A stretch of 64,000 nt of DNA. Source: Lepidostoma basale. Lineage: Eukaryota > Arthropoda > Insecta > Trichoptera > Lepidostomatidae. The stretch lies in the NCBI GenBank assembly GCA_022606425.2, contig JAHDVF020000438.1:51001-115000 (forward strand), written 5' to 3'. Positions 1-64,000 of this stretch are shown piece after piece. Made by a program: the position numbers and the translations under genes. The notes beneath the pieces were generated by a model. It was given only the letters and a program-made list of their open reading frames with translations, searched no databases and had not been told where the DNA came from. Position 1 is the stretch's first letter. Each line of letters begins with the position of its first letter.

Positions 1-778
1 TCATCATCATAGAAGATATGATACGTTTGTTTCCAAGAAATAGTAGGTATCGGTTTGCGAGGGTATAATCAAATGTTTGGTATGTATCCAATAAAATATA
101 AAGTACACAGTGGAAACTTGATTGGAGAGGCTATTTTTGTTACAGATATGTAACATATTTGAACGTATGGAATTATAAAAAAATGCTAATTATAAAAAAA
201 ATTCCATCAAATTTAGAAATACGACAGTTAACTCTTTAAACCCCATCGATATGGATATACACATTTTAAACATAATACACCCACAATAAATATAATATAC
301 GAGTATATTTAAACGGGCGACGACTTGAATCTTCTGACCTACAGAGTTTCAACTCATTGCTAGGATATTAACAAATGTCACATTCATATATTTAAGAATG
401 GCATGGCAAGAAGAAACACGTTATCCAAATCTCATAAAAACATATAAAATGTGAATTTCTTAAAATACATAAAAAAAATAACTTCCCGATAGTGCAGGTT
501 GTGGGATGCCAAGGAAAAATAATATTCGTTTGTTTTAAATCGATGATACGCTAAATGTTACTATATATACTTATACCAAGGTGCCTCCACGAGTGGTGTT
601 AATATTATACGAGTATAACACCTGGCGCCACTCGAAACGACGCAAAGTCTGCAAAACATTCCACCACAATGGGAAGAGAAATAGAAGCGATCAGACCATA
701 TTAAGACCACCCTTACAAGACTAGCATGCCATTGACACAGAGAAAAAGAATTCAATTACTATAAAATCAAGAGTCCGG
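1..778. other. AT-rich non-coding sequence
   Basis: No coding region, RNA or recognisable repeat was found here. The short open frames in it have low-complexity or implausible composition. Confidence 0.5.
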
Positions 779-1191
779 AAACACAAAAGTCCGGATCGTC
801 CATGTCAACATGTGCAACATCGAAAAAAACATTATGTGTTATTACATTATGTGCTAAATTTAAAAAACGGCGGATTCGTGGAACATAAATTAAATAGACA
901 ATATGTGCACCATCTAAAAAGAACATTTTGTGTTAAATTATTTTTATTTTGTTATTTTATTTTATATCATTGTATTTTATATTATTTGTTTTAGATTTAT
1001 TTTGTGGGTGATGAGCGATCGAAGTGTGCGCGGGAGATGCCTATTGGTGGCGATGAGGTTCGCAACCCATCACACCGCGTCTCCCGCGGAGCGAAAAGAG
1101 AAGGATGGAGTGCCGCATCAGTAAAAGTGTGACAGTCCATTCTTTCTGCCTATCCTTTCGGGGAGACGGCGTGATGGTTAGTTAGTTAGTT
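779..1191 (+). mobile_element. SINE-like element with family A LINE 3' end (copy 1)
   Basis: A 413-bp unit almost identical to 52071-52484; both start at AAACACAAAAGTCCGG. The last ~75 bases (AGTGTGACAGTCC... GGGGAGACGGCGTGATGG then TTAG repeats) match the 3' end of the family A retrotransposon, while the upstream ~340 bases match no family A coding sequence. A non-autonomous element sharing its partner LINE's 3' end fits target-primed reverse transcription. It has no tRNA-like head that I can see, so 'SINE-like' is structural. It could instead be the 3' UTR of an unseen long element, but two copies sharing a 5' end argue against that. Confidence 0.75.
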
Positions 1192-1194
1192 AAA

Positions 1195-1460
1195 ATCATG
1201 AGTGTTTGCCTTCTGAACGTACTTTCAGTAATATGAAAGACTTCGATCTCCGAAGCGATCCTGTTCTGCAGTTTGATTGCTCTCCCCACCGGCATCACCA
1301 GGGGCTTGTTGGTTCTGCATGTTGGGAGATAAAACAGTCTGTGTGGACGCTGTCGAATATAACCATCCGGAACATTAAGATGGATACCCTCCAAGATGAG
1401 GGAATTCTCAAAGAATCCCCTAATAAGTCTGAAGAAATAGGTAAGAGTGAACCCATACAT
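1195..1460 (-). pseudogene. Jockey-like LINE, C-terminal reverse transcriptase fragment
   Basis: About 88 codons stay open on the minus strand, with the pattern LIRGFFENSLILEGIHLNVP followed by RRPHR-like RQRPHRLFYLP, RTNKPLVMPVGRAI and FHITESTFR. This resembles the extreme C-terminus of Jockey/R1-type ORF2 proteins. The frame runs into the TTAG tail of the neighbouring SINE-like element, so the native stop is missing. It is 5'-truncated, and no RT catalytic motif is retained. It may belong to the same group as 46385-46680, which covers the adjoining upstream part of the protein. Confidence 0.6.
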
Positions 1461-1848
1461 CTTTATCTGTAGACAATAGTTCTAACCATTCTAAGAAGAA
1501 AACATAGAATGTTTTTTTTTAATCTGTATAATGTGAAAAAATATACGATTTATTTATATATAAGAGTCAAATTGTTCTATTATTAAAAATTTATGTATTT
1601 TATTTGTGCATTCTAAACCTCGTTTTATATTTTAGTCACATGATATTGAAGACATTTCCACTGCATCATATTATGAATTCTACATAACAACTTTCCATTT
1701 ATGTAATGCACCTGACCTGTTCCAATCAACATTATGGTGAGAATATCAATTATCTCATGAATCTAGTTACGCCTACTAACGAACAAGAATGAGTATTTGA
1801 AAATCCGATTTAATTAAAAAGTACAATGCGGAAAAAAAAGTATTTTAA
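1461..1848. other. AT-rich spacer
   Basis: No feature recognised. Confidence 0.4.
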
Positions 1849-2120
1849 ATGATACTGACACTAAGAGATCGTGTGAGGAAGACCAGAATAAGAGAGATAT
1901 GTGCGGCTGAGGATATTAGATTATGGAGTAGACAGCAATTGAGGGACTGGTATGGACATGTCCAAAGAATGGACACCACAAGACTCCCCTATATTACACT
2001 TCATAATCAACCTCACGGTACTCGTTCTCGTGGATGACCTCCTAAAAGATGGGAATGGGAATCCACCTTACGGGAACCCTATGGAGAAACCACATACGTC
2101 TACAGCAAGGAACAAGAAGA
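1849..2120 (+). pseudogene. Family D LINE, ORF2 C-terminal fragment
   Basis: The plus strand reads LRDRVRKTRIREIC..EDI..WSRQQ..DWYGHVQRMDTTRLPYI, then GTRSRG, a stop, and PPKRW. The same string occurs on the minus strand at 57287-57725 and 17030-17373. This is the conserved tail of non-LTR retrotransposon ORF2 proteins. The fragment is broken by a stop and ends tail-to-tail against a family A copy at about 2122. Confidence 0.7.
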
Positions 2121-2124
2121 AAAA

Positions 2125-2530
2125 ACTAACTAACTAACCATCACGCCATTTCCCCAGAGGGGTAGGCAGAAAGGATGGATCGCCACAATGCTCTGTCCTG
2201 GCATATCTCTCGGGCTTCCTCTACATTCATACATCGTACCATGCACGCACGTCGATTATTCCGACTTTATTTTAGTAATTGATTAATTTGGTCATGCCAT
2301 GTTTTCCTCGGTCGTCCTCGGCTTCTTTTTCCACTCACGCTGCTTGTGTACAACTTTTTAACCATTCTTCTCTCATCCATTTGATCCATATGTCCAAACC
2401 ATCTCAGGGATCCTTTTTTAATTTTATCCATGGTGCAGTCATCTGCCTTACATTTCTCTCTTATTTCATCGTTCGGTATTCTATCATACAACGTTTTCCT
2501 TCACATTCTTCTTAGTGATCACATTTCTAC
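2125..2530 (-). pseudogene. Family A LINE, 3' end with ORF2 C-terminus
   Basis: This copy shows the full terminal layout of family A: a TTAG-repeat tail (read in reverse at 2125-2140), a block encoding the SAYP ending, and about 75 open codons reading MYDRIPNDEIREKCK, GSLRWFGHMDQMDERRMVKK and GRPRKTWHDQINQLLK. Such proteins are annotated as endonuclease-reverse transcriptase C-termini, and the microsatellite tail fits RTE-type non-LTR elements; clade placement is an inference. The RT core is absent, so the insertion is 5'-truncated. Confidence 0.75.
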
Positions 2531-2569
2531 GGCGTTTATCCTGCTAATAACAAGAAGAATATGTAGATA

Positions 2570-2675
2570 ATGGACATAAAAAAAACTGCAGCAAGATTAT
2601 CAGGAAGTCCCCCGGAGAGATGGGGGGATGGCTGGACGACATCATCCCAGGATAGCTCACCATCCCAATAAGTCA
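2570..2675 (+). pseudogene. Possible LINE 3' end (family D-like)
   Basis: One frame reads ARLSGSPPERWGDGWTTSSQ and then a stop, resembling the GRPPKRW...STSQEE ending of family D. It is short and decayed. Confidence 0.4.
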
Positions 2676-2835
2676 TACGACTTAAAATAAAAAGAAGATC
2701 TATTCCATTTAACTGTCTTCCATAATAATTTATAATTTAAATTAATAATTTTTAAATTTAAATTATTGAATCGAAATTTAAATGCGTTTTTTTTATATTA
2801 GTCTTTCTTTCTTTAGTTTTTATTATATTTTTACA

Positions 2836-3125
2836 TTTCGCACGCTTAATAGAACACTGGCTTAACTCAAAATAGCAAGTTTTGCTCAATCTGACACGAG
2901 TCGGTGTTTTAACAAAAACAGTCGAAAAACACATACGAATTGTGTATGTTGTGAACGATTATCGTACGTACGAATGGATAGCATTGGCATTGTGAAAAAT
3001 AGATGGATAGCGTTAACACAAGCCTCTGTCTAATATTAACTCAATTATGACCTAAACCATAATCGGTCAGTTTACTATTAAGCGTGCGATTTGAAGATGG
3101 AGTTATCTCCGAAACATGTCGTGTT
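2836..3125 (+). repeat. Inverted-repeat element with hammerhead-like motif
   Basis: CGCACGCTTAATAG at 2836 is repeated in reverse complement as CTATTAAGCGTGCG near 3076, just before the ribozyme-like motif. The interior is non-coding and AT-rich. The boundaries are approximate. Confidence 0.45.
3091..3121 (+). ncRNA. Hammerhead-like ribozyme motif (TGAAGA/GGAG-CTCC)
   Basis: The motif reads UUGAAGA, one unpaired U, stem II GGAG/CUCC with loop UUAU, then GAAAC and AUGUC. It matches the hammerhead core except that C3 is U, with one extra nucleotide before stem II. Stem III would be the self-complementary ACAUGU. Stem I is not convincing, so this copy is probably decayed. Confidence 0.45.
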
Positions 3126-3172
3126 TTTTTTTAATATTTTGTGGATTAAACAAAGTTATTTTCAATTTCTAC

Positions 3173-3222
3173 TAAGTATATTACTATGGAATTCCACAGT
3201 GTTAATGCCTTAGCGTTCAATA
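3173..3222. repeat. 50-bp dispersed repeat (partner at 10515-10566)
   Basis: The string containing GAATTCCACAGTGTTAATGC and the following CTTAGCGTTCAATA recurs nearly unchanged at 10515-10566. No function is apparent. Confidence 0.6.
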
Positions 3223-3782
3223 AGTTTATGTCTTCCATATTAATCTCTATTAATCCATCCATATTGAAAGTGTTAATACGGCTTCCGTCTCTTTATGATT
3301 TTCCGTAATCCATAATGAACTAAAGGATCACAAAAGACTGGAATGTATGCATTTGGAACAAAAGAACCCTTTATCCTTCTGGGTATCCGAAGGAATATAA
3401 CAAGATATAGCGTGTCTGGAAACCTTTCGCGTGAATTTGAGTTATGTACATTTAATGGAGGAGTTTGGAAGATTTTTGTTTAGTCACGGAAAAACACCGA
3501 CCGGCGTTAAGAAGGGATCGGTCATCTGGGGAATGGAATGTGCTGATTTCACGAAATTTCAATAACCTTACGCGCGGCCACAAATCAGTTGAATGTGCAC
3601 CGCTTGCTTGAGGTATGAAAAACAAACGAGAGAAAAAAAGCGACGTTTGCATCGCCACGGAACTCCAGGGAAGATTGAATCATCGCCATACCTGGTTCAT
3701 TGCCCTTGTACAGTTTTTAGTAACAGTTTAATTAACAAATTAAATCTTATAGACAATATAATAAAATACTTTTTTATTTATA
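3223..3782. other. Non-coding spacer
   Basis: No repeat or gene recognised. Short open frames at 3452-3805 lack any known motif. Confidence 0.4.
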
Positions 3783-4306
3783 CTGCCGCTACGCAAGGTA
3801 TATAGAATAAATATGGTAAGATATTCCGCGTTTTATTTTTGACATCTACTGCGCAGCTACGTCACGTGGAGACCCAAGCATTAGGTTGTGTAGTATGAGT
3901 TGAGTATATATTTATACATTGGGTATGGAATTTTTCTTTGTTTATTTATTACGTCTAATTAAAAGAAGTTTTTGTAATTGTATTAAATAAATTATGACAA
4001 AACGTTTTCTTTATTTAAGTTATTGTTTTTTTTATTTTTCTTTTTTTAGAGTTAGCATCTTCAATGAGCTTTAAGTTCATTGTTCTTATTTTGAAAAACA
4101 TTTTACATCGATAAAAAAGATTTTTAACTGGATATGGCAAATCAACTCCATTTGATTTAGCTTGTTTATAGTTATTTAGGTTTGTTTATAGTTTCGTTTC
4201 GATTTCGAGTTCACCACATGACGTCACTTGACAGCAAATTATTAGAAAGGGATAGCATGCTACGTGCGCAATATCTTACCATATTATTCTATATACCTTG
4301 GCCGCT
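3783..4306. mobile_element. MITE-like element with ~35-bp inverted termini
   Basis: The left end at 3794-3828 (CAAGGTATATAGAATAA, TATGGTAAGATATT, CGC) is matched in reverse complement at 4265-4302. Subterminal sequence is also partly complementary (GACGTCA-type segments around 3870 and 4220). There is no transposase between the arms. I could not define a target duplication, so the superfamily is unknown. Confidence 0.6.
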
Positions 4307-4307
4307 A

Positions 4308-4500
4308 CGTATATCATCTCCTTCTTTCGGTGCCGTGTCCCCCCAACGTTGGCGATCACTGCAGCAAAGGCATCTCTATCCTGCGCCACATGGAATAGGT
4401 TCTGAACTATTGTTATTCCTGTCCACTCTTTGATGTTCCGCAGCCAGGACAGCTGCCTTCTACCAACTCTCCGACGTACCTTCACTTTACCATTTTTTCT
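4308..4500 (-). pseudogene. Family B LINE, ORF2 C-terminal fragment
   Basis: The minus strand reads VRRRVGRRQLSWLRNIKEWT, then ..LFHVAQDRDAFAAVIANVGG. This is the terminal segment of a non-LTR ORF2 protein; 62881-63262 holds a longer homologous copy and 46857-46995 a third. Only the last ~60 residues survive. A short AT-rich or GAA-type tail follows the stop. Confidence 0.7.
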
Positions 4501-4504
4501 TAAA

Positions 4505-4665
4505 CAGTTAATAAAACACTTTGTATTTATACCGTTGTTAAAAAATTAATAATACCAGTCTGTCGATGCCAGCTAACCTGGCGAAACTGGTCGCGGTCGA
4601 AATAAAGACAATAAGTGGAAGTAATTAATAAAAAACATCGTTTTAATTAATTACTATTTGAAATG
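4505..4665 (+). repeat. ACCGGT-type ribozyme repeat (copy 1)
   Basis: The unit has the hairpin-GAAAC motif at 4556-4596 followed by GTCGAAATAAAGAC, GTGGAAGTA and an AACATCGTTTTAATTAATTA end. The same string of parts recurs at 34004-34200 (inverted pair), 37584-37690 and 39736-39781. Confidence 0.65.
4556..4596 (+). ncRNA. Hammerhead-like motif, ACCGGT family
   Basis: The motif reads CUGUCGA, an unpaired U, stem II GCCAG/CUGGC (5 bp, loop CUAAC), GAAAC, then UGGUC. The family consensus CUGU(C/U)GA departs from CUGANGA at A6, an essential core base in known hammerheads. Self-cleavage is therefore doubtful, although the architecture is the same. Confidence 0.4.
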
Positions 4666-4757
4666 AACTTCCATCAAGATATTTCAGTAAAATCTTGAGA
4701 TAATAAAGAAATGTACGACGGATGAATGCGTCCTAAATAAAAAAATTAAATGATCAC

Positions 4758-5035
4758 TAAGACGGTTTGAACATATGGAACGAATGGACAAAGGAAGAAT
4801 GGTTTAAAGGATATATACAGGTAGTGTGAATGGAAAAAGAAGTCGAGGATGGTCTAGGAACGAATGGCATGACCAAATTAATCAATTACTGAAAGGCGAC
4901 CATGTTCGAAGTCGGAACAATCGACGAGAGTGTGTCACGGTGTGTGAATATAGAATAGGCGAAAAAATTATGTCAGGATAGAGCAGTGTGGCTGTTTATC
5001 CTCTCTGCTTACCCCTCCGAGAAGCGGCGTGACAG
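4758..5035 (+). pseudogene. Family A LINE, truncated 3' end
   Basis: The frame is broken, but RRFEHMERMDKGRMV, GRSRNEWHDQINQLLKG and LSAYPSEKRR are readable in succession. It stops at GCGGCGTGAC, where the inverted-repeat element 5036-5261 begins, so the TTAG tail is missing. Confidence 0.65.
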
Positions 5036-5261
5036 TCAAGGCAGAAACATACTATTAACACGCGACGTGGCGTGTTTACTCCCACCATCGGCAACACGTC
5101 GATCTAGCTCGTCTGGATCGGGTGGCGTGTGCGCGCATGGCGTCGCGTCGGGTGTTCATAGTGTTATTCTGTTCATAGGAAACAATACAATTTGATTCGA
5201 ATCAACACGCATCACGTGGCATCGGGTGGCGTGGCGTGTTAATAGTATGTTTCTGCCTTTA
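5036..5261. mobile_element. MITE with 26-bp perfect inverted termini
   Basis: The termini at 5038-5063 and 5234-5259 are exact reverse complements, beginning AAGGCAGAAACATACTATTA. The interior is GC-richer than its surroundings and repeats GTGGCGTG and CACGTGGC-like words. It carries no transposase. The target duplication could not be settled; a hAT-like origin is only a guess. It sits in the 3' end of a family A copy, so it is younger than that copy. Confidence 0.75.
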
Positions 5262-6080
5262 GTTTATTTTAAAATAATCAAACAATTAAGTTCCGAAATA
5301 GAAATTTGGCATCATTCGAAAATTCTAATATGTATAAAATGTAATGGTTGTATGTGAATACGTTTATTAACCAATAATATAATCGCGTAGGTACTTGACG
5401 GAGTAGAAGAAAAAAACGTGATTTATTCATAGTCGGGTTTTGGCACAACCGAAGACGAAACAATGAACGGGCAGGTAATGTATAAGGCATATATAAGTGT
5501 GCTTAACATTATTATGTAAGCGAGCGTGATGTTACAGGAAATATTTCAACTCTGCACGAGCTACATAGGAGAAATATACACGGGGTGTTTACAAAGTTAC
5601 TGCAGAAACAACTAGGTAATTTAGCATGCGTGTTTGGACTTGTATTGAAAAACTCAGCAGTCACGAGCGGAATGGTACAGCGGCAGACAGGCCTGCCTCC
5701 GGCCTTTCACAAAAAGTTTGCGGCCGCCACTGGCGACGGCTGATTCACTGCGACCGTCTCCCGCGAAGTGCGGTAGGGCTACGCGGCAAGGTACACTCAC
5801 CTAGAATTCGTAAACAAGATTCCGAGTTAAATATACAGTCACACTTGACGGCGTGTGATCAGACGATTTCAATCAAGACGACTTTACCGCATGTCTGGTC
5901 GCGCCCGGCGAGGACGGAATCTCTCCTCGGCTACTCATGGTTTAAGACTCATCACAGGTTATTTGGGTAAAGGCAACGTGTCTAGCCGTTCACACTTTTG
6001 TGTTATTATTATTCTGTGCACCGCATCGTTTTAATGCAATAGTTACAGAGAATCCCGGAGCGTCAGCAACTTAAAGTACT
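5262..6080. other. Non-coding, partly GC-rich stretch
   Basis: An open frame at 5626-5970 (114 codons) is GC-richer than its surroundings but has no recognised domain and no homology I can name. Confidence 0.35.
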
Positions 6081-6082
6081 AA

Positions 6083-6220
6083 TATGAATGAAAACGTCTG
6101 TCTTCTAGAAGTTTTATAATATAATACTATTTAGTATTTTAGATGGAATGAAATGTTTCGCCCTTCTAAGGCATTATCAAATGTCATTAATGCTTTAGAA
6201 AAGTAATTAGGCGAAACATG
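6083..6220. repeat. AAAACGTCTG hairpin repeat (with ribozyme-like arms)
   Basis: Begins AATGAAAACGTCTG, CTTCTAGAAGTTTTATAATA and contains the paired words ATGTTTCGCCCTTCTAAGGC and AGGCGAAACATG on opposite strands. Read on the minus strand, it gives UUGAUAA, U, GCC..GGC, GAAAC, which resembles the hammerhead core with G8 changed to A. The family recurs about ten times in the window. Confidence 0.6.
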
Positions 6221-6224
6221 TAAT

Positions 6225-7190
6225 TACATCTACGAGTATAATACTTAGAATCATTAGTAACATTGAAATGTGTAAAATCATTTGTAAACAATTTGTAAAA
6301 TGATTTTTTTCTTAGAAACACTTTATTTCGTCCCACCTCAAAAAACTTATTTTTTATTTATATAGCCAGCCATAATTTGCGCGAAGACGGCGTTTCGGCA
6401 CACCTAATCCATTCATCCCAGAAGACTTTGCTGATCGCACAATAAAATTCTCTGTTCCATGTGTTCGTGCCCCTAATTTCCATGACCAGTGTTTTCTGTT
6501 TTCATTGATTATTATATTTTCTCATTCCGCATTTTTTCCGCATTCTCTCATCAATATCTGTATAAAAATAATATGATGTTAGGATATAATTTTTAATATG
6601 AGAGATTGGGACAAGTGAAAATGAAGTTAGATTAAATGTGGCCTGGAGTCCCACATTTTGTTGGAATATTGCATTCTACAGTTAACATAAGGCTCACATG
6701 GGCTCAGGTTCAGGGAATACATGAGCGACGAAAGGGTGCCGCTGCGTCATATAACTGCTCCGAGTAAGCGATGGATAACCTTATATGATCGCAATGTAGA
6801 CTGCCTCGCATTCAGATATATAAGCTGGTGTCATTCCATGCAACGGTTTAATTAATGATTGTCTAACAGAATTCTATATACAGATGATGTTGACTTAAAA
6901 ATATTTGTATTCAAAATACCGCTTGTACGAAACGACCTCCTTCGGGTGATTTATTCCCCTAATACTTGTCCCATTAATAAAATCGTTTAAAGAAAAATCC
7001 AAACAAGTCCCTCTACCGAATGCATCACCGGGTGGATTCGTATGACTTGATTTATAAGATGCACGGCTCCAGTGCAAAACCGGTCTAATCCAACGAGACA
7101 ACGTCAACGCCGCGTGAGTTCAGGGCAAAACATTGTAAATAGGAACAAAACGCCACAAAAAAAAAACACTGCGATAAAAAAAAAATTCAA
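6225..7190. other. AT-rich non-coding sequence
   Basis: No feature recognised. Confidence 0.4.
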
Positions 7191-7192
7191 TA

Positions 7193-7425
7193 AAACTAAC
7201 TAACTAACCATCACGTCGCCTCCTGAAGGGGTATAGGCAGAAAGAATGGACTGCACACTTTTCTTTCCTTTCGAACTCCTCACGTTGCCGACATTCAATA
7301 TTTGATTTATTTGATCGTTAAAATATACTTTAACCCAACCTTCTTCGTTCCATGTGTCAAAACCATCTTATTGATCCTTTCATTATTTTGTTCATAAGAC
7401 TTACATTCGCACCGAATTCACTTCT
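7193..7425 (-). pseudogene. Family A LINE, 3' fragment
   Basis: A TTAG tail in reverse (AACTAACTAACTAACCATCACG) opens the copy. It then has the terminal block and decayed coding sequence for the KIMKGS..RWF region. Internal deletions remove the GRPRKTWHDQ segment. Confidence 0.65.
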
Positions 7426-7766
7426 TATATTTTTACTTCAATCAATTATATGATTGATTAATTGACACGATTTTTACATAGTAAATGATTATTGAAATAC
7501 TCGACACAAAGAATTCAATCACCTTCGAAAAACGAGGGCAGCAGCAGTCAAAAGCAAAAATGTATCGAGAAATCTTGACACTCATACCGAATCGAGTTTT
7601 ATGATTAATATAATTCTCTTTGTATCGAATGAAATGTGTACTTAACCCATATTCCGCTAACTTAAAGACAGCTGTTCGGGATATTAGAAGCTTCAACGAA
7701 AAATTATTAGAACGATCATGCCATACTTTGTCGGGTTCAAGGAAAATCAACTAGGGTTATATATCT
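7426..7766. other. Spacer without recognised feature
   Basis: A 102-codon open frame on the minus strand (7442-7750) has no motif I recognise and lies between two LINE fragments. Confidence 0.35.
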
Positions 7767-8530
7767 AACTAACTAACTATCATGACGTTTCACTGGAGGA
7801 GTAGGTAGGTAGGTATTCTATTCATATACAACTCTCGCGCCTCTTCTACATTCACCCTACTGTGACACGCACGCTCGTCGATTTTTTATCTCGAACATTT
7901 AAGAAATTAATAACCGTTAACGGACGCTAGCTTTTGTATTTGTTATTCTATCAATATTTAATTTTTCAAAGGCACAGTGTATGTCAATCACTCCATTGGT
8001 AATATTCAACTGACAAAGTAATTACGCGCAGATTCCACAGACAACAAGATTCATTATGTCACCTCACATGTGCCATACGACCGCAGCGACAAAGTTCTGT
8101 TGTCAAGTCAGAGGTGACTTACGTCCGTTAAGGGTTAATTTGGTCGTGCCATATTTTCCTTGGCCTTCTTCGACTACTTTTACCATTCACACTACTTGTA
8201 CATATTTTCGTAACTAATCTTTCCTCACCTATTCATTACATATGTCCAAACCATCATTGTGACGCTTTCTTAATTTTGTTTAAAACGAATTATTAATCTA
8301 CAATTCCTTTCCTACTTCTTTGTTCAGTATTCTTTCACACATCGTTTTCTTATACACATTCTTCTTAGCGATCTCATATTTATGGCATCTATGATATTTT
8401 CGTATTTTTACTGCCAACTTATAGTTTTACTTCTTTATACAAGGGTAGGTACTAGACCTCCATTATGCACTGCCATATTTGCTTCAGTCGATATTTTTCT
8501 ATGATTATTTCTAAGTGCCGTTTTCGTGAG
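7767..8530 (-). pseudogene. Family A LINE, 3' fragment split by a MITE
   Basis: The TTAG tail is at 7767 and the terminal block follows. Coding remnants run to about 8530, where the LVPTLMYGSEAW and KMAVHNG region is decayed. The element is interrupted at 7911-8134 by a TTAA-flanked MITE; removing it rejoins the expected ...INQI... coding region. Confidence 0.65.
7911..8134. mobile_element. piggyBac-like MITE with TTAA duplication
   Basis: TTAA stands on both sides (7907-7910 and 8135-8138). The ends are complementary: the right end in reverse reads CCCTTAACGGACG and the left ACCGTTAACGGACG. TTAA targets and a CCC start are the marks of the piggyBac superfamily. At 224 bp it has no transposase. 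The left end has two extra bases, presumably decay. Confidence 0.75.
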
Positions 8531-9515
8531 GTAATCATCTCAAGGGTGCATTATGGCGTGTTTAGTGATAATTTTGAGTTAAATGATATATGAAATTAAT
8601 TATCTTTCATGAATAAATATAATAAACGATTACATTGACCACATACTTAAAAAAATAGACGGTTTTTAAACTATTTTTTAACGTTAAAATGTAATGGTGT
8701 GAAATTAATTCTATCATAAAAGATAAACACTGAGTCAAGAAAGGAACGTATTAAAAAAACTTTAACCCCTATTTTTCGAAAAGAGGCGCGTGAATGAAAT
8801 ATGAAATCATGCAGTATAAAAATATAGGTTTGACACGAGATAAGACTTTGACGGAAATATCGTTTAAGTTCCGTAACCAGAATTCAGAAATAGGCACGCC
8901 GAAAGTTTTAGGTCGGACCCTTTAGGAACTTCAAATTACCTCGGACACGACACTGACGACCCCATCAGGAAAGTTTCGATAATAGAAACAACGCCACGGG
9001 CCCTTTGAAGTGCAAATAAGACCGATATTAGATGAAAAATCGTGTTGAAAACACGCAGACGTCTTATTTGGTCTAGCGTGTTCCCGTCGGCACTAATCAA
9101 ACACATCATAACCAAGAGCCAATTTTGTTAACTGAATTAATTGGCACTTAAAACAATTGACTCTCAATAATGTTACGGCGCTTCGAAAAAATAATTTTGG
9201 GATGTACGATATAAGGGCTTGCATTGATTCGTATCAAGGTTAAAACACTTGATTCAATAAAAATATTTTTTGTTGACAACATAGAAGTTCCTGTCACATA
9301 CCCGAGGCTGTTATAGTGCGTAGCGGCGCCCTTTCAGCCGCGCTCGTACACACCTGGGCCTGTCTTCGGTCCATCCGAGACATACATTTAAATAAAAACG
9401 GCAAGGGGGTGCCAGATCACATTTAATCTACTCGATTCTCCTTATATGTCTTCGTAGTGGCGATATCGTAACCATTAAGGTTTATCCGAGGTGTGATTAT
9501 TGCTAGTTGAAAACT
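8531..9515. other. Non-coding sequence
   Basis: No gene or repeat recognised. 9285-9420 is locally GC-richer. Confidence 0.4.
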
Positions 9516-9518
9516 TAG

Positions 9519-9744
9519 GTAGACAACAGGTCATTTGAACCCAATTACAGTATACAATTTGTTTTTAGCTATTATGTTGATTCTCACGATATATGATAGG
9601 TAGCTAATCTATCGCCATTTTACTGTCACGTAAATTCTACATTAAAAAAGAGACTGGGTGACAATTACACTGCCATCGCCGGGAATCGAACCCGGGACCT
9701 TCGGTTAGACAGTCGAACATTGACCATTCTGCCACAAGGGCCTT
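9519..9744 (-). mobile_element. tRNA-headed SINE (copy 1)
   Basis: On the minus strand the head reads TGGCAGAATGGTC (A box-like) and GGTTCGATTCCCGG (B box), the internal RNA polymerase III promoter of a tRNA-derived SINE. The body contains TAAAATGGCGATAGATTAGC, TACCTATCA, GAATCAA.ATAATAGCT and ends with GGGTTCAAATGACCTGTTGT. Five more copies lie at 24540, 24785, 40818, 49413 and 59030. It does not fold as an intact tRNA, so it is not a tRNA gene. Confidence 0.8.
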
Positions 9745-9824
9745 ATCAATTATAACAAATGGTTCAATAAAATTTCCCTGTAGACTCACATACAATAATG
9801 CGTATTAATATTAATTATTACAAA

Positions 9825-10005
9825 ACTAGCTAACTAACCATTACGCTGTCTCTCAGAGGGGTAGGCAGAAATAATGGACTGCCACATTCATATAACGTGC
9901 CATGCACGCACGTCGATTTCCTTGGCTCCTCACGTGACCGACATTTACTATTCGATTGATTTGATGATGCCACGATTTTCGCGGTCTTTCTTCAATGCTC
10001 TTCGT
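9825..10005 (-). pseudogene. Family A LINE, 3' fragment
   Basis: A reversed TTAG-type tail (AACTAGCTAACTAACC) is followed by the terminal block and the RRACM, GHV and TWHDQIN-region remnants. Truncated at about 10005. Confidence 0.65.
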
Positions 10006-10009
10006 TACA

Positions 10010-11125
10010 GAAAATAACAATTTAAACAGATTTAATTTCATATCTTCGAACAATTTTTTATTAAAACTCTAATAGATTTTATAAAATAATTTGAGCAAAA
10101 TTTTATGATGCCCTAGCAATATGAAATAAACCAACTGCAAAACCAAAAAGATTAAATAAATCTATAAATCCTATTTGGTTGAGTATTTTAATTCTTTGAT
10201 TAGGCAACAGTGAATACATGATTCTTAAACAAAGTGAAATAAAAAATTAATTACTGGTAAAATAAAAAATAAACGTGGTTACACTAACACCGATTTATAC
10301 ACTGGAAAAAAATTTATTGGGTCCGCTCAAGGGATCAATCGACAAAAAAACAGAATTTTAATTATTTGTGGTACTGGAACGATTCCAAACGCAAGAGCGT
10401 TATATGAGTAAATGCCGGCAGCCCTAAAATGGTCATTACAAGAGAAAAAAAGTTTGTAAAACGAAGAAAAAAATACAACAACCTAATTTTCAATGAATAC
10501 AATATTATTATACTTAGTGTATATTACTATAGAATTCCACAGTGTTAATGCCTTAGCGTTCAATATTATACAAAAAGTACAGTTTAATAAAATGAAGTAC
10601 GTATCTCGTATACAAGAAGATAGGTATAAACTTAATAATTTACCTCGTAAGACCACTTCTTTTGAACTTGTGTAACACAAATGAAAAATTCATGATAGAC
10701 AAGTATTCTTGGTATAAAGTTTTTGGTATATCCCACGCTTTCCAAAGTGAGTTGAAGATGTATGCTTTATATTAACGTTTTGTGAGTATTCCGGAACACA
10801 CGCAGGATACTTGTAATATAGAAATTTCAAAGCAGTAATAACAATTCTTGTATTATAATTATAAAATAATAGAGTTTGTGTACAATTAATTTACAATCAT
10901 GTAATAAAATAATAAAGATCCGCCTTACAGACAACAGCTCTTTAACCTTTCATTGCATGGTGTAACAAATTTGATAAAAAAACAAAATATCTACTAATAT
11001 TTGCAAAAGATTTTTATTTCATACATATTCGTGTTGTACGCTACACTCTACGTTCCTATCTACCTATTAAGCTACACAAACCATCACTAGTGGCGCTAAT
11101 TTATAAAAAATCTATTTTACTTTAA
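10010..11125. other. AT-rich non-coding sequence
   Basis: Apart from the dispersed repeat at 10515-10566, nothing was recognised. Confidence 0.4.
10515..10566. repeat. Dispersed repeat, partner of 3173-3222
   Basis: Contains GAATTCCACAGTGTTAATGC plus CTTAGCGTTCAATA, as in the first copy. The flanks differ. Confidence 0.6.
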
Positions 11126-11129
11126 CATT

Positions 11130-11425
11130 TGATTGGCCTTCCTATCCTTATCCACTCTCCCATCCTTTGTAAACATACTTCCTAAATAAACAAATTCATC
11201 CACTTTTTCCAGATTTTCACCGTTTACACTAATGTTGCAGTCTGTCATGTTTCCTTATTTTTCGAAAATCATTACCTTGGACTTATTCACATTCATCATC
11301 AAATCGTATCGCTTGCATACTTCATACATACTAGATACCAGGGTTTGTAGTTCATGTTCGTTGTCTGCAAGTAGCACAGCGTCGTCCGCATGCAACAAAT
11401 AGCTTACTGACACACCGTTCATTTT
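11130..11425 (-). pseudogene. Family A LINE, reverse transcriptase palm fragment
   Basis: The minus strand encodes SYLLHADDAVLLADNEHELQ, then YEVCKRYDLMMNVNKSKVMI, a stop, and NISVNGENLEKVDEFVYLGS. The ADD of HADD corresponds to the RT active site (usually YADD/FADD), and YLGS is the following conserved block. It is the only family A copy here that reaches the active site, and it lacks the 3' end, so it may be an internal fragment of a rearranged copy. Confidence 0.75.
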
Positions 11426-13940
11426 TAATTAACAAAATCTATTTTTAATTTATCATTTTTCCTATATTATATTTTGCAATAGATAGCAAAAAAAAAATTT
11501 TTTGTAAAATTAAAAAAAAATCTTGCAATAAAGGGTTAACTAAGAATTACATCTGTAGGTGCCTGATGAACTGTGATTCAGTGAAGTAAGGGAAAAGCAA
11601 GAACGGGTAAACATAGTAGTACTTGTGCAATTTAAATAAAGTGATGTACCGGTTCTTGCTAACGAGGACATGGAAACGAAGTTATCTAAGTATCGTCTCA
11701 GTGCAAGATTACTGCACTTGTTCGTAAATCTGAGCGAGTTCTTAGCATAGAAATGGGATAGTCGTTATACCAGACACTTTGCAACTCAGTAGCAGATCCA
11801 CGTTCAACCATCGTGTAAAAAGCGAAGAACCATCAAGGGTAATAATTATCTACAACGGTGTTACGATAGCGCATTATAACAAGGTGTCGAATTAACTATC
11901 CAAAAGGCACAGGATTACAAACGGAATTTAAAAATCAGACTAGAGCGTGCATCACGCAGCTGAGTTGATAAGCACCGAACCTAGCGTTCGGGATCGTCTT
12001 GTTATTGTGATTAAAAAGCGGGGTTTTGCTGTGTAATAGAAAAAGGACGAGGCAAGAGAGAAGGTAAATTACTTAGATTAACTGGTAAAACCGTACCCAC
12101 TTTGATCGCTGGGAATAAAATAATCCCGAGAACACGATAACCCGCGGGCCGGCCGCGATATTAATATTACCCCACAAGTTGTGCGTACTAACACAATGGC
12201 TATAAACATATCGGTCCAAAAAGCTAAGAAACAGTCCCTACCGAATTAGTGAAATTACTGCGGAAAGATTGGAACACCAGCCATTATTACACGCGGACCT
12301 CTGCGCCGTGGCACATTATAACTGGCTGATGATTTGCACGGAAATAAATCACGAAAGCTGATATGCACACTAATAAATAAATCAATGATTAACTATGTTT
12401 GAAGCAAAAATTTATAAAGAGAGGAAAAATTATATACGTAGATTGTTAATCGCATTTGCGTGTATTTTAGTAATAAAAACACACGAATCAGTATAAAAAA
12501 ATCTTGAAAATAATTTCACATATTTTTCCCAACTAACACTTTGAATTCTATACGTAGGAACTTACTTCGAATGATTGGTTTATGAATAGGTACGTGTACC
12601 TAATGTGCTGTAAATAATCGAAAATAAGTCGGTAAGCATCTACTCGTAAATTCATTATATTGGTAACAAATCTGCTAAGTCATATGAAAAACGATCAAAA
12701 GACGAAATCCGGTACATAATATCTTTTAAGCGTCTTCCGCGTTCTCTCATTATGTGCTTCTTTAACTTTTATGTGATCCAATACGGGCAATCATCTATTT
12801 ACCTCCGTATAAAGTGACATGTTTTGACGGAGTAATCTTATACCGGTTACATAATTAAGTACGTCGACTTTCATATTCGTGGTCCATTAGAGCGCCACCG
12901 TAGAGTAATTTTCTTATCTAGAGTCTGCGAAAAAAAAAAACGAAATACGGATAAAACACAATCGATAATGAGAACACGGGGAACGCTAATGGCGTAATAC
13001 TTATTCAGAAGCGCTGTTGAAAGATCATTGAATTATTTAATACAGTAATATTCCCTTTGCGTACCAGGAAATAATGTAAACTCTCGTTTTATATACATTT
13101 AAATTGAAAATATTAACAAAATTTTCAATTCTAAATTCTAATCACAGTGGCTTAAAATAGTTATACGCTTGTTGTTACATTGAATTTAACGCCATTAAGT
13201 TTAACATCGACCAATAAAATTACCATATTTTGAACCTTTTTTACGTAGCCTGACAAATAAAAATAAAACTCTATAATGTGCTGCATCGAGCCGGGGAGGC
13301 GATGGAAGGGCGTAGGGCGTAGGGCCGTCCTGTTGGAACTCCAAATAAAGTGATGCCTGATCATTTATATGTAGATATAACAAACAAAAAATGTTAACGC
13401 GATTCGGTTCGCCCACGCACCAGTACTACGGCATCTGAAGAAACACGTTCTCGTCTTGGGGGTGAGGTAAAGGCATGATGTACAATGATAATAGTTAGAT
13501 AACAAACAAAGAATTATAAATTATGTACAAATATCCTCCTGAAGAAGTACCCCCTTTTCTTTGTAAGTTACAGTCGCAGTGAGTAACAGTATAAATCATA
13601 GGTTTCCAAACATTTTCAGGCTACCGCCCACTTTGCAAAACATACATGTAATGTATTATGTAACATGTAATGTATTAATTTATATATATTTTTGGGCTAA
13701 GTTATACAATTATATAAATAATATTTCAACTCATGGAGCAAACACTTTGTGGTTAGAAAGTTATAAAACACACAATATTTAACCACGGTATGGATTCATA
13801 CCGTGCTAAAATACAAAGTGTTATACTATTTTATATATACGAGTATAAGTTATAAATAATATATTTTCTATTGTAAACAAACTCCACGCATAAACATACA
13901 TGCGCTATTTTCTAGTAGATATAGAAAATCGATATATTTC
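11426..13940. other. Non-coding sequence, no feature recognised
   Basis: About 2.5 kb of AT-rich sequence. No repeat family, RNA or coding region could be identified; open frames at 13161-13782 lack motifs. A short direct repeat (ACATGTAATGTATTA twice) is at about 13642-13678. Confidence 0.4.
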
Positions 13941-13946
13941 TTTATT

Positions 13947-14496
13947 AGAACGAAACAATTTCGAGAAAGAAACCGACCGAAGAATTCAGTTGGGTTGGGC
14001 GGCCTTTGGAAAATTACGTCATGTTCTCACTTCCAAAATACCACAATGCCTCAAGACTAAAGTCTTCAACCAGTGCGTCTTGCCAGTCATGACATACGGA
14101 GCCGAGACGTGGACACTGACAAAAGGTCTAGTCTACAGATTCAAGGTTGGCCAGCGCCATGGAAAGAGCCATGCTTGGAATAACCTTAAGAGACAGATTT
14201 AGAAACGAATTTATTCGACAACAAACCAAGGTGACTGAGGTGGCTCTCCGGATAGGCGAGCTGAAGTGGCGGTGGGCTGGCCATATCTATCGGAGAACTG
14301 ACAGCCGATAGGGAAGACGAGTTCTGGAGTGAAGACCGCGTATAGGATTCCGTAGAGTTGGACGTCCCCCTGTCCGCTGGACAGACGATCTGAAGAGGAT
14401 TGCTGGACGTGGATCGATGGGAGCGGCAATGGATAGGGGGCGGTGGCGTGCTTTGGGAAAGACCTACATTCAGCAGCGGATGACAGACGGCTGATG
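13947..14496 (+). pseudogene. Family C LINE, ORF2 C-terminal region
   Basis: A readable track runs through two frames: RRIQLGWAAFGKLRHVLTSK, VFNQCVLPVMTYGAETWTLT, a frameshift near 14145, AMERAMLGITLRDRFRNEFI, LKWRWAGHIYRRTDSR, two stops (about 14309 and 14330), GRPPVRWTDDLKRIAG and RGRWRALGKTYIQQ. This is the thumb and C-terminal domain of a non-LTR retrotransposon ORF2 common in insects. It ends in a TGATGATGA tail, typical of RTE-like elements with microsatellite 3' ends. 61165-61590 is a relative. Confidence 0.8.
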
Positions 14497-14499
14497 ATG

Positions 14500-15215
14500 A
14501 GCATATTTATTCTAAAGGGAGTTTCTGTGCGTACTATCGCCCCCTAGAAGGCTTCAGCACTGGGGGGCGGTACCGCCCACATTGGGAACCTGTGGTATGA
14601 ATACTTCACATACTTTATACTGGTCTGTACCGAGCCGGAAGGGTCGTGCGGGTCAATTATGTGTTATCTCGACGGCCATTCCCGAATCAACTCGCTGTGA
14701 GCGAGATGGACGCACGTAACAAATACTTATGTTCTTTCAGTACAATTATTTATGTGTCGTGTTAACATAACTTTTCTTTCGTTTATAACGTCGGACCCAC
14801 GAAAACAAATATTTATCAGATCTGAGGCAGATAGCCCACGCGAATCAGAACGGCTTCGAATAGTTCGATGATGTTATCTGGACAACATTTCAAATAAATC
14901 GGTGTTTAAATAAATGCTTTTTTTTTAATTCTGTGATATCAATCGACCTACACGATAAAGTTCACGGAGGCGTTGACCCAATTTTTTACTACTATTTCAA
15001 ACACGATATATTTCTTGCGAATGGAATAATTTACACATTCAAACAACTCAATAATAAATTCACGTGAGTATTTTTAGCTCCTTCAGATTGAATTAGTGTT
15101 AATGGTCTATTCCCAACCTTAACAACTGTCACTAGAAAACTGATAAAAATTCGGTTGGTTATAATAAAAAAACGATTGTTTATCGAAGGGCAATGAAAAA
15201 AAAGGGCAAATTATT
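14500..15215. other. Non-coding sequence
   Basis: No feature recognised. GGGCGGTACCGCCC at about 14565 is a perfect 14-bp palindrome. Confidence 0.35.
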
Positions 15216-15217
15216 TC

Positions 15218-15660
15218 ATAATTAATACGAATGAAAACATCTGTTTTCTAAAAAAAAGTTATTATATTTAATGTGAATGACATGTTTCGCCTGTCAAGTC
15301 ATTATCAAATGTAATCATTTACTAATAAATATAAATGAAAACGGCTGTCTTCTATGAGTTTTATTAGATTTCATATGGAACGACATGTATCGACCCTCTA
15401 AGGCATTATTAAATTTATTATCATTTGATAATGCCTTTGAAGTGCGAAACATGTCATTCCAAATAAAATTTAATAAAACTCCTAACAGACAGACGTGTTC
15501 ATTTATATTAATTATTTAATATGGAGTTTTACATCATCGTTCAAGAAACAATAAATAGATATCATTTACCTTAGACAGGCGGAACATGTCATTCCCATAT
15601 TTTTTTATTTTTTTTTTGAAAGCAGACGTTTTCATTCGTATTAATTATTGAATATAGAGG
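15218..15660. repeat. Cluster of AAAACGTCTG hairpin repeats
   Basis: At least four partial units alternate in orientation at 15218, 15333, 15400-15500 and 15560-15650. They are marked by AATGAAAACATCTG starts, CATTATCAAATG words and GAAACATGTCATTCC ends. The central unit at 15330-15500 is a near-complete hairpin with both arms. Confidence 0.65.
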
Positions 15661-16117
15661 TTATCATCATTGTTTAAAAAACAATAAAGAAATTATTTCA
15701 AATAACAATTTTAAAAGGTTTCAAATGTTATGTGCATAATTATGCACAAGGGGGTCAGAAGGAGTTAAGAGCACGTGACATTCGTATTCAAAGCACCTGT
15801 TAGCTATCGTATTAATCGCATATTAATGGGGTATCTCTAAAATCTGGCGGCGGATATTGCTCAAGCTTTATGTCACTTCAGAGACATAACATCATACAAA
15901 TGCAGGGCGCTGATTTCGATCGTGACAAGTCGTCCAGAAACTATTTTCAAGGTCGAAAATGTAAATTAGTAATGCAGCACTTGTGTTTTAATTGTCACAG
16001 CGATACCAAATACAATTTCATTACTTCTATTTTTGTTAATTTTATTTGCATCACTTTGTGATCACGCTATATACGAGTATGTATAAGTACACTTTGTTTA
16101 ATAGTTCACTGATCACT

Positions 16118-16162
16118 TTTACTGCTGACCGGTTTCGATACCATCCGTAATTTCGTCAAAAG
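16118..16162 (-). ncRNA. Hammerhead-like motif (ACCGGT stem III)
   Basis: On the minus strand: UUGACGA, a short stem UAC/GUA, GAAAC, CGGUC. The core fits CUGANGA with C3 changed to U. Stem II is weak at 3 bp and stem I is not evident, so this is probably a decayed copy of yet another family. Confidence 0.35.
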
Positions 16163-16427
16163 TTTTAATTACGCGACATGAAACCCTCACTATTTTGTAT
16201 AAAAGCACAAATCATCTATTAAAATAGATAAAAAAATATTTTAAAAAATTAAATGCGGAAAAGATTACTTGTTCCTCCACAAAGTTTTACAATATAATGT
16301 TTCATTAAAAAAATAATAGTTTATATGTTACTTGTTTCTGGAGTTATTTCATGTTTGACGACGCTTTTTTTTTCAAAAACAAATATTATTTGTTAATCGT
16401 TAAAAATTGGTTCTAAGTACTATTAAT

Positions 16428-16592
16428 AATGAAACTAGAAATAGAGGAAGACCGAGGTAAAACGTGGCACGATCAATTAAATCAATTTGTATGAATGTTG
16501 AGGAAGCGAGAGAAATATGTCAGGAAAGAAGTGTGTCAGTTTAATATTTCTGCCTACCCCTTCGAAAGACGGCGCGATGGTTAGTTAGTTAA
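16428..16592 (+). pseudogene. Family A LINE, 3' fragment
   Basis: Starts at a decayed NGTRNRGRPR-KTWHDQ coding segment, contains MNVEEAREICQE, and ends with the terminal block and GGTTAGTTAGTTA tail. A deletion joins the INQ segment directly to the MNVEE segment. Confidence 0.7.
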
Positions 16593-17029
16593 GTACAAGT
16601 TTTATTTTTATTTTATCGAAGCAAAATTGATAATTGTGGTTCAATGAATTATAAAATATATTTAATATTTCTAACAATTGAACACATAACACAGAAGTGA
16701 AAATGTCTAAAGATAACATGTCTTGGTGAGAAAGCGGAAAGCAAAATTAATTAATCACAAAAATTCTTTGTAATAATAACCTTGGAATAACAACGCTATT
16801 TACATTCCACTTCAATAAAGTGAAAAATTCTTTGAATTCAGTAATGTCTGAAAAGGATTTTAATTGTTTAAACGAAATGAAATGACACGAGAAGGGATCG
16901 ATAATGGTGATCGTGTAAATAAATAAGTAGAAATTTTTAATTCTAAGAATTGTTTTTAATTTTTTTGCGTTTTGAACGATATTCGTTATTTATACTATGT
17001 ATAATTGTTCTCTCTAATTAGTTTTTTCC
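16593..17029. other. AT-rich spacer
   Basis: No feature recognised. Confidence 0.4.
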
Positions 17030-17373
17030 CAAAGATTTGCTCCTCCTGTGGGGTAGATTCCCAGCTGTCCATCCATCTTTTAGGTGGTCTTCCACGAGGA
17101 CGAGTTCCATGAGGCTGATTATGCAATGCAATATAGGGGAGTCTGGTGGTGTCCATTATTTAAACATGACCGTACCAGTCATTTTTTCGCTATCTGCTCT
17201 ATCTTATAATATCCTCAACCTCACATATCTCTCTTATTGTTACTCACGGGATCTCTTAGTGTCTTGCCTGCTATCGTCCTCAGTGTCTTCATTTCGGAAG
17301 TCCTCAAAACTTGTTTGGTCCTTACTGTGTCTGCCTTTGCTTCGACGCCATATGTTATTATGTTGGCGATAGA
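17030..17373 (-). pseudogene. Family D LINE, ORF2 C-terminal fragment
   Basis: On the minus strand, NIITYGVEAKADTVRTKQVL, RTSEMKTLRTIAGKTLRD and, after a frameshift, the DWYGHV..MDTTRLPYIALHN and GTRPRGRPPKRWM region are readable. It is interrupted at about 17373 by the SINE-like 3' end on the opposite strand. Confidence 0.75.
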
Positions 17374-17524
17374 CGAGATGTCTATTGGTGGCGATGAGGA
17401 TCGCAACCCATCACACCGCGTCTCCCGCGGGGGCGAAAAGAGAAGAATGGAATGCCGCATCGGTTAAAGTGTGGCAGTCCATTATTTGTGCCTACCCCTT
17501 CGGAAGACGGCGTGTTAGTTAGTT
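17374..17524 (+). mobile_element. SINE-like element, 5'-truncated copy
   Basis: Begins within GAGATGTCTATTGGTGGCGA and follows the SINE-like sequence through CATCACACCGCGTCTCCCGC to GACGGCGTG and TTAGTTAGTT. It lies inside or against a family D copy, so it inserted later. Confidence 0.75.
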
Positions 17525-18170
17525 CGTAAGTTATAATAATACCCATCACTACTGGCTCAAGTGAATCGGTATAATTATAAAAGTATACATACAATAAATT
17601 AATTTTAACATTTAAATTTAGTCTATTGTAACAACTAGTGTGCACAAAGATAATGTAATATTCTCAAAGCAATATAATTTAATTCGTACCAAAGCAACGA
17701 TGCTTGAGATTAGAGAAATATTATTGTTTGGAGAACATGAGAATTATATTATTATATGCTTAAGTTGACTGATAGAATTGGGTTTGCTGATTTATCGTTT
17801 CTATACAAAATCATAAATTCGAAAATCTAAAGCCCTGATATATTATATAAGACTTGCTCTAGTGTGGTATTCAATTGTGACAATAAGGTGATCACCAACT
17901 GTTTTAATTTTGGATGACGAGAAATTTTATTAAAAAAAACATGTTTTTCCCATAAAAAATAATAAGGCTACAAGAAAACGGGTGATTTCATCAATACAAA
18001 ATATTTAATATGGAATTACATAATCGTTTTAACCAAATATTTTCATTACTCATCCACTCTAAAACTCTTCAGTTTAGGGAACAGAAATGATTAAATCTTG
18101 AACATTTTTTAAACGAGCACTTTGACATTTTTAGAGCACGCAATACGCAAACCTTACAAATACGCTCATA
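17525..18170. other. AT-rich spacer
   Basis: No feature recognised, other than the start of an AAAACGTCTG repeat at 18170-18215. Confidence 0.4.
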
Positions 18171-18261
18171 ATTAATACGAATGAAAACGTCTGTTTTCTA
18201 GAAGTTTTATCGTATTTCTTCTAGTGTATATTCGTCATCACTATGTGTTGTGATTCACTGT

Positions 18262-18560
18262 ATTTTCAGCGCCATCTATTAAGATAATTTGTAAGCATTA
18301 AGCAGAAAATCTTTATTAATGCAATGTGAAAGGCTAGTGTAGATGGACCTACCAACAGTGAAGTTATTAAAAAAATATGAACATATATACAAGTTCCAAA
18401 AATTTAACGTGGTGTCGTAAGAAGGGCGGAAGGGTGAATGTTGTTAAACATTAAGTGATCGCTTAACCCAACCAATGACAGGTAATAAGTACTGTAAACG
18501 CCTCCACTACATATTATGTTTACAAATAATTTACATATTCGTCTCTATTGATATACAATT
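18262..18560 (-). repeat. Family F repeat (copy 1)
   Basis: In reverse complement it contains CAATAGAGACGAATATGTAA, GACCTG-like ACCTGTCATTGGTTGGGTTA, AGCGATCAC and CTACACTAG, matching 36235-36545 and 63600-63958. A 75-bp terminal module is inverted relative to the copy at 63600. Non-coding; class unknown. Confidence 0.7.
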
Positions 18561-19009
18561 AATCCTTAAAACATTATTTAATTATTTAATATGGACATCA
18601 TTGTTCGAGAAACAATAAATATGAAAAACATTGTGCTTCCATCCTTATTTCACATAATCTTGATCTGTAGGCGTACATGAGCACCGTTATGTGAACAAGA
18701 TCGTGAAACGATTTCAAGAGCGGGGACACGAAATCTTTTCACTCGGAAGGAGATTGACAGGCGATAGAGTAGAGCCCTTTAGATCTCAAAAGATTAAAAA
18801 TATGAAATTTCGTGAGGGCATACCAAGCGTATGTGCGTAGATTTCATAATCATATTTTGGTTTAAGAGAAGACATATATGTGTTTAATCCATCTCTGTAG
18901 ATTAATTTCAATAGACATCGTGAACATTTTCTTCATTTATTGAAATCTTATGAATCAAAACGCTGTTGTTCAGCACAGGAAAATGTGAAAAATATTCAAT
19001 TCGAATAAT
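18561..19009. other. AT-rich spacer
   Basis: No feature recognised. Confidence 0.35.
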
Positions 19010-19505
19010 ATATATTTTTTTTACATACTACACTTTGTATACAACACTCACTTTTTAAACAAATTAAAATTAAATATCAAACATGTTTCAGTAACCAAGC
19101 CCTTTCTCAGTGATGTTATATAGATATTTAAAATATTATAAAATATCTTCTATATACGCCATACATACTTTGTGTTGTTATGATGCTTTATTTCTCTTTT
19201 TATTTTTTATATACTTTGTATATACAACAATTATATATTTATATTATAAATGTTGTATATACAAAGTATATAAAAAAGAAAAAGAGAAATATTTTAAAAT
19301 TGTTTACAAATATGGTCAGTTTTTTTGTGAAAAAAGTGTTGTGAACATACAATTTTTTTTTAAAGTTACTATTATAATATCACTTTGGAAGGGCTGGGTA
19401 GTCCAAAACATGTTTGATATATAATTTTAATTTGTTTAAAAAGTTAGTGTTGTACACAAAGTATATAAAAAAAGGAAAATATTAAACATCTACAACACAA
19501 ATTAT
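19010..19505. repeat. ACATGT-type ribozyme foldback repeat (copy 1, decayed)
   Basis: The left part contains TTTGTATACAACACTCACTT, ATATCAAACATGTTTCAGTA and CTTTCTCAGTGATG; the right part has the reverse complement (GGCTGGGTAGTCCAAAACAT, GTGTTGTACACAAAGTATAT). Ribozyme boxes in both arms are mutated: CTGAGAA on the left, and CTTTGGA with CAAAA on the right. A second, nearly perfect hairpin lies between them at 19190-19290. Confidence 0.7.
19190..19290. repeat. Near-perfect ~39-bp-arm palindrome
   Basis: Arms at 19190-19228 (starting ATTTCTCTTTTTATTTTTTA) and 19251-19290 are reverse complements with one mismatch, around a 22-base AT loop. It matches the outer end of the foldback family, suggesting two element ends joined head-to-head. 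Confidence 0.75.
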
Positions 19506-19514
19506 GGCGAACAC

Positions 19515-20085
19515 AGAAGAGATAGATTAATTTTTTTTTTAATTAAATAGATTTATTGTTTGTTGAACAATGATTTTTTTATAAATAAGCACTGTTCTTT
19601 CCACCTTTGAAAATGGGAAAAAAGTGTTTTAATTCATGAAATTCCAGTGTTACCGCCATAGATTTTTGAAAAATTAATGAAAACGTCCACTTTCAAGAAG
19701 TTTTATTATATTTTATCGGAATGATGGCATTATCAAATTAAGGCGAGACATGCCTTTTATTTATTCTTCTTTTTTGTGTATCCGAGAATCTGTTTACTGC
19801 ACAGAGGTCTCCTGGGATACCGAATTCTAATAATTTCGCCATTTCTTGGATGATCTTCCGGGTTGGCGGCTACCCGTTGGCATGTTATTTGCTACGACAC
19901 GTGGAAGTCTATTGGTGTTTGTTATTTCCACGTTGTCGGGGCTTAATTGTATCCTTTTCCCCTTCCTTTCATTCTTCATATAAGAATATAAAATAATAAA
20001 ATTCTACAAAACAGATGTTTTGAATAATATTTCAATTAATAATAATAAGAGAGATGATTAATGTTTTATTACTTATGACATTTCG
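19515..20085. other. Non-coding sequence with a repeat fragment
   Basis: 19670-19760 is a decayed AAAACGTC hairpin repeat; the rest is unassigned. Confidence 0.4.
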
Positions 20086-20089
20086 AAAA

Positions 20090-20680
20090 AGTCTGCAACA
20101 TTAGCGTGAACAGTGAATTCTGGAACAAGTATTATATATGAACTTGTTTATTTAGGAAGTATGTTTACAAAGGATGAGAGAATGGAGAAGGACATTGAAA
20201 GAAGGGTTGGGGCAGGTACATAGTAAATGGCGCACTTATGCGCCTGTCATCGCAAACAAGAGCCTATCCAAAAAAGCTAATATTAAAGTGCACAATGTTG
20301 TTCTTGTTCCGACCCTAATGTATGGAAATGAAGGATAGAAATGGCAAAAGAAGGATGAAAGTAAAATTAATGCAGTAGAAATGAAATCTCTAAGACGAAT
20401 GTGCGGAAAATCTGTAAATGATAAAGTGTCAAATGCAAATAAATGTAAGAGGTGAATGCGGTGCGAATGAAAGTGGTATGAACAAAATAGTAAACATGTG
20501 GCACGATCAAGTCAGTCTAATATTAAATGTCAGTCAAGTGAGTAGTTGGAGAAATCGATGTGCGTGCATGACACGATGTATGAATATAGAGGAATCGAGA
20601 AGTATGTCAGGACAGAACAATGTGGCGGTCCATTCTTTCTGCCTATCCCTTCGTGGAGACGGCATGATTGTAGTTGCAGT
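20090..20680 (+). pseudogene. Family A LINE, longer 3' copy (part of a duplicated segment)
   Basis: In broken frames it reads NISVN, LFI.GSMFTKDERMEKDIERRV, KLIAVHNVVLVPTLMYGN, MKSLRRMCGKSV, SGMNKIV, WHDQVSLILNVSQVSS and ARMTRCMNIEES, then the terminal block ending GGCATGATTG. Homology to 26390-27120 continues 90 bases beyond the LINE end (to about 20770), so the pair descends from one duplicated insertion. Confidence 0.75.
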
Positions 20681-20775
20681 TGTTTAAAATATTTTTCATA
20701 AAATTAACGACGTAAAACAAAAGCAAATAATCTTCATAAATAAACAACTAGGGTTAAGCATCAATTATATATATT

Positions 20776-21190
20776 TTTAAATTCTATAGCTTGTGGTCAA
20801 TTGTTAAGGGACTTTGACCCTTATCTTGGTGATCGTGGTTTGACCCTGGAGACGAGTTTTATCCTACTTCATGACAATGGATTTATCAACTTGAGACAAG
20901 ATTAACCATTATTTATGCTATTAATTCGAAAGCGCATTAAATTCTTAATACCATCAAATTTTAATTAAAACAAAATCCGAGCTCTAAAATAAGTATATTG
21001 TGGTGGCTTACTTATGCCTTAAATTCGTATGTTCTTAAAGAACTTGTAATATTGTAAAAACTTTATTTAACAGCTAATTCTTATTTTAAATACAATTAAA
21101 TACAGATGATGGGCAACAGAAAAAAAACCCAGAAGATTTAAGTATTATTTGTCAATAATTAATTTTCGTAACGATGCTTACGAAGTCAAA
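20776..21190. other. AT-rich spacer
   Basis: No feature recognised. Confidence 0.35.
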
Positions 21191-21224
21191 TAAGTTATTA
21201 ATACGAATGAAAACGTTTTTTTTA

Positions 21225-21330
21225 TTATATTTTATATATACTTATGTTATACACCACTCACAATAAATAAAAATTAAATACCAAACACGTTTCGGACTAA
21301 CAAGCCCTTCATCAGTGATGTGGTCAGTTT
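21225..21330 (-). repeat. ACATGT-type ribozyme repeat (single arm)
   Basis: One arm only of the foldback family: CAATAAATAAAAATTAAATA, CCAAACACGTTTCGGACTAA and CAAGCCCTTCATCAGTGATG on the plus strand. Fused to the start of an AAAACG repeat at 21195. Confidence 0.65.
21279..21321 (-). ncRNA. Predicted hammerhead ribozyme with full CUGAUGA box
   Basis: Read on the minus strand: CUGAUGA (21315-21309), unpaired A, stem II GGGCU/AGUCC with loop UGUU (5 bp, one G-U), GAAA, then ACGUGU and U at the cleavage position. Stem I forms about 4 bp between AUCA and UGGU. All core bases are intact. Stem III needs a second copy to pair (ACGUGU self-pairs with a G-U). Activity is untested. Confidence 0.6.
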
Positions 21331-21797
21331 TTACAGATGCGAAAATGGTTTATTTTGGAACGTTTATGCTTTTATAATAACAAATATTATGAATAAATTA
21401 AAATTTTAAAATAATAATTTAAAGTTATTTTTGGGATTCAGGTATTAACTTACAACAAAGGAAATAAATCAAAGATTGGACTTGACGTTAAATTTATTTG
21501 AATATTTATAATATTTTCTTTATTTTTAATTGCTTTTTTAATTTCTAAAATTTCGAGATTGTTCAAAGTTATATTTCTACTAGCTGACCCGACGAACTTC
21601 GTACCGCCTCAGAATCAATAAATGTTGTGTTAACTTATTAGCTAAATTTAATTCACCTTTTTATTGAATTACAATTAATACTTAAAATGAATGTGCAAAT
21701 GTTCATGAAATGTGCAAATGTCAAAATTAAAAATATTAATTACAATGGAATATAATTCACGTGGAAGCCTGCATTAATACTTAAAATGAATTATAAA
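21331..21797. other. AT-rich spacer
   Basis: No feature recognised. A 40-bp stretch around 21680-21720 repeats ATGTGCAAATGT twice. Confidence 0.35.
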
Positions 21798-21856
21798 TTG
21801 TTAATTAAAAACTTTGTTTTATGTATCACAATTGTGTTTTTTATTTTTTCGCGACA
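21798..21856 (+). repeat. Penelope-type terminal repeat fragment
   Basis: TTTGTTTTATGTATCACAATTG followed by a T-rich run and CGCGACA matches 43918-43977, where it continues directly into a hammerhead motif on the minus strand. Here the match stops at CGCGACA and the endonuclease relic begins within 15 bases. Confidence 0.65.
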
Positions 21857-21864
21857 ATATATTC

Positions 21865-22160
21865 AACCAAAGTGGAATCTACCAGATTAATTGTGAGGAT
21901 TGTGATGCCGTGTATATTGGAAAGACGGGTCGATCATTTTGAAGAGGTTATATGAACACAACATTTAATACAAAAACAGAATCATTGTGTGAATTTTGAC
22001 CATCATTTCAATTCCAAAAACACATTTTTTTTGCATATAGCAAACAATTTTAAAAAAATTTGATAAATTAGAAAATTTTGAAATTTTTAAAGCAAAGGCA
22101 CGTGAATTGAATGTTATAAATAACCAAATTCCAGCTTATTCCCCCTTAGTATATATGTAG
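21865..22160 (+). pseudogene. Penelope-like element, GIY-YIG endonuclease C-terminus
   Basis: The plus strand reads SGIYQINCEDCDAVYIGKTG followed by RSF, a stop, RGYMN; then HHFNSKNTFFLHIANNFKK, a frameshift, FDKLENFEIFKAKARELNVI, NNQIPAYSPL and a stop. GIY and VYIG are the GIY-YIG nuclease core, the CxxC just before YIG is typical of Penelope-like elements, and the E-IF-AK...N.QI..SPL ending is their usual C-terminus. One nonsense codon and at least one frameshift kill it. The RT domain is not present. The enzyme normally nicks the genomic target for reverse transcription. Confidence 0.8.
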
Positions 22161-22164
22161 TACA

Positions 22165-22400
22165 TTAAAAACTTTTCCTTTATACAACCTACCAAAAAAA
22201 TATTAATACTACCTTCCATTTTTGTCCCTTTCTTACTAATGTAATCTGCTTCCTTATAATGTTTATCGTCTTTAATATATTAGGACTCATCGTTTTTGAC
22301 TCTATATTATGTATGATTGTTCCTTCTAATTACTGTTTGAATTATTATTATGATTATTATCATTCTTATTATTTTATTATTATAAATAAATGAATTTAAT
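22165..22400. other. AT-rich spacer
   Basis: No feature recognised; an ATTATTATTAT-type run is at 22340-22385. Confidence 0.35.
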
Positions 22401-22401
22401 A

Positions 22402-23170
22402 CAACAACACAACAACAACAACAAACCATCACGCCGTTTCTCCGCAGGGGTAGGCAGAGAGAATGGACCGCCACACTACTCTATCCTGGCACACCTCTTT
22501 AGCTTCCTCCACATTCATACATCGAGTCATACACGCACGTCGATTCTTCCGGCTTCTGACATGACCAACCTTTAATATTTGATTAATTTGGACATGCCAT
22601 GTTTTTCTCGGTCTACCTCGACTCCTTACTCCATTTACATCGTTAACGTATACTTTTTTAACCATTCTTTCTTCACCCATGCGCTCCATATGTCCGAACC
22701 AACGCAACGAACCATTCATAATTTTGTTCATAATACCTTCTTTCGCTCTACATTCCTTCCTAATATCAGCATTTGAGATTCTGTCATACATCGTTCTACC
22801 ACACATACGTCTTAGGGACCTCATCTCTACCGCATTTATTCTGCTCTCATCTTTGTTCTGTCAGTTCCATGCTTCGCTTCCATACATAGGAGTTGGGACC
22901 AGAACTCCATTGTGAACGGCCATTTTCGCTTTCATTGATAAATTCTTGTTTCCAATAACTACTTTTAAAGCTCCATTCACTTTGTTACCCGCACCAACCC
23001 TTTTTTCAACATCACTGTCCGTTCGGCCATCCGCTGTGAACATGCTACCTAAATACACAAATTCCCTCACCTGTTCCAAGTTCTCTTCATTTACACTTAT
23101 ATTACAAACTGTCATTTGCTCTTCCCTTTCAAAAACTAACACCTTTGACTTTCCGACATTCATCAAAACA
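22402..23170 (-). pseudogene. Family A LINE, best-preserved 3' half (GTT tail)
   Basis: Two open blocks on the minus strand join across a short frameshift at 22824-22861. The first is 101 codons (KSKVLVFEREEQMTVCNISV, EFVYLGSMFTADGRTDSDVE, AKMAVHNGVLVPTPMYGSEA). The second is 131 codons (MRSLRRMCGRTMYDRISNAD, GSLRWFGHMERMGEERMVKK, RGRPRKTWHVQINQILKVGH, RRACMTRCMNVEEAKEVCQD, SILSAYPCGETA). The tail is a GTT repeat (22402-22426 in reverse), not TTAG. Upstream RT motifs are missing, and no target duplication was seen. Confidence 0.8.
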
Positions 23171-23214
23171 CGTTAAAACAATTAAATAGCAGACAACATA
23201 ATTTTGAATAAGTG

Positions 23215-23345
23215 TGATCCATCAATGAACTCCGTTTTCATCATTAGCATCATCATATTCATCATCTGAAGAGTTTGATGATTCAGTGTCCCTATCAATT
23301 GAAAAAATAAATTCCTCGTCTTCATCTAGCCAAATATTTCGTTTA
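23215..23345 (-). pseudogene. Acidic open fragment of unknown origin
   Basis: The minus strand encodes RVLNKRNIWLDEDEEFIFSI followed by DRDTESSNSSDDEYDDANDE and a stop. Acidic serine/aspartate-rich stretches like this occur near the N-termini of piggyBac transposases and in many nuclear proteins. It is too short to assign, and it may be part of an exon or chance. Confidence 0.25.
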
Positions 23346-24019
23346 TTAAGTACTCGCGGCTGAATTTCCTATGGTAACAATTCTCTGGACCGAATGTACA
23401 CAGATACACCTATAAAATCAATACAAAATATACAATACGTATTTTTATTATTATTCACTAATCATAAATCGGTTATTTAATCTCCACGGAACACTCATCT
23501 GTCATCTTTTTCGAATGGTATTAATGGCGCAAATATTCTCTGCTCTCCTTCACAAAAGGGGTTTAACTTTTAGAATAGTCTCTCTTATACTGATTTTTAT
23601 AACTTTGGGCATTGTTAATCTAAAATTAATAAAGAAAACCAAAATCCCGGCGACGATTAAAAAATAACCTCAACTCAAATCTTTCACATTGAGTATCGAC
23701 ATCTGGCATCAACAATACACCACCTACGGGCGATACCGAAACTAAAATACACGCCATTTTGATTTTATACGTCGTTTATTAAGTCAAATTTAGTCAAACG
23801 TACGACAAATATAATTAATTTTAAATCATTTAAGTGATTTTTTCAAATGTTTTAATAATTATTCTGTTATCCGGAACGGAGACAAATCCAGCAAATATAA
23901 GATCTTCAAAATTGGTCCAGCCGTTCTCGAGTTATAAATGGTGTAACTAACACGATTTTTGACTTTGTTTTATATATATAGATTATTAACATGCAAAATT
24001 TCAACGTCATTATCTTTAT
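23346..24019. other. Non-coding sequence
   Basis: No feature recognised. CCAGCCGTTCTCGAGTTATAAATGG at about 23918 is a word often seen in insect LINE 3' regions, but no frame supports it. Confidence 0.3.
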
Positions 24020-24195
24020 TAAATTAATGATCTATTAAATTAATGATCGAACTAAAAAGCACAGATGAAGGGCTTTTTAGTCCGAAACATGTTTGGTATT
24101 AAATTTTTATTTATTTAATAAAGTGGGTGTTGTATAATAAGTATATAAAAAAAGAAACATTAAACATCTACAACACAAAGTTATGGCGAATATAG
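24020..24195 (+). repeat. ACATGT-type ribozyme repeat (single arm)
   Basis: Contains GATGAAGGGCTTTTTAGTCC, GAAACATGTTTGGTATTAAA, GTGGGTGTTGTATAATAAGT and the family end CATCTACAACACAAAGTTAT, GGCGAATATAGAAGAAA. Confidence 0.65.
24057..24098 (+). ncRNA. Hammerhead-like motif, damaged core
   Basis: The box is CAGAUGA (U4 changed to A), followed by unpaired A, stem II GGGCU/AGUCC, GAAAC and AUGUU. The U4 change should abolish activity. Confidence 0.45.
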
Positions 24196-24203
24196 AAGAA
24201 AAT

Positions 24204-24305
24204 TACGAATGAACACGTCTGTTTTCTAAAAGTTTCATTATAATAATATGGTGGAGACCAGAAGATGGCATTGAGCTGTCGAAACCCGTCAAAGACACAA
24301 ACATC
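24204..24305 (+). repeat. AAAACGTCTG repeat start joined to a different ribozyme-like unit
   Basis: 24204-24240 is the AATGAACACGTCTG repeat start. It is followed by GGAGACCAGAAGATGGCATT, GAGCTGTCGAAACCCGTC, a different hairpin-GAAAC unit. At 24257-24295 the core reads CAGAAGA, U, GGCA/UGUC, GAAAC, CCGUC: U4 is A and stem III is imperfect. Confidence 0.45.
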
Positions 24306-24358
24306 AGTGGATTTTAACTAATACATCTTAAAAAGTTTTTTTACAAAAAAAAATTGCA

Positions 24359-24530
24359 TCATAATAAAACTTCTACAAAATAGACGATTTCATTCGTATA
24401 ATTATACAATAAAATGTTTAACATCCTTTGTTCAAAGAACAATAAATAAATCAAATAAGTTATATTTACACCTGAGATGGAGGAAGTTACCTCCGAAACA
24501 TGACAAAAACATGTATGTTTTTGTTTAATA
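24359..24530. repeat. AAAACGTCTG repeat plus GGAGG/CCTCC ribozyme-like unit
   Basis: 24359-24450 is a reversed AAAACGTC repeat end. At 24471-24505 CTGAGAT, stem GGAGG/CCTCC, GAAACATG occurs; the core GAU replaces NGA, so it is degenerate. The unit ends AATAAATAAAGTC at the following SINE. Confidence 0.45.
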
Positions 24531-24539
24531 AATAAAGTC

Positions 24540-24775
24540 GACCTTCGTGGCAGACTGGTAGGAGCTCTGACTTCCATACCGAAGGTCCCGGGTTCGATCT
24601 CCGGCGAAGGCAGGTGATTGTCACACTATCTTTGATCTGGTGTAGAATTCACGTGACAATAAAATGGCGATGGATTGGCTACCTATCACATGTCATGAGA
24701 ATCATCAATATAATAGCTAAAAATAATGGGTATACAGTAATTGGGTTCAAACGACCTGTTGTATACTGTTGTATA
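24540..24775 (+). mobile_element. tRNA-headed SINE (copy 2, first of a tandem pair)
   Basis: Head GACCTTCGTGGCAGACTGGT, B box GGTTCGATCTCC, body TAAAATGGCGATGGATTGGC, end GGGTTCAAACGACCTGTTGT. It is directly followed by copy 3 in the same orientation, only ~9 bases away. Confidence 0.8.
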
Positions 24776-24784
24776 CACGAAGAC

Positions 24785-25000
24785 GACCTTCGTGGCAGAG
24801 TGGTAAGAGCTCTGACTTCCATATAGAAGGTCCCGGGTTCGATTCCCGGCGATGGTAGTGTGATTGTCACACTGTCTTTGGTCTGGTGTAGAATTCACTT
24901 GACAATAAAATGGCGATAGATTGGCTACCTATCACATGTCACGTGATTCAATATAATAGCTATAAAAAATAATTGTGTACAGTAATTGGGTTCAAACGAC
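24785..25000 (+). mobile_element. tRNA-headed SINE (copy 3)
   Basis: The cleanest head of the family: CTTCGTGGCAGAGTGGTAAG and GGTCCCGGGTTCGATTCCCG. It is truncated at the 3' end, just after TTCAAACGAC, shortly before the GACCTGTTGT end. The two tandem copies differ at many sites, so they are separate insertions or an old duplication. Confidence 0.8.
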
Positions 25001-25839
25001 GTGGATAATGCAGTGTTAAAAATAATCCTACGAAATCAACAACGATTTTAATCATCACAAATATTATAGAAAGTATGCAAACAAAATGATACCGTGAAGT
25101 GGTTTATCTCAACACTTTGATTCACATTATTTACTGAAAAATATTTAAACAGCAGCGGCAAACAAATTCTGCAAGACGTCGAGTCGTTTGTCGGGTTACC
25201 ATGTTTATATAATAAAAGCGGCTGACTGTACGAAGTCCGTAACACAAATTAATAAAGCGGGTATATTAGGATAAATGTATGCAGAGCGAGTTGCTGTGGC
25301 CCGAAGCCGGCGCGGTCTGTGGACCGTTACTCCGCTTGTTTAGTCTATGACCTCTCTCGTCGGGAAGGGTGCGTAATAAAACAGGGATCTTGCAATTATG
25401 ATAAAACGTGCTGCGGAACACGGCGAAGTGTTTTCATAATAAATTTTAATAAAAAAATTAAGACCGTAAAACGTCAGAATGTCTCCATAAAAAACGACAA
25501 GATGTCGCCAAATCCCGCGGCGTTACCGAGGTACTTAAGATCTTTCGTGTAAAATGCCAATTTAATTCTTCGTTCGTCTAACAATTTGCGTTGTGTTTTT
25601 TTTTAAATATTAACCGTCGCGTTGCCATGTGGTCAATTGAGTTTCCACTGCCAATTTAAAGTTGATTTTCTTAAAACCTATGGACCCTAATATTATAAAA
25701 AAATTGTAATCCTCCATTGAAGTGTTCTCAATATTTCGTAATAAAAAAAAAAGCAAAAAATTACTTCCTTCATCCCAAAAAATATATTTTCTAAGACTGC
25801 CCTCACCTTCATTCGTGTTAAGGTAGAATTTGTTTTGCT
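25001..25839. other. Non-coding sequence
   Basis: 25260-25400 is GC-richer than its surroundings. An open frame at 25319-25552 has no recognised motif. Confidence 0.35.
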
Positions 25840-26095
25840 AATATTTACAACTTTATCAAAAGTGACAAATACTTACTCGCTGTTTTGAACGTATTATAAA
25901 TTATATGTTTGGCCTTTTCTCATAGGTACGTAATAATACCGACTGTGGACGGAAACGCAGCACGCAACTTAATAATATCAGAACTGTGAAAATATTAACA
26001 CTTTACCAAAAGGGACAAATATTAATACGTACTCGTTGTCTTGAACGTACTATACATTTTGCCTGGGTGCCTTTATCATACGTAAAATTATAGCG
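25840..26095. repeat. Imperfect tandem duplication, ~150-bp period
   Basis: ACTTTATCAAAAGTGACAAAT, TACTCGCTGTTTTGAACGTA, TCTCATAGGTACGTAATAAT at 25850 recurs as ACTTTACCAAAAGGGACAAA and TACTCGTTGTCTTGAACGTA at 26000. Function unknown. Confidence 0.6.
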
Positions 26096-26389
26096 CCACG
26101 GCCGCGGCGCGGCGCGGCGGGGCGAGATATGTTTTTCAAATAATCCATGTATGTTATAGATATCGATCTATTCCTAATGAAATTCCCTACAAGATGACAT
26201 AAATTAAATTTTGATTCATCGAGTCATATGCTTGATATTTAGATAAAGTTAGCGGTAAACTGAATTGACCACATGGGAGCGAGCGTTTTGTTTTGAACAC
26301 GGTACGTTAAGGGTTAAACACTGCATGCTTTTCGGATATATGTTACCTACATCGTTGGGAGAATGATGAAAACTTACAAAAGTTATTTC

Positions 26390-27020
26390 AATTATTTTAT
26401 TGATGAGAGAATGGAGAATGGATGAGGGAATGGAGAAGGATACTAAAAGAAGGGTTTGGGCAGGCAACATAGTAAGTGGCGCACTTAAATTTGTCATCGC
26501 AAACAAAAGCTTATCCTAAAAAGCTAATATGAAAGTGCACAATGTTGTTCTCGTGCCGACCCTTATGTATGGAAATGAAGCATAGAACTGGCAAAAGAAG
26601 GATGAAAGTAGAATAAATGTAGTAGAAATGAAATCTCTAAAACGAATATGCGGAAAATCTGTATATGATGGAGTGTCAAATGCAAATATAAGAAGTGAAT
26701 GCGGTGCGAATGAAAGCGTTATGAATAAAATAATAAAAAGGTCGTTAAGTTGGTTTGAACACAAGGAAAGAATGAGTAAATACATAATGGTGAAGAAGGT
26801 ATATCTAAACGACGTGAACAGAGCTAGAGGCCGAGGAAAACGTGGCACGATCAAATCAATCTAATATTAAATGTCGGCCACGTGAATAGTTGGAGAAATC
26901 TATGTGCGTGCGTGACACGAGATATGAATATAGACGAATCGAGAGAAGTATGTCAGGACAGAACAGTGTAGCGGTCCGTTCTTTCTGCCTACCTCTCCTT
27001 GGAGACGCGGCTTTGATAAA
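26390..27020 (+). pseudogene. Family A LINE, longer 3' copy (partner of 20090-20680)
   Basis: Readable blocks are NIRSECGANESVMNKIIKRS, LSWFEHKERMSKYIMVKKVY and ARGRGKRGT (deletion within GRPRKTWHDQ). A terminal block without the TTAG tail then continues into ~95 bases also present after the 20090 copy. Several stops and frameshifts. Confidence 0.75.
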
Positions 27021-27119
27021 TAGTTGTTTAAAATATTTTTTCATAAAGTTAACGACGTAAAACAAAAGTAAATTATCTTCATAAGTAAAGAACTAGGGTT
27101 AAGCATCAATAATATATAC

Positions 27120-27500
27120 TCTGTGTATGATAGAGTGTCGAATGAAAATATAAGAAGTGAATGCGGTGCGAATGATGGTGTTATGAACAAAATAATAAAA
27201 GGATCATAAAGATGGTTTGGTAATATGGAAAGAATGAATGAAGAAAGAATGGTAAAAAAATTATATGTTAATGATGTAAATGGAACCAGAAATAGAGGAA
27301 GACCGAGGAAAACGTGGCACGATCAAATAAATCAAATATTGAATGTCGGCCATGTGAGGAGTCAGAAAAATCGACGCGCGTGCAATACACGATGTATGAA
27401 TGTTGAGGAATCAAGAGAAATATGTCAGGAAAGAAAGTGTGGCAGTCCATTCTTTCTGCCAACCCCTTCGGGGAGACGGCGTGATGGTTAGTTAGTTAGT
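27120..27500 (+). pseudogene. Family A LINE, 3' copy with TTAG tail
   Basis: One stop (near 27208) precedes an 88-codon open block: MERMNEERMVKKLYVNDVNG, TRNRGRPRKTWHDQINQILN, VEESREICQERKCGSPFF. Ends GGCGTGATGGTTAGTTAGTTAG. It starts immediately after the 26390 segment. Confidence 0.75.
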
Positions 27501-27536
27501 AAAATTATTTCAACATTATACCAGAATGTATGCTTT

Positions 27537-27577
27537 CTTGAACAATGATGAAAAACTCCATATTAAACCATTAATAT
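27537..27577 (+). repeat. AAAACGTCTG repeat, left half (split by mariner)
   Basis: TGAACAATGATGAAAAACTCC, ATATTAAACCATTAATA is the usual upstream flank of the AAAACGTCTG repeat. Its right half resumes at 28866. Confidence 0.6.
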
Positions 27578-27579
27578 TA

Positions 27580-28864
27580 GGTCCTTACATATGAAATTGG
27601 CGTTTTGCCGTACTGGCAACTTTGATCTCAAATATCTTCTCTTTGGTTAGGAATTCCAAATTTAAATTTATACAGCTATTTACTCAAGTATTTGTGTTTC
27701 GAAAATTATAATTCATTTGTTTTTTCCTCAATTGTTTTTTTTCTTTGCGTCACTCAGTTTACAAAATGGAAAACTTGAAATATCGCGTTATTTACGAGTA
27801 CGAGTTCCACCGTGGCACCAGTGCTGCAGAAACGGCTCGAAGGATTAATGATGTGTATGGCAACGGTGCCGCAAAAGAAAACACAGTGCGTTTTTGGTTC
27901 CAACGTTTTAGTTTTGGAAATTTCGACCTGCAGAACAAGCCCCGTGGACGGCCGGAGACCAAAGTTGATAATGAAGAATTGAAGGCTATTGGGGAAGCGG
28001 ATCCATCGCAAACCACGACCGAGTTAGCTGCAGGCTGCGTTGTTAGTGATAAAACTGTTTTAATCTACTTGAAGCAAATTGGGAAGGTGAAAAAGCTTGA
28101 AAGGTGGGTACCTCACGAATTGAGTGAAGCAAATAAACAAACGCGCGTTGACTGCTGCGTTGCATTACTCAACCGGCACAATAATGAAGGGATTTTGAAT
28201 CGAATCATTACCTGTGATGAAAAGTGGATCCTGTATGATAATTGGAAGCGCTCATTGCAATGGCTGAACCCTGCTGAACCAGCCAAACCATGCTCCAAGC
28301 AAAAATTGACTCCAAAAAAGTTACTTGTGAGCGTTTGGTGGACTAGTGCTGGTGTCGTTTACTACAGCTTTCTTAAATCTGGCCAGACGATTATTGCAGA
28401 TGTCTATTGTCAGCAACTGCAAACCATGATGGAAAAGCTAGCTGGCTGGCTAAACAACCGAGGCTGGTTAATCGCTCTAGGCCACTGCTGCTTCATGATA
28501 ACGCTAGACCACACACTGCACAACAGACGGCTACCAAATTAGAAGAGCTTCAATTTGAATGTCTAAGACATCCACCGTACTCTCCGGACGTTGCCCCAAC
28601 AGATTACTATTTTTTTCGAAACTTGGATAACTTTTGCAAGGGAAAAAATTCAACTCCGATGGGGCAGTCCAAACCGACTTCAAAGATTTTATTGATTCCC
28701 GTCCGAATGTTTTTTTTAGTAAAGGGATCGATGAACTACCTATAAGATGTCAAAAGTGCATAGATAGCAATGGTACATACTTTGATTAAATGAATATATT
28801 ATATTAAAAAAAAATCAACTTTATGTTCCTCCCATACAAAACGCCAATTGCATATGTAAGGACC
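27580..28864 (+). mobile_element. Mariner transposon (structurally complete, 1285 bp)
   Basis: Inverted ends start GGTCCTTACATATG and continue AATTGGCGTTTTG on both sides, with one mismatch over about 29 bases. TA flanks each end (27578-27579, 28865-28866), the mariner target. It lies inside an AAAACGTCTG repeat: joining the flanks restores ATTAATA-TAGTAATGAAAACG. It is therefore younger than that repeat. Confidence 0.9.
27766..28789 (+). pseudogene. Mariner transposase (D,D34D), frameshifted
   Basis: Starting at ATG 27766 (MENLKYRVIYEYEF), an N-terminal paired helix-turn-helix region leads to GRPETK (residues 61-66), the mariner linker WVPHEL (114-119) and the first catalytic Asp in TCDEKW (151). 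A small insertion near 28440 shifts frame. The second Asp is in LLLHDNARPHTA and the third in YSPDVAPTDYYFF, exactly 34 residues apart (D,D34D). A second 1-base shift near 28640 scrambles the C-terminus, whose alternative frame ends at TAA 28787-28789. The enzyme would cut and paste the element at TA; this copy cannot make it. Databases often label such sequences SETMAR-like, but there is no SET domain. Confidence 0.9.
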
Positions 28865-28865
28865 T

Positions 28866-28935
28866 AATAGTAATGAAAACGTCTGTTTGTTGTTCACATG
28901 AAATAAAACTTTTAGAAAACAGACGTTTTAATTAA
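28866..28935. repeat. AAAACGTCTG repeat, right half
   Basis: AATGAAAACGTCTGTTTGTT then AAACTTTTAGAAAACAGACG: an almost empty hairpin, i.e. a solo pair of repeat ends without the ribozyme-like centre. Confidence 0.6.
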
Positions 28936-28939
28936 TATT

Positions 28940-29714
28940 CATTGTATTATACAAGAACCAAATATGCAAATTAAGGCAAATCAGGCACAAAAACATAACA
29001 TGTGCAAAATGGGATGATGTTATATAAATATTTGTATATATGTTTGAAGCTAGAACTACTTATTCATTCTTGGTTGATTGGTTATTCAAATATCATGGTA
29101 GAAGTACATTATGTAAATAAATAATACCAGTTAACATCGTTTCATTTAATTATTATAATAAATAATAATTTTTATTCCACTTGTGTTTTTAGTTCCGACC
29201 GAATTCGGGAGTTGGCTGTCAAAAAAAAAACACAATTTATGTTTTACTTTTACATTACTTATTTACACTGTATCAGACAAACACTTCTTAAATTCTTACA
29301 GCAAGTTTAAAGATGTTGGAAACTGTCTGACCGCGTGATCTTTTTCATTTAAATTTTCATTCAGAATATTAATTTTAAATGTATACTCTTTTACCAACTT
29401 AGGTTAGATTTTTTCAGTTGTTGACTTCAGTCAGACATTCAAGTTCAACTGTTCACACATACATCCGTCCGGTTTCTATACTATATGTATCATAATCAGG
29501 ACGACTATTTGCATTCAAGATTATTCCTGCGATCGCCCTTATGAAGACATGGACGCTATCGACACCGGTCAATATGAAAAGTAACCAGAGATTTAAACTA
29601 AATAAATACGTAGTTCTTAAATATTAACCACAAATTTTATGTGACAATTTATTTATTGTTACAATATACTCGTATAAGACATACAGACATGAATAAATAA
29701 GTAAATAACTAGAT
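28940..29714. other. AT-rich spacer
   Basis: No feature recognised. Confidence 0.35.
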
Positions 29715-29782
29715 GTCTTTTATATATTTGTTTATAAACTTTGTATACAACCCTCACTTTTTTAAACAAATTAAAATTAGAA

Positions 29783-29825
29783 ATCAAACATGTTTCGGAC
29801 TACCCAGCCCTTCCTCAGTGATATT
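29783..29825 (-). ncRNA. Predicted hammerhead ribozyme
   Basis: Minus strand: CUGAGGA (29818-29812), unpaired A, stem II GGGCU/AGUCC with loop GGGU, GAAA, ACAUGU (29793-29788), U at the cleavage position, then UGAU pairing with AUCA as stem I (4 bp, then a mismatch). All core bases are conserved. Confidence 0.6.
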
Positions 29826-29993
29826 ATGTAGATATATAAAATATTTAAAATTGTTTACAAATATGGTCAGCTTTGACAGATGTTATAAAGATTTATTTTA
29901 GAACGTTTATGCTTTTTCCAAAATAAATATTTTTAACATCTGTCAAAACTGACCATATTTGTAAACGATTTCATAATATTTTAATTATCTATA

Positions 29994-30040
29994 TAATATC
30001 ACTGAGAAAGGACTGGGTCGTCCGAAACATGTTTGATATT
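29994..30040 (+). ncRNA. Hammerhead-like motif, mutated G8
   Basis: Stem I is complete (AAUAUCA/UGAUAUU, 7 bp) and stem II GGAC/GUCC and GAAACAUGUU are present, but the box is CUGAGAA, with A for G8. That residue is the catalytic guanine partner in hammerheads, so it is probably dead. Confidence 0.5.
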
Positions 30041-30130
30041 CAATTTTAATTTGTTTAAAAAGTGAGTGTTGTATACAAAGCATATAAAAAAAATATAAAA
30101 CATCTACAACACAAAATATGGCGAACATAG

Positions 30131-30939
30131 AAGAGATGTGTTTTGCTTGATAACAGCTAAGAAAAAATATCGGGGCAAAGTATCAAATACAGATGTATTG
30201 AGTATGTCCTGTAATTACCTTTTTGATTTACAGTGATTTGAAGATTTTTTTATGGATGTATGCGATACTCGTTCATACAAAACGGAAGTATATTTTTACA
30301 ACATCTCACTCAGCGGGAGATGGCGTATGAGCTCTAAGGGTGCCATGCACGAGAAGTTGCACACATACAATTTATCGCGAATTATAATGAAACGCTAATG
30401 GTGTGTTCCGCATAAAAATACACTCGTCTGGCAGGTCTCCAAATGGCGAATAAACGCCAAATACAAAAGGAAAGTGAGATATGCGACTGGAGAGGCGTTC
30501 TTCGAAGACAAGGTACATATTCGGATGTGTTCAAGCATGCATGCTTTAGCAGCTATAACATTTGTTTGTCTAATCATATACTGAAAATTATTCGAGACAT
30601 AATTTGGTCCAAGAGGAACAATTTTACGAGTACATATGGCAGATATAATATAAATATGTACCTAATAAATTACTAAAATTAATACGATTTTTTAAATGCA
30701 GTTAAAGTGTGATTCGCGAAGTATTTCTGAATTGAATAGAATTCGTAACCCTAGCCATACAGATCCACGTGCATTACCAATTAACCCACACGAGAAGATG
30801 ATTTAAGATCATTGTTCAAAATTAATATGAAATTCCATAAATAGGAAATAATTCATGTATTTTTTATTGTTGTATTTCCTTATCTCAACATGAACGATCT
30901 GACAGTTTATATTATACGTTTCTCCAATAATTGAATAAA
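30131..30939. other. Non-coding sequence
   Basis: Open frames around 30395-30676 have no recognised motif; nothing else seen. Confidence 0.35.
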
Positions 30940-31180
30940 ATTTCTAGAAAACATACATTTTCATTCGAATTATTAAAAAAATTCTACATTAAAAAAAATA
31001 AATGAGATTTTTTATTGTTTCTTGAACAATAATGTAAAACCACATAATAAATAATGAATACGAATGAAAACGTATATTTAGGGCATTATCAAATGTTATT
31101 GTTACACTTAATTAATTTACTTTCATGACATGTTTTAGACGAAATTAGACGAAGCATGTCATTCCCATAAAATATAAAAA
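30940..31180. repeat. AAAACGTCTG hairpin repeat, rearranged
   Basis: Reversed start (TTTCTAGAAAACATACATTTTC) at 30940-30975, the flank TTGTTTCTTGAACAATAATG at 31010, and GACATGTTTTAGACGAAATT, AGACGAAGCATGTCATTCCC at 31128-31168. Confidence 0.55.
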
Positions 31181-31204
31181 ATTATAAAACTCGTTTTTAT
31201 TCGA

Positions 31205-31668
31205 TTTCGATAACTTATGTATGGAAGCGAAGCATGGAACTGGCAAAATAAGGATGAAAGTAGAATAAATACAGTGGAAATGAGATCTCTTAGACGAATG
31301 TGTGGACACTCTGTGTATGTGTGTCGAATAACAATATGAGAAGTGAACGCGAGGCAAATGAAAGGATCATAAGAAGGTTTGGACACATGGAAAGAATGAA
31401 TGAATAAAATAATGGTGAAATAAGTATATATATGTTAACGATGTAAATGGAACTAGAAATAGAGGAAGACAGAGAAGAACGTGGCACGATCAAATAAATC
31501 AAATATTGAATGTCGGCCTCGTGAGGAGTCGGAGAAATCAACGCGCGTGCATGACACAATGTATAAAAGTTGAGGAAGCGAGAGAAATATGTCAGGAAAT
31601 AAATGTGTGGCAGTCCATTCTTTCTGCCTACCCCTTCGGGGAGATGGCGTGATGGTTAGCTAGCTCGA
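31205..31668 (+). pseudogene. Family A LINE, 3' copy with tail
   Basis: From LMYGSEAWNWQNKDESRINT through MRSLRRMCGHSV, RFGHMERMNE (frame broken), NGTRNRGRQRRTWHDQINQI and VEEAREICQEINVWQSILSA to the terminal block and GGTTAGCTAGCT. The 5' end joins the AAAACG repeat directly. Confidence 0.75.
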
Positions 31669-32215
31669 TAACAAAATAATGATCACCGGTTATTAATCAT
31701 GATTCTGAAAGAGACAAAGGTAATGGATCTAATTACATTGACCTAAGCACTTACAAATAATATAAAAGATGAGAATACAAGAAAGTAAAGGGAGTTTTGT
31801 TGCATTGTAAAAGGAGTGCATTAAGTTTCAAGTTTAGTCGCTGTAGCGGAGCAGCTGGACGGGGCAAGTGTCGCCGGCGCAGACGACCGAAAATAATCTC
31901 CTATGCTAACGAGGCGCACCATGGTAACAGAATAATGCGATGTACTAAACTGTCTAATTTATGCGGCTATACATTCAAATAGGCTCACGGGATACACGAG
32001 ATTAGCCATAAACAAAACTTAATGATGAACTAAACACACATAAAAATATGGTGAACTGCTACAACACGCATTTATGTACGTACGAGTACATCGAGATCGT
32101 AAATGCATGTAGAAAATGAAATGATACCAACGTGGTTATATTCTATAATATCACTAAAGCGACGCATTCAATAGCATGAACACTTTCGCACTGCGTAATC
32201 ACCCTCGCAAGTCTT
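31669..32215. other. Non-coding sequence
   Basis: No feature recognised. 31800-31900 is locally GC-rich. Confidence 0.35.
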
Positions 32216-32220
32216 AAGTT

Positions 32221-33190
32221 GAGCAAACTACCAACTTAAACTTACAGAAGTCTACTTCGTTAAAAAAATATTTACGATAAAAGTGTAAACAAAATATAAT
32301 ATTATATAACAACCACCAAATCACATTTCCAACAATGTAAGAGGAATAGGCATTAGACCTGAACCTCTGTAAGCCGGAAGATCCAAATCCAAGTCCACTT
32401 AGCAAACTTGTAGAAGTCATCTTAGTTAACAAATATCATTACAATTAATATGTATATCCCCTTGGGAGACGGCGTGATAGTTAATAAATTGGTAACAGAA
32501 TCGGAATCTTGAATGATTTTCGGTAATTTTTTTTGACCAGGATAATTAAAGAATATGAGGAATACGTTTTTTATTTATTTTATAAAGTGTACATTCAATA
32601 TATTATAGTTTATATACATTTTTATTGAAAAATATTAAATAGTAACAAAGTTATCAGCAGTGCTGTAGATTAATTCTGGTCGCATCGATTTTTCACAGAT
32701 TATCTGAAGAAAAAAAAATCAAAGTTCATCATAATCTGTATGAATCGCGTTGTACGTAGCGGATTTTTATTTTGATTTTTAACAAAATGGCGACCGATTG
32801 AAAAATTTCCTAATTTTTTTGGATTCAAGCAGTATTCAAAAATACTTAAAATCAAAATGTACAAAATCGGTTAGGCTAAACGATAGCTATTGCAAAGACG
32901 AATAAAACAAATATAACAACCGCCAAATCACATTTCCAACAATGTAAGAGGAATATCCATTAGAGCTGAACCTGTGTAAGCCAGAAGATAAAAGCCCAAG
33001 TCCAAGTTTTAGATGCACTAAGCAAACTTGCAGAAGTCATCATCGTTAAAAAATAATATAGGTACAATAAAAGTGAAAACATGATATAAGAACCACTGAA
33101 TCATATTTCCAACAATGCAAGAGGTATAGCTATTAGAGCTGAACCTCTGTAATACAGAAGATTCAAATCCAAGTGTAAGATACGCTTAGC
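32221..33190. repeat. Tandem ~170-bp repeat, three units, interrupted
   Basis: CAAATCACATTTCCAACAATG, TAAGAGGAATA, TTAGA.CTGAACCT.TGTAAG and GCAAACTTG.AGAAGTCATC recur in order at 32307, 32930 and 33100. Spacing between the first AGAAGTC words is ~171 bp; the second unit is split by ~450 bp of foreign sequence (32437-32900). The insert includes a scrap of the family A 3' end (CCTTGGGAGACGGCGTGATA, 32459-32478). Confidence 0.7.
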
Positions 33191-33840
33191 AAAAAATAAA
33201 AGAATTATTGAAGCATTTTTAGTGTCCCCCAGACAGAAATTCTCTATAATAGAAGAACCAAATTAGAACGAAACTAGATCTAGGTACATTAGACATAAAT
33301 TGGTGCAACGTCATCTTCTAGGAACGGGAGAAAAAATGCAAACGAAACGAAACATTTGTTTTGAGAGGAGAATTCTCGCACGTTCCATTGCAGGGATCGG
33401 ATTACAAGCCAGAAATAAATTTATTACAAAGAACCTCGACTTTATATCGGGGAAGATTTATAACGAGGCCGGCGGGGAAGATGGAATTTAGTCGGGGCTA
33501 TGATATTCGGGTACAATCGCACAAGTGGGTAGGGCAGGCGGGCGGCGCGCCCCACGGATAAATTTAGAGCACATTATAATACGCTTCCTTCTCCGCGCTC
33601 CTGCTACCCGGGCCGATCCGTTAGGGAAGTGACAAACTCGGTTTGGGTCCGTTAGAGAAGGTGTCACGCCGCTTATTACGGCAGCTTTTTCCGGAAACTC
33701 GACTCCACAAACATAAACGTTGGCGGCGTTAAAAGCCATTCTCCTAACTGCTGGACGTAAAACTTTAACACGTGCCATACTTCAAACATTTAAAACACTT
33801 CAAATATCTCGTTATGAAACAACAGACTATACAAAAGTAT
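33191..33840. other. Non-coding; GC-rich 33480-33700
   Basis: A CpG-containing block (GGCAGGCGGGCGGCGCGCCCC, ACCCGGGCCGATCCGTTAGG) stands out in AT-rich surroundings. No convincing coding frame; it could be a promoter or conserved non-coding segment of a gene outside the window. Confidence 0.35.
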
Positions 33841-33901
33841 TTGTCTTTTTCTTTTTTACATAATTTGTATATACAACACTAATTAAAAAAAAATTAAATT
33901 A

Positions 33902-33945
33902 AATATCAGACATGTTTCGGCAACCCGTCCTTCCTCAGTAATATT
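33902..33945 (-). ncRNA. Hammerhead-like motif, stem II damaged
   Basis: CUGAGGA is intact, GAAACAUGUC is intact and stem I is nearly complete (AAUAUUA/UGAUAUU), but stem II reads GGAC/GCC after loss of one base. Activity uncertain. Confidence 0.5.
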
Positions 33946-34003
33946 ATAAAGATACATCGAATGATTATACTGAAATCACTTGATGAAAGTTCATTTTAAA
34001 TAA

Positions 34004-34200
34004 TAATTGAATAAAACGATGTTTTTTTAACTACTTCCACTTTTGTCTTTATTTCAACAGCGACCGGTTTCGCCAGGCTCGCTGGCAAAGACAGACTGAC
34101 AGACCAATCTGTCGATGCCAGCGAGCCTGGCGAAACCAGTCGCTGTCGAAATAAAGACGATAGTGGAAGTTGTTAAAAACCTAGTTTTATTTAATTATTA
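34004..34200. repeat. ACCGGT-type hairpin (two arms)
   Basis: Arms of about 92 bases, TAATTGAATAAAACGATGTT at one end and its near complement AACCTAGTTTTATTTAATTA at the other, with a 9-base centre. Motifs lie at 34057-34100 (minus: core decayed to CUGUCUU, stem GCCAG/CUGGC, GAAACCGGUC) and 34103-34145 (plus: CUGUCGA, GCCAG/CUGGC, GAAACCAGUC). Confidence 0.7.
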
Positions 34201-34316
34201 TATAAAGATACATATTTGAAATATTATCAAATTGCATTATAAAGATACATATTTAAAATATTATACATATTTAAAATATTATACAATTTTATAATATTTT
34301 AAGTATGTATCTTTAT

Positions 34317-34361
34317 AATATCACTGAGGAAGGACCGGTTGTCCGAAACATGTCTGATATT
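34317..34361 (+). ncRNA. Predicted hammerhead ribozyme (best copy)
   Basis: Every element of a type I hammerhead is readable. Stem I is AAUAUCA (34317-34323) with UGAUAUU (34355-34361), 7 bp. The core box is CUGAGGA (34324-34330). Stem II is GGAC/GUCC with loop CGGUU. Then come GAAA (34345-34348), self-complementary ACAUGU (34348-34353) and C34354 as the cleavage nucleotide. The expected cut is between 34354 and 34355. Two departures: one unpaired A (34331) before stem II, and a 3-bp stem III with no loop, which would require two RNA copies to pair. Penelope-like elements are known to carry hammerheads with minimal stem III. Activity is predicted, not shown. Confidence 0.7.
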
Positions 34362-34489
34362 TAATTTTATTTTTTTTAAAGTTAGCGAGGTATACTCGTA
34401 TACAAAGTATATAAAAAAGAAAAAGACAAATAAAACATCTACAACACAAATTACGGCGAACATAGAAGAAATATTATATTCAAACAAAC

Positions 34490-34690
34490 CTGTTTATTTA
34501 TTGTTTATCGACTAATGATGTAAAACTCCATATTAATTTTATTAAAAAAGTCAAATTGTGTCAAAGTTTACTTTTATAATATTTGATAGCAATGCAATGT
34601 TTCGCTTTGTCCATTTGATAATGACCTAACAAATAAAAACATGTCAATCCCATGATATACAATGAAACTTTTGAAAACTGACGTTTTAAA
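34490..34690. repeat. AAAACGTCTG hairpin repeat, decayed
   Basis: Flank words ATGATGTAAAACTCCATATTAA, the arm words TGTTTCGCTTTGTCCATTTG, AAAAACATGTCAATCCCATG, and the end GAAACTTTTGAAAACTGACG. Confidence 0.5.
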
Positions 34691-34699
34691 TATTATTAA

Positions 34700-35300
34700 A
34701 CCTCTATGAAAAGTCAGCATATGCAAAATGTTTTTTTCAACACTAAGATAAATATGGTATATGTAAAATAGAAGATTAACAGTCCTTCGCCTATTTTCAT
34801 AAATACCAAACGACAGTTTATGATAAATGAATAGAAAAAAACGTGCAAACGAAACCCACGTGGATTGTACTAACACTTTATGCAAATGAATGCATTATGT
34901 GCCAGACAGACCACCCACAACATAAATTCATACGGGCAAGCACAGAAAAAGAATAATTAAACGCAATGTACTTCCATTCATTAGCCAAACTGTAATATTA
35001 GGTAGCCCGTACATACTCCAGTGACCAAATACGCTCTCTACCTGCGACCACGTTTGGTAAAGAACCGGTTTTGAATCGTGTTGTTTCAATTGAACATGCA
35101 CTTTCTCAATAGTCTATTATAATAACAATGCAATTTTAAATGTTGCAGTTGTAAAACAAGATAATCATGCCAAGTGTCACGTTGTCCTCGTTAATAATTA
35201 ATGATAAAATAATCTGAACAGTGTAGTCTACGTTTCTAAGAAATCAAATTAAAATTTGTAGGAGTTTTACACATGGAGTTTACCTTTCGCTTAACCCTTA
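34700..35300. other. Non-coding sequence
   Basis: No feature recognised; the open frame 34574-34885 overlaps the previous repeat and has no motif. Confidence 0.35.
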
Positions 35301-35317
35301 CCACTCCTTTGTCGAAT

Positions 35318-35370
35318 GCCAGCCGACATCGCTATATGTATGCTACAACTCAGTTGTCGGCTGGCGGCCG
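35318..35370. repeat. 11-bp-stem hairpin
   Basis: GCCAGCCGACA and its exact complement TGTCGGCTGGC flank a ~25-base loop, with TTAACCCTTACC just upstream (35292) resembling a piggyBac-like end. GC-rich arms in an AT-rich setting. Confidence 0.55.
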
Positions 35371-35554
35371 ACAAGATAAAGACATTTGGGGGCCATTAAA
35401 AACAATGAGGATATTATAAATAACCAGGTTAATTTGACTTCTAGTCCGATATTAGATTTATTCCCCCTGTCACATAATGTTAACAAACACAATTACTATC
35501 CGGTTAATTCAACTTTCACCCTCTCCCCCCACCACTTTTCCATTCGTTATAGAG

Positions 35555-35660
35555 TATATAAGTAATAGCTCCGCGTCATTTAATTGTTAAAATTTCATCA
35601 ATTATACACAGAGCAAGAGAAGCCTGTTTTCCCAAAACATGTCATGTCTGTATACGATGT
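35555..35660 (+). repeat. TATA-like box plus degenerate ribozyme-like unit
   Basis: GAGTATATAAGTAATAGCTC resembles a TATA box with initiator spacing. About 60 bases later AGAGAAGCC..CCAAAACATGTC has the hairpin-AAAC-ACATGTC order of the ribozyme repeats with GAAA changed to AAAA. It may be a Penelope-type terminal repeat with promoter; this is inference. Confidence 0.35.
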
Positions 35661-36069
35661 AAATAAGTGTTGTGATAATACAAAGTTATCAACAAGTTGT
35701 TCTTATATAATATTATTATTAATATAATAATTTATAGACTGAACATAAGCTTCATTGGTTTAAGTAATTACCTAATATAGAAGATAAAGTAAAAAATGTA
35801 TTCAGTGTTACCAAACGTATATTATGCTTGTTGTTATCTACACAGTAGAGACAAGTCAAGTTATCGTTCAATCTAAAGGGAACCATCGTATTTTTCTGTG
35901 ATGAATATTTGAAGAGACAAGATACCGGACGCAACGGGCCACGCACAAATCTAACAACATTTTCATCTCTACTGACCACTTTACTAGATCCCGTAATAAA
36001 ACAATATACTCATACAACTTAAAACTTTATTGAAATTTCTTGGTAGAAGTTTATTGAAAATAACGGAAA
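35661..36069. other. Non-coding spacer
   Basis: No feature recognised. Confidence 0.35.
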
Positions 36070-36220
36070 TAATTAATACTAATGAAAAAGCTGTTTTCCG
36101 GGAGTTTTATTATATTGATTGGGAGTAAAACATTTCGCCTTGCCTAGGCATTATTAAACGTTTTAAATAATAAAGACATTTGATAACGATTTACCAAGCC
36201 GAAACATGTCATTCCAATGA
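36070..36220. repeat. AAAACGTCTG hairpin repeat
   Basis: Start AATGAAAAAGCTGTTTTCCG, arms AACATTTCGCCTTGCCTAGG and ACCAAGCCGAAACATGTCAT. Runs directly into family F at 36235. Confidence 0.6.
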
Positions 36221-36234
36221 AATATTGTGTTTAC

Positions 36235-36545
36235 AACATTTGAATGTATACTCGTACAAATACTTGTAGACGAATACTGGATTTTACCCATTGCGGGTTT
36301 TCAATTCAAGGATTAATTGTATCTCAATAGAGACGAAGATGCAAATTGGAAACAGAATATGGTGATCGAGGTGTTTACAGGACTTATGACCTGTCATTGG
36401 TTGGGTTAAGCGCACGCTTTATGTAATACAACATTCCCCATTCCAACCTTCTTACGACCACCATGTCTGACAAAATTTTGGAAATTGTATATATGTTAAT
36501 ATGTAACACCAAACTTCACATGTTAGTTTCAATCTACACACTAGC
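36235..36545 (+). repeat. Family F repeat (copy 2)
   Basis: ACTCGTACAAATACTTGTAGA, CAATAGAGACGAAGATGCAA, ATGACCTGTCATTGGTTGGG, CATTCCCCATTCC, ends CTACACACTAGC. It lacks the terminal 75-bp module found in the other two copies. Confidence 0.7.
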
Positions 36546-37583
36546 TAAATATTGTGTAGAAAAATTTATAGAAAGCAGACTTTATTATTCGTGTAACTGA
36601 TTAATAATGGAGTTCAACATCATTGTTCAAGAAATAATTCACTAACAAAAATAATTAACCATTAAATAGCTAAATGAATTAGAAAATAACGCATTGAACT
36701 CAATAGTAAATATAGTACTTATCATTTACAATGGGTATATAATTAGCTTTTTTATGTAATTCCCACACATTTAGAATTATTAATTTATTAAGATGTTTAA
36801 AATCAGTCACCGACCTGCAGGAATCGCCCCCATATTCTTTCAAAAATAATTATTATTCAAGATATTTTTGGTTCATCAATGGATTTTACGAAGTGAATCG
36901 ACAATATTTTTAAAATTCTATTCAATTCCATTTTTGTTTTAACGTAAATCATTAATATAATTTAAATGTATGTACATCTTCATTATGCACAATGTTCATT
37001 ATTATTAAGCATTTACCGATCATTAAAATGGCGAATCATTAAATAAAGTGCTTTCAAGTCAAAAATCTTTTCTTTGAAATTTCCAAGGCAATCCATACTT
37101 CTAAAGAGCCGAGAGTGATGGTCGCCGGATCATTAATCTGGGGAAAATGTGCCATTCTCGCTGGAACGTGGGATTTTGTTTCGCAAAATGGGGTAAAATA
37201 TTAATACAAGGATATAATTTTAAGCAGGTATTATTAACACTTCATTACTAATAATAATCGACAAAGTTATGTAAGTCTTACAATAAGAGTGAATGTTCCG
37301 TGAAATATGTTCGCATAACCAACGAGTTTATTCTGACCTAAAAACGAGGAAGATTATTGCGATAATAATGTATCAACTTTCAACAAACATTATATATGAA
37401 TATGTAAGCGATAATAAAATTTAAAATCCATTGTATTAAATACGAACCTCCAAGAATACCTGTAATACCAATATTTAAATTCAGAAAATTTTACATAAAT
37501 ATTTGAAGATTATTTTTGTATAGAATCATGTTTACCACCCCTGATCTGTATGTATATAAAAGACTAAGTTTACAATAGTGTCA
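36546..37583. other. AT-rich non-coding sequence
   Basis: 36555-36640 retains the AAAACGTC flank words (GAAAGCAGAC, GGAGTTCAACATCATTGTTC). Nothing else recognised. Confidence 0.4.
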
Positions 37584-37690
37584 CCAGTCTGTTGATGCCA
37601 GCTAGCCTGTCGAAACCGGTCGCTGTCTAAATAAAGACAAAAGTGAAAGTAGTTAAAAACATCGTTTTATTTAATTATTATTTCAACATT
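37584..37690 (+). repeat. ACCGGT-type ribozyme repeat, single arm
   Basis: CCAGTCTGTTGATGCCAGCT, AGCCTGTCGAAACCGGTCGC, then ATAAAGACAAAAGTG and ACATCGTTTTATTTAATTAT. At 37584-37626 stem I forms CAGU/GCUG (4 bp), the box is CUGUUGA (A6 is U), stem II is GCCAG with a mutated partner CUGUC, and stem III is ACCGGU. Confidence 0.6.
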
Positions 37691-38284
37691 TATGTATTCT
37701 GATGGTGCCTAAATAATTTTTGGAAATCTCTTTCAGATAGTTGGAACTCGTTAAATATAATAAACGTAATTTATATCTAACCATAATAGAGTCTTATTAT
37801 TGAAACCCAAAGGACAACTATAAAAGCAGTAACAATTTAACGTTTAGAGGCGCTTCAATTTATGAAATCCAAAACGGTGTGTTAACGATTTTGGCCATCT
37901 TAGTAATAAATGCGTAATAACAGATTAATCTCGTTCCTCAATGAACCGAGCAGAACTCGTAAAATCACGCACAAATCAAATCACTGGCACATTTCGCAGA
38001 TTCAGATCTAAATAGATCTAAATCTTGTGAAATTCTATAATTATTTCTGAATTTTCATAACGAACCTTCACCTTTCTTAAATTCGGCGCTCATTTTTCGA
38101 AGTATTTTGTTATTAACGTCAAAACATTCAATAAGGCTGAAGATATGATCTCAAATTAATTAATACCGAAAATGTCAATTTAATTAACTCGACACGTTCT
38201 TAATGAACGGGATAAAGTTGATTCGGATAAGAATAATTAAAAAAAATGTAGAAAAATTTAATAGGTAATTCCTTTTTAAGAAAA
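37691..38284. other. AT-rich spacer
   Basis: No feature recognised. Confidence 0.35.
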
Positions 38285-38555
38285 TCAAATGATTTATTTC
38301 TCTTTTTCTTTTTTATATACCCTTTATATATTATTTACATAGACATGTTTCGGACAAACAGTCCTTCTTCAGTAAAGATACATTTAAAATAAATAAATAA
38401 ATAATGTATCTTTACTGAAGAAGGACTGTTTGTCCGAAACATATCTACGTGATTTTATTTTTTTAATATAAGTGTTGTATATACAAAGTACCCATATAAA
38501 AAATAAAAATAAACCGTCATAACAACACAAAGTATGGCGTATATAGAAGAAAATA
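38285..38555. repeat. ACATGT-type ribozyme foldback repeat
   Basis: Short central loop (38381-38402) between two arms: minus motif 38343-38380 and plus motif 38405-38450. The outer end carries CAACACAAAGTATGGCGTAT, ATAGAAGAAAAT. Confidence 0.7.
38343..38380 (-). ncRNA. Predicted hammerhead core (CUGAAGA)
   Basis: Minus strand: CUGAAGA (38372-38366), unpaired A, stem II GGAC/GUCC, GAAA, ACAUGU, C at the cleavage position. The core is intact, but stem I pairs only 2 bp. The plus-strand twin at 38405-38450 has the same box and stem II but ACAUAU in stem III. Confidence 0.55.
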
Positions 38556-38892
38556 ATCAAATGATTTTACTTATAATCTCACAGTGAAAATTCATATAAA
38601 ATAATAAAATATAAAGCTAAAAACCAAGAATAATTCCTTTACCTTGTGTCAGCGACCATGGAGCAATTAATGCGTTCTGTTAAAAAGTAAATACAGCCAG
38701 CAGCCCAGGATTACTTTGAGTTCATTGAAAAAACATTGTTTAATGCCGTCTCAAAAGTGCTCAGAAATCTAGTTTCATACCAGAAATATAAAATTTAAAT
38801 AAAAAAAATTTTACTTGGTGAACTGTGACTCAGTATCAACAAATAAGTGAAATTAAAAGAGAAAACCTGCAGATTCTGTTCTGCTGAATAAA
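38556..38892. other. AT-rich spacer
   Basis: No feature recognised. Confidence 0.35.
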
Positions 38893-39393
38893 GGATGTTT
38901 TTTTAGAGGTTTACAATACATTTTAAAAATGAAAAAAAGCACATTAAAATAATGGTAATGTGTATGATATTGGCTTTACTTAATAGATAATTTTATGCCA
39001 TTATTATTTTAATGTGATTTCGGGCATATGAGCGCCACGGCTAGCTCGAATGAAGCGAAATCGTGAAGTATAATTTTCGACAACTGTCATATTTGTGGAT
39101 GCGTATTATCCACTAGAGTGTACGTGGTGCGAAAACGATCCATGGCCTTCCGAACTACTTGCTCGGATGGACGATTATGTCGACCGTAAAATGGACGTAG
39201 TGCACGATAAGTTTGTCGAACTGAACCATGATTTTCAAAATAAATTTGCACAATTTGCAAGCCCTGTTCTGACGTCAATCTATGCATGGTGATATAGCAA
39301 AACGTACTGACTACAAATCAACTATCAACTGTCAAATTGACAGTCTGTAGAAACAATGTTGTCAGTTTAAAAACCAAACCTCTAAAAAAAACC
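38893..39393 (-). mobile_element. TIR element carrying a transposase N-terminus
   Basis: Ends TTTTTTTAGAGGTTT (38897-38912) and AAACCTCTAAAAAAA (39376-39390) are complementary over ~17 bases. It encloses one helix-turn-helix fragment. Likely an internally deleted DNA transposon. A TA target duplication is not exact. Confidence 0.55.
39087..39287 (-). pseudogene. Transposase N-terminal helix-turn-helix fragment (DUF4817-like)
   Basis: 66 codons on the minus strand: RLTSEQGLQIVQIYFENHGS, VRQTYRALRPFYGRHNRPSE, QVVRKAMDRFRTTYTLVDN. The pattern of IV.IYFENxGS, RALRPFYGRHNRPSE and RF..T.TL.D is that of the DNA-binding domain annotated DUF4817 in insect Tc1/mariner-like transposases. No catalytic domain follows. 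The family assignment is from memory of the pattern. Confidence 0.6.
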
Positions 39394-39735
39394 TATACAA
39401 ATCACTTTCTTCGTAAGGGGAGTAATACGAGTAGGAACGGAAATAAAAATAATAATTTTCACATATGTTTTGAAATTTAACATAATGTTAATGAATTTGT
39501 CGTATGTGGATTTAGGCCACAAAACAATCCAAATCAACCAAAAACTTCAAAATGAAAGAAATAATTATTCAAATTGACATTGGAACAAATGCACATAAAG
39601 GTTCGAAAAATCACGAAAAATTATAATATTTTAACACCAAAACAGCACAATGTATTGAGTTCCATAACTAAAAATTATGAAAATGCGGCAAAAAAGAAAT
39701 TGGCCAGGACACTACTTCTTCGTTATCTTTATTTC

Positions 39736-39781
39736 GATAGTGACCCGTTTCGCCAGACTCACTGGAATCGAAAGACTGGTC
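39736..39781 (-). ncRNA. ACCGGT-type ribozyme-like motif, decayed
   Basis: Minus: CCAGTCTTTCGATTCCAGTG, AGTCTGGCGAAACGGGTCAC: stem CCAG/CUGG and GAAAC survive, core and stem III are mutated. Confidence 0.35.
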
Positions 39782-40424
39782 TGTGATATAAATACAAAAA
39801 TGAAAGCAGTTCTTAAAAAAAGGGTTTATTGAATTATTAAGTAATTCCTTGTTTCGTTTAACTTAATCTTGAGCAAGCAGCTTCCAAAGGCTTACCCTTA
39901 TTTATCACGAGAGATTAATGTGTCATAATAATACGCACGGAAGTCACATTAATACTAGATAAACGCTTTTTGATTACACAATTACAGAGAGGTTGAATTT
40001 ATGTAATCGATTACTGTACAAACGCCCCAAATGAAGTCGTAAAACCCCATATGTCAACAGCCGTTCCACGGGATTCTGAATCTTATTTCTAAGTCTACAC
40101 GTATAATATTCCTTTAACAATGGTTTGAACAGATGGGGTTTTGGTGTACTGGTGGGCACATTTAACCGCCGAAATGAGTTAACAGAGACATACGCGTGTG
40201 CGATTGAATAACTCGGGTGAGATTACACACACACGCAATGAATATATGAGTGCATCTTCTCTTGCACCCTTCTACTATGTTTGATTGTCTGTGAAATAAA
40301 GAGGAATCAAAATGCAGCAGTTTGTGGTTAAAACGTTTTAGAACTAAGAGATACAACTCGACAGTTGACAGTTGATTTGTAGTCAGTTGGTTTTGCCATT
40401 TCACCATAAATAGACTGACGTCAG

Positions 40425-40610
40425 AACAGCGCTTTAAATTTGTGGAAATTTATTTTGAAAATCATGGTTCGATTTGCTAATCTTATCGTGCATTATGTCC
40501 ATTTTACGGTCGACATAATCGTCCATCCGAGCAAGTTATTCGGAAGACCATGGATCGTTTTCGCACCACGTACACTGTAGTGGATCCTCTACAATCGCTA
40601 CTGGATCATC
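40425..40610 (+). pseudogene. Second copy of the transposase N-terminus
   Basis: RFKFVEIYFENHGSIC, stop, SYRALCPFYGRHNRPSEQVI, RKTMDRFRTTYTVVD. Homologous to 39087-39287 but on the opposite strand, with one stop. Confidence 0.55.
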
Positions 40611-40817
40611 CATAAATACGACAATTGTCAAAAATTGGATTTCACGATTGCGCTTCATTCGAGCTAGCCGTGGCGCTCATATACCCGAAATCAATAAAGC
40701 CAATATCATAGACATTAACATTATTTTAATGTATTTTTTTTTCATTTTGAATATTATTATTATGTTAAATCGCTCTTTACATCATTACAGCGCGAGCCAA
40801 ATCGGTGAAAAGGGTAA

Positions 40818-40955
40818 AAGCTAATCTATCGCCATTTTATTGTCACGTGAATTCTGCACCAGACTGTGAAGACCGTGTGATAATCACACTGCCATCGGGA
40901 ATCGAACCCGGAACCTTCGGAGTGGCAGTCAAAGCACTTACCATGAAGGTCGTCG
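40818..40955 (-). mobile_element. tRNA-headed SINE (copy 4, partial)
   Basis: Head and first half of the body on the minus strand: ACCTTCATGGTAAGTGCTTT, GGTTCCGGGTTCGATTCCCG, TAAAATGGCGATAGATTAGC. The 3' third is missing. Confidence 0.7.
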
Positions 40956-41305
40956 AATATGTTTTGTATACCTCTAAAAAAAACAACCTATATAATAAGA
41001 AGCTTTAAGACTAATGTTATTTTAATCCCATCACTGTTTTTAATGATAATAACTTTTTATAGACCTTAAAAAAACATTTTATTAAGAAGAATTTTCAAAT
41101 GAACTATTCTACTTAATTTGGTTTTACAAAACTTGGATGTACCATCTGCACGTTATGGCGACTTTATAAGCTATATCGTGGCTTTTTTATTTGAAAGAAT
41201 CAAAATAAATTATGCGAACCTTAAATTTGAGCTTGTGTATAAAACTCAGTTTTAACACGTTCAGGCGCGATGAGATGGAATTAATCCGACTTGAATGGGT
41301 TCCAT
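40956..41305. other. AT-rich spacer / LINE 3' flank
   Basis: May include the 3' UTR of the CR1/L2-like element that ends at 41308; no tail recognised. Confidence 0.3.
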
Positions 41306-41307
41306 TC

Positions 41308-42690
41308 TCAGCCAAATTGAAATCGGCGGGTTATTAACTTATTTTTGCATGAAATTAACCTGTTGATTCGGCATAATCTTTCTGAGATTTGAAAATCACG
41401 CAGTAACTTATGTTTTAAAGTAATAAGAATGGATGGAAGAATGATTTTTAACTTATTTATACAGAAAACATACAATTTAGTAACATTATTATGAAAACGT
41501 CTCTGACTTTTAAGCCAGTGAAGTTCTTTGAGATGTTGTGTTATATGGGACTTTTTTGGAATGCCTTTAATGAGCCTTGCTGTTGCATTGAACGCAGATT
41601 GAAGTTTGTTTATTTGTTGTTTTGGAATGTTTGCATAAATTCCATTACAATAATCAAGTCGTGACACAACGAATGAATTTACAAGAGTTTTGAAAGTGTC
41701 ATGGGGAATACTCCTTTTGACGGATTTTAATCGTCTTAGGTGGAAGAAACTAGCGCTGACCGTGTTATTAATTTGGGATTTTAGAGACAGATTTGCGTCA
41801 AGATAAACACCAAGAAGCTTTGTTGAGTTTTTGGGAACGATATCATTGTCAGCTGTTGAAATTGAGGAATGATCGATAAGATGTTGACGCTTTGCGGAAG
41901 AAGTCCAGAGAAATTCCGTTTTGGATGGATTTAGTTTAAGTTTGTTTGATGCCATCCATCTGGATATGGCATCAATGCAGTTGACAGTTATTGACGTAAG
42001 ATGTTTGGTGTCATCAGGGTTGCAGAAAAAATAAAGTTGCTGATCATCAGCATAGCAATGTGAGAGGAGGCCAAAGGATTCGATTATTTTGGCAACGTCA
42101 TTCGTAAACATGATAAATAAAAGGGGTCCTAAAACAGAGCCTTGTGGCACACCAGATTGGATATTAGTAAATGAGGATTTTTTACCTGCTAGCTGCACAG
42201 CTTGTGAACGATCCGACAGATATGATTTTAGCCAGTCTATGGCATTACCTCTAAAACCATACGTGATCGCTAATCGTTGGATAAGATTAAGTGATCAATT
42301 GTGTCAAACGCAGCGCTCATGTCCAGAAGGGAAAGCAGTGCTAATTTGCCCGATTCGTTTGCCAGTACTAAATCTGACATGACTTTAAGCAATCCCGTCT
42401 CCGTTGAATGGAAACGTCTGTAGGCGGATTGTAATTTAGACAAAATATTATTTGTCGAAAGGTGATTAGAAATTTGGGAGGCTACAATTTTTTCAAGAAC
42501 TTTAGAGATGAAAGGTAGATTTGAGATGGGCCGGAAGTTACTAAGATTTTCGGAAACTAGTTGAGGTTTTTTTAATATGGGAGAAACAATAGCTTTCTTG
42601 AGCAAAAAGGGGATTTGTCCTGTTAGAAGAGATTTGTTCTGTTGAATAATGTTCAAAATGAACCACGAAAACTCCCAGGAAAGCGTGTCA
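41308..42690 (-). pseudogene. CR1/L2-like LINE reverse transcriptase, one frameshift
   Basis: The minus strand holds most of an RT domain. Upstream part (42656-42270): LLKKAIVSPILKK, LSNFRPISNLPFISKVLEKI, FHSTETGLLKVMSD, and SLLDMSAAFDTIDH with the first catalytic Asp. A 1-base shift near 42285 leads to AITYGFRGNAIDWLKSYLSD, then an open 296-codon block from 42198 with SGVPQGSVLGPLLFIMFTND, YADDQQL (residues 49-55, active-site DD), LNPSKTEFLW, LLGVYLDANLSL, LDYCNGIYANIP, AFNATARLI and LKELHWL, ending at TAG/TAA 41308. The LDYCN...LQ...ARL..G...HI...L..LHWL signature is that of CR1/L2-group elements. 5' truncated at about 42690. It is the longest reverse transcriptase here. Confidence 0.85.
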
Positions 42691-43349
42691 TTTTTTTAAA
42701 TCTATTTCTTGCGATAGTTATAAATTTAAAAGATTAGAAGTTATATCTTGCACCATTCTAGTCTGTCGAGTTCTGTGTATCTTTTGAACAAAGTTCTTCA
42801 TTTAGGGGGCGCGGAATAAGATGAACGATCAACATAATCACCTGTTCAGAAGTGCGGTATTTTTCATGAATATTGGAAGAAATGAGAGGTATTCGGCGAA
42901 CGAATCCCCACAATGGCTCTATCGAGACGGCTTCACATCGACATAAGGAGGTGCTTTATTTAAACGCGTATTCGTGTCTACAGACTGGGAGGCAAAAGTG
43001 AACAGTTTCTAGACTTAAATTGAACGGTGTAAGACGAGCGTTTGCACAGATACGTTTGATATAAAACATTCTGACGTCGAAGAATGCTGTAAAATAAATT
43101 ACACACATATATTCCGTGTTTCGTCGCTACTAGTACTTATTTACCAGACAAAACATTCGACATTTAAACTTAAGTTGACAAAGAAATAAAATAAAAATAA
43201 TCCAAAAATATCTTTACAATTATAAAAAAAAATCCGAGATATTTCGTTCGATGAAACAAATGCTTATTTCGTTTTGCGTTATTATGGAAATAGTAATGAA
43301 AGGACAAGATAAAAATTGGAAGTACCGTTTATAGTATTTAATTGAAGGA
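42691..43349. other. Non-coding spacer
   Basis: No feature recognised. Confidence 0.35.
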
Positions 43350-43620
43350 ATTAGCGCTTGGAATGTGCAGAAGAAATGTGAAACTAGGATAAATACCGTA
43401 GAAATGAGATCACTGAGAAGATTACGCAGGAAAACGATAAATGATAGAATACCGAACGAAGAAATACGATGATTGCATCATAAGTAAAATTAAAAAGGAT
43501 CCTTGAGATGGTTGGACACATGGATGGAAAACCAAGGAAAGTATGTCATAACCAAATTAATCAAATACTAAAAGGTGGCCACATTCGAAGTCGGAAAAAT
43601 CGACGAGCGTGCATTTTACA
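43350..43620 (+). pseudogene. Family A LINE, decayed internal 3' fragment
   Basis: TRINTVEMRSLRRLRRKTIN, DRIPNEEIR, GSLRWLDTWMENQGKYVITK-type remnants, then INQILKGGHIRSRKNRRAC. No terminal block or tail. Closest in wording to the 2125-2530 copy. Confidence 0.6.
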
Positions 43621-43784
43621 TGAGAGAAAAATCACTTAAGACAGAAATATAAACTGAAATGATAGATTTTATAATTACACATTATATGAATCAAGAAAAC
43701 AATTTTTTTCACATGCAAATTAAAAATGGTCAGTAATTTATTTTAAAAAAATCTTTATAATATATATTTTGTTTAATTTCCCCT

Positions 43785-43905
43785 TGATTTTATGGCTTCG
43801 ACCGGTTTTGGCACTTTGCATCTTGATTATTTCTGGCCTCTCCAGAAAATGACAGTGAGCTGCTGAAACCGGTTGAAACCATAAAACCAAGTCGAATTAA
43901 ACCAT
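43785..43905. repeat. Inverted pair of ACCGGT ribozyme-like units (third family)
   Basis: Left arm GGCTTCGACCGGTTTTGGCAC, centre TTCTGGCCTCTCCAGAAAAT, right arm GTGAGCTGCTGAAACCGGTT, GAAACCATAAAACC. Stem CAG/CUG and GAAACCGGUU resemble the other units, but the CUGANGA box is degenerate in both arms. Confidence 0.45.
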
Positions 43906-43917
43906 ATATGTTTTAAA

Positions 43918-44050
43918 CTGTTAAATTAAAAAAACTTTGTTTTATGTATCACAATTGTATTTTTATTTTTCGCGACAGCTGTTTCGTCAACCTATGTTGA
44001 CATCATCAGGAGTTACGATGTAACACAATTGTGATACATAAAACAATTTT
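43918..44050. repeat. Penelope-type terminal repeat with hammerhead
   Basis: TTTGTTTTATGTATCACAATTG on the left and its complement CAATTGTGATACATAAAACA on the right flank the motif. The left half matches 21798-21856 beside the GIY-YIG relic. Confidence 0.65.
43974..44017 (-). ncRNA. Predicted hammerhead core with 6-bp stem II
   Basis: Minus strand: CUGAUGA (44009-44003), unpaired U, stem II GUCAAC/GUUGAC (6 perfect pairs, loop AUAG), GAAA, self-complementary ACAGCUGU, C at the cleavage position (G43974 on plus). This is the strongest stem II and stem III in the window; stem I is weak next to the core (one pair, a mismatch, one pair). Sequence of both stems differs entirely from the copy at 34317, yet pairing is kept. 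Confidence 0.65.
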
Positions 44051-44211
44051 TTTTAATTAAACAGTTTATAATGTTAATGTAACATAGTGTTTCGGTCAAA
44101 ACACTATCATTTTTTTTCCTTATTTATATGTATTGTACTTCGACCAAGAAATTTCAAAAAACATAATTAATTAATTTATACATTAAATGTTAATGTTAAT
44201 GATGTTAATTA

Positions 44212-44447
44212 TATGTTAATGGTGTAAATGGAACCAAAAATAGAGGAAAACCGAGGAAAACGTGGCACGATCAAATAAATCAAATATTGAATGTCGGCCA
44301 TGTGAGGAGTCAGAGAAATCGACGCGCGTGCATGACACGATGTATGAATGTTGAGGAAGCGAGAGAAATATGTCAGGAAAGAAAAGTGTGGCAGTCCTTT
44401 CTTTCTGCCTACCCCTTCGGGTAGACGGCGTGATGGTTAGTTAGTTA
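44212..44447 (+). pseudogene. Family A LINE, short 3' end with tail
   Basis: LMVNGVNGTKNRGKPRKTWH, DQINQILNVGHVRSQRNRRA, CMTRCMNVEEAREICQERKV, WQSFLSAYPFG, then TTAGTTAGTTA. The frame is nearly unbroken, so this is a young truncated insertion. Confidence 0.75.
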
Positions 44448-44449
44448 CA

Positions 44450-45007
44450 TTATATTTCGTTATTTATATGATTTCAACAGTGTTAATAATGCTATTCCCT
44501 GTTCTTTGTTTCAACTGTTTTCCACTCCCGTGAGTGTGGAGTTTAAAAGTGGAAGCGAAACGTTAAGTGTCACCGTTAGCTATTACCGGGAATAGGGTGA
44601 GATACAAAGCTGTCTGCGGTGAACAACGCCATCCGGCAGCTCCCCTCGCCTTGTGCTTTATCCAGCGCCGGGCTGGAGGTGCGCTGGGACGACACTATCT
44701 TACACACAATTATGCTTATTACCATAAACGTGCAAACATACTTCACTTGTACCGACTCACACAACCGTCGACCCACGGCAGAAGAATGATCATAACAATA
44801 ATTTATATTTCATTCTATGTTCTTGAACCGACCCATATGTATGGAAGTGAAGCATGGAACAGGCCGAATCTATGAATCGTTTGAGAATATTCGATAGTAG
44901 AGTACTGTTGTGGAACATATTACATAATTATTACCAGCTAACATTTTCCAGATAAATTTTCATATGAAATTACTACTTGTATATACCATTCGTCCCACAA
45001 GCCCTGG
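44450..45007. other. Mostly unassigned; LINE scrap near 44835
   Basis: TMYGSEAWNRPN at about 44835-44875 is a family A scrap out of place. The remainder, including a GC-richer part at 44620-44700, is unassigned. Confidence 0.4.
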
Positions 45008-45747
45008 TGTCTAGTATGTATGAGGTATGCAAGCGATACGATTTGATGATGAATGTGAATAAGTCCAAGGTAATGATTTTCGAAAAAGAAAGAAACATGA
45101 CAGTCTGCAACATTAGTGTAAACGGTGAAAACCTGTAACAAGTGGATGAATTTGTTTATTTAGGAAGTGTGTTTACAAAAAATGGGAAAGTGGAGAAGGA
45201 TTTTGAAAGAAGGGTTGGGGCAGGTAATAGAGTAAATGGTGCACTTAAAGTTGTCATCGCAAACAAAAGCCTATCTAAAAAAGCTAAGATGGCAGTGCAT
45301 AATGATGAGAAGGAGAAAAGTAGAATAAATGCATTAAAAATGAGATCTCTACGACGAATATGTAATAAATCTGTATATGATAGAGTGTCAAATGCAAGTA
45401 TAAGAAGTGAATGCGGTGCGAATGAAAGTGTTATGAACAAAATAATAAAAGGGTCGTAAAGATGGTTTGGACACACGAAAAGAATGAGCGAAGACAGAAT
45501 GGCGAAGAAGGTATATGTAAACGACGTGAAAGGAGCTAGAAATAAGGGAAGGCCGAGGAAAACGTGACACGATCAAATTAATCAAATATTAAATGTCAGT
45601 TACGTGGGAGTCGGAGAAATCGACGTAGTGCATGACAAGATGTGTGAATGTATAGGAATCGAGAGAATTATGTCATGACAGAACAGTGTGGCGGTCAACT
45701 TTTTCTACCTATCCCTCCGGGGAGACGTCGTGATGGTTAGTTAGTTT
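45008..45747 (+). pseudogene. Family A LINE, long 3' copy
   Basis: YEVCKRYDLMMNVNKSKVMI, FEKERNMTVCNISVNGEN, DEFVYLGSVFTKNGKVEKDF, NRVNGALKVVIANKSLSKKA, a deletion removing the MYGSEAW segment, then MRSLRRICNKSVYDRVSNAS, IRSECGANESVMNKIIKGS and the terminal block with tail. Starts after the RT active site. A few stops and frameshifts. Confidence 0.8.
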
Positions 45748-46384
45748 TAGTTTATTCTTTTTTGAGTGGATAATTGATCTTCTGATCTCGAACAACGTGC
45801 GAATTTAAAAATTCCCCCGCCAATTAATTCAGAAGAGATGTGTCATAACAGCATTATTGCGTTAATCTAGTATTGTTCTGTTCTTGTTCTATTTATTATT
45901 CACGGGATAGCACTGCGTCCGCTGGACCAATTAAAAGTTGTCAAAATTTTAATTTCCGTTCAATAAACATTACACGCATTAAAGTCCGCTGACGTGGACA
46001 TTCCGGTAGGTAATGATAATTTGTCGCCATTGGATGTTTTTTCATCTCTTAAATTGATAGTTTACACGCTGGGTTCGCCACGAAATACCACGAAACCTTT
46101 TTACGATGTGTAATTAATCTCAACATGTATACTGTCTATTTATGTATATGTTATATACGCCATGCTGGAAATTTATTGGCTTCTCCTTATAAAAATTCTT
46201 GTTTTCTATACACATTTGAATTTCGAAGTTTCTATATTCATTTTAACGCCAATTAGAATAAATCTTATGCAACAGGGAATCTTGGGCCGTAAATTAATTT
46301 AAATAACAAACTCGGCTACCAAATTTTGGCTTCGTTTCCTAACAGCATATACAGCTGTCTATACGAGTAAGGCTACGGTCACAC
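45748..46384. other. Non-coding spacer
   Basis: No feature recognised. Confidence 0.35.
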
Positions 46385-46680
46385 CGGAGTGTGTTCGGGT
46401 GTTGTATGATTCCCTGATAAGAAGTCGGCTGGAATATACGAGTAGTTGCATTATTTGATCACCGTATGAGGAGCGAGTGCAGATTTTTTTGGCACTCTCT
46501 TTACCTCAGGGAACGCGTTTATTACCCATGGCTCTTTCCAACGGAATTCTTGCTAGGTATGCTAAGCTACAATTATTGGAGGGAAGGAGGAATATCCACT
46601 TGGGAGTTCACTTCTTTCTTCTGATTGGCGGCCATAAATATTATCGAATGTCCCGAGTGATTTTGTCCATTTGTCCCTGA
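46385..46680 (+). pseudogene. Jockey-like LINE RT thumb fragment
   Basis: VLYDSLIRSRLEYTSSCII, stop, SPYEERVQIFL, and further LEGRRNIHLGVHFFLLIGG, HKYYRMSRVIL. The SLIRSRLEY..IIWSPY.E...I pattern is conserved in Jockey-group reverse transcriptases after the active site. One stop and a probable internal indel. Confidence 0.65.
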
Positions 46681-46856
46681 TAATTACCTTCGTCAAAGAC
46701 AGCACAGATCATTTTATTAGCCACGCTGCAGAACCAACCTCCCGATGGTTATGCCTGTGATTAGAGCAATCTCATGGCTTAATCGGGTCGCCTCTTGTGA
46801 TAGTGCGAGTTGCCTCAGGGATGCAAAATCAATGTTGTGATTGTTATCTCCCATGC

Positions 46857-46995
46857 GTAGTATTTCTTCTTCTTCTTCTTCGAGTGCCATGTTAGGTCCC
46901 CTCGACGTCGGCTATCACCCTGGCGTAGGCCTCTCTGTCTTGTGCCAGACGGAACAACTCCCCCACCCTTCGAACTCGGGTCCATTCCTTGATAG
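46857..46995 (-). pseudogene. Family B LINE, 3' end
   Basis: Minus: TIKEWTRVRRVGELFRLAQD, REAYARVIADVEGT, stop, then a GAAGAAGAAGAAGAA tail. The simple-repeat tail marks the true 3' end. Confidence 0.7.
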
Positions 46996-47387
46996 TGTTT
47001 ATGCTTATTATGTAATTGTAAGGTTGCAAACGACTTAGATTGAAACATCTGTAATGTTTTTAATATTTTTATAAATAAATTAAATTAAATATAAGTGTTT
47101 CGGTTGGTGACTCGTTTGCTGTCTGTCCAAAAACGACATTGACTGATTTTACAGCGTTGCCAAATTAATATTTTTGAAAATGTCAAACTATTGATTTAGC
47201 TTTTATGTTAACTTTAATTTATGTATTAATCAAATAAAACCAAGTAAAAAAATTATAAAATCAAATTTATTTTCAAATCGAATAATTCTTTATTTAACAT
47301 TGAGTAAATTTGCTCAATTCTGAATTTTTATTTACGTGATTCTGTGCAAAGAATAATCAAATTTTACTTAATATAAAATTAAATATC
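46996..47387. other. AT-rich spacer
   Basis: No clear feature; GTGTTTCGGTTGGTGACTCG at 47092 faintly resembles the GAAAC hairpin repeats. Confidence 0.3.
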
Positions 47388-47461
47388 GCATCGGTTAAAG
47401 TGTGGCAGTCTATTCTTTCTGTCTACGCCTACGGGGAGACGGCGTGATGGTTAGTAAGTTA
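47388..47461 (+). mobile_element. SINE-like element, only the last ~74 bases
   Basis: CGCATCGGTTAAAGTGTGGC through GGGGAGACGGCGTGATGG and a short TTAG tail. CGCATCGGTTAAAG is SINE-specific, which separates it from family A itself. Confidence 0.65.
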
Positions 47462-47595
47462 TTTTTTTTTAATTAGGAAATATTCGATTTGAAGGTACGT
47501 ATATGTGAGTTAATAATTTTTGAACCAATAATTTTGTGATTACAAATCATGAGTGCCCTTTAGTTTCATGCACTTATTTAGAAATTAAAGTAAAT

Positions 47596-48049
47596 ATTAA
47601 AGCTTACTCTAACTAACCATCACGCTTTCTTTCCTGACATATTTCTCTCGATTCCTCAACATTCATACATCGTGTCATGCACGCGCGTAGATTTCTCTGA
47701 CTCCTCACATGGCCGACATTCAATATTTGATTTATTTGATCGTGCCACGTTTTCCTCGGTCTTCCTCTATTTCTTGTACCATTTACATCATTACATAATT
47801 TTTTTACCATTCTTTCTTCATTCATTCTTTCCATATGTCCAAACCATCTTAATGATCCTTTCATTATTTTGTTCATGACACCATCATTCGCACCGCATTC
47901 ACTTCTTATATTTTCATTCGACACTCTATCATACACAGAGTATCCACACATTCGTCTAAGAGATCTCATTTCTACTCCATTTATTCTACTTTCTTCCTTC
48001 TTTTGCCAATTCCATGCTTCGCTTCCATTCATTCCATTAAAGCTTACTC
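47596..48049. repeat. 14-bp target-site duplication pair
   Basis: ATTAAAGCTTACTC at 47596-47609 and 48036-48049, exact, flanking the family A copy between them. Confidence 0.85.
47610..48035 (-). pseudogene. Family A LINE, young 5'-truncated insertion
   Basis: A 139-codon open frame: MNGSEAWNWQKKEESRINGV, EMRSLRRMCGYSVYDRVSNE, NIRSECGANDGVMNKIMKGS, LRWFGHMERMNEERMVKKLC, RGRPRKTWHDQINQILNVGH, CMTRCMNVEESREICQERKR, with the start of the terminal block deleted (CCATCACGC joins TTTCTTTCC). Its exact 14-bp duplication and intact frame make it a recent target-primed insertion. It encodes no catalytic domain. Confidence 0.85.
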
Positions 48050-48494
48050 ATTTATAAAAAAAATTGATAACTCTGTTAAATCAGCCTCTGTCATTTTCGG
48101 ATAAACAGCAAGCGAGTCACCTACCAATACACATTGGTGTGGCCGTACCCTAAATGCTGTATTCTAGTTAATTAAATCTTAACCAACCGCTTCCTCGGCC
48201 GCATGGAATACCGGCTACCGTGCACACGAGTCCGGAAAGTTGACTCCCACTCTTAGATGCAGGAAGGTGCCGCCTACGCTCGCCCAAATACTTTGATCTG
48301 AGCAACCGGTGAGGCACCGTGTGAATTATCTACAACAGACCCTTTTAAACCCTCGCGGAACTCCGCGTGAAATATAAATCAATACAAATCCAAGGCCGCC
48401 CTTAACAATTCAATTGTTTTCCAATTATCCCATGTTGAATCTATTGAGAACGTGTGTAACCATTTTGTTCAAGGCATTTTACTGTTTAATATTC
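48050..48494. other. Non-coding spacer
   Basis: Rather GC-rich at 48190-48370 with no recognised gene. Confidence 0.35.
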
Positions 48495-49268
48495 TCAATG
48501 GTGTTCTTGTGCCGACTCTTATGTATGGAAGTGAAGCATGGAACTGGCAAAACAAGGATGAAAAAGAAGGAAACATAACAGTCTGCAACATTAGTGTAAA
48601 CGGTGAAAATCTGGAACAAGTGGATGAATTTGTTTATTTAAAAAGTATGTTTACAAAGGATGGGAGAGTGGAAAAGGATATTGAAAGAAAGGTTGGGGCA
48701 GGCAACAGAGTAAATGGTGCACTTAAAGTTGTCATCGCAAACAAATACCTATTAAAAAAAAGCTAAGATGGCAGTGCATAATGGTGTTCATGTGCCGACC
48801 CCTATGTATGGAAGTGAAGCATGGAGCTGGCAAAACGAGGATGAAGTAGAGTAAATGCAGTAGAAATGAGATCTCTAAGACGAATGTGTGATAAATCTGT
48901 ATATGATAAGAGTGTCAAATGCAAATATGAGAAGTGAACGCGGTGCGAATGAACGTGTTATGGACAAAATAATGAGAGGGTCGTAAGATGGTTTGGACAC
49001 ACGTAAAGAATGAGTGAAGACAGAATGGTGAAGAAGGTATATGAAAACGACGTGATCGGAGCTAAAAATAGAGGAAGGCCAAGGAAAACTTGGCACGATC
49101 AAATCAATCAAATATTAAATGTCGGTCACGTGAGGAGTCTAAATCTACGTGCGTGTGTGACACGATGTATGAATGTAGAGGAAGCGAGAGATGTATGACA
49201 GAACAGTGTGGCGGTCTTTTATTTCTGCCTACCCCTTCGGAGAGACGGCGTGATGGTTAGTTAGTTAT
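48495..49268 (+). pseudogene. Family A LINE, scrambled copy with internal duplication
   Basis: The segment GVLVPTLMYGSEAWNWQNKD appears twice: first at 48500-48560, out of order before EGNITVCNISVNGENLEQVD, EFVYLKSMFTKDGRVEKDIE, and again at 48780-48845 in its proper place. Then MRSLRRMCDKSV, NRGRPRKTWHDQINQILNVG and the terminal block with tail. The 105-codon open frame at 48452-48766 is therefore a chimera created by rearrangement. Confidence 0.75.
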
Positions 49269-49354
49269 ATCCTTAATTGACGAATTATTCTACAAGTATC
49301 ATTAGAAGTATACAAGTATAAAAGAATACTCACAAATAAAGACATCAGATAGAC

Positions 49355-49990
49355 AGAAAGAATAGAACGCCACTCCGTTCTTTCCTGACATATATATTTT
49401 TTTTTTTTTTACGTATACAACAGGTTTCTTGAACCCAATTACAGTATCCATTTTTTTTAAGCTGATATATTGATTCTCGTGACATGTGACAGGTAGCCAA
49501 TCTATCGCTATTTTATTGTCACGTGAATACTACGCCAGACCAAAGACAATGTGACAATCACACTGCCATCGCCGGGAATCGAACCCAGAACAGAATCAGA
49601 ACAGGAATCAGAGCTCTTACCACTCTGCCACGAAGGTCGTCATCTCGTATTGATCTGTATTCCTCAACATTCATACACCGTGCTTTTAATGCACGTCAAT
49701 TTCTCCGACTCCTTACTTGACCGACATTAAAAAATTTATTGAATTGATCGTGCCACGTCTTTTTATACTTTTAGTTCCTTTTATCTCGTTTACATATAAA
49801 TTCTTTATTTACCATTTTGATTAATTCATTGTTTCCATGTGTCCGAAACATCTTAATGATCCTTTCATTATTTTGTTCGCAACATTTTCATTAATATATT
49901 TGCATTTGACACTCCATCATATACACATTTAACACACATTCGTCGAAGAGATCTCATTTCTACTGCATTTATTCTAATTTCATCCTTTAA
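49355..49990 (-). pseudogene. Family A LINE, decayed, split by a SINE
   Basis: Terminal block at 49355-49390 (GACAGAAAGAATAGAACGCC, TTCTTTCCTGACATAT), then the SINE at 49413-49641, then the continuation from 49650 (CTCAACATTCATACACCG to GAGATCTCATTTCTACTGCA). Lacks its TTAG tail. Confidence 0.65.
49413..49641 (-). mobile_element. tRNA-headed SINE (copy 5), inserted in a LINE
   Basis: Near full length on the minus strand, from GACCTTCGTGGCAGAGTGGT to CCTGTTGTATAC. The B box region is disturbed by a small insertion (GATTCTGTTCTGGGTTCGAT). Confidence 0.75.
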
Positions 49991-50724
49991 AAATAAAAAT
50001 AAATAATCAAATCTGGAAAATATTACCCGGTAAAAGTAATATGTGGCATAACAGTTCTCAACTATTATTCCCAAACGATTCATAGATAACACCCGTATTT
50101 CTGAGTTAACTCGGTTTAAAATAAAGGACTTTTACAATGTGGCGGTCCCGGGCGTTGATCAAAATTTATGTTTCCTGTAAGAGACTCCATCAGGAATTAT
50201 TGTTAAACAATTAAATAAGCTGTAGGATTTATCGCCGCGTCACTGCAGGAATCCATAAATATGGCGGGAAGTTGAAAACAAAAATAAACCTGCGCAATAA
50301 GTATGCGTGAACTTTAAACTTCCGTAGGTAGGTAGGTACCTACTTAGCGGCTTGCACTTGAACACAATGTGGCAGCAGCGTCTACAGAGAAAAAATAATT
50401 TGTAAGTTCAGCTGAAATTATTTTTACAGCGCTGCTTTTTACGCCTGGTGAGAAATAACTCATATCGCGAGAGGGGAAGAGGGCGGGGGTTTTGCACTTC
50501 AACGCAATCCGACACGATTTCGGGGTTTCTTGTTTCGGTGACCGCCGGTCTTACTTAACGCGACTTTTCAGATAATTCGCGCGCCAGGCTAAAGCAGTCA
50601 TTCATTTAAGCAGCCAAAGTGGACTATATCGACCCCAATCCAACCTCCCAGGGGTCCACGTCAATGAAAAAAAATTGTGTGTGCATTTTGTAAATAGGGG
50701 TCCAAGTGAGTCCAAGTCGATAGA
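49991..50724. other. Non-coding spacer
   Basis: 50455-50600 is GC-rich. No feature recognised. Confidence 0.35.
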
Positions 50725-51480
50725 AGGGTTGGTCCGGGCAACAACGTGAAAGGAGCCTTAAAAACTGTTATTAGAAACAAAAAAATATCAACGAAAGCAA
50801 AAATGGCCGTTCACAATGGAGTTCTAGTTCCAACCTTTATGTATGGAAGCGAAGCGTAAAACTGGCAGAAGAATGATGAGAGCAGAATAAATGCGGTGGA
50901 GATGAGGTCCCTTAGACGTATGTATCGAAAACGGTGTACGACAGAGTTTCAAATTATGATAATAGGAAGGAAAGTAGAGCGGAAAGAAGTATTTTTGGAT
51001 ATTAAGGAGCACTGCGTTGGTTTGGTCACATGGAACGCATGAATGAAGAAAGTATACATCAACGACGTGAATGGGGTACGGAATCAAGGAAGACCGAGGA
51101 AAACCTCTTCTTCTCCGGTCTCAATCTAAAGATTGGTTTGCAGCAAGACGATGCATTTTTTCTTCTACTCCGCTCGGTCCTCAGTAACTCTCTTCAACTT
51201 CGCATAGGAGGTGCAACCCATATCTTGGCAAATCTGGTCTAGGTACTCCTGACGAGGTCGTCCTCTGACAATCGATCCTTCGACCTTCGAGGAAAACATG
51301 GCAGGACCGAATCAATCAAATTTTAAAGGTCGGCCATGTTAGAAGTCGGAAGAATCGATGTGCGAGAATGACTCGCTGTATGGATATGGAGGAAGCTAGA
51401 GAGCTGTCAGGAGAGCTGCGATCCATTATTTCTGCCTACCCTTTCGAAAAAAACGCCGTGATGGTATGTTGTTGTTGTTG
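50725..51480 (+). pseudogene. Family A LINE, GTT-tailed copy carrying another LINE
   Basis: RRVGPGNNVKGALKTVIRNK, KAKMAVHNGVLVPTFMYGSE, MRSLRRMY, LRWFGHMERMNEE, frameshift, VNDVNGVRNQGRPRKT, interrupted at 51105-51287, then TWQDRINQILKVGHVRSRKN, CMDMEEARELSG, terminal block and a GTTGTTGTTG tail. Same tail type and wording as 22402-23170, so these two form a subfamily. Confidence 0.75.
51105..51287 (-). mobile_element. Family E LINE 3' end inserted in family A
   Basis: Minus strand: EGSIVRGRPRQEYLDQICQD, MGCTSYAKLKRVTEDRAE, stop, followed by a GAAGAAGAAG-type end. CGAGGAAAAC is duplicated exactly on both sides (51095-51104, 51288-51297). A ~183-base truncated insertion of a different non-LTR element. 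Confidence 0.75.
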
Positions 51481-51499
51481 TCCATGGTTAAAATTTTAG

Positions 51500-51851
51500 C
51501 TTCTTTATGGAAATATTAGTGGATTACAGTGACATTGAAGAAACGGATATCATGTTACCAGAATAACTTATCGGAATAACAACACTAACGAAGAACTTAA
51601 GGTGCAATTCAGAAAGAGATATCAGCAATTCTGGTTTGAGAGAGATATAACTGTTACATATTCAGAGTAGTATGGACTATCGCGAGAATGTTTCCGATAG
51701 CTTTTCCATCGTCACACCTCGTGAAATGAATTTCAGCACGGTTGCCAATATCCTTTAAAAAAAGAAGCAGGTTGAAAATCACTCGCCGAGGAAATTTAAA
51801 GTGAATATTGAAATGTTGATATCAAAGCATCAGGCTCATCCCTCCCATTAA
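51500..51851 (+). pseudogene. hAT-type transposase C-terminus (ZBED5/SCAND3-like)
   Basis: In two frames: EELKVQFRKRYQQFWFERDI, TVTYSE, stop/shift, TIARMFPIAFPSSHLVK, stop, ISARLPI.FKKRSRLKITRR, ending SKHQAHPSH, stop at 51849. The FPIAFPSS.LVE..FS..N...K.R..L....GDLRL...N......L...HQ.HPSH pattern is the hAT dimerisation region of transposases related to ZBED5 and SCAND3. Several stops; upstream domains missing. Confidence 0.7.
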
Positions 51852-52024
51852 AACGTTGAATTAATTTATGTAAATATGTTGGATTTTGCATTTTGTTTAA
51901 CTCTTTATATATATTATTTAAACATTTCTTTTCTATAGTAAACCCTATCAAAGTGAGTAGCTCTGTGTCAGCTTCCAAAACAAATTTATAGTTAATGAAA
52001 TTTAAAAAATTAATTAAATCATAT

Positions 52025-52484
52025 AACAGCTAATTTAAAAAATGGTGGATACGTGTAACCTAAATTAAATAAACACAAAAGTCCGGATCGTCCATGTCAA
52101 CATGTGCAACATCGGAAAACATTATGTGTTATTACATTATGTGCTAAATTTAAAAAACGGTGGATTCGTGGAACATAAATTAAATAGACAAATGTGCACC
52201 ATCTAAAAATAACATTTTGTATTAAATTATTTTTATTTTGTTATTTTATTTTATATCATTGTATTTTATATTATTTGTTTTAGATTTATTTTGTGGATGT
52301 TGGAAGATCGAAGTGTGCGCGGGAGATGCCTATTGGTGGCGATGAGGTTCGCAACCCATCACACCGCGTCTCCCGCGGGGCGAAAAGAGAAGGATGGAGC
52401 GCCGCATCGGTTAAAGTGTGACAGTCCATTCTTTCTGCCTACCCTTTCGGGGAGACGGCGTGATGGTTAGTTAGTTAGTTAGTT
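52025..52484 (+). mobile_element. SINE-like element (copy 2, with 5' internal repeat)
   Basis: 52071-52484 is almost identical to 779-1191 and ends in five TTAG units. Upstream, 52029-52070 (CTAATTTAAAAAATGGTGGA, TACGTGTAACCTAAATTAAA) is a diverged copy of its own interior at 52142-52190, so the full element probably has ~113-bp tandem units at its 5' end. Confidence 0.75.
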
Positions 52485-53264
52485 TTGAATTTGTACAAAA
52501 AACATCAAACTTAGGACAGAAGGAGTCGACACAAAACAAGAAAAACCAGCACGTTGTCTACGGACAAAAAGTTTGGGAACCTTTGGTCTAAAGAAATAAT
52601 AGATAGCCGACCAAGGAATTGTCATTATGCAAATCAAGAGCGTAAGACGGCAGGATATTAATATTAACTCCACAAGGACCAACTTGTAAACTTTTATCTT
52701 GACCGCAATAAGACGATAAAGTAAAATAAAACCGGATCCCAATCCACTACCATTTTTAGAGTAAATATTGTTTTGGGGTTAACTTGCTCGGATGTAGGAA
52801 TCGTAGAGTGGAAGATATTGAATCGAATCGAACAAAACGAGTTGAAATTTTGAAACGCCGGAATTGACTTCGATTTCATTTTCTAAATCTTCAGAAAACA
52901 AATACTTTATATTATTTATTTTATTGAGAAGCGTATAAACAATGCCGCGTACTCGCTATGGGGGTTACGCTTACTTTATTTTTAAAGCAAGGAATATAAC
53001 CCAACTGATTTTACTTAGAAGGGTAGAAGAGGGAGCCCCCAGAGGATTTGGCGGATAGTAAACAAATGAAAAAGAGTTAAGTTTTATTATCTAGAAACCT
53101 TGATGGATGAAATGTATGGAATCAGGTAATAAAAGCTAGCCACTGAACCCTCGCTGTTGTCCTCCACCGATCCCCAATCCTGATATCGTTAAGTAATGTA
53201 TATCTGTACCTGAGAGCCATAATATCTTAAGTGAATTTTTTACTAATCTGAGTATTTCGAGTGC
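52485..53264. other. Non-coding spacer
   Basis: No feature recognised. Confidence 0.35.
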
Positions 53265-53554
53265 ATTCAGGGCAAGTGTCTATCTTTATCAACGGTTACT
53301 TCTTACTATACTATATTGCGTGCTGGATGTACTTTACTATATGCTGGATACTTCTTCTTCTTCTTCTGATTGTAAATCTTGCGATCTGTTTATGCAGGAT
53401 ATCAATTTCATTCAGGGCAAGTGTCTATCTTTATCAACGGTAACTTCTTACTATACTATATTGCGTGCTGGATGTACTTTACTATATGCTGGATACTTCT
53501 TCTTCTTCTTCTGATTGTAAATCTTGCGATCTGTTTATGCAGGATATCAACTTT
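53265..53554. repeat. 145-bp tandem duplication, two units
   Basis: Unit 53265-53409 (ATTCAGGGCAAGTGTCTATC ... ATCTGTTTATGCAGGATATC) is repeated at 53410-53554 with one or two differences. Each unit holds a CTTCTTCTTCTTCTTC run, probably the reversed tail of the adjoining family D LINE, so the duplication spans its 3' end. Confidence 0.85.
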
Positions 53555-54400
53555 CTTCCTGTGATGAAGACGACCAGAGTTCTCTCCATCTCTTTGGTGG
53601 TCGTCCTGGTGGTCGACGGCCCCCTGGAGTCTCGTGCATCACGATATTAGGAATTCTTGCTGGATCCATTCTTTCGATGTGGTCCCTCCAGAATCGTCTT
53701 CTCTGCCTACTCCATCTCACTATGTCTTCAATTTTGAAGGATTTGCGAATTTCTTCATTGGGTATCCTATCTCTAAGGGTTCTCCCCACAATAGGTCGCA
53801 ATGTTATCATATCTGCTACTCTTAAGAGACGTTTGGTTCTGACAGTGTCTACTCTTGCTTCGATTCCGTATGTCATTATGGGCCTGATCCATGTTTAATA
53901 AATTCTAACTTTGCTTTCCACTAGCATATGCTTATTGTCCCAGACAGAGTCCCTTAGACATCAGGAGATAACTGCAGCTTTATCAGTCTGTTTTTTAACT
54001 TCATTATATAGATCGCTGCAACTAGATATCCCACACCCAGATATCTGAACTTCATGACCTGTTCTATGGGTTTATTGTCTACAACCAATTTGCATCTGCA
54101 AGGCTGTCTGGATATTGTTAGACATTTTGTTTTTGCGACGGATATCATCATACCTCTCAGACGCAAGATGGAACCTATAAAGCATTCTTTGTAGATCGTC
54201 TTCACTTTCTGCCAGTATTGTTGCATCGTCAGCATAGCATACCACATTATACGAACATAATTAATTTCGGATTCAAATTCACTTGAGATGCTACTTGGTA
54301 TTATTTTCGGTATTTTATGTAATTGTCTGTTGTAGATAATGGATAATAGAAGCTGAATTTTAAATGTGATGGACCTTGTTTCTGAAGTGAGCATATGATA
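53547..54400 (-). pseudogene. Family D LINE, RT active site to C-terminus
   Basis: Longest family D copy. On the minus strand, through several frames: the YADDATILAES.DDLQ active-site block (about 54240-54180, frameshifted), TKCLTISRQPCRCKLVVDNK, PIEQVMKFRYLGV, then an open 109-codon block MTYGIEARVDTVRTKRLLRV, ADMITLRPIVGRTLRDRIPN, EEIRKSFKIEDIVRWSRQRR, RPPGRPPKRWRELWSSSSQE and a stop. The ADD and YLG motifs show it is a reverse transcriptase. No target duplication visible. Confidence 0.8.
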
Positions 54401-56639
54401 TATAATATATAATAATAATAAATTGGATTAATTTATAAATTGGATAATTTATAGGGCGCCATTTTTATGAATTACTTATCTCAAAGGCGCTGTAGAAAAT
54501 GCTCCGTTTTATGAACTAGTTAAAAAATAAACATATTTAGAACGAGGGCTGCACACAACGCAGTCGATCAACTCTTCTTATCAGGAAAGGATATGTAAGT
54601 TGAAAAGGTGCGTTTTGAGTCTCGTTCTAAACTCTGACTGATTCTCTATGCGACGGGAAAGTATTAAGAACTTCAATTTATTATCACTGCATAAAATATG
54701 TGTATATCTTCTCATGTAATATGAAAGGTGATGTAACGCATTATGCTTATATCTTAAGAACTAATGGCATGCACGAGTCTGCAAGATAATGCGCGAAATG
54801 CATTCCTGTGGGAGTGGAATGAAGTAATTCATATTGTTATCCTCTATCTTTATAACATTTCATACCGTTTCATACCGTCCGGAATCACGGCAGAAGACAA
54901 GACGATAAGGAGGTGCCAGTGTTAAGTTACCAGCGCAGAGAGAATTCGAGATATCGCACGTTACAAACGAGGTCGCGGAAAATCTCAGAGTTGTTTACGG
55001 CCCAGGTCAACGTTCCGTGACGTCGTGTTGCACTTGCCGACCTCGCCGGAGATAAAATACGTCCGAAGATGATAAATGGCTTTCTTTCGCTCTCGCGGAA
55101 GAGTCTGGCTGACCCCGAGCCGCGCGAGCGTGCAGCGCGCTGCCCGCGCGGCCGCCATGCGCGCTGGGAGCGCGGCAACGGTACTCGCGGACCCCACCTC
55201 CGCCCGCCCATATCTCATCGGATTGTCTCGCAAGTGCGGAGAAAGGCCGGCATTGAAGTCGTGTAGCCCGCACAATTACTCGTTATTATCGCCGGCAATA
55301 ATCTAACCACTAAGCTAAATAGTAAGACTCGTGAATACATTAATTCACTGCAACCGAACACCCGCTAAACTGTGTGCTAAAAAATGCACAGAAAACAAGA
55401 CATTACCGGTAACAAAGTAATAAACTTTTAGAAACGTCTCATCTTAAACACGGTACGAACAGAATAACAAAAGTTGGTTGGGACACCGTCATACTGTAAT
55501 ATGATTACAATTTCGTTTAACGGTCTTTCCTTTTGTGGGCAGATTCATTTTTCGGAGTCGTTTTTATAACAAAAGAAATAGCGGCACTACAAATTGAATT
55601 ACAAGAGAGGCGATGTCTTACTCTCAAGATAAACCAAGGTAAAAGTGTAGCTGATGCTTAAGTTTTATTTCGTAAAACCCGAGGGGAGTTAATTAGTTTC
55701 GAAAGGAAAAAGCACTTTCTAACCAAAAGGGTACTGAACAAGAAATTACTTAGCAACGTATTATGTATAACAAGGAACTTTCCTGTTCGGCGAAGTGATG
55801 TGATCAGTAATTCGTCACACTCCCGTGATGCTCAGTAATAATGAAACACATTAAACTAACTGCGAATGAATTCTTAGAAAAAAATGTGAGACCCATGTAC
55901 AATTAATTTAACTGCGTATTTAAATATATAGGAATTTAGGATTATGTTTAATGTAAAGGGTTAAATTCAATAATGGGAGATCAGAAATATATTTACAATT
56001 CAATAAGAAATTTGTTTTTCTTGATATGTAACAATAATATTGGAATACCTACATAAGATTCTTAAATAATATGTATCTGTAATTTCATAACTAAAACAAA
56101 TTTGTGTATAATACATTTTACGTTTCGAAAAGCATATATGTATCGTATATAATCGGAAGAGCGATGTCAATTTATGAAATGTATTTTTTGAATATATTGA
56201 ATACGTAAGAATATTATTAAGTCTACGAAAATATGTATAAAATTGTATTTGTTTTTATTCTAAGCAATTAAAATAAAATCAAATTTACGTATTCACTCTC
56301 ATAAAAATAAACGTTTTATTTCTAAAACGCTTATGAATTGTTCAAAATAAAATTATTAATACTAACATTTTTACTGTATTCATAGCTATTTAAACATTTG
56401 TGTAAAAATCCAAACAAAATATTTTATATTGATGAATGCGTGTTTTTATGTTTTATAATATTTTAAGAGGGTGACATATTTTGTACTGCTAGGGAATTAT
56501 CAAAAATTAATGTATAATACGTTTAAAACACTTTATTCAAGCAAAGCGTTAACACAGAAAATTATATAGTTAATTTGGAAAGAAAAATCAACTTTCTGTA
56601 TAACTATTATTAATTATAAATAAAAATTTGTTTTAGACA
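54401..56639. other. Long non-coding stretch with a CpG-rich island
   Basis: 54980-55275 is strikingly GC- and CpG-rich (CCGCGCGAGCGTGCAGCGCG, CGCGCGGCCGCCATGCGCGC) with several overlapping short open frames on both strands, none with a known motif. It could be a promoter or first exon of a host gene. The rest is AT-rich. ATAATAATAAATTGGAT...TTTATAGGGCGCC at 54408-54460 resembles 58025-58065, an unnamed dispersed repeat. Confidence 0.4.
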
Positions 56640-56740
56640 AAATTAAAATTTTCTCCGAAGTGCTGATAAGCACGGCAAACATGTCAATCTCATAAAAAAT
56701 AATGAAATTATATAAAACAGGCGTTTTCATCGAAAACTAA
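56640..56740. repeat. AAAACGTCTG hairpin repeat, decayed arm
   Basis: CTGATAAGCACGGCAAACATGTCAATC then TATAAAACAGGCGTTTTCAT: a worn copy of the GATAATGCC..GGCGAAACATGTC arm with the GAAAC box mutated. Confidence 0.45.
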
Positions 56741-56747
56741 TCAACTA

Positions 56748-56860
56748 ACTAACAATCACGCCGTTTCCTTGGAGGAGTAGGCAGAGATGGACCGCCATAC
56801 TGTTCTGTCCTGACATACCCCTCTAGATTAATCTACATTCATACATTGTAACATTTCATC
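56748..56860 (-). pseudogene. Family A LINE, 3'-end stub
   Basis: TTAG tail in reverse, then CAATCACGCCGTTTCCTTGG, GTAGGCAGAGATGGACCGCC and ACATTCATACATTG. About 100 bases only. Confidence 0.65.
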
Positions 56861-57286
56861 AATATTAAACATTATTAAATGGATTGAATAATAAATATCT
56901 GATACGGGTTCCATTTCCTCGAAAAGAGGAATTTATTGATTTCAAGCTGACACAAATGATTTTTTTTCCTGAAAAGTTTGACCGTTTGGGTAACGCTAAA
57001 ATAAACATTCCGAACAATCAAATTGGGGAAAATCAAATACACATTCCAACTCAATCTGTGTAGGTACATAAAGTGTGTTTTCAGAAGTACCTACGTACGT
57101 GTATCGGGTACTTGCCTATCATTTTAAATTCGATACCCTTGATACGAGTAGGGTCAGGTTAAATAATTTACAGACCAAGATTACATTTTCATGCATACAA
57201 TGTTCCCTAGTGTGTACGAGTATTCAAAAGTATAGATAGAGAGCAAATTATTTACTAACGTTTTCTTTGATGTTTTGTTTCAACAA
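56861..57286. other. AT-rich spacer
   Basis: No feature recognised. Confidence 0.35.
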
Positions 57287-57725
57287 TTAGACTTTACAAA
57301 ATAAACCTAAGTTATTCCTCCTCATCCTTGTTGTAGACCTATGTGGTCTGCTCTCCAGAGTGTTGCTCCTCCTGTGAGGTAGACTCCCAGCTGTCCATCC
57401 ATCTTTTAGGAGGTCTTCCACGAGGACGAGTCCCATGAGGCTGATTATGCAACGCAATATAGGGGAGTCTGGTGGTGTCCATTCTTTGAACATGCCCGTA
57501 CCAGTCCCATTTTCGCTGTCTGCTCCATCTTATAATATCCTCAACCTGACATATCTCTCTTATTCTGGTGTTCCTCGCGCGATCTCTCAGCGTCTTGCCT
57601 ACTTGCATCTTGGAAGTCCTCAAAACTTGTGTGTTCCTTGCTGTGTCTGCCCTTGCTTCGACGCCATATGTTATTATTGGTCTTATGCATGCTTTATAGA
57701 TTCTCATCTTACTCTAAATGGCCAT
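57287..57725 (-). pseudogene. Family D LINE, 122-codon C-terminal frame
   Basis: Open on the minus strand from 57707: MRIYKACIRPIITYGVEARA, DTARNTQVLRTSKM, a ~10-residue deletion, VGKTLRDRARNTRIREICQV, EDIIRWSRQRKWDWYGHVQR, MDTTRLPYIALHNQPHGTRP, GRPPKRWMDSWESTSQEEQH. Best-preserved C-terminus of the family; ends with an AATAACTT/GGTTT AT-rich tail. Confidence 0.8.
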
Positions 57726-57797
57726 GTCTTTGTTTTTCCATATTGTGGATTTTTTAGACGTAAGTTGCATTGTAAAATTATGATCTTGTACTAATCC

Positions 57798-58010
57798 TTA
57801 GAAATAGAAGCGAAGCATGGTACCGACAAAAGAAAGATGAATGTAGACTAAATGAGATAAACCATTATATGATAGAGTGCCAAATTCAGATATAAAAAGT
57901 AAATGCAGTGTGAATGAAAGCATTATGAAAAAAATAATCAAATATTTTTTTTAGATACATGGAAATAAGATGAAGAAATAATGGTATACATTGACGAAGT
58001 ATGAATAACA
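57798..58010 (+). pseudogene. Family A LINE, heavily decayed
   Basis: Remnants of SEAWYRQKKDEC, LYDRVPNSDIKSKCSVNESI and MKKIIKYFF. No tail. Confidence 0.5.
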
Positions 58011-58369
58011 TGAAGGTAGCTACTTAATAATAATAATAAATTTGGATAACTTATACAGCGCTGTTTTCGCGAAAATTGGGATTTTTAAAGCTAAGAGTTC
58101 ACACACAAGAAATTGTAATCACTTCAACTCTGTACTTAAGATCAAATTGCGAAGAGAATGTTTTCTCTTCAGATATCTTTTATCTTTGGTCGATGCATTA
58201 TGAGATTTTATGCGCAATCGCAATGAAATTATTATAATATTTTATTGCGCATCCCCACGTCTTTATTTACAGTACTAGGTTCGACCGCCAGGATTCTTAT
58301 TGGCGCGCTTTTTTTTAAAATATATTTTGAAAATTCTGCTGCGAGTTTCTTTCTTTCCGAAAACGGGAC

Positions 58370-58463
58370 AATTTGGCGTCCCGAAGCTGTTTTCGGGGAC
58401 ACCGGGACACGCTGCCAGAAAACGGGACTGTCCCGATGAAAACGGGACATCTGGTCACATTAG
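58370..58463. repeat. CGGGAC-rich element end
   Basis: Repeated words CGGGACAC, AACGGGAC, GTCCCG and the end AAAACGGGACATCTGGTCAC, TTA. This ending is common to an interspersed insect DNA-transposon-like repeat; superfamily not assigned. Confidence 0.4.
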
Positions 58464-58625
58464 ATATGAACGAGGAAAACGAAAAAAGGTATGAGTGATA
58501 CGTCAAATCAATCAAATTTAAAATTTCGGCCACGTGAGAAGTCTGTGAAATCGATATACATTCATAACACGTTGAAGTATGTTGGGAAGTCGAGAGAAGT
58601 ATGCCAGGAGAGTGTAGAGGTTTAT
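58463..58625 (+). pseudogene. Family A LINE, decayed 3' fragment
   Basis: ATGAACGAGGAAAACGAAAA, ATCAATCAAATTTAAAATTT, CGGCCACGTGAGAAGTCTG track the RGKRKTWYDQINQI...GHVRS region. No tail. Confidence 0.5.
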
Positions 58626-58649
58626 CATTTCTCAAATATAAAAATATGG

Positions 58650-58720
58650 TGGTGGTCTAGGGGATAGAACGCTTGGCTCCTGGTCCAGGGGACATGGGTT
58701 CAAGCCTGGACACGACCAGA
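58650..58720 (+). repeat. tRNA-like sequence (pseudo-tRNA or SINE head)
   Basis: TGGTGGTCTAGGGGATAGAA and GGGTTCAAGCC resemble A and B boxes, and the ends TGGTGGTC/GACACGACCA pair at 6 of 8 positions. The T arm does not close properly, so it is not a functional tRNA gene. It is unrelated in sequence to the tRNA-headed SINE of this window. Confidence 0.4.
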
Positions 58721-59029
58721 TTCCTTCTTCATAATAATAAGCTATTTTATGCTCACATTAAAGATGGTAAAAATAAATTCTAATATCATTGATTTAAATC
58801 CTTGGTTTAGCCTTTTTTTTTTAAATTAAAGTGTCGACAAATCAGAACCAAATAAGCAAGTTCCACGAACCTTGGTTCGTTACCACGAAAACTGAATAAA
58901 ATTATATTATTTGGCAGTTTGATTGTTTCTCTACACGCATCAAAAGATGCAGGTTGGTTCCGGAAACTATTGGATAGAACTGTGCTGACGCTGTCGAAGA
59001 TATCTATCGATGACCTATTAAGAATTGAC

Positions 59030-59268
59030 AGCCTTCATGGCAGAGTGGTAAGAGCTCTGACTGAGCTCTAAAGGTCCCGGGTTCGATTCCTATCAATGGC
59101 AGTGTCATTGTCGCACTGTCTTTGGTCTGGTGTAGAATTCACGTGACATCAAAATGGCGATAGATTAGCTACCTAGCACATGTCATGAGAATCAATATAA
59201 TAGCTGAAAAACAAATTGTCTACCGTAATTGGCTTTCAATGACCCAACGACCTGTTGTGTACAAAAAA
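59030..59268 (+). mobile_element. tRNA-headed SINE (copy 6)
   Basis: CCTTCATGGCAGAGTGGTAA, GGTCCCGGGTTCGATTCCTA, TCAAAATGGCGATAGATTAG, end ACGACCTGTTGTGTAC. Full length with ordinary decay. Confidence 0.8.
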
Positions 59269-59736
59269 AGTTTATCTCAAATATGGCAGAGTTGTTCTGA
59301 AAGAACGTGGAATTTTCTCACACTAAACATGTAACCCTAGGATGCTTAATAAGAAAGCGGCCTTCATGCAGTATATAACCCGTTAAGCAAATAATTTTCT
59401 TCAAATTCACAATCATTTTAATGGTCGTGAATAATCCATTAATTTGTGGTTCTGTACAACATAAGCCGTATAATCACGCAATCTGGGAAATTATATGACA
59501 CTTTGAAACGGGAAATCCTACAAATTATATCGCTTCCAGAAAGCGACGGTATTCAAAGATTTATTGAAATTTTATAGCAGAAATTCCACAATAAACTGAG
59601 TGTATTAGCGGCAATTTACACTCCCGAAACACGCGTTGTCTTTTGTTCGGAACACAATAAAAAAAACATAAGAGTATCGTAAAAGTAGTCCATAGACATA
59701 ACGAAAGCTAACAGGAATGTTAGTATTAAACGTAGG
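59269..59736. other. Non-coding spacer
   Basis: No feature recognised. Confidence 0.35.
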
Positions 59737-59738
59737 TA

Positions 59739-61052
59739 CGAGGTCTGTTCAAAAAGTATCGCGAATTTTATATTTTTTCAAAAAGTATTTATTTATTCAT
59801 GAATATCTATTTTGTCCCCTTCAAAGTAATTCCCCTCGGATATAATACATTTATGCCAACGTTTTTTCCAATCCTCGAAGCACTTAAAAAAATCATTTTT
59901 GTGATCTTGTTCAGCTCCTCCTTCGATGCCGTCTTTATCTCCTCAATCGTGGCGTAGCGTCGTCCTTTCATGGGCCTCTTCAGTTTTGGAAACAGGAAAA
60001 AGTCACAAGGGGCCAGGTCTGGGGAATACGGTGGCTGCGGCACCATTACTGTGTTGTTTTTGGCCAAATATTCGCGCACAAGCAACGATGTGTGAGCAGG
60101 GGCGTTATCATGGTGCAAAAGCCAGTTTTTGTTCTTCCACAAATCCGGGCGTTTCTGGCGGATTGCTTCGCGCAAATTGCGCATAACTTGCAGGTAATAT
60201 TCCTTATTGACCGTACTACCCTGTGGCAAGAACTCATGATGCACCACGCCCCTGCAATCGAAGAAAACTGTGAGCAAAACCTTCACGTTCGACCGAACTT
60301 GGCGCGCTTTTTTTGGTCTTGGCTCATGCGGCAGCTTCCATTGGGATGATTGAGCTTTGGTTTCCACGTCATAACCATAAACCCATGATTCGTCACCAGT
60401 TATGACCCTCTGGAGCACATTTGGGTCGTCACGGACCGAGTCCAACATCTCCTGAGCAATGTTAACGCGATGCTGTTTTTGGTCGAAATTGAGCAATTTT
60501 GGCACGAATTTCGCGGCGACCCGACTCATGCCCAAATCATTGGTTAAAATCGAATGGCACGAGCCAATCGATATGTTTAGGTCCTCAGCAACTTCTCTAA
60601 CGGTGATTCGACGATTGGCTAATACTATTTTCTTCACTTTATCAATGTTTTCGTCTGTTGTTGACGTGCTCGGGCGTCCGGCACGCTCTTCGTCGTTCAT
60701 ATCTTCTCGGCCCTCTGAGAACATTTTGTACCACCGATAAACGTTGCTTTGGTCCAAGGTAGCTTCACCATATGCCACAGTCAACATTCGAAATGCGTCC
60801 GCGCACTTTATTTTGTTTTTCACACAAAATTTGATACAGATTCTTTGATCCATTTTTTGGAATAGGCAAAAATCGAAGACGAGCCAAAACACATCCAAGC
60901 AAAACAGCTGTCAAAAATTAACTAAACATTCAAAATGGCCGACCTTGTCAGCATAAGTAAGGGACATGAGTACCAACATAACGCTACAAAAAAATCAAAT
61001 ATACGTAGCCAGCGGAAATTCAAAATTCGCGATACTTTTTGAACAGACCTCG
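59739..61052 (-). mobile_element. Mariner transposon, nearly intact (1314 bp)
   Basis: The inverted ends are perfect for 31 bases (CGAGGTCTGTTCAAAAAGTA, then TCGCGAATTTT). TA flanks both ends (59737-59738, 61053-61054). The perfect ends and almost undamaged gene imply recent arrival, possibly by horizontal transfer, which is frequent for mariners. Confidence 0.95.
59807..60853 (-). CDS. Mariner transposase (D,D34D), C-terminal frameshift
   Basis: Start chosen at ATG 60853 (MDQRICIKFCVKNKIKCADA), the family's usual start; an in-frame ATG 15 codons upstream (60898) is less likely. Helix-turn-helix regions span residues ~20-45 and ~82-105, GRPSTS follows at 59-64, and the FVPKLL linker is at 116-121. 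Catalytic residues are D154 (TGDESW), D249 (HHDNAPAHT) and D284 (LAPCDFFLF), 34 residues between the last two. About 318 codons are uninterrupted. One missing A in the A-run near 59904 changes the last ~25 residues and ends the frame at 59807; the other frame continues as the usual family C-terminus. Whether the altered tail tolerates function is unknown; treat it as probably inactive. Confidence 0.9.
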   Translation of the reverse strand: MDQRICIKFCVKNKIKCADAFRMLTVAYGEATLDQSNVYRWYKMFSEGREDMNDEERAGRPSTSTTDENIDKVKKIVLANRRITVREVAEDLNISIGSCHSILTNDLGMSRVAAKFVPKLLNFDQKQHRVNIAQEMLDSVRDDPNVLQRVITGDESWVYGYDVETKAQSSQWKLPHEPRPKKARQVRSNVKVLLTVFFDCRGVVHHEFLPQGSTVNKEYYLQVMRNLREAIRQKRPDLWKNKNWLLHHDNAPAHTSLLVREYLAKNNTVMVPQPPYSPDLAPCDFFLFPKLKRPMKGRRYATIEEIKTASKEELNKITKMIFLSASRIGKNVGINVLYPRGITLKGTK

Positions 61053-61164
61053 TATATCGAACGTTAGCACGATACAAAAAGACTCTTGGGAATCTTATCA
61101 TCGTGAAATTTTAAATTGTTTAAACATAATATTAATAGAATCTTCTTCTACTTATTATTCTTCC

Positions 61165-61590
61165 TCAGCCTATTCCCGTCCACTCCTGGACAAAGGCCTC
61201 CTCCATTTGCTTCCATGTCATTCTGTCCTGTGCAGACTGCATCCAGGTTATTCCGACGTGTCTGTTTAGATCATCCTTCCACCGTAGTTGCGGTCGCCCT
61301 GCACTTCTCTTCGCCGTCCACGGTCTCCAAGTCAGCAGTATTCTTGTCCACTTTTCATCTGAGCTTCTGGCTACGTGACCCGCCCATTGCCATTTTAGAG
61401 TCGCCACCCGGCGGATGATGTCAGTGACCTTTATTTTTTCTCTCACCGTATCGTTTCTGACTCTGTCTCTTAGGCTTATTCCTAACATGGCTCTTTGGGT
61501 CACTCGTAGTTTCTCGGCACTTTGCTTGGACAATGTAACAGTTTCAAGACCATATGTACCAAATGGCAGAACGCAGTTAATACAATAGAT
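61165..61590 (-). pseudogene. Family C LINE, ORF2 C-terminal region
   Basis: Open on the minus strand for 122 codons from 61533 and readable further up: NCVLPFGTYGLETVTLSKQS, AEKLRVTQRAMLGISLRDRV, RNDTVREKIKVTDIIRRVAT, LKWQWAGHVARSSDEKW, AGRPQLRWKDDLNRHVG, ITWMQSAQDRMTWKQMEEAF and a stop, then an AATAATAAGTAGAAGAAG-type tail. The block RVTQRAM...LRDR...WAGH...GRP..RW.DD matches 13947-14496. Confidence 0.75.
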
Positions 61591-62880
61591 ACTTAAATAA
61601 GGAGATTATATAGGTTATAATAAACTATCTTATTATTCAATCAATAAACTGATTGATATATCAATATTTTTCCTGAAATATTTACATCTTGAATAATACC
61701 ACATTTTTTACACTTATTTGTAATTAGTTTGGTAAGCACAGCTGAAGTAAGCAAATCATACAAAACCATACACCAGCCTTTCGATATCGACGAATCTAAT
61801 CATAAGAATAATGATTATACTCAAGAAAAAACAAAACAAGATCAAATAATTCGAATCCCTTAATGCGTCCATGTTTAGAATCGAAATAATCGACGAGCAT
61901 GCGTTGCACGGTGTATCAATGGGGAGATCACTTGAGAGAAGTGATGTAATACCTACAATCTCACGGACAACCCGTACGCAGCCTTGGCATAAGTAAGTTA
62001 GTTATTTATTTTCAATTTTACCAGTGTCTCCATTTTTCACAGTGACTACTAAGTTTCGGTATTGAGAAAAAAAAAGGTTTTCAAAGGGATCCAAACATGT
62101 CCCGACGGATGGAACACACGATAAACAAAAACCACAAATAGAATTTCTCAAAATAAATCGAACTTTGATCAACAATTCAGCATTTCTCATGTTTATATTA
62201 ATCGAATTTGTGTCTTTTTTTTCTTCATAAAAAACAAGATATGCAGGAATATATATTATCAGAGATCTAATCCGATATTCGTGTCGTGAATTTTGAAATT
62301 GGGTTTGAATAATTTCGATGCGTTCATTGTTCTTTTGAGTGTCGCTTAATATGTATGAGACGGTGGTGTTTCTTTGTTTAGCGATTTTTTACGCCATATT
62401 TTTTTTCAACACGGAATGAATCCGCTTTCATTACGTGTATGGGCGGCTGAAGTGGCGATAAATTTCCAACAAGCATCTCGGATTTACCACGTGGTGTAAC
62501 ACGTGTATCTGCGGGCACTTGCCGTATGGGAGAGTCTGTTGGATCCCCAAAGGTAATAAATTCCTCATATTTCCAATACGCGTAATTAAATATGACATAA
62601 AACGTAACCCCGCCCGTCGATGTGGCGCTTAATTGCCGAATAAATTTCACAGCGTGCGTTTCGACCAGGAATATCTGTTAAATTAAATTCAAATAAGAAT
62701 GATTTATTAGGGGTTTATGAACAGTATCGAGAGTATGCACGATATATTGACTACATCCTTGTAGATATCGTACGAAATTTCCTTCGCATAATACAGCTGT
62801 ATATTCCATTTATTTATTACCTTAATTACTTTGATTATACTAGATCTATTTTTTTTCTTAATTGATTAGAGGCCTTTAAG
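61591..62880. other. Mostly non-coding; a faint LINE scrap
   Basis: 61835-61960 (AAATAATCGACGAGCATGCG, TTGCACGGTGTATCAATG) is a barely readable family A remnant. Open frames at 62002-62190 and 62378-62650 have no recognised motif. Confidence 0.4.
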
Positions 62881-63262
62881 ATGTGGATACACCGAATAAT
62901 GTTACGCATCTCTTGGACTGACATGGTCAGCAACACAAACGTTCTCGATAGAGCCAGAGTTGACAGAGAGTTGCTGAGCAACATCAAAGTCCGTAAGGTG
63001 TTCTACTTGGGCCATGTTCTGAGAGGCGAAAAATACGCACTGTTACATCTGATCTTAAAGGGTAAGATTGAGGGTCGACGAGGTGTTTGGAGAAGGCAGG
63101 TTTCCTGGCTGAGGAACATCCGAGAGTGGACAGGGCTGAGGACCGTGGAGGACCTGTTCCGAGCTGCCCAGGACAGGGAGGCCTACTTAAGGGTGATAGA
63201 GGGGATCTCCCCAACGTTGGGGAGACCCGACAGGACACAGAAAAGAAGAAGAATAATAATTG
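62881..63262 (+). pseudogene. Family B LINE, long C-terminal frame
   Basis: An open frame with MWIHRIMLRISWTDMVSNTN, LLSNIKVRKVFYLGHVLRGE, KYALLHLILKGKIEGRRGVW, RRQVSWLRNIREWTGLRTVE, DLFRAAQDREAYLRVIEGIS, then PTLGRPDRTQ and a GAAGAAGAATAATAAT tail through which the frame runs on to 63348. The first ~110 residues match the C-terminal segment of RTE-like ORF2 proteins (MW..R..L.ISW...V.N..VL, K..YLGH..R..KY.LL..I..GKI). Frame intact but only the terminal ~125 residues are element-derived. Confidence 0.75.
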
Positions 63263-63599
63263 GTTTTAACATTACAATCCTTGCTGTTGGTTATCTCAAT
63301 GATTTTAATATTAGTTTAACAAATTTTGTTTCTATATTTTGCATTTAATTTCAAGTCTACAGAGCTGACTCAGTCCATGGGCTATCAATATATGTTCCGA
63401 TATTCGCGTTACAGCTGAGGAAACAATGTAAAACCTCATCCTAATAAGCTAATTATATAACACTACTACTAAATACCGCAGAAACTATTCAATAGCAGTT
63501 ATTAATCATACAAGTAACTCCCTGGTTGGTTGGTGAGGTTACAATATATATTATTTATAGTTTTCAATAATTTGATCCTTGCTGGTAGTTTTCTCAGAG
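63263..63599. other. AT-rich spacer
   Basis: No feature recognised. Confidence 0.35.
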
Positions 63600-63958
63600 A
63601 TATTATTATTACAACATTAATGTATACAAATACTTGTAGACAAATACTGGATTTTACTTGTGTCTCAATAGAGACGAAGATGTAAATTGTTTATCTGGGA
63701 ACAGAATATGGTGGTCGAGGCGCTTACAGGACTTATGACCTGTCATTGGTTGGGTTAAGCGATCGCTTTATGTTAACAACATTCCCCATTCCACCCTTCT
63801 TACGACCACCACGTCTGTAAATTTTTTGGAAGATATATATTTGCTACAATGTTGAGAAACACTTCACATTTTTTAGTTCAATCTACACTAGCTCCATCTA
63901 TTAGGATTAGGTGTAAGCATTAAACAGAAAATCTTTATTAATGCAATGTGAAAGGCTA
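63600..63958 (+). repeat. Family F repeat (copy 3, inverted terminal module)
   Basis: ATACAAATACTTGTAGACAA, TCTCAATAGAGACGAAGATG, ATGACCTGTCATTGGTTGGG, CTACACTAG, then the 75-bp module GCATTAAACAGAAAATCTTT, ATTAATGCAATGTGAAAGGC in the opposite relative orientation to copy 1. Confidence 0.75.
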
Positions 63959-64000
63959 TGCAATTATACTTATCGATTTTTTTTTATACACAAATGAGAC

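Follow-up and report, generated by a model that had tools for sequence, protein, structure and literature searches.

A hammerhead-type motif in what is very probably a head-to-head copy of a Penelope-like retroelement

The motif at 34317-34361 lies on the plus strand of the window, by which we mean the whole 64,000-nucleotide stretch of DNA that was analysed. As read from the sequence, it begins with the 5′ strand of stem I (AATATCA, 34317-34323) and the core CTGAGGA (34324-34330), followed by a single extra A (34331) between A9 and stem II. The two strands of stem II (GGAC, 34332-34335, and GTCC, 34341-34344) enclose the loop CGGTT (34336-34340). Then come GAA (34345-34347), the self-complementary stem III hexamer ACATGT (ACAUGU in the RNA, 34348-34353), the C located 5′ of the predicted cut (34354) and the 3′ strand of stem I (TGATATT, 34355-34361). 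Stem I has seven perfect pairs and stem II has four. The layout CUGANGA...GAAA...UH is represented by CUGAGGA at 34324-34330, GAAA at 34345-34348, U34353 and C34354, with one extra base at 34331. The initial annotation had listed stem I, CUGAGGA, GGAC/GUCC, GAAA, ACAUGU and the C; all of them are found in the right order and where it had placed them, hence the hammerhead parts are confirmed as real, and its cleavage position between 34354 and 34355 agrees with the cut predicted here. Its part list overlooked the extra A.

The motif is carried by the right arm (34300..34477, plus strand) of an inverted repeat, which we interpret below as a family A copy of a Penelope-like element (PLE). This arm contains the pLTR with the motif and a 3′ tail at about 34433-34477, with ends placed by comparison with other copies. 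The left, inverted arm of the same copy (33838..33957, minus strand), delineated from the inverted repeats I2, I5 and I6 and from the covariance model R1 described below, has no tail, contains a decayed hammerhead (33901-33946) and is 87% identical to the right arm by BLAST. A second, head-to-head PLE copy belonging to family B, with stem III ACCGGU, is nested at 33995..34206 (inverted repeats and R1). Its arms occupy 34024-34098 and 34105-34179, its motifs lie at 34054-34102 (−) and 34101-34149 (+), and motif and flank are as in the arms of the family B locus L030. No coding frame was found in the family A copy around 34317-34361, and TRF found no array with a period of about 300 bp at this locus.

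A transcript of 33830-34480 is predicted to fold as one long hairpin (−289.6 kcal/mol against a mean of −100.9 for 20 shuffles). As read from the predicted bracket notation, stem II would stay in this hairpin, whereas the core, ACAUGU and the greater part of stem I would pair with the antisense arm. The folding energy of the lone motif is no better than that of its shuffles (−7.9 kcal/mol, z −0.06); the predicted stems I and II do form. Full pairing of ACAUGU is possible only with a second copy, and a double hammerhead of two copies (−18.8 kcal/mol) beats two monomers (2 × −7.4) but loses to another dimer fold (−23.7).

The motif belongs to a large set. The pattern CTGANGAN{5,28}GAAAC is matched 8 times in the window, the expectation being 0.42, in line with the earlier argument that so many matched parts exceed chance. 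It had also been stated that the layout recurs in at least eight other places of the window. By homology this holds, since a profile search finds nine other family A copies (19054−, 19372+, 21262−, 24056+, 29761−, 29986+, 33884−, 38335− and 38412+); several of them are, however, without the complete layout. The core is changed at 24062 (CAGATGA), 30002 (CTGAGAA) and 19372 (CTTTGGA), stem II is reduced at 33914 and the palindrome is broken at 38415. Family A pairs are arranged head-to-head at 19037..19524, with decayed cores, and at 29714..30137, with motifs at 29793-29818 (−) and 30002-30027 (+); a pair of family A2 occupies 38289..38552, with motifs at 38348-38372 (−) and 38415-38439 (+). The arm at 24056..24205 (+), with the CAGATGA core, shares the AC-rich tail (BLAST, profile and motif searches). 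Further hammerhead-type motifs of the window come from other families, for example those of family C at 43966..44017 (−), with stem III ACAGCUGU, and of family D at 3083..3128 (+), both of which are also rows of R1.

With no more than one mismatch allowed in the core and four or more pairs required in stem II, 89 hammerhead-like motifs were collected from the window, from 200 kb of a different contig and from the fetched loci, against 8 in the reversed sequences; this total includes loci fetched for their likeness to family A or because they adjoin GIY-YIG matches. By our own grouping, the 89 motifs would fall into about ten families or subfamilies with a common core and differing helices. The 5′/3′ strands of stem I are AATATCA/TGATATT in family A, CAGT/GCTG in B, TACAC/GTGTA in D, TTCTC/GAGAA in E, GCC/GGC in F and CACA/TGTG in G, and stem III is palindromic in differing sequences (ACAUGU, ACCGGU, ACAGCUGU). 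Genome-wide (768.8 Mb, 1,572 contigs), the pattern CTGATGAN{4,20}GAAA has 22,183 + 22,535 matches (44,718), and the reversed pattern 1,674 + 1,597 (3,271).

The differing helices allow the fold to be evaluated by comparison. Stem I was compared in 11 family representatives, some of which are interrelated (A with A2, and the F forms with one another). Of its 55 inner positions 43 are paired; exchanging the partners between families gives 25.6 on average, and none of 20,000 shuffles reaches 43. The 11 come from 14 family strings read by eye, from which A21290, C16 and F2 were dropped as second family members, and the count favours the fold in that F2, pairing at 2 of 5 positions, was replaced by its relative F2b (4 of 5). 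The weak exceptions are A2, with two pairs in a row, and family C, with one. In a 22-row alignment of all families MAFFT shifted the core by one base; therefore, the covariation test and the model R1 use only the 16 rows that belong to families B-E and omit A, F and G. In these rows 80.5% of the cells are paired (60.0% after shuffling; by helix, 94.9% in stem II and 66.3% in stem I), and the covariation reaches 0.614 against 0.248 for shuffled alignments, none of 500 being as high, and at most 0.222 for slid versions. Of the three helices, stems I and II thus covary between families, and stem III is a palindrome whose sequence differs between them.

R1, which was built from the four other families and holds no family A member, gives 34317-34361 a score of 20.9 bits, with a rough E of 0.0013 for the 64 kb. 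The same score is given to 38334-38380 (−), and the inverted partner of our motif receives 16.4 bits (E 0.028); 24464-24512, with 21.6 bits, stands slightly above 34317-34361. Of the ten family A copies in the window, the model reports three at E≤1 and leaves seven unreported. The hammerhead-type fold that had been proposed for 34317-34361 is thus supported, on comparative grounds, by the covariation between families and by a model made without family A.

A match to the Rfam hammerhead models, to which the initial annotation had pointed, was not obtained for the motif: the models of release 15 give none in the window at their gathering thresholds, none at E≤10 in 33800-34500 or 21000-38600, and none in the well-kept family A loci L031-L033. 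We conclude that these models miss the PLE minimal form here, so that annotation with them under-reports the motif. The sole genome locus reported above the Rfam Hammerhead_1 threshold (38.7 bits; 73 of 94,533 candidates scored) is L009 (C844) 1501-1617 (−), which is not of family A; it has the palindromic ACACGTGT adjoining GAAA, as in PLE motifs. The description of the fold as complete therefore holds only in a qualified sense: all parts are there, but the self-complementary hexamer of the loopless stem III cannot be closed by a monomer, the core has an extra nucleotide and Rfam does not report it. Taken together, the earlier interpretation is partly supported.

The proteins associated with the repeat point to PLEs. 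In the family B locus L030, whose arms are 99% identical, a 758-codon stop-to-stop frame has both RVT_1 (E 1.4e-13) and GIY-YIG (E 6.6e-5), so that for family B the reverse transcriptase and the endonuclease are present in one ORF. The left arm overlaps the start of this frame, thus the copy is probably truncated at its 5′ end. Family A has endonuclease remnants beside the motif only. A PLE endonuclease that is 45% identical to L030 (E 3e-8) is encoded at L013 5521-5715, and downstream of it, at 5949, lies an A2-type motif with one core base missing. The DNA of L013 5673-5905, which adjoins this endonuclease, is 89% identical to 21582-21349 (−) of the window. We assign 21262..21582 (−) to the 3′ end of a family A PLE, with the C-terminus of the endonuclease and a 3′ UTR remnant (21582-21349) and then the hammerhead (21290-21315). 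These two decayed copies make up the whole coding link of family A, which counts against the PLE reading. A fragment of another PLE GIY-YIG endonuclease (...GIYQINCEDCDAVYIGKTGR...) is located at 21850..21939 (+), with 53% identity to the L030 frame by tblastn (E 5.6e-4).

Among 20 fetched 3′ flanks of GIY-YIG matches, 8 have family B motifs, 4 have family D motifs (that of L064 decayed), 4 have none, and those of L055 and L065 look like decayed family D; family A is present in none of the 20. In the 12 flanks with B or D motifs, about 125 to 490 nt separate the endonuclease domain from the motif that follows it. The two remaining flanks of the 20 are those of L051 (C102) and L053 (C729), the best and the third-best GIY-YIG matches of the genome; both look like bacterial UvrC, so that contigs of a symbiont or a contaminant may be present in the assembly. 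A search with the PLE protein scored 7,995 candidates and gave 1,343 relatives; the named ones among the 120 listed are from the insects Phthorimaea, Euphydryas, Diabrotica and Schistocerca. The earlier expression "insect repeat" can thus be made more precise as to the repeat, a Penelope-like element, and an insect host is likely from these named relatives.

The arrangement of the arms leads to the same reading. With 34300-34520 as the query, 40 of 2108 genome candidates were scored and 20 loci were fetched from the best of these, so the identity and arm length of these loci reflect selection. All 20 loci have the end of the arm with the tail at query 171-185. A second arm is found in 11; it is full in five (L031-L035), where it ends at query 130-137, and shorter or cut by the fetch in six, including L039, whose arms are direct. 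At the window locus the left arm extends to query 133. By script, target-site duplications were detected in L032 (12 bp) and L033 (9 bp), with 8 bp or less in 30 mismatched pairings; another, of 10 bp, was seen by eye in L031, and none is clear at the window locus, L034 or L035. Among the first 100 listed places of each pattern, neighbours within 1 kb are head-to-head in 18 of 18 cases for family B motifs and in 9 of 10 for CTGATGAN{4,20}GAAA, the tenth being on the same strand. In 19 of these 27 head-to-head pairs the spacing is 10-54 nt, from which it follows that many PLE copies end just upstream of the motif, their 5′ ends being clustered there.

Hence, we suggest that 34317-34361 very probably lies in a solo head-to-head pLTR copy of a Penelope-like retroelement, a known kind of element that abounds in this genome, and that its 45 nt represent the minimal hammerhead of type I which such elements carry. 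Minimal type I hammerheads of PLEs were described by Cervera and De la Pena in 2014 and by Lunse, Weinberg and Breaker in 2017 (cited in PMC7761336). As here, they are of type I, have no closed helix III, reside in pLTRs and occur in thousands of scattered copies, and they were proposed to work as dimers (PMC7761336, PMC6155905); they are described as lacking the tertiary contact between loops I and II of full hammerheads (PMC6155905). PAc, the Poseidon element of Anolis carolinensis, resembles our elements in having an ORF with RT and GIY-YIG, a hammerhead at the pLTR-ORF junction, a start of reverse transcription within an AC-rich stretch and the tail signature. However, its copies are in tandem, whereas those described here are mostly head-to-head remnants (PMC11167929). 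In that work the PLE tail is traced to internal starts of reverse transcription, and cleavage by the PAc hammerhead is seen only with protein. Penelope of Adineta vaga shares with our copies the inverted head-to-head pLTRs, an optional tail on one of them and target duplications of 8-10 bp; a text search gives no occurrence of the word hammerhead in that paper (PMC3846280).

Inverted arms, a locus where no coding frame was found, many copies and, in some, short target duplications are also what a foldback or MITE-type DNA transposon would offer, with the hammerhead-like inverted ends acting as a transposase-binding DNA hairpin. We consider this highly improbable, as the families change their helix sequences together while the core and helices are kept, the motif follows an endonuclease domain in 12 of 20 GIY-YIG flanks at about 125 to 490 nt, and a tail sits on one arm only in the five full pairs, a difference not expected of equal transposon ends. 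Even less credible in our view is a non-LTR retrozyme, that is, a small non-autonomous element whose spread depends on circular RNAs that a canonical type I hammerhead produces. The type I order of parts, the small repeat, its high copy number, the direct arms of L039 and the single same-strand pair would agree with it. Published animal retrozymes, however, consist of tandemly repeated units of about 300 bp (PMC7229834), while neighbours here are head-to-head in 27 of the 28 listed pairs (18/18 and 9/10) and stem III is loopless; no tandem array of that period was found at the locus.

The core nucleotides bear on what the fold does in the living element. Exactly one base lies between A9 and stem II in 86 of 89 sampled motifs, and none in the other 3. 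It is A in 47 motifs and T in 39, never C or G, although the 86 are not independent observations, as copies within families are related. The plus-strand hammerhead of the chrysanthemum chlorotic mottle viroid likewise has one extra nucleotide between A9 and G10.1; it is the ribozyme of a viroid, and no common descent is implied. The extra A10 makes its trans-cleavage moderately slower, U at this position speeds cleavage 3-4 fold, and C or G is harmful (PMC3705267). A and T in 86 of 86 motifs are thus the two bases tolerated in the viroid hammerhead, which suggests that catalysis mattered, and the extra A34331 has a precedent in the viroid A10. The core of families A, C, D and F is mostly of consensus sequence. 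Family B departs from it: its exact 33-base motif has 4,778 genome copies with CUGUCGA (U6) against 16 with the consensus CUGACGA (A6), and, with A6 changed to U, it still has both stems I and II, the stem III palindrome and GAAA. In family E five sampled copies have CCGAUGA or CCGACGA (U4 to C) with otherwise intact helices (sites L013 1162-1248; L021 3094-3121 and 5643-5670; L025 7862-7889).

The 4,778 U6 copies show strong amplification of a PLE family whose core is expected to cleave poorly, which suggests that the amplification of family B did not need canonical cleavage. In some families at least, the fold could now be kept for another use, for instance as a structured signal to the PLE protein or in the dimerisation of the RNA. 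The U6 copies, being of the lineage with the 758-codon L030 frame, the U4 changes of family E and the PAc hammerhead mutants, whose insertion in vitro is unchanged (PMC11167929), are in agreement with this. It is opposed by the mostly consensus core of families A, C, D and F and by an extra base confined to what the viroid tolerates; moreover, A6 variants can keep low activity, A6C in another natural hammerhead cleaving at less than 0.1 per minute (PMC3088659). We regard the non-cleavage use as a tentative, rather unlikely alternative. With the same reserve we put forward its specific form, namely that the PLE hammerhead fold is uncoupled from catalysis here and serves family B as a structured or dimerising RNA signal. 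If so, comparing the families whose core is of consensus sequence (A, C, D and F) with B and E would amount to a natural experiment on the purpose of the ribozyme. The papers named in our literature search, of which this change was not itself a subject, include none on such a PLE core change.

For the minimal PLE hammerhead as such, we propose the following course in a living element. Two tandem pLTR copies would be transcribed together, stems I and II would form within each copy, and the ACAUGU palindromes of the two would pair as a shared stem III. The dimer, perhaps with the help of the PLE protein, would then cut after C34354 (C17) and give unit-length RNA. Reverse transcription would begin inside the element near the tail, often halting just upstream of the motif, and its product would be inserted as an inverted pair. 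The motif, its covarying helices, the link to an endonuclease remnant, the inverted pairs, the tail and some target-site duplications are observed here; cleavage as a dimer, what it is for and where reverse transcription halts are inferred. The copy at 34317-34361 itself is probably a short, inverted, inactive remnant. No function is expected of it, because no coding frame was found, the distance between its core and the antisense of that core is 0.4 kb, and it carries another PLE within it; it is most likely inert, and the inverted partner nearby argues against catalysis.

Minimal PLE hammerheads and their action as dimers are already known, so family A is a further case of them and the core of family B is the odd point. 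The activity and in vivo role of these minimal forms were called a mystery in a 2020 review (PMC7761336). The tens of thousands of pattern matches and the several coexisting PLE families make cleavage and spread comparable between families in a single genome.

Several other features of the window were recorded. Rfam microRNA matches below threshold at inverted pairs (for example, mir-341, mir-2513 and MIR2599) are ascribed to the long hairpins of the inverted arms rather than to homology. At 9446-9566 there is a match to U4 spliceosomal RNA (59.4 bits) with a weak 3′ part. About two tandem 245-bp units with a tRNA-Gly-like sequence occupy 24535-25000, one copy of which is called by both Rfam and ARAGORN, the other being below threshold. 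Finally, two tandem 145-bp copies with 98% matches are located at 53264-53555.
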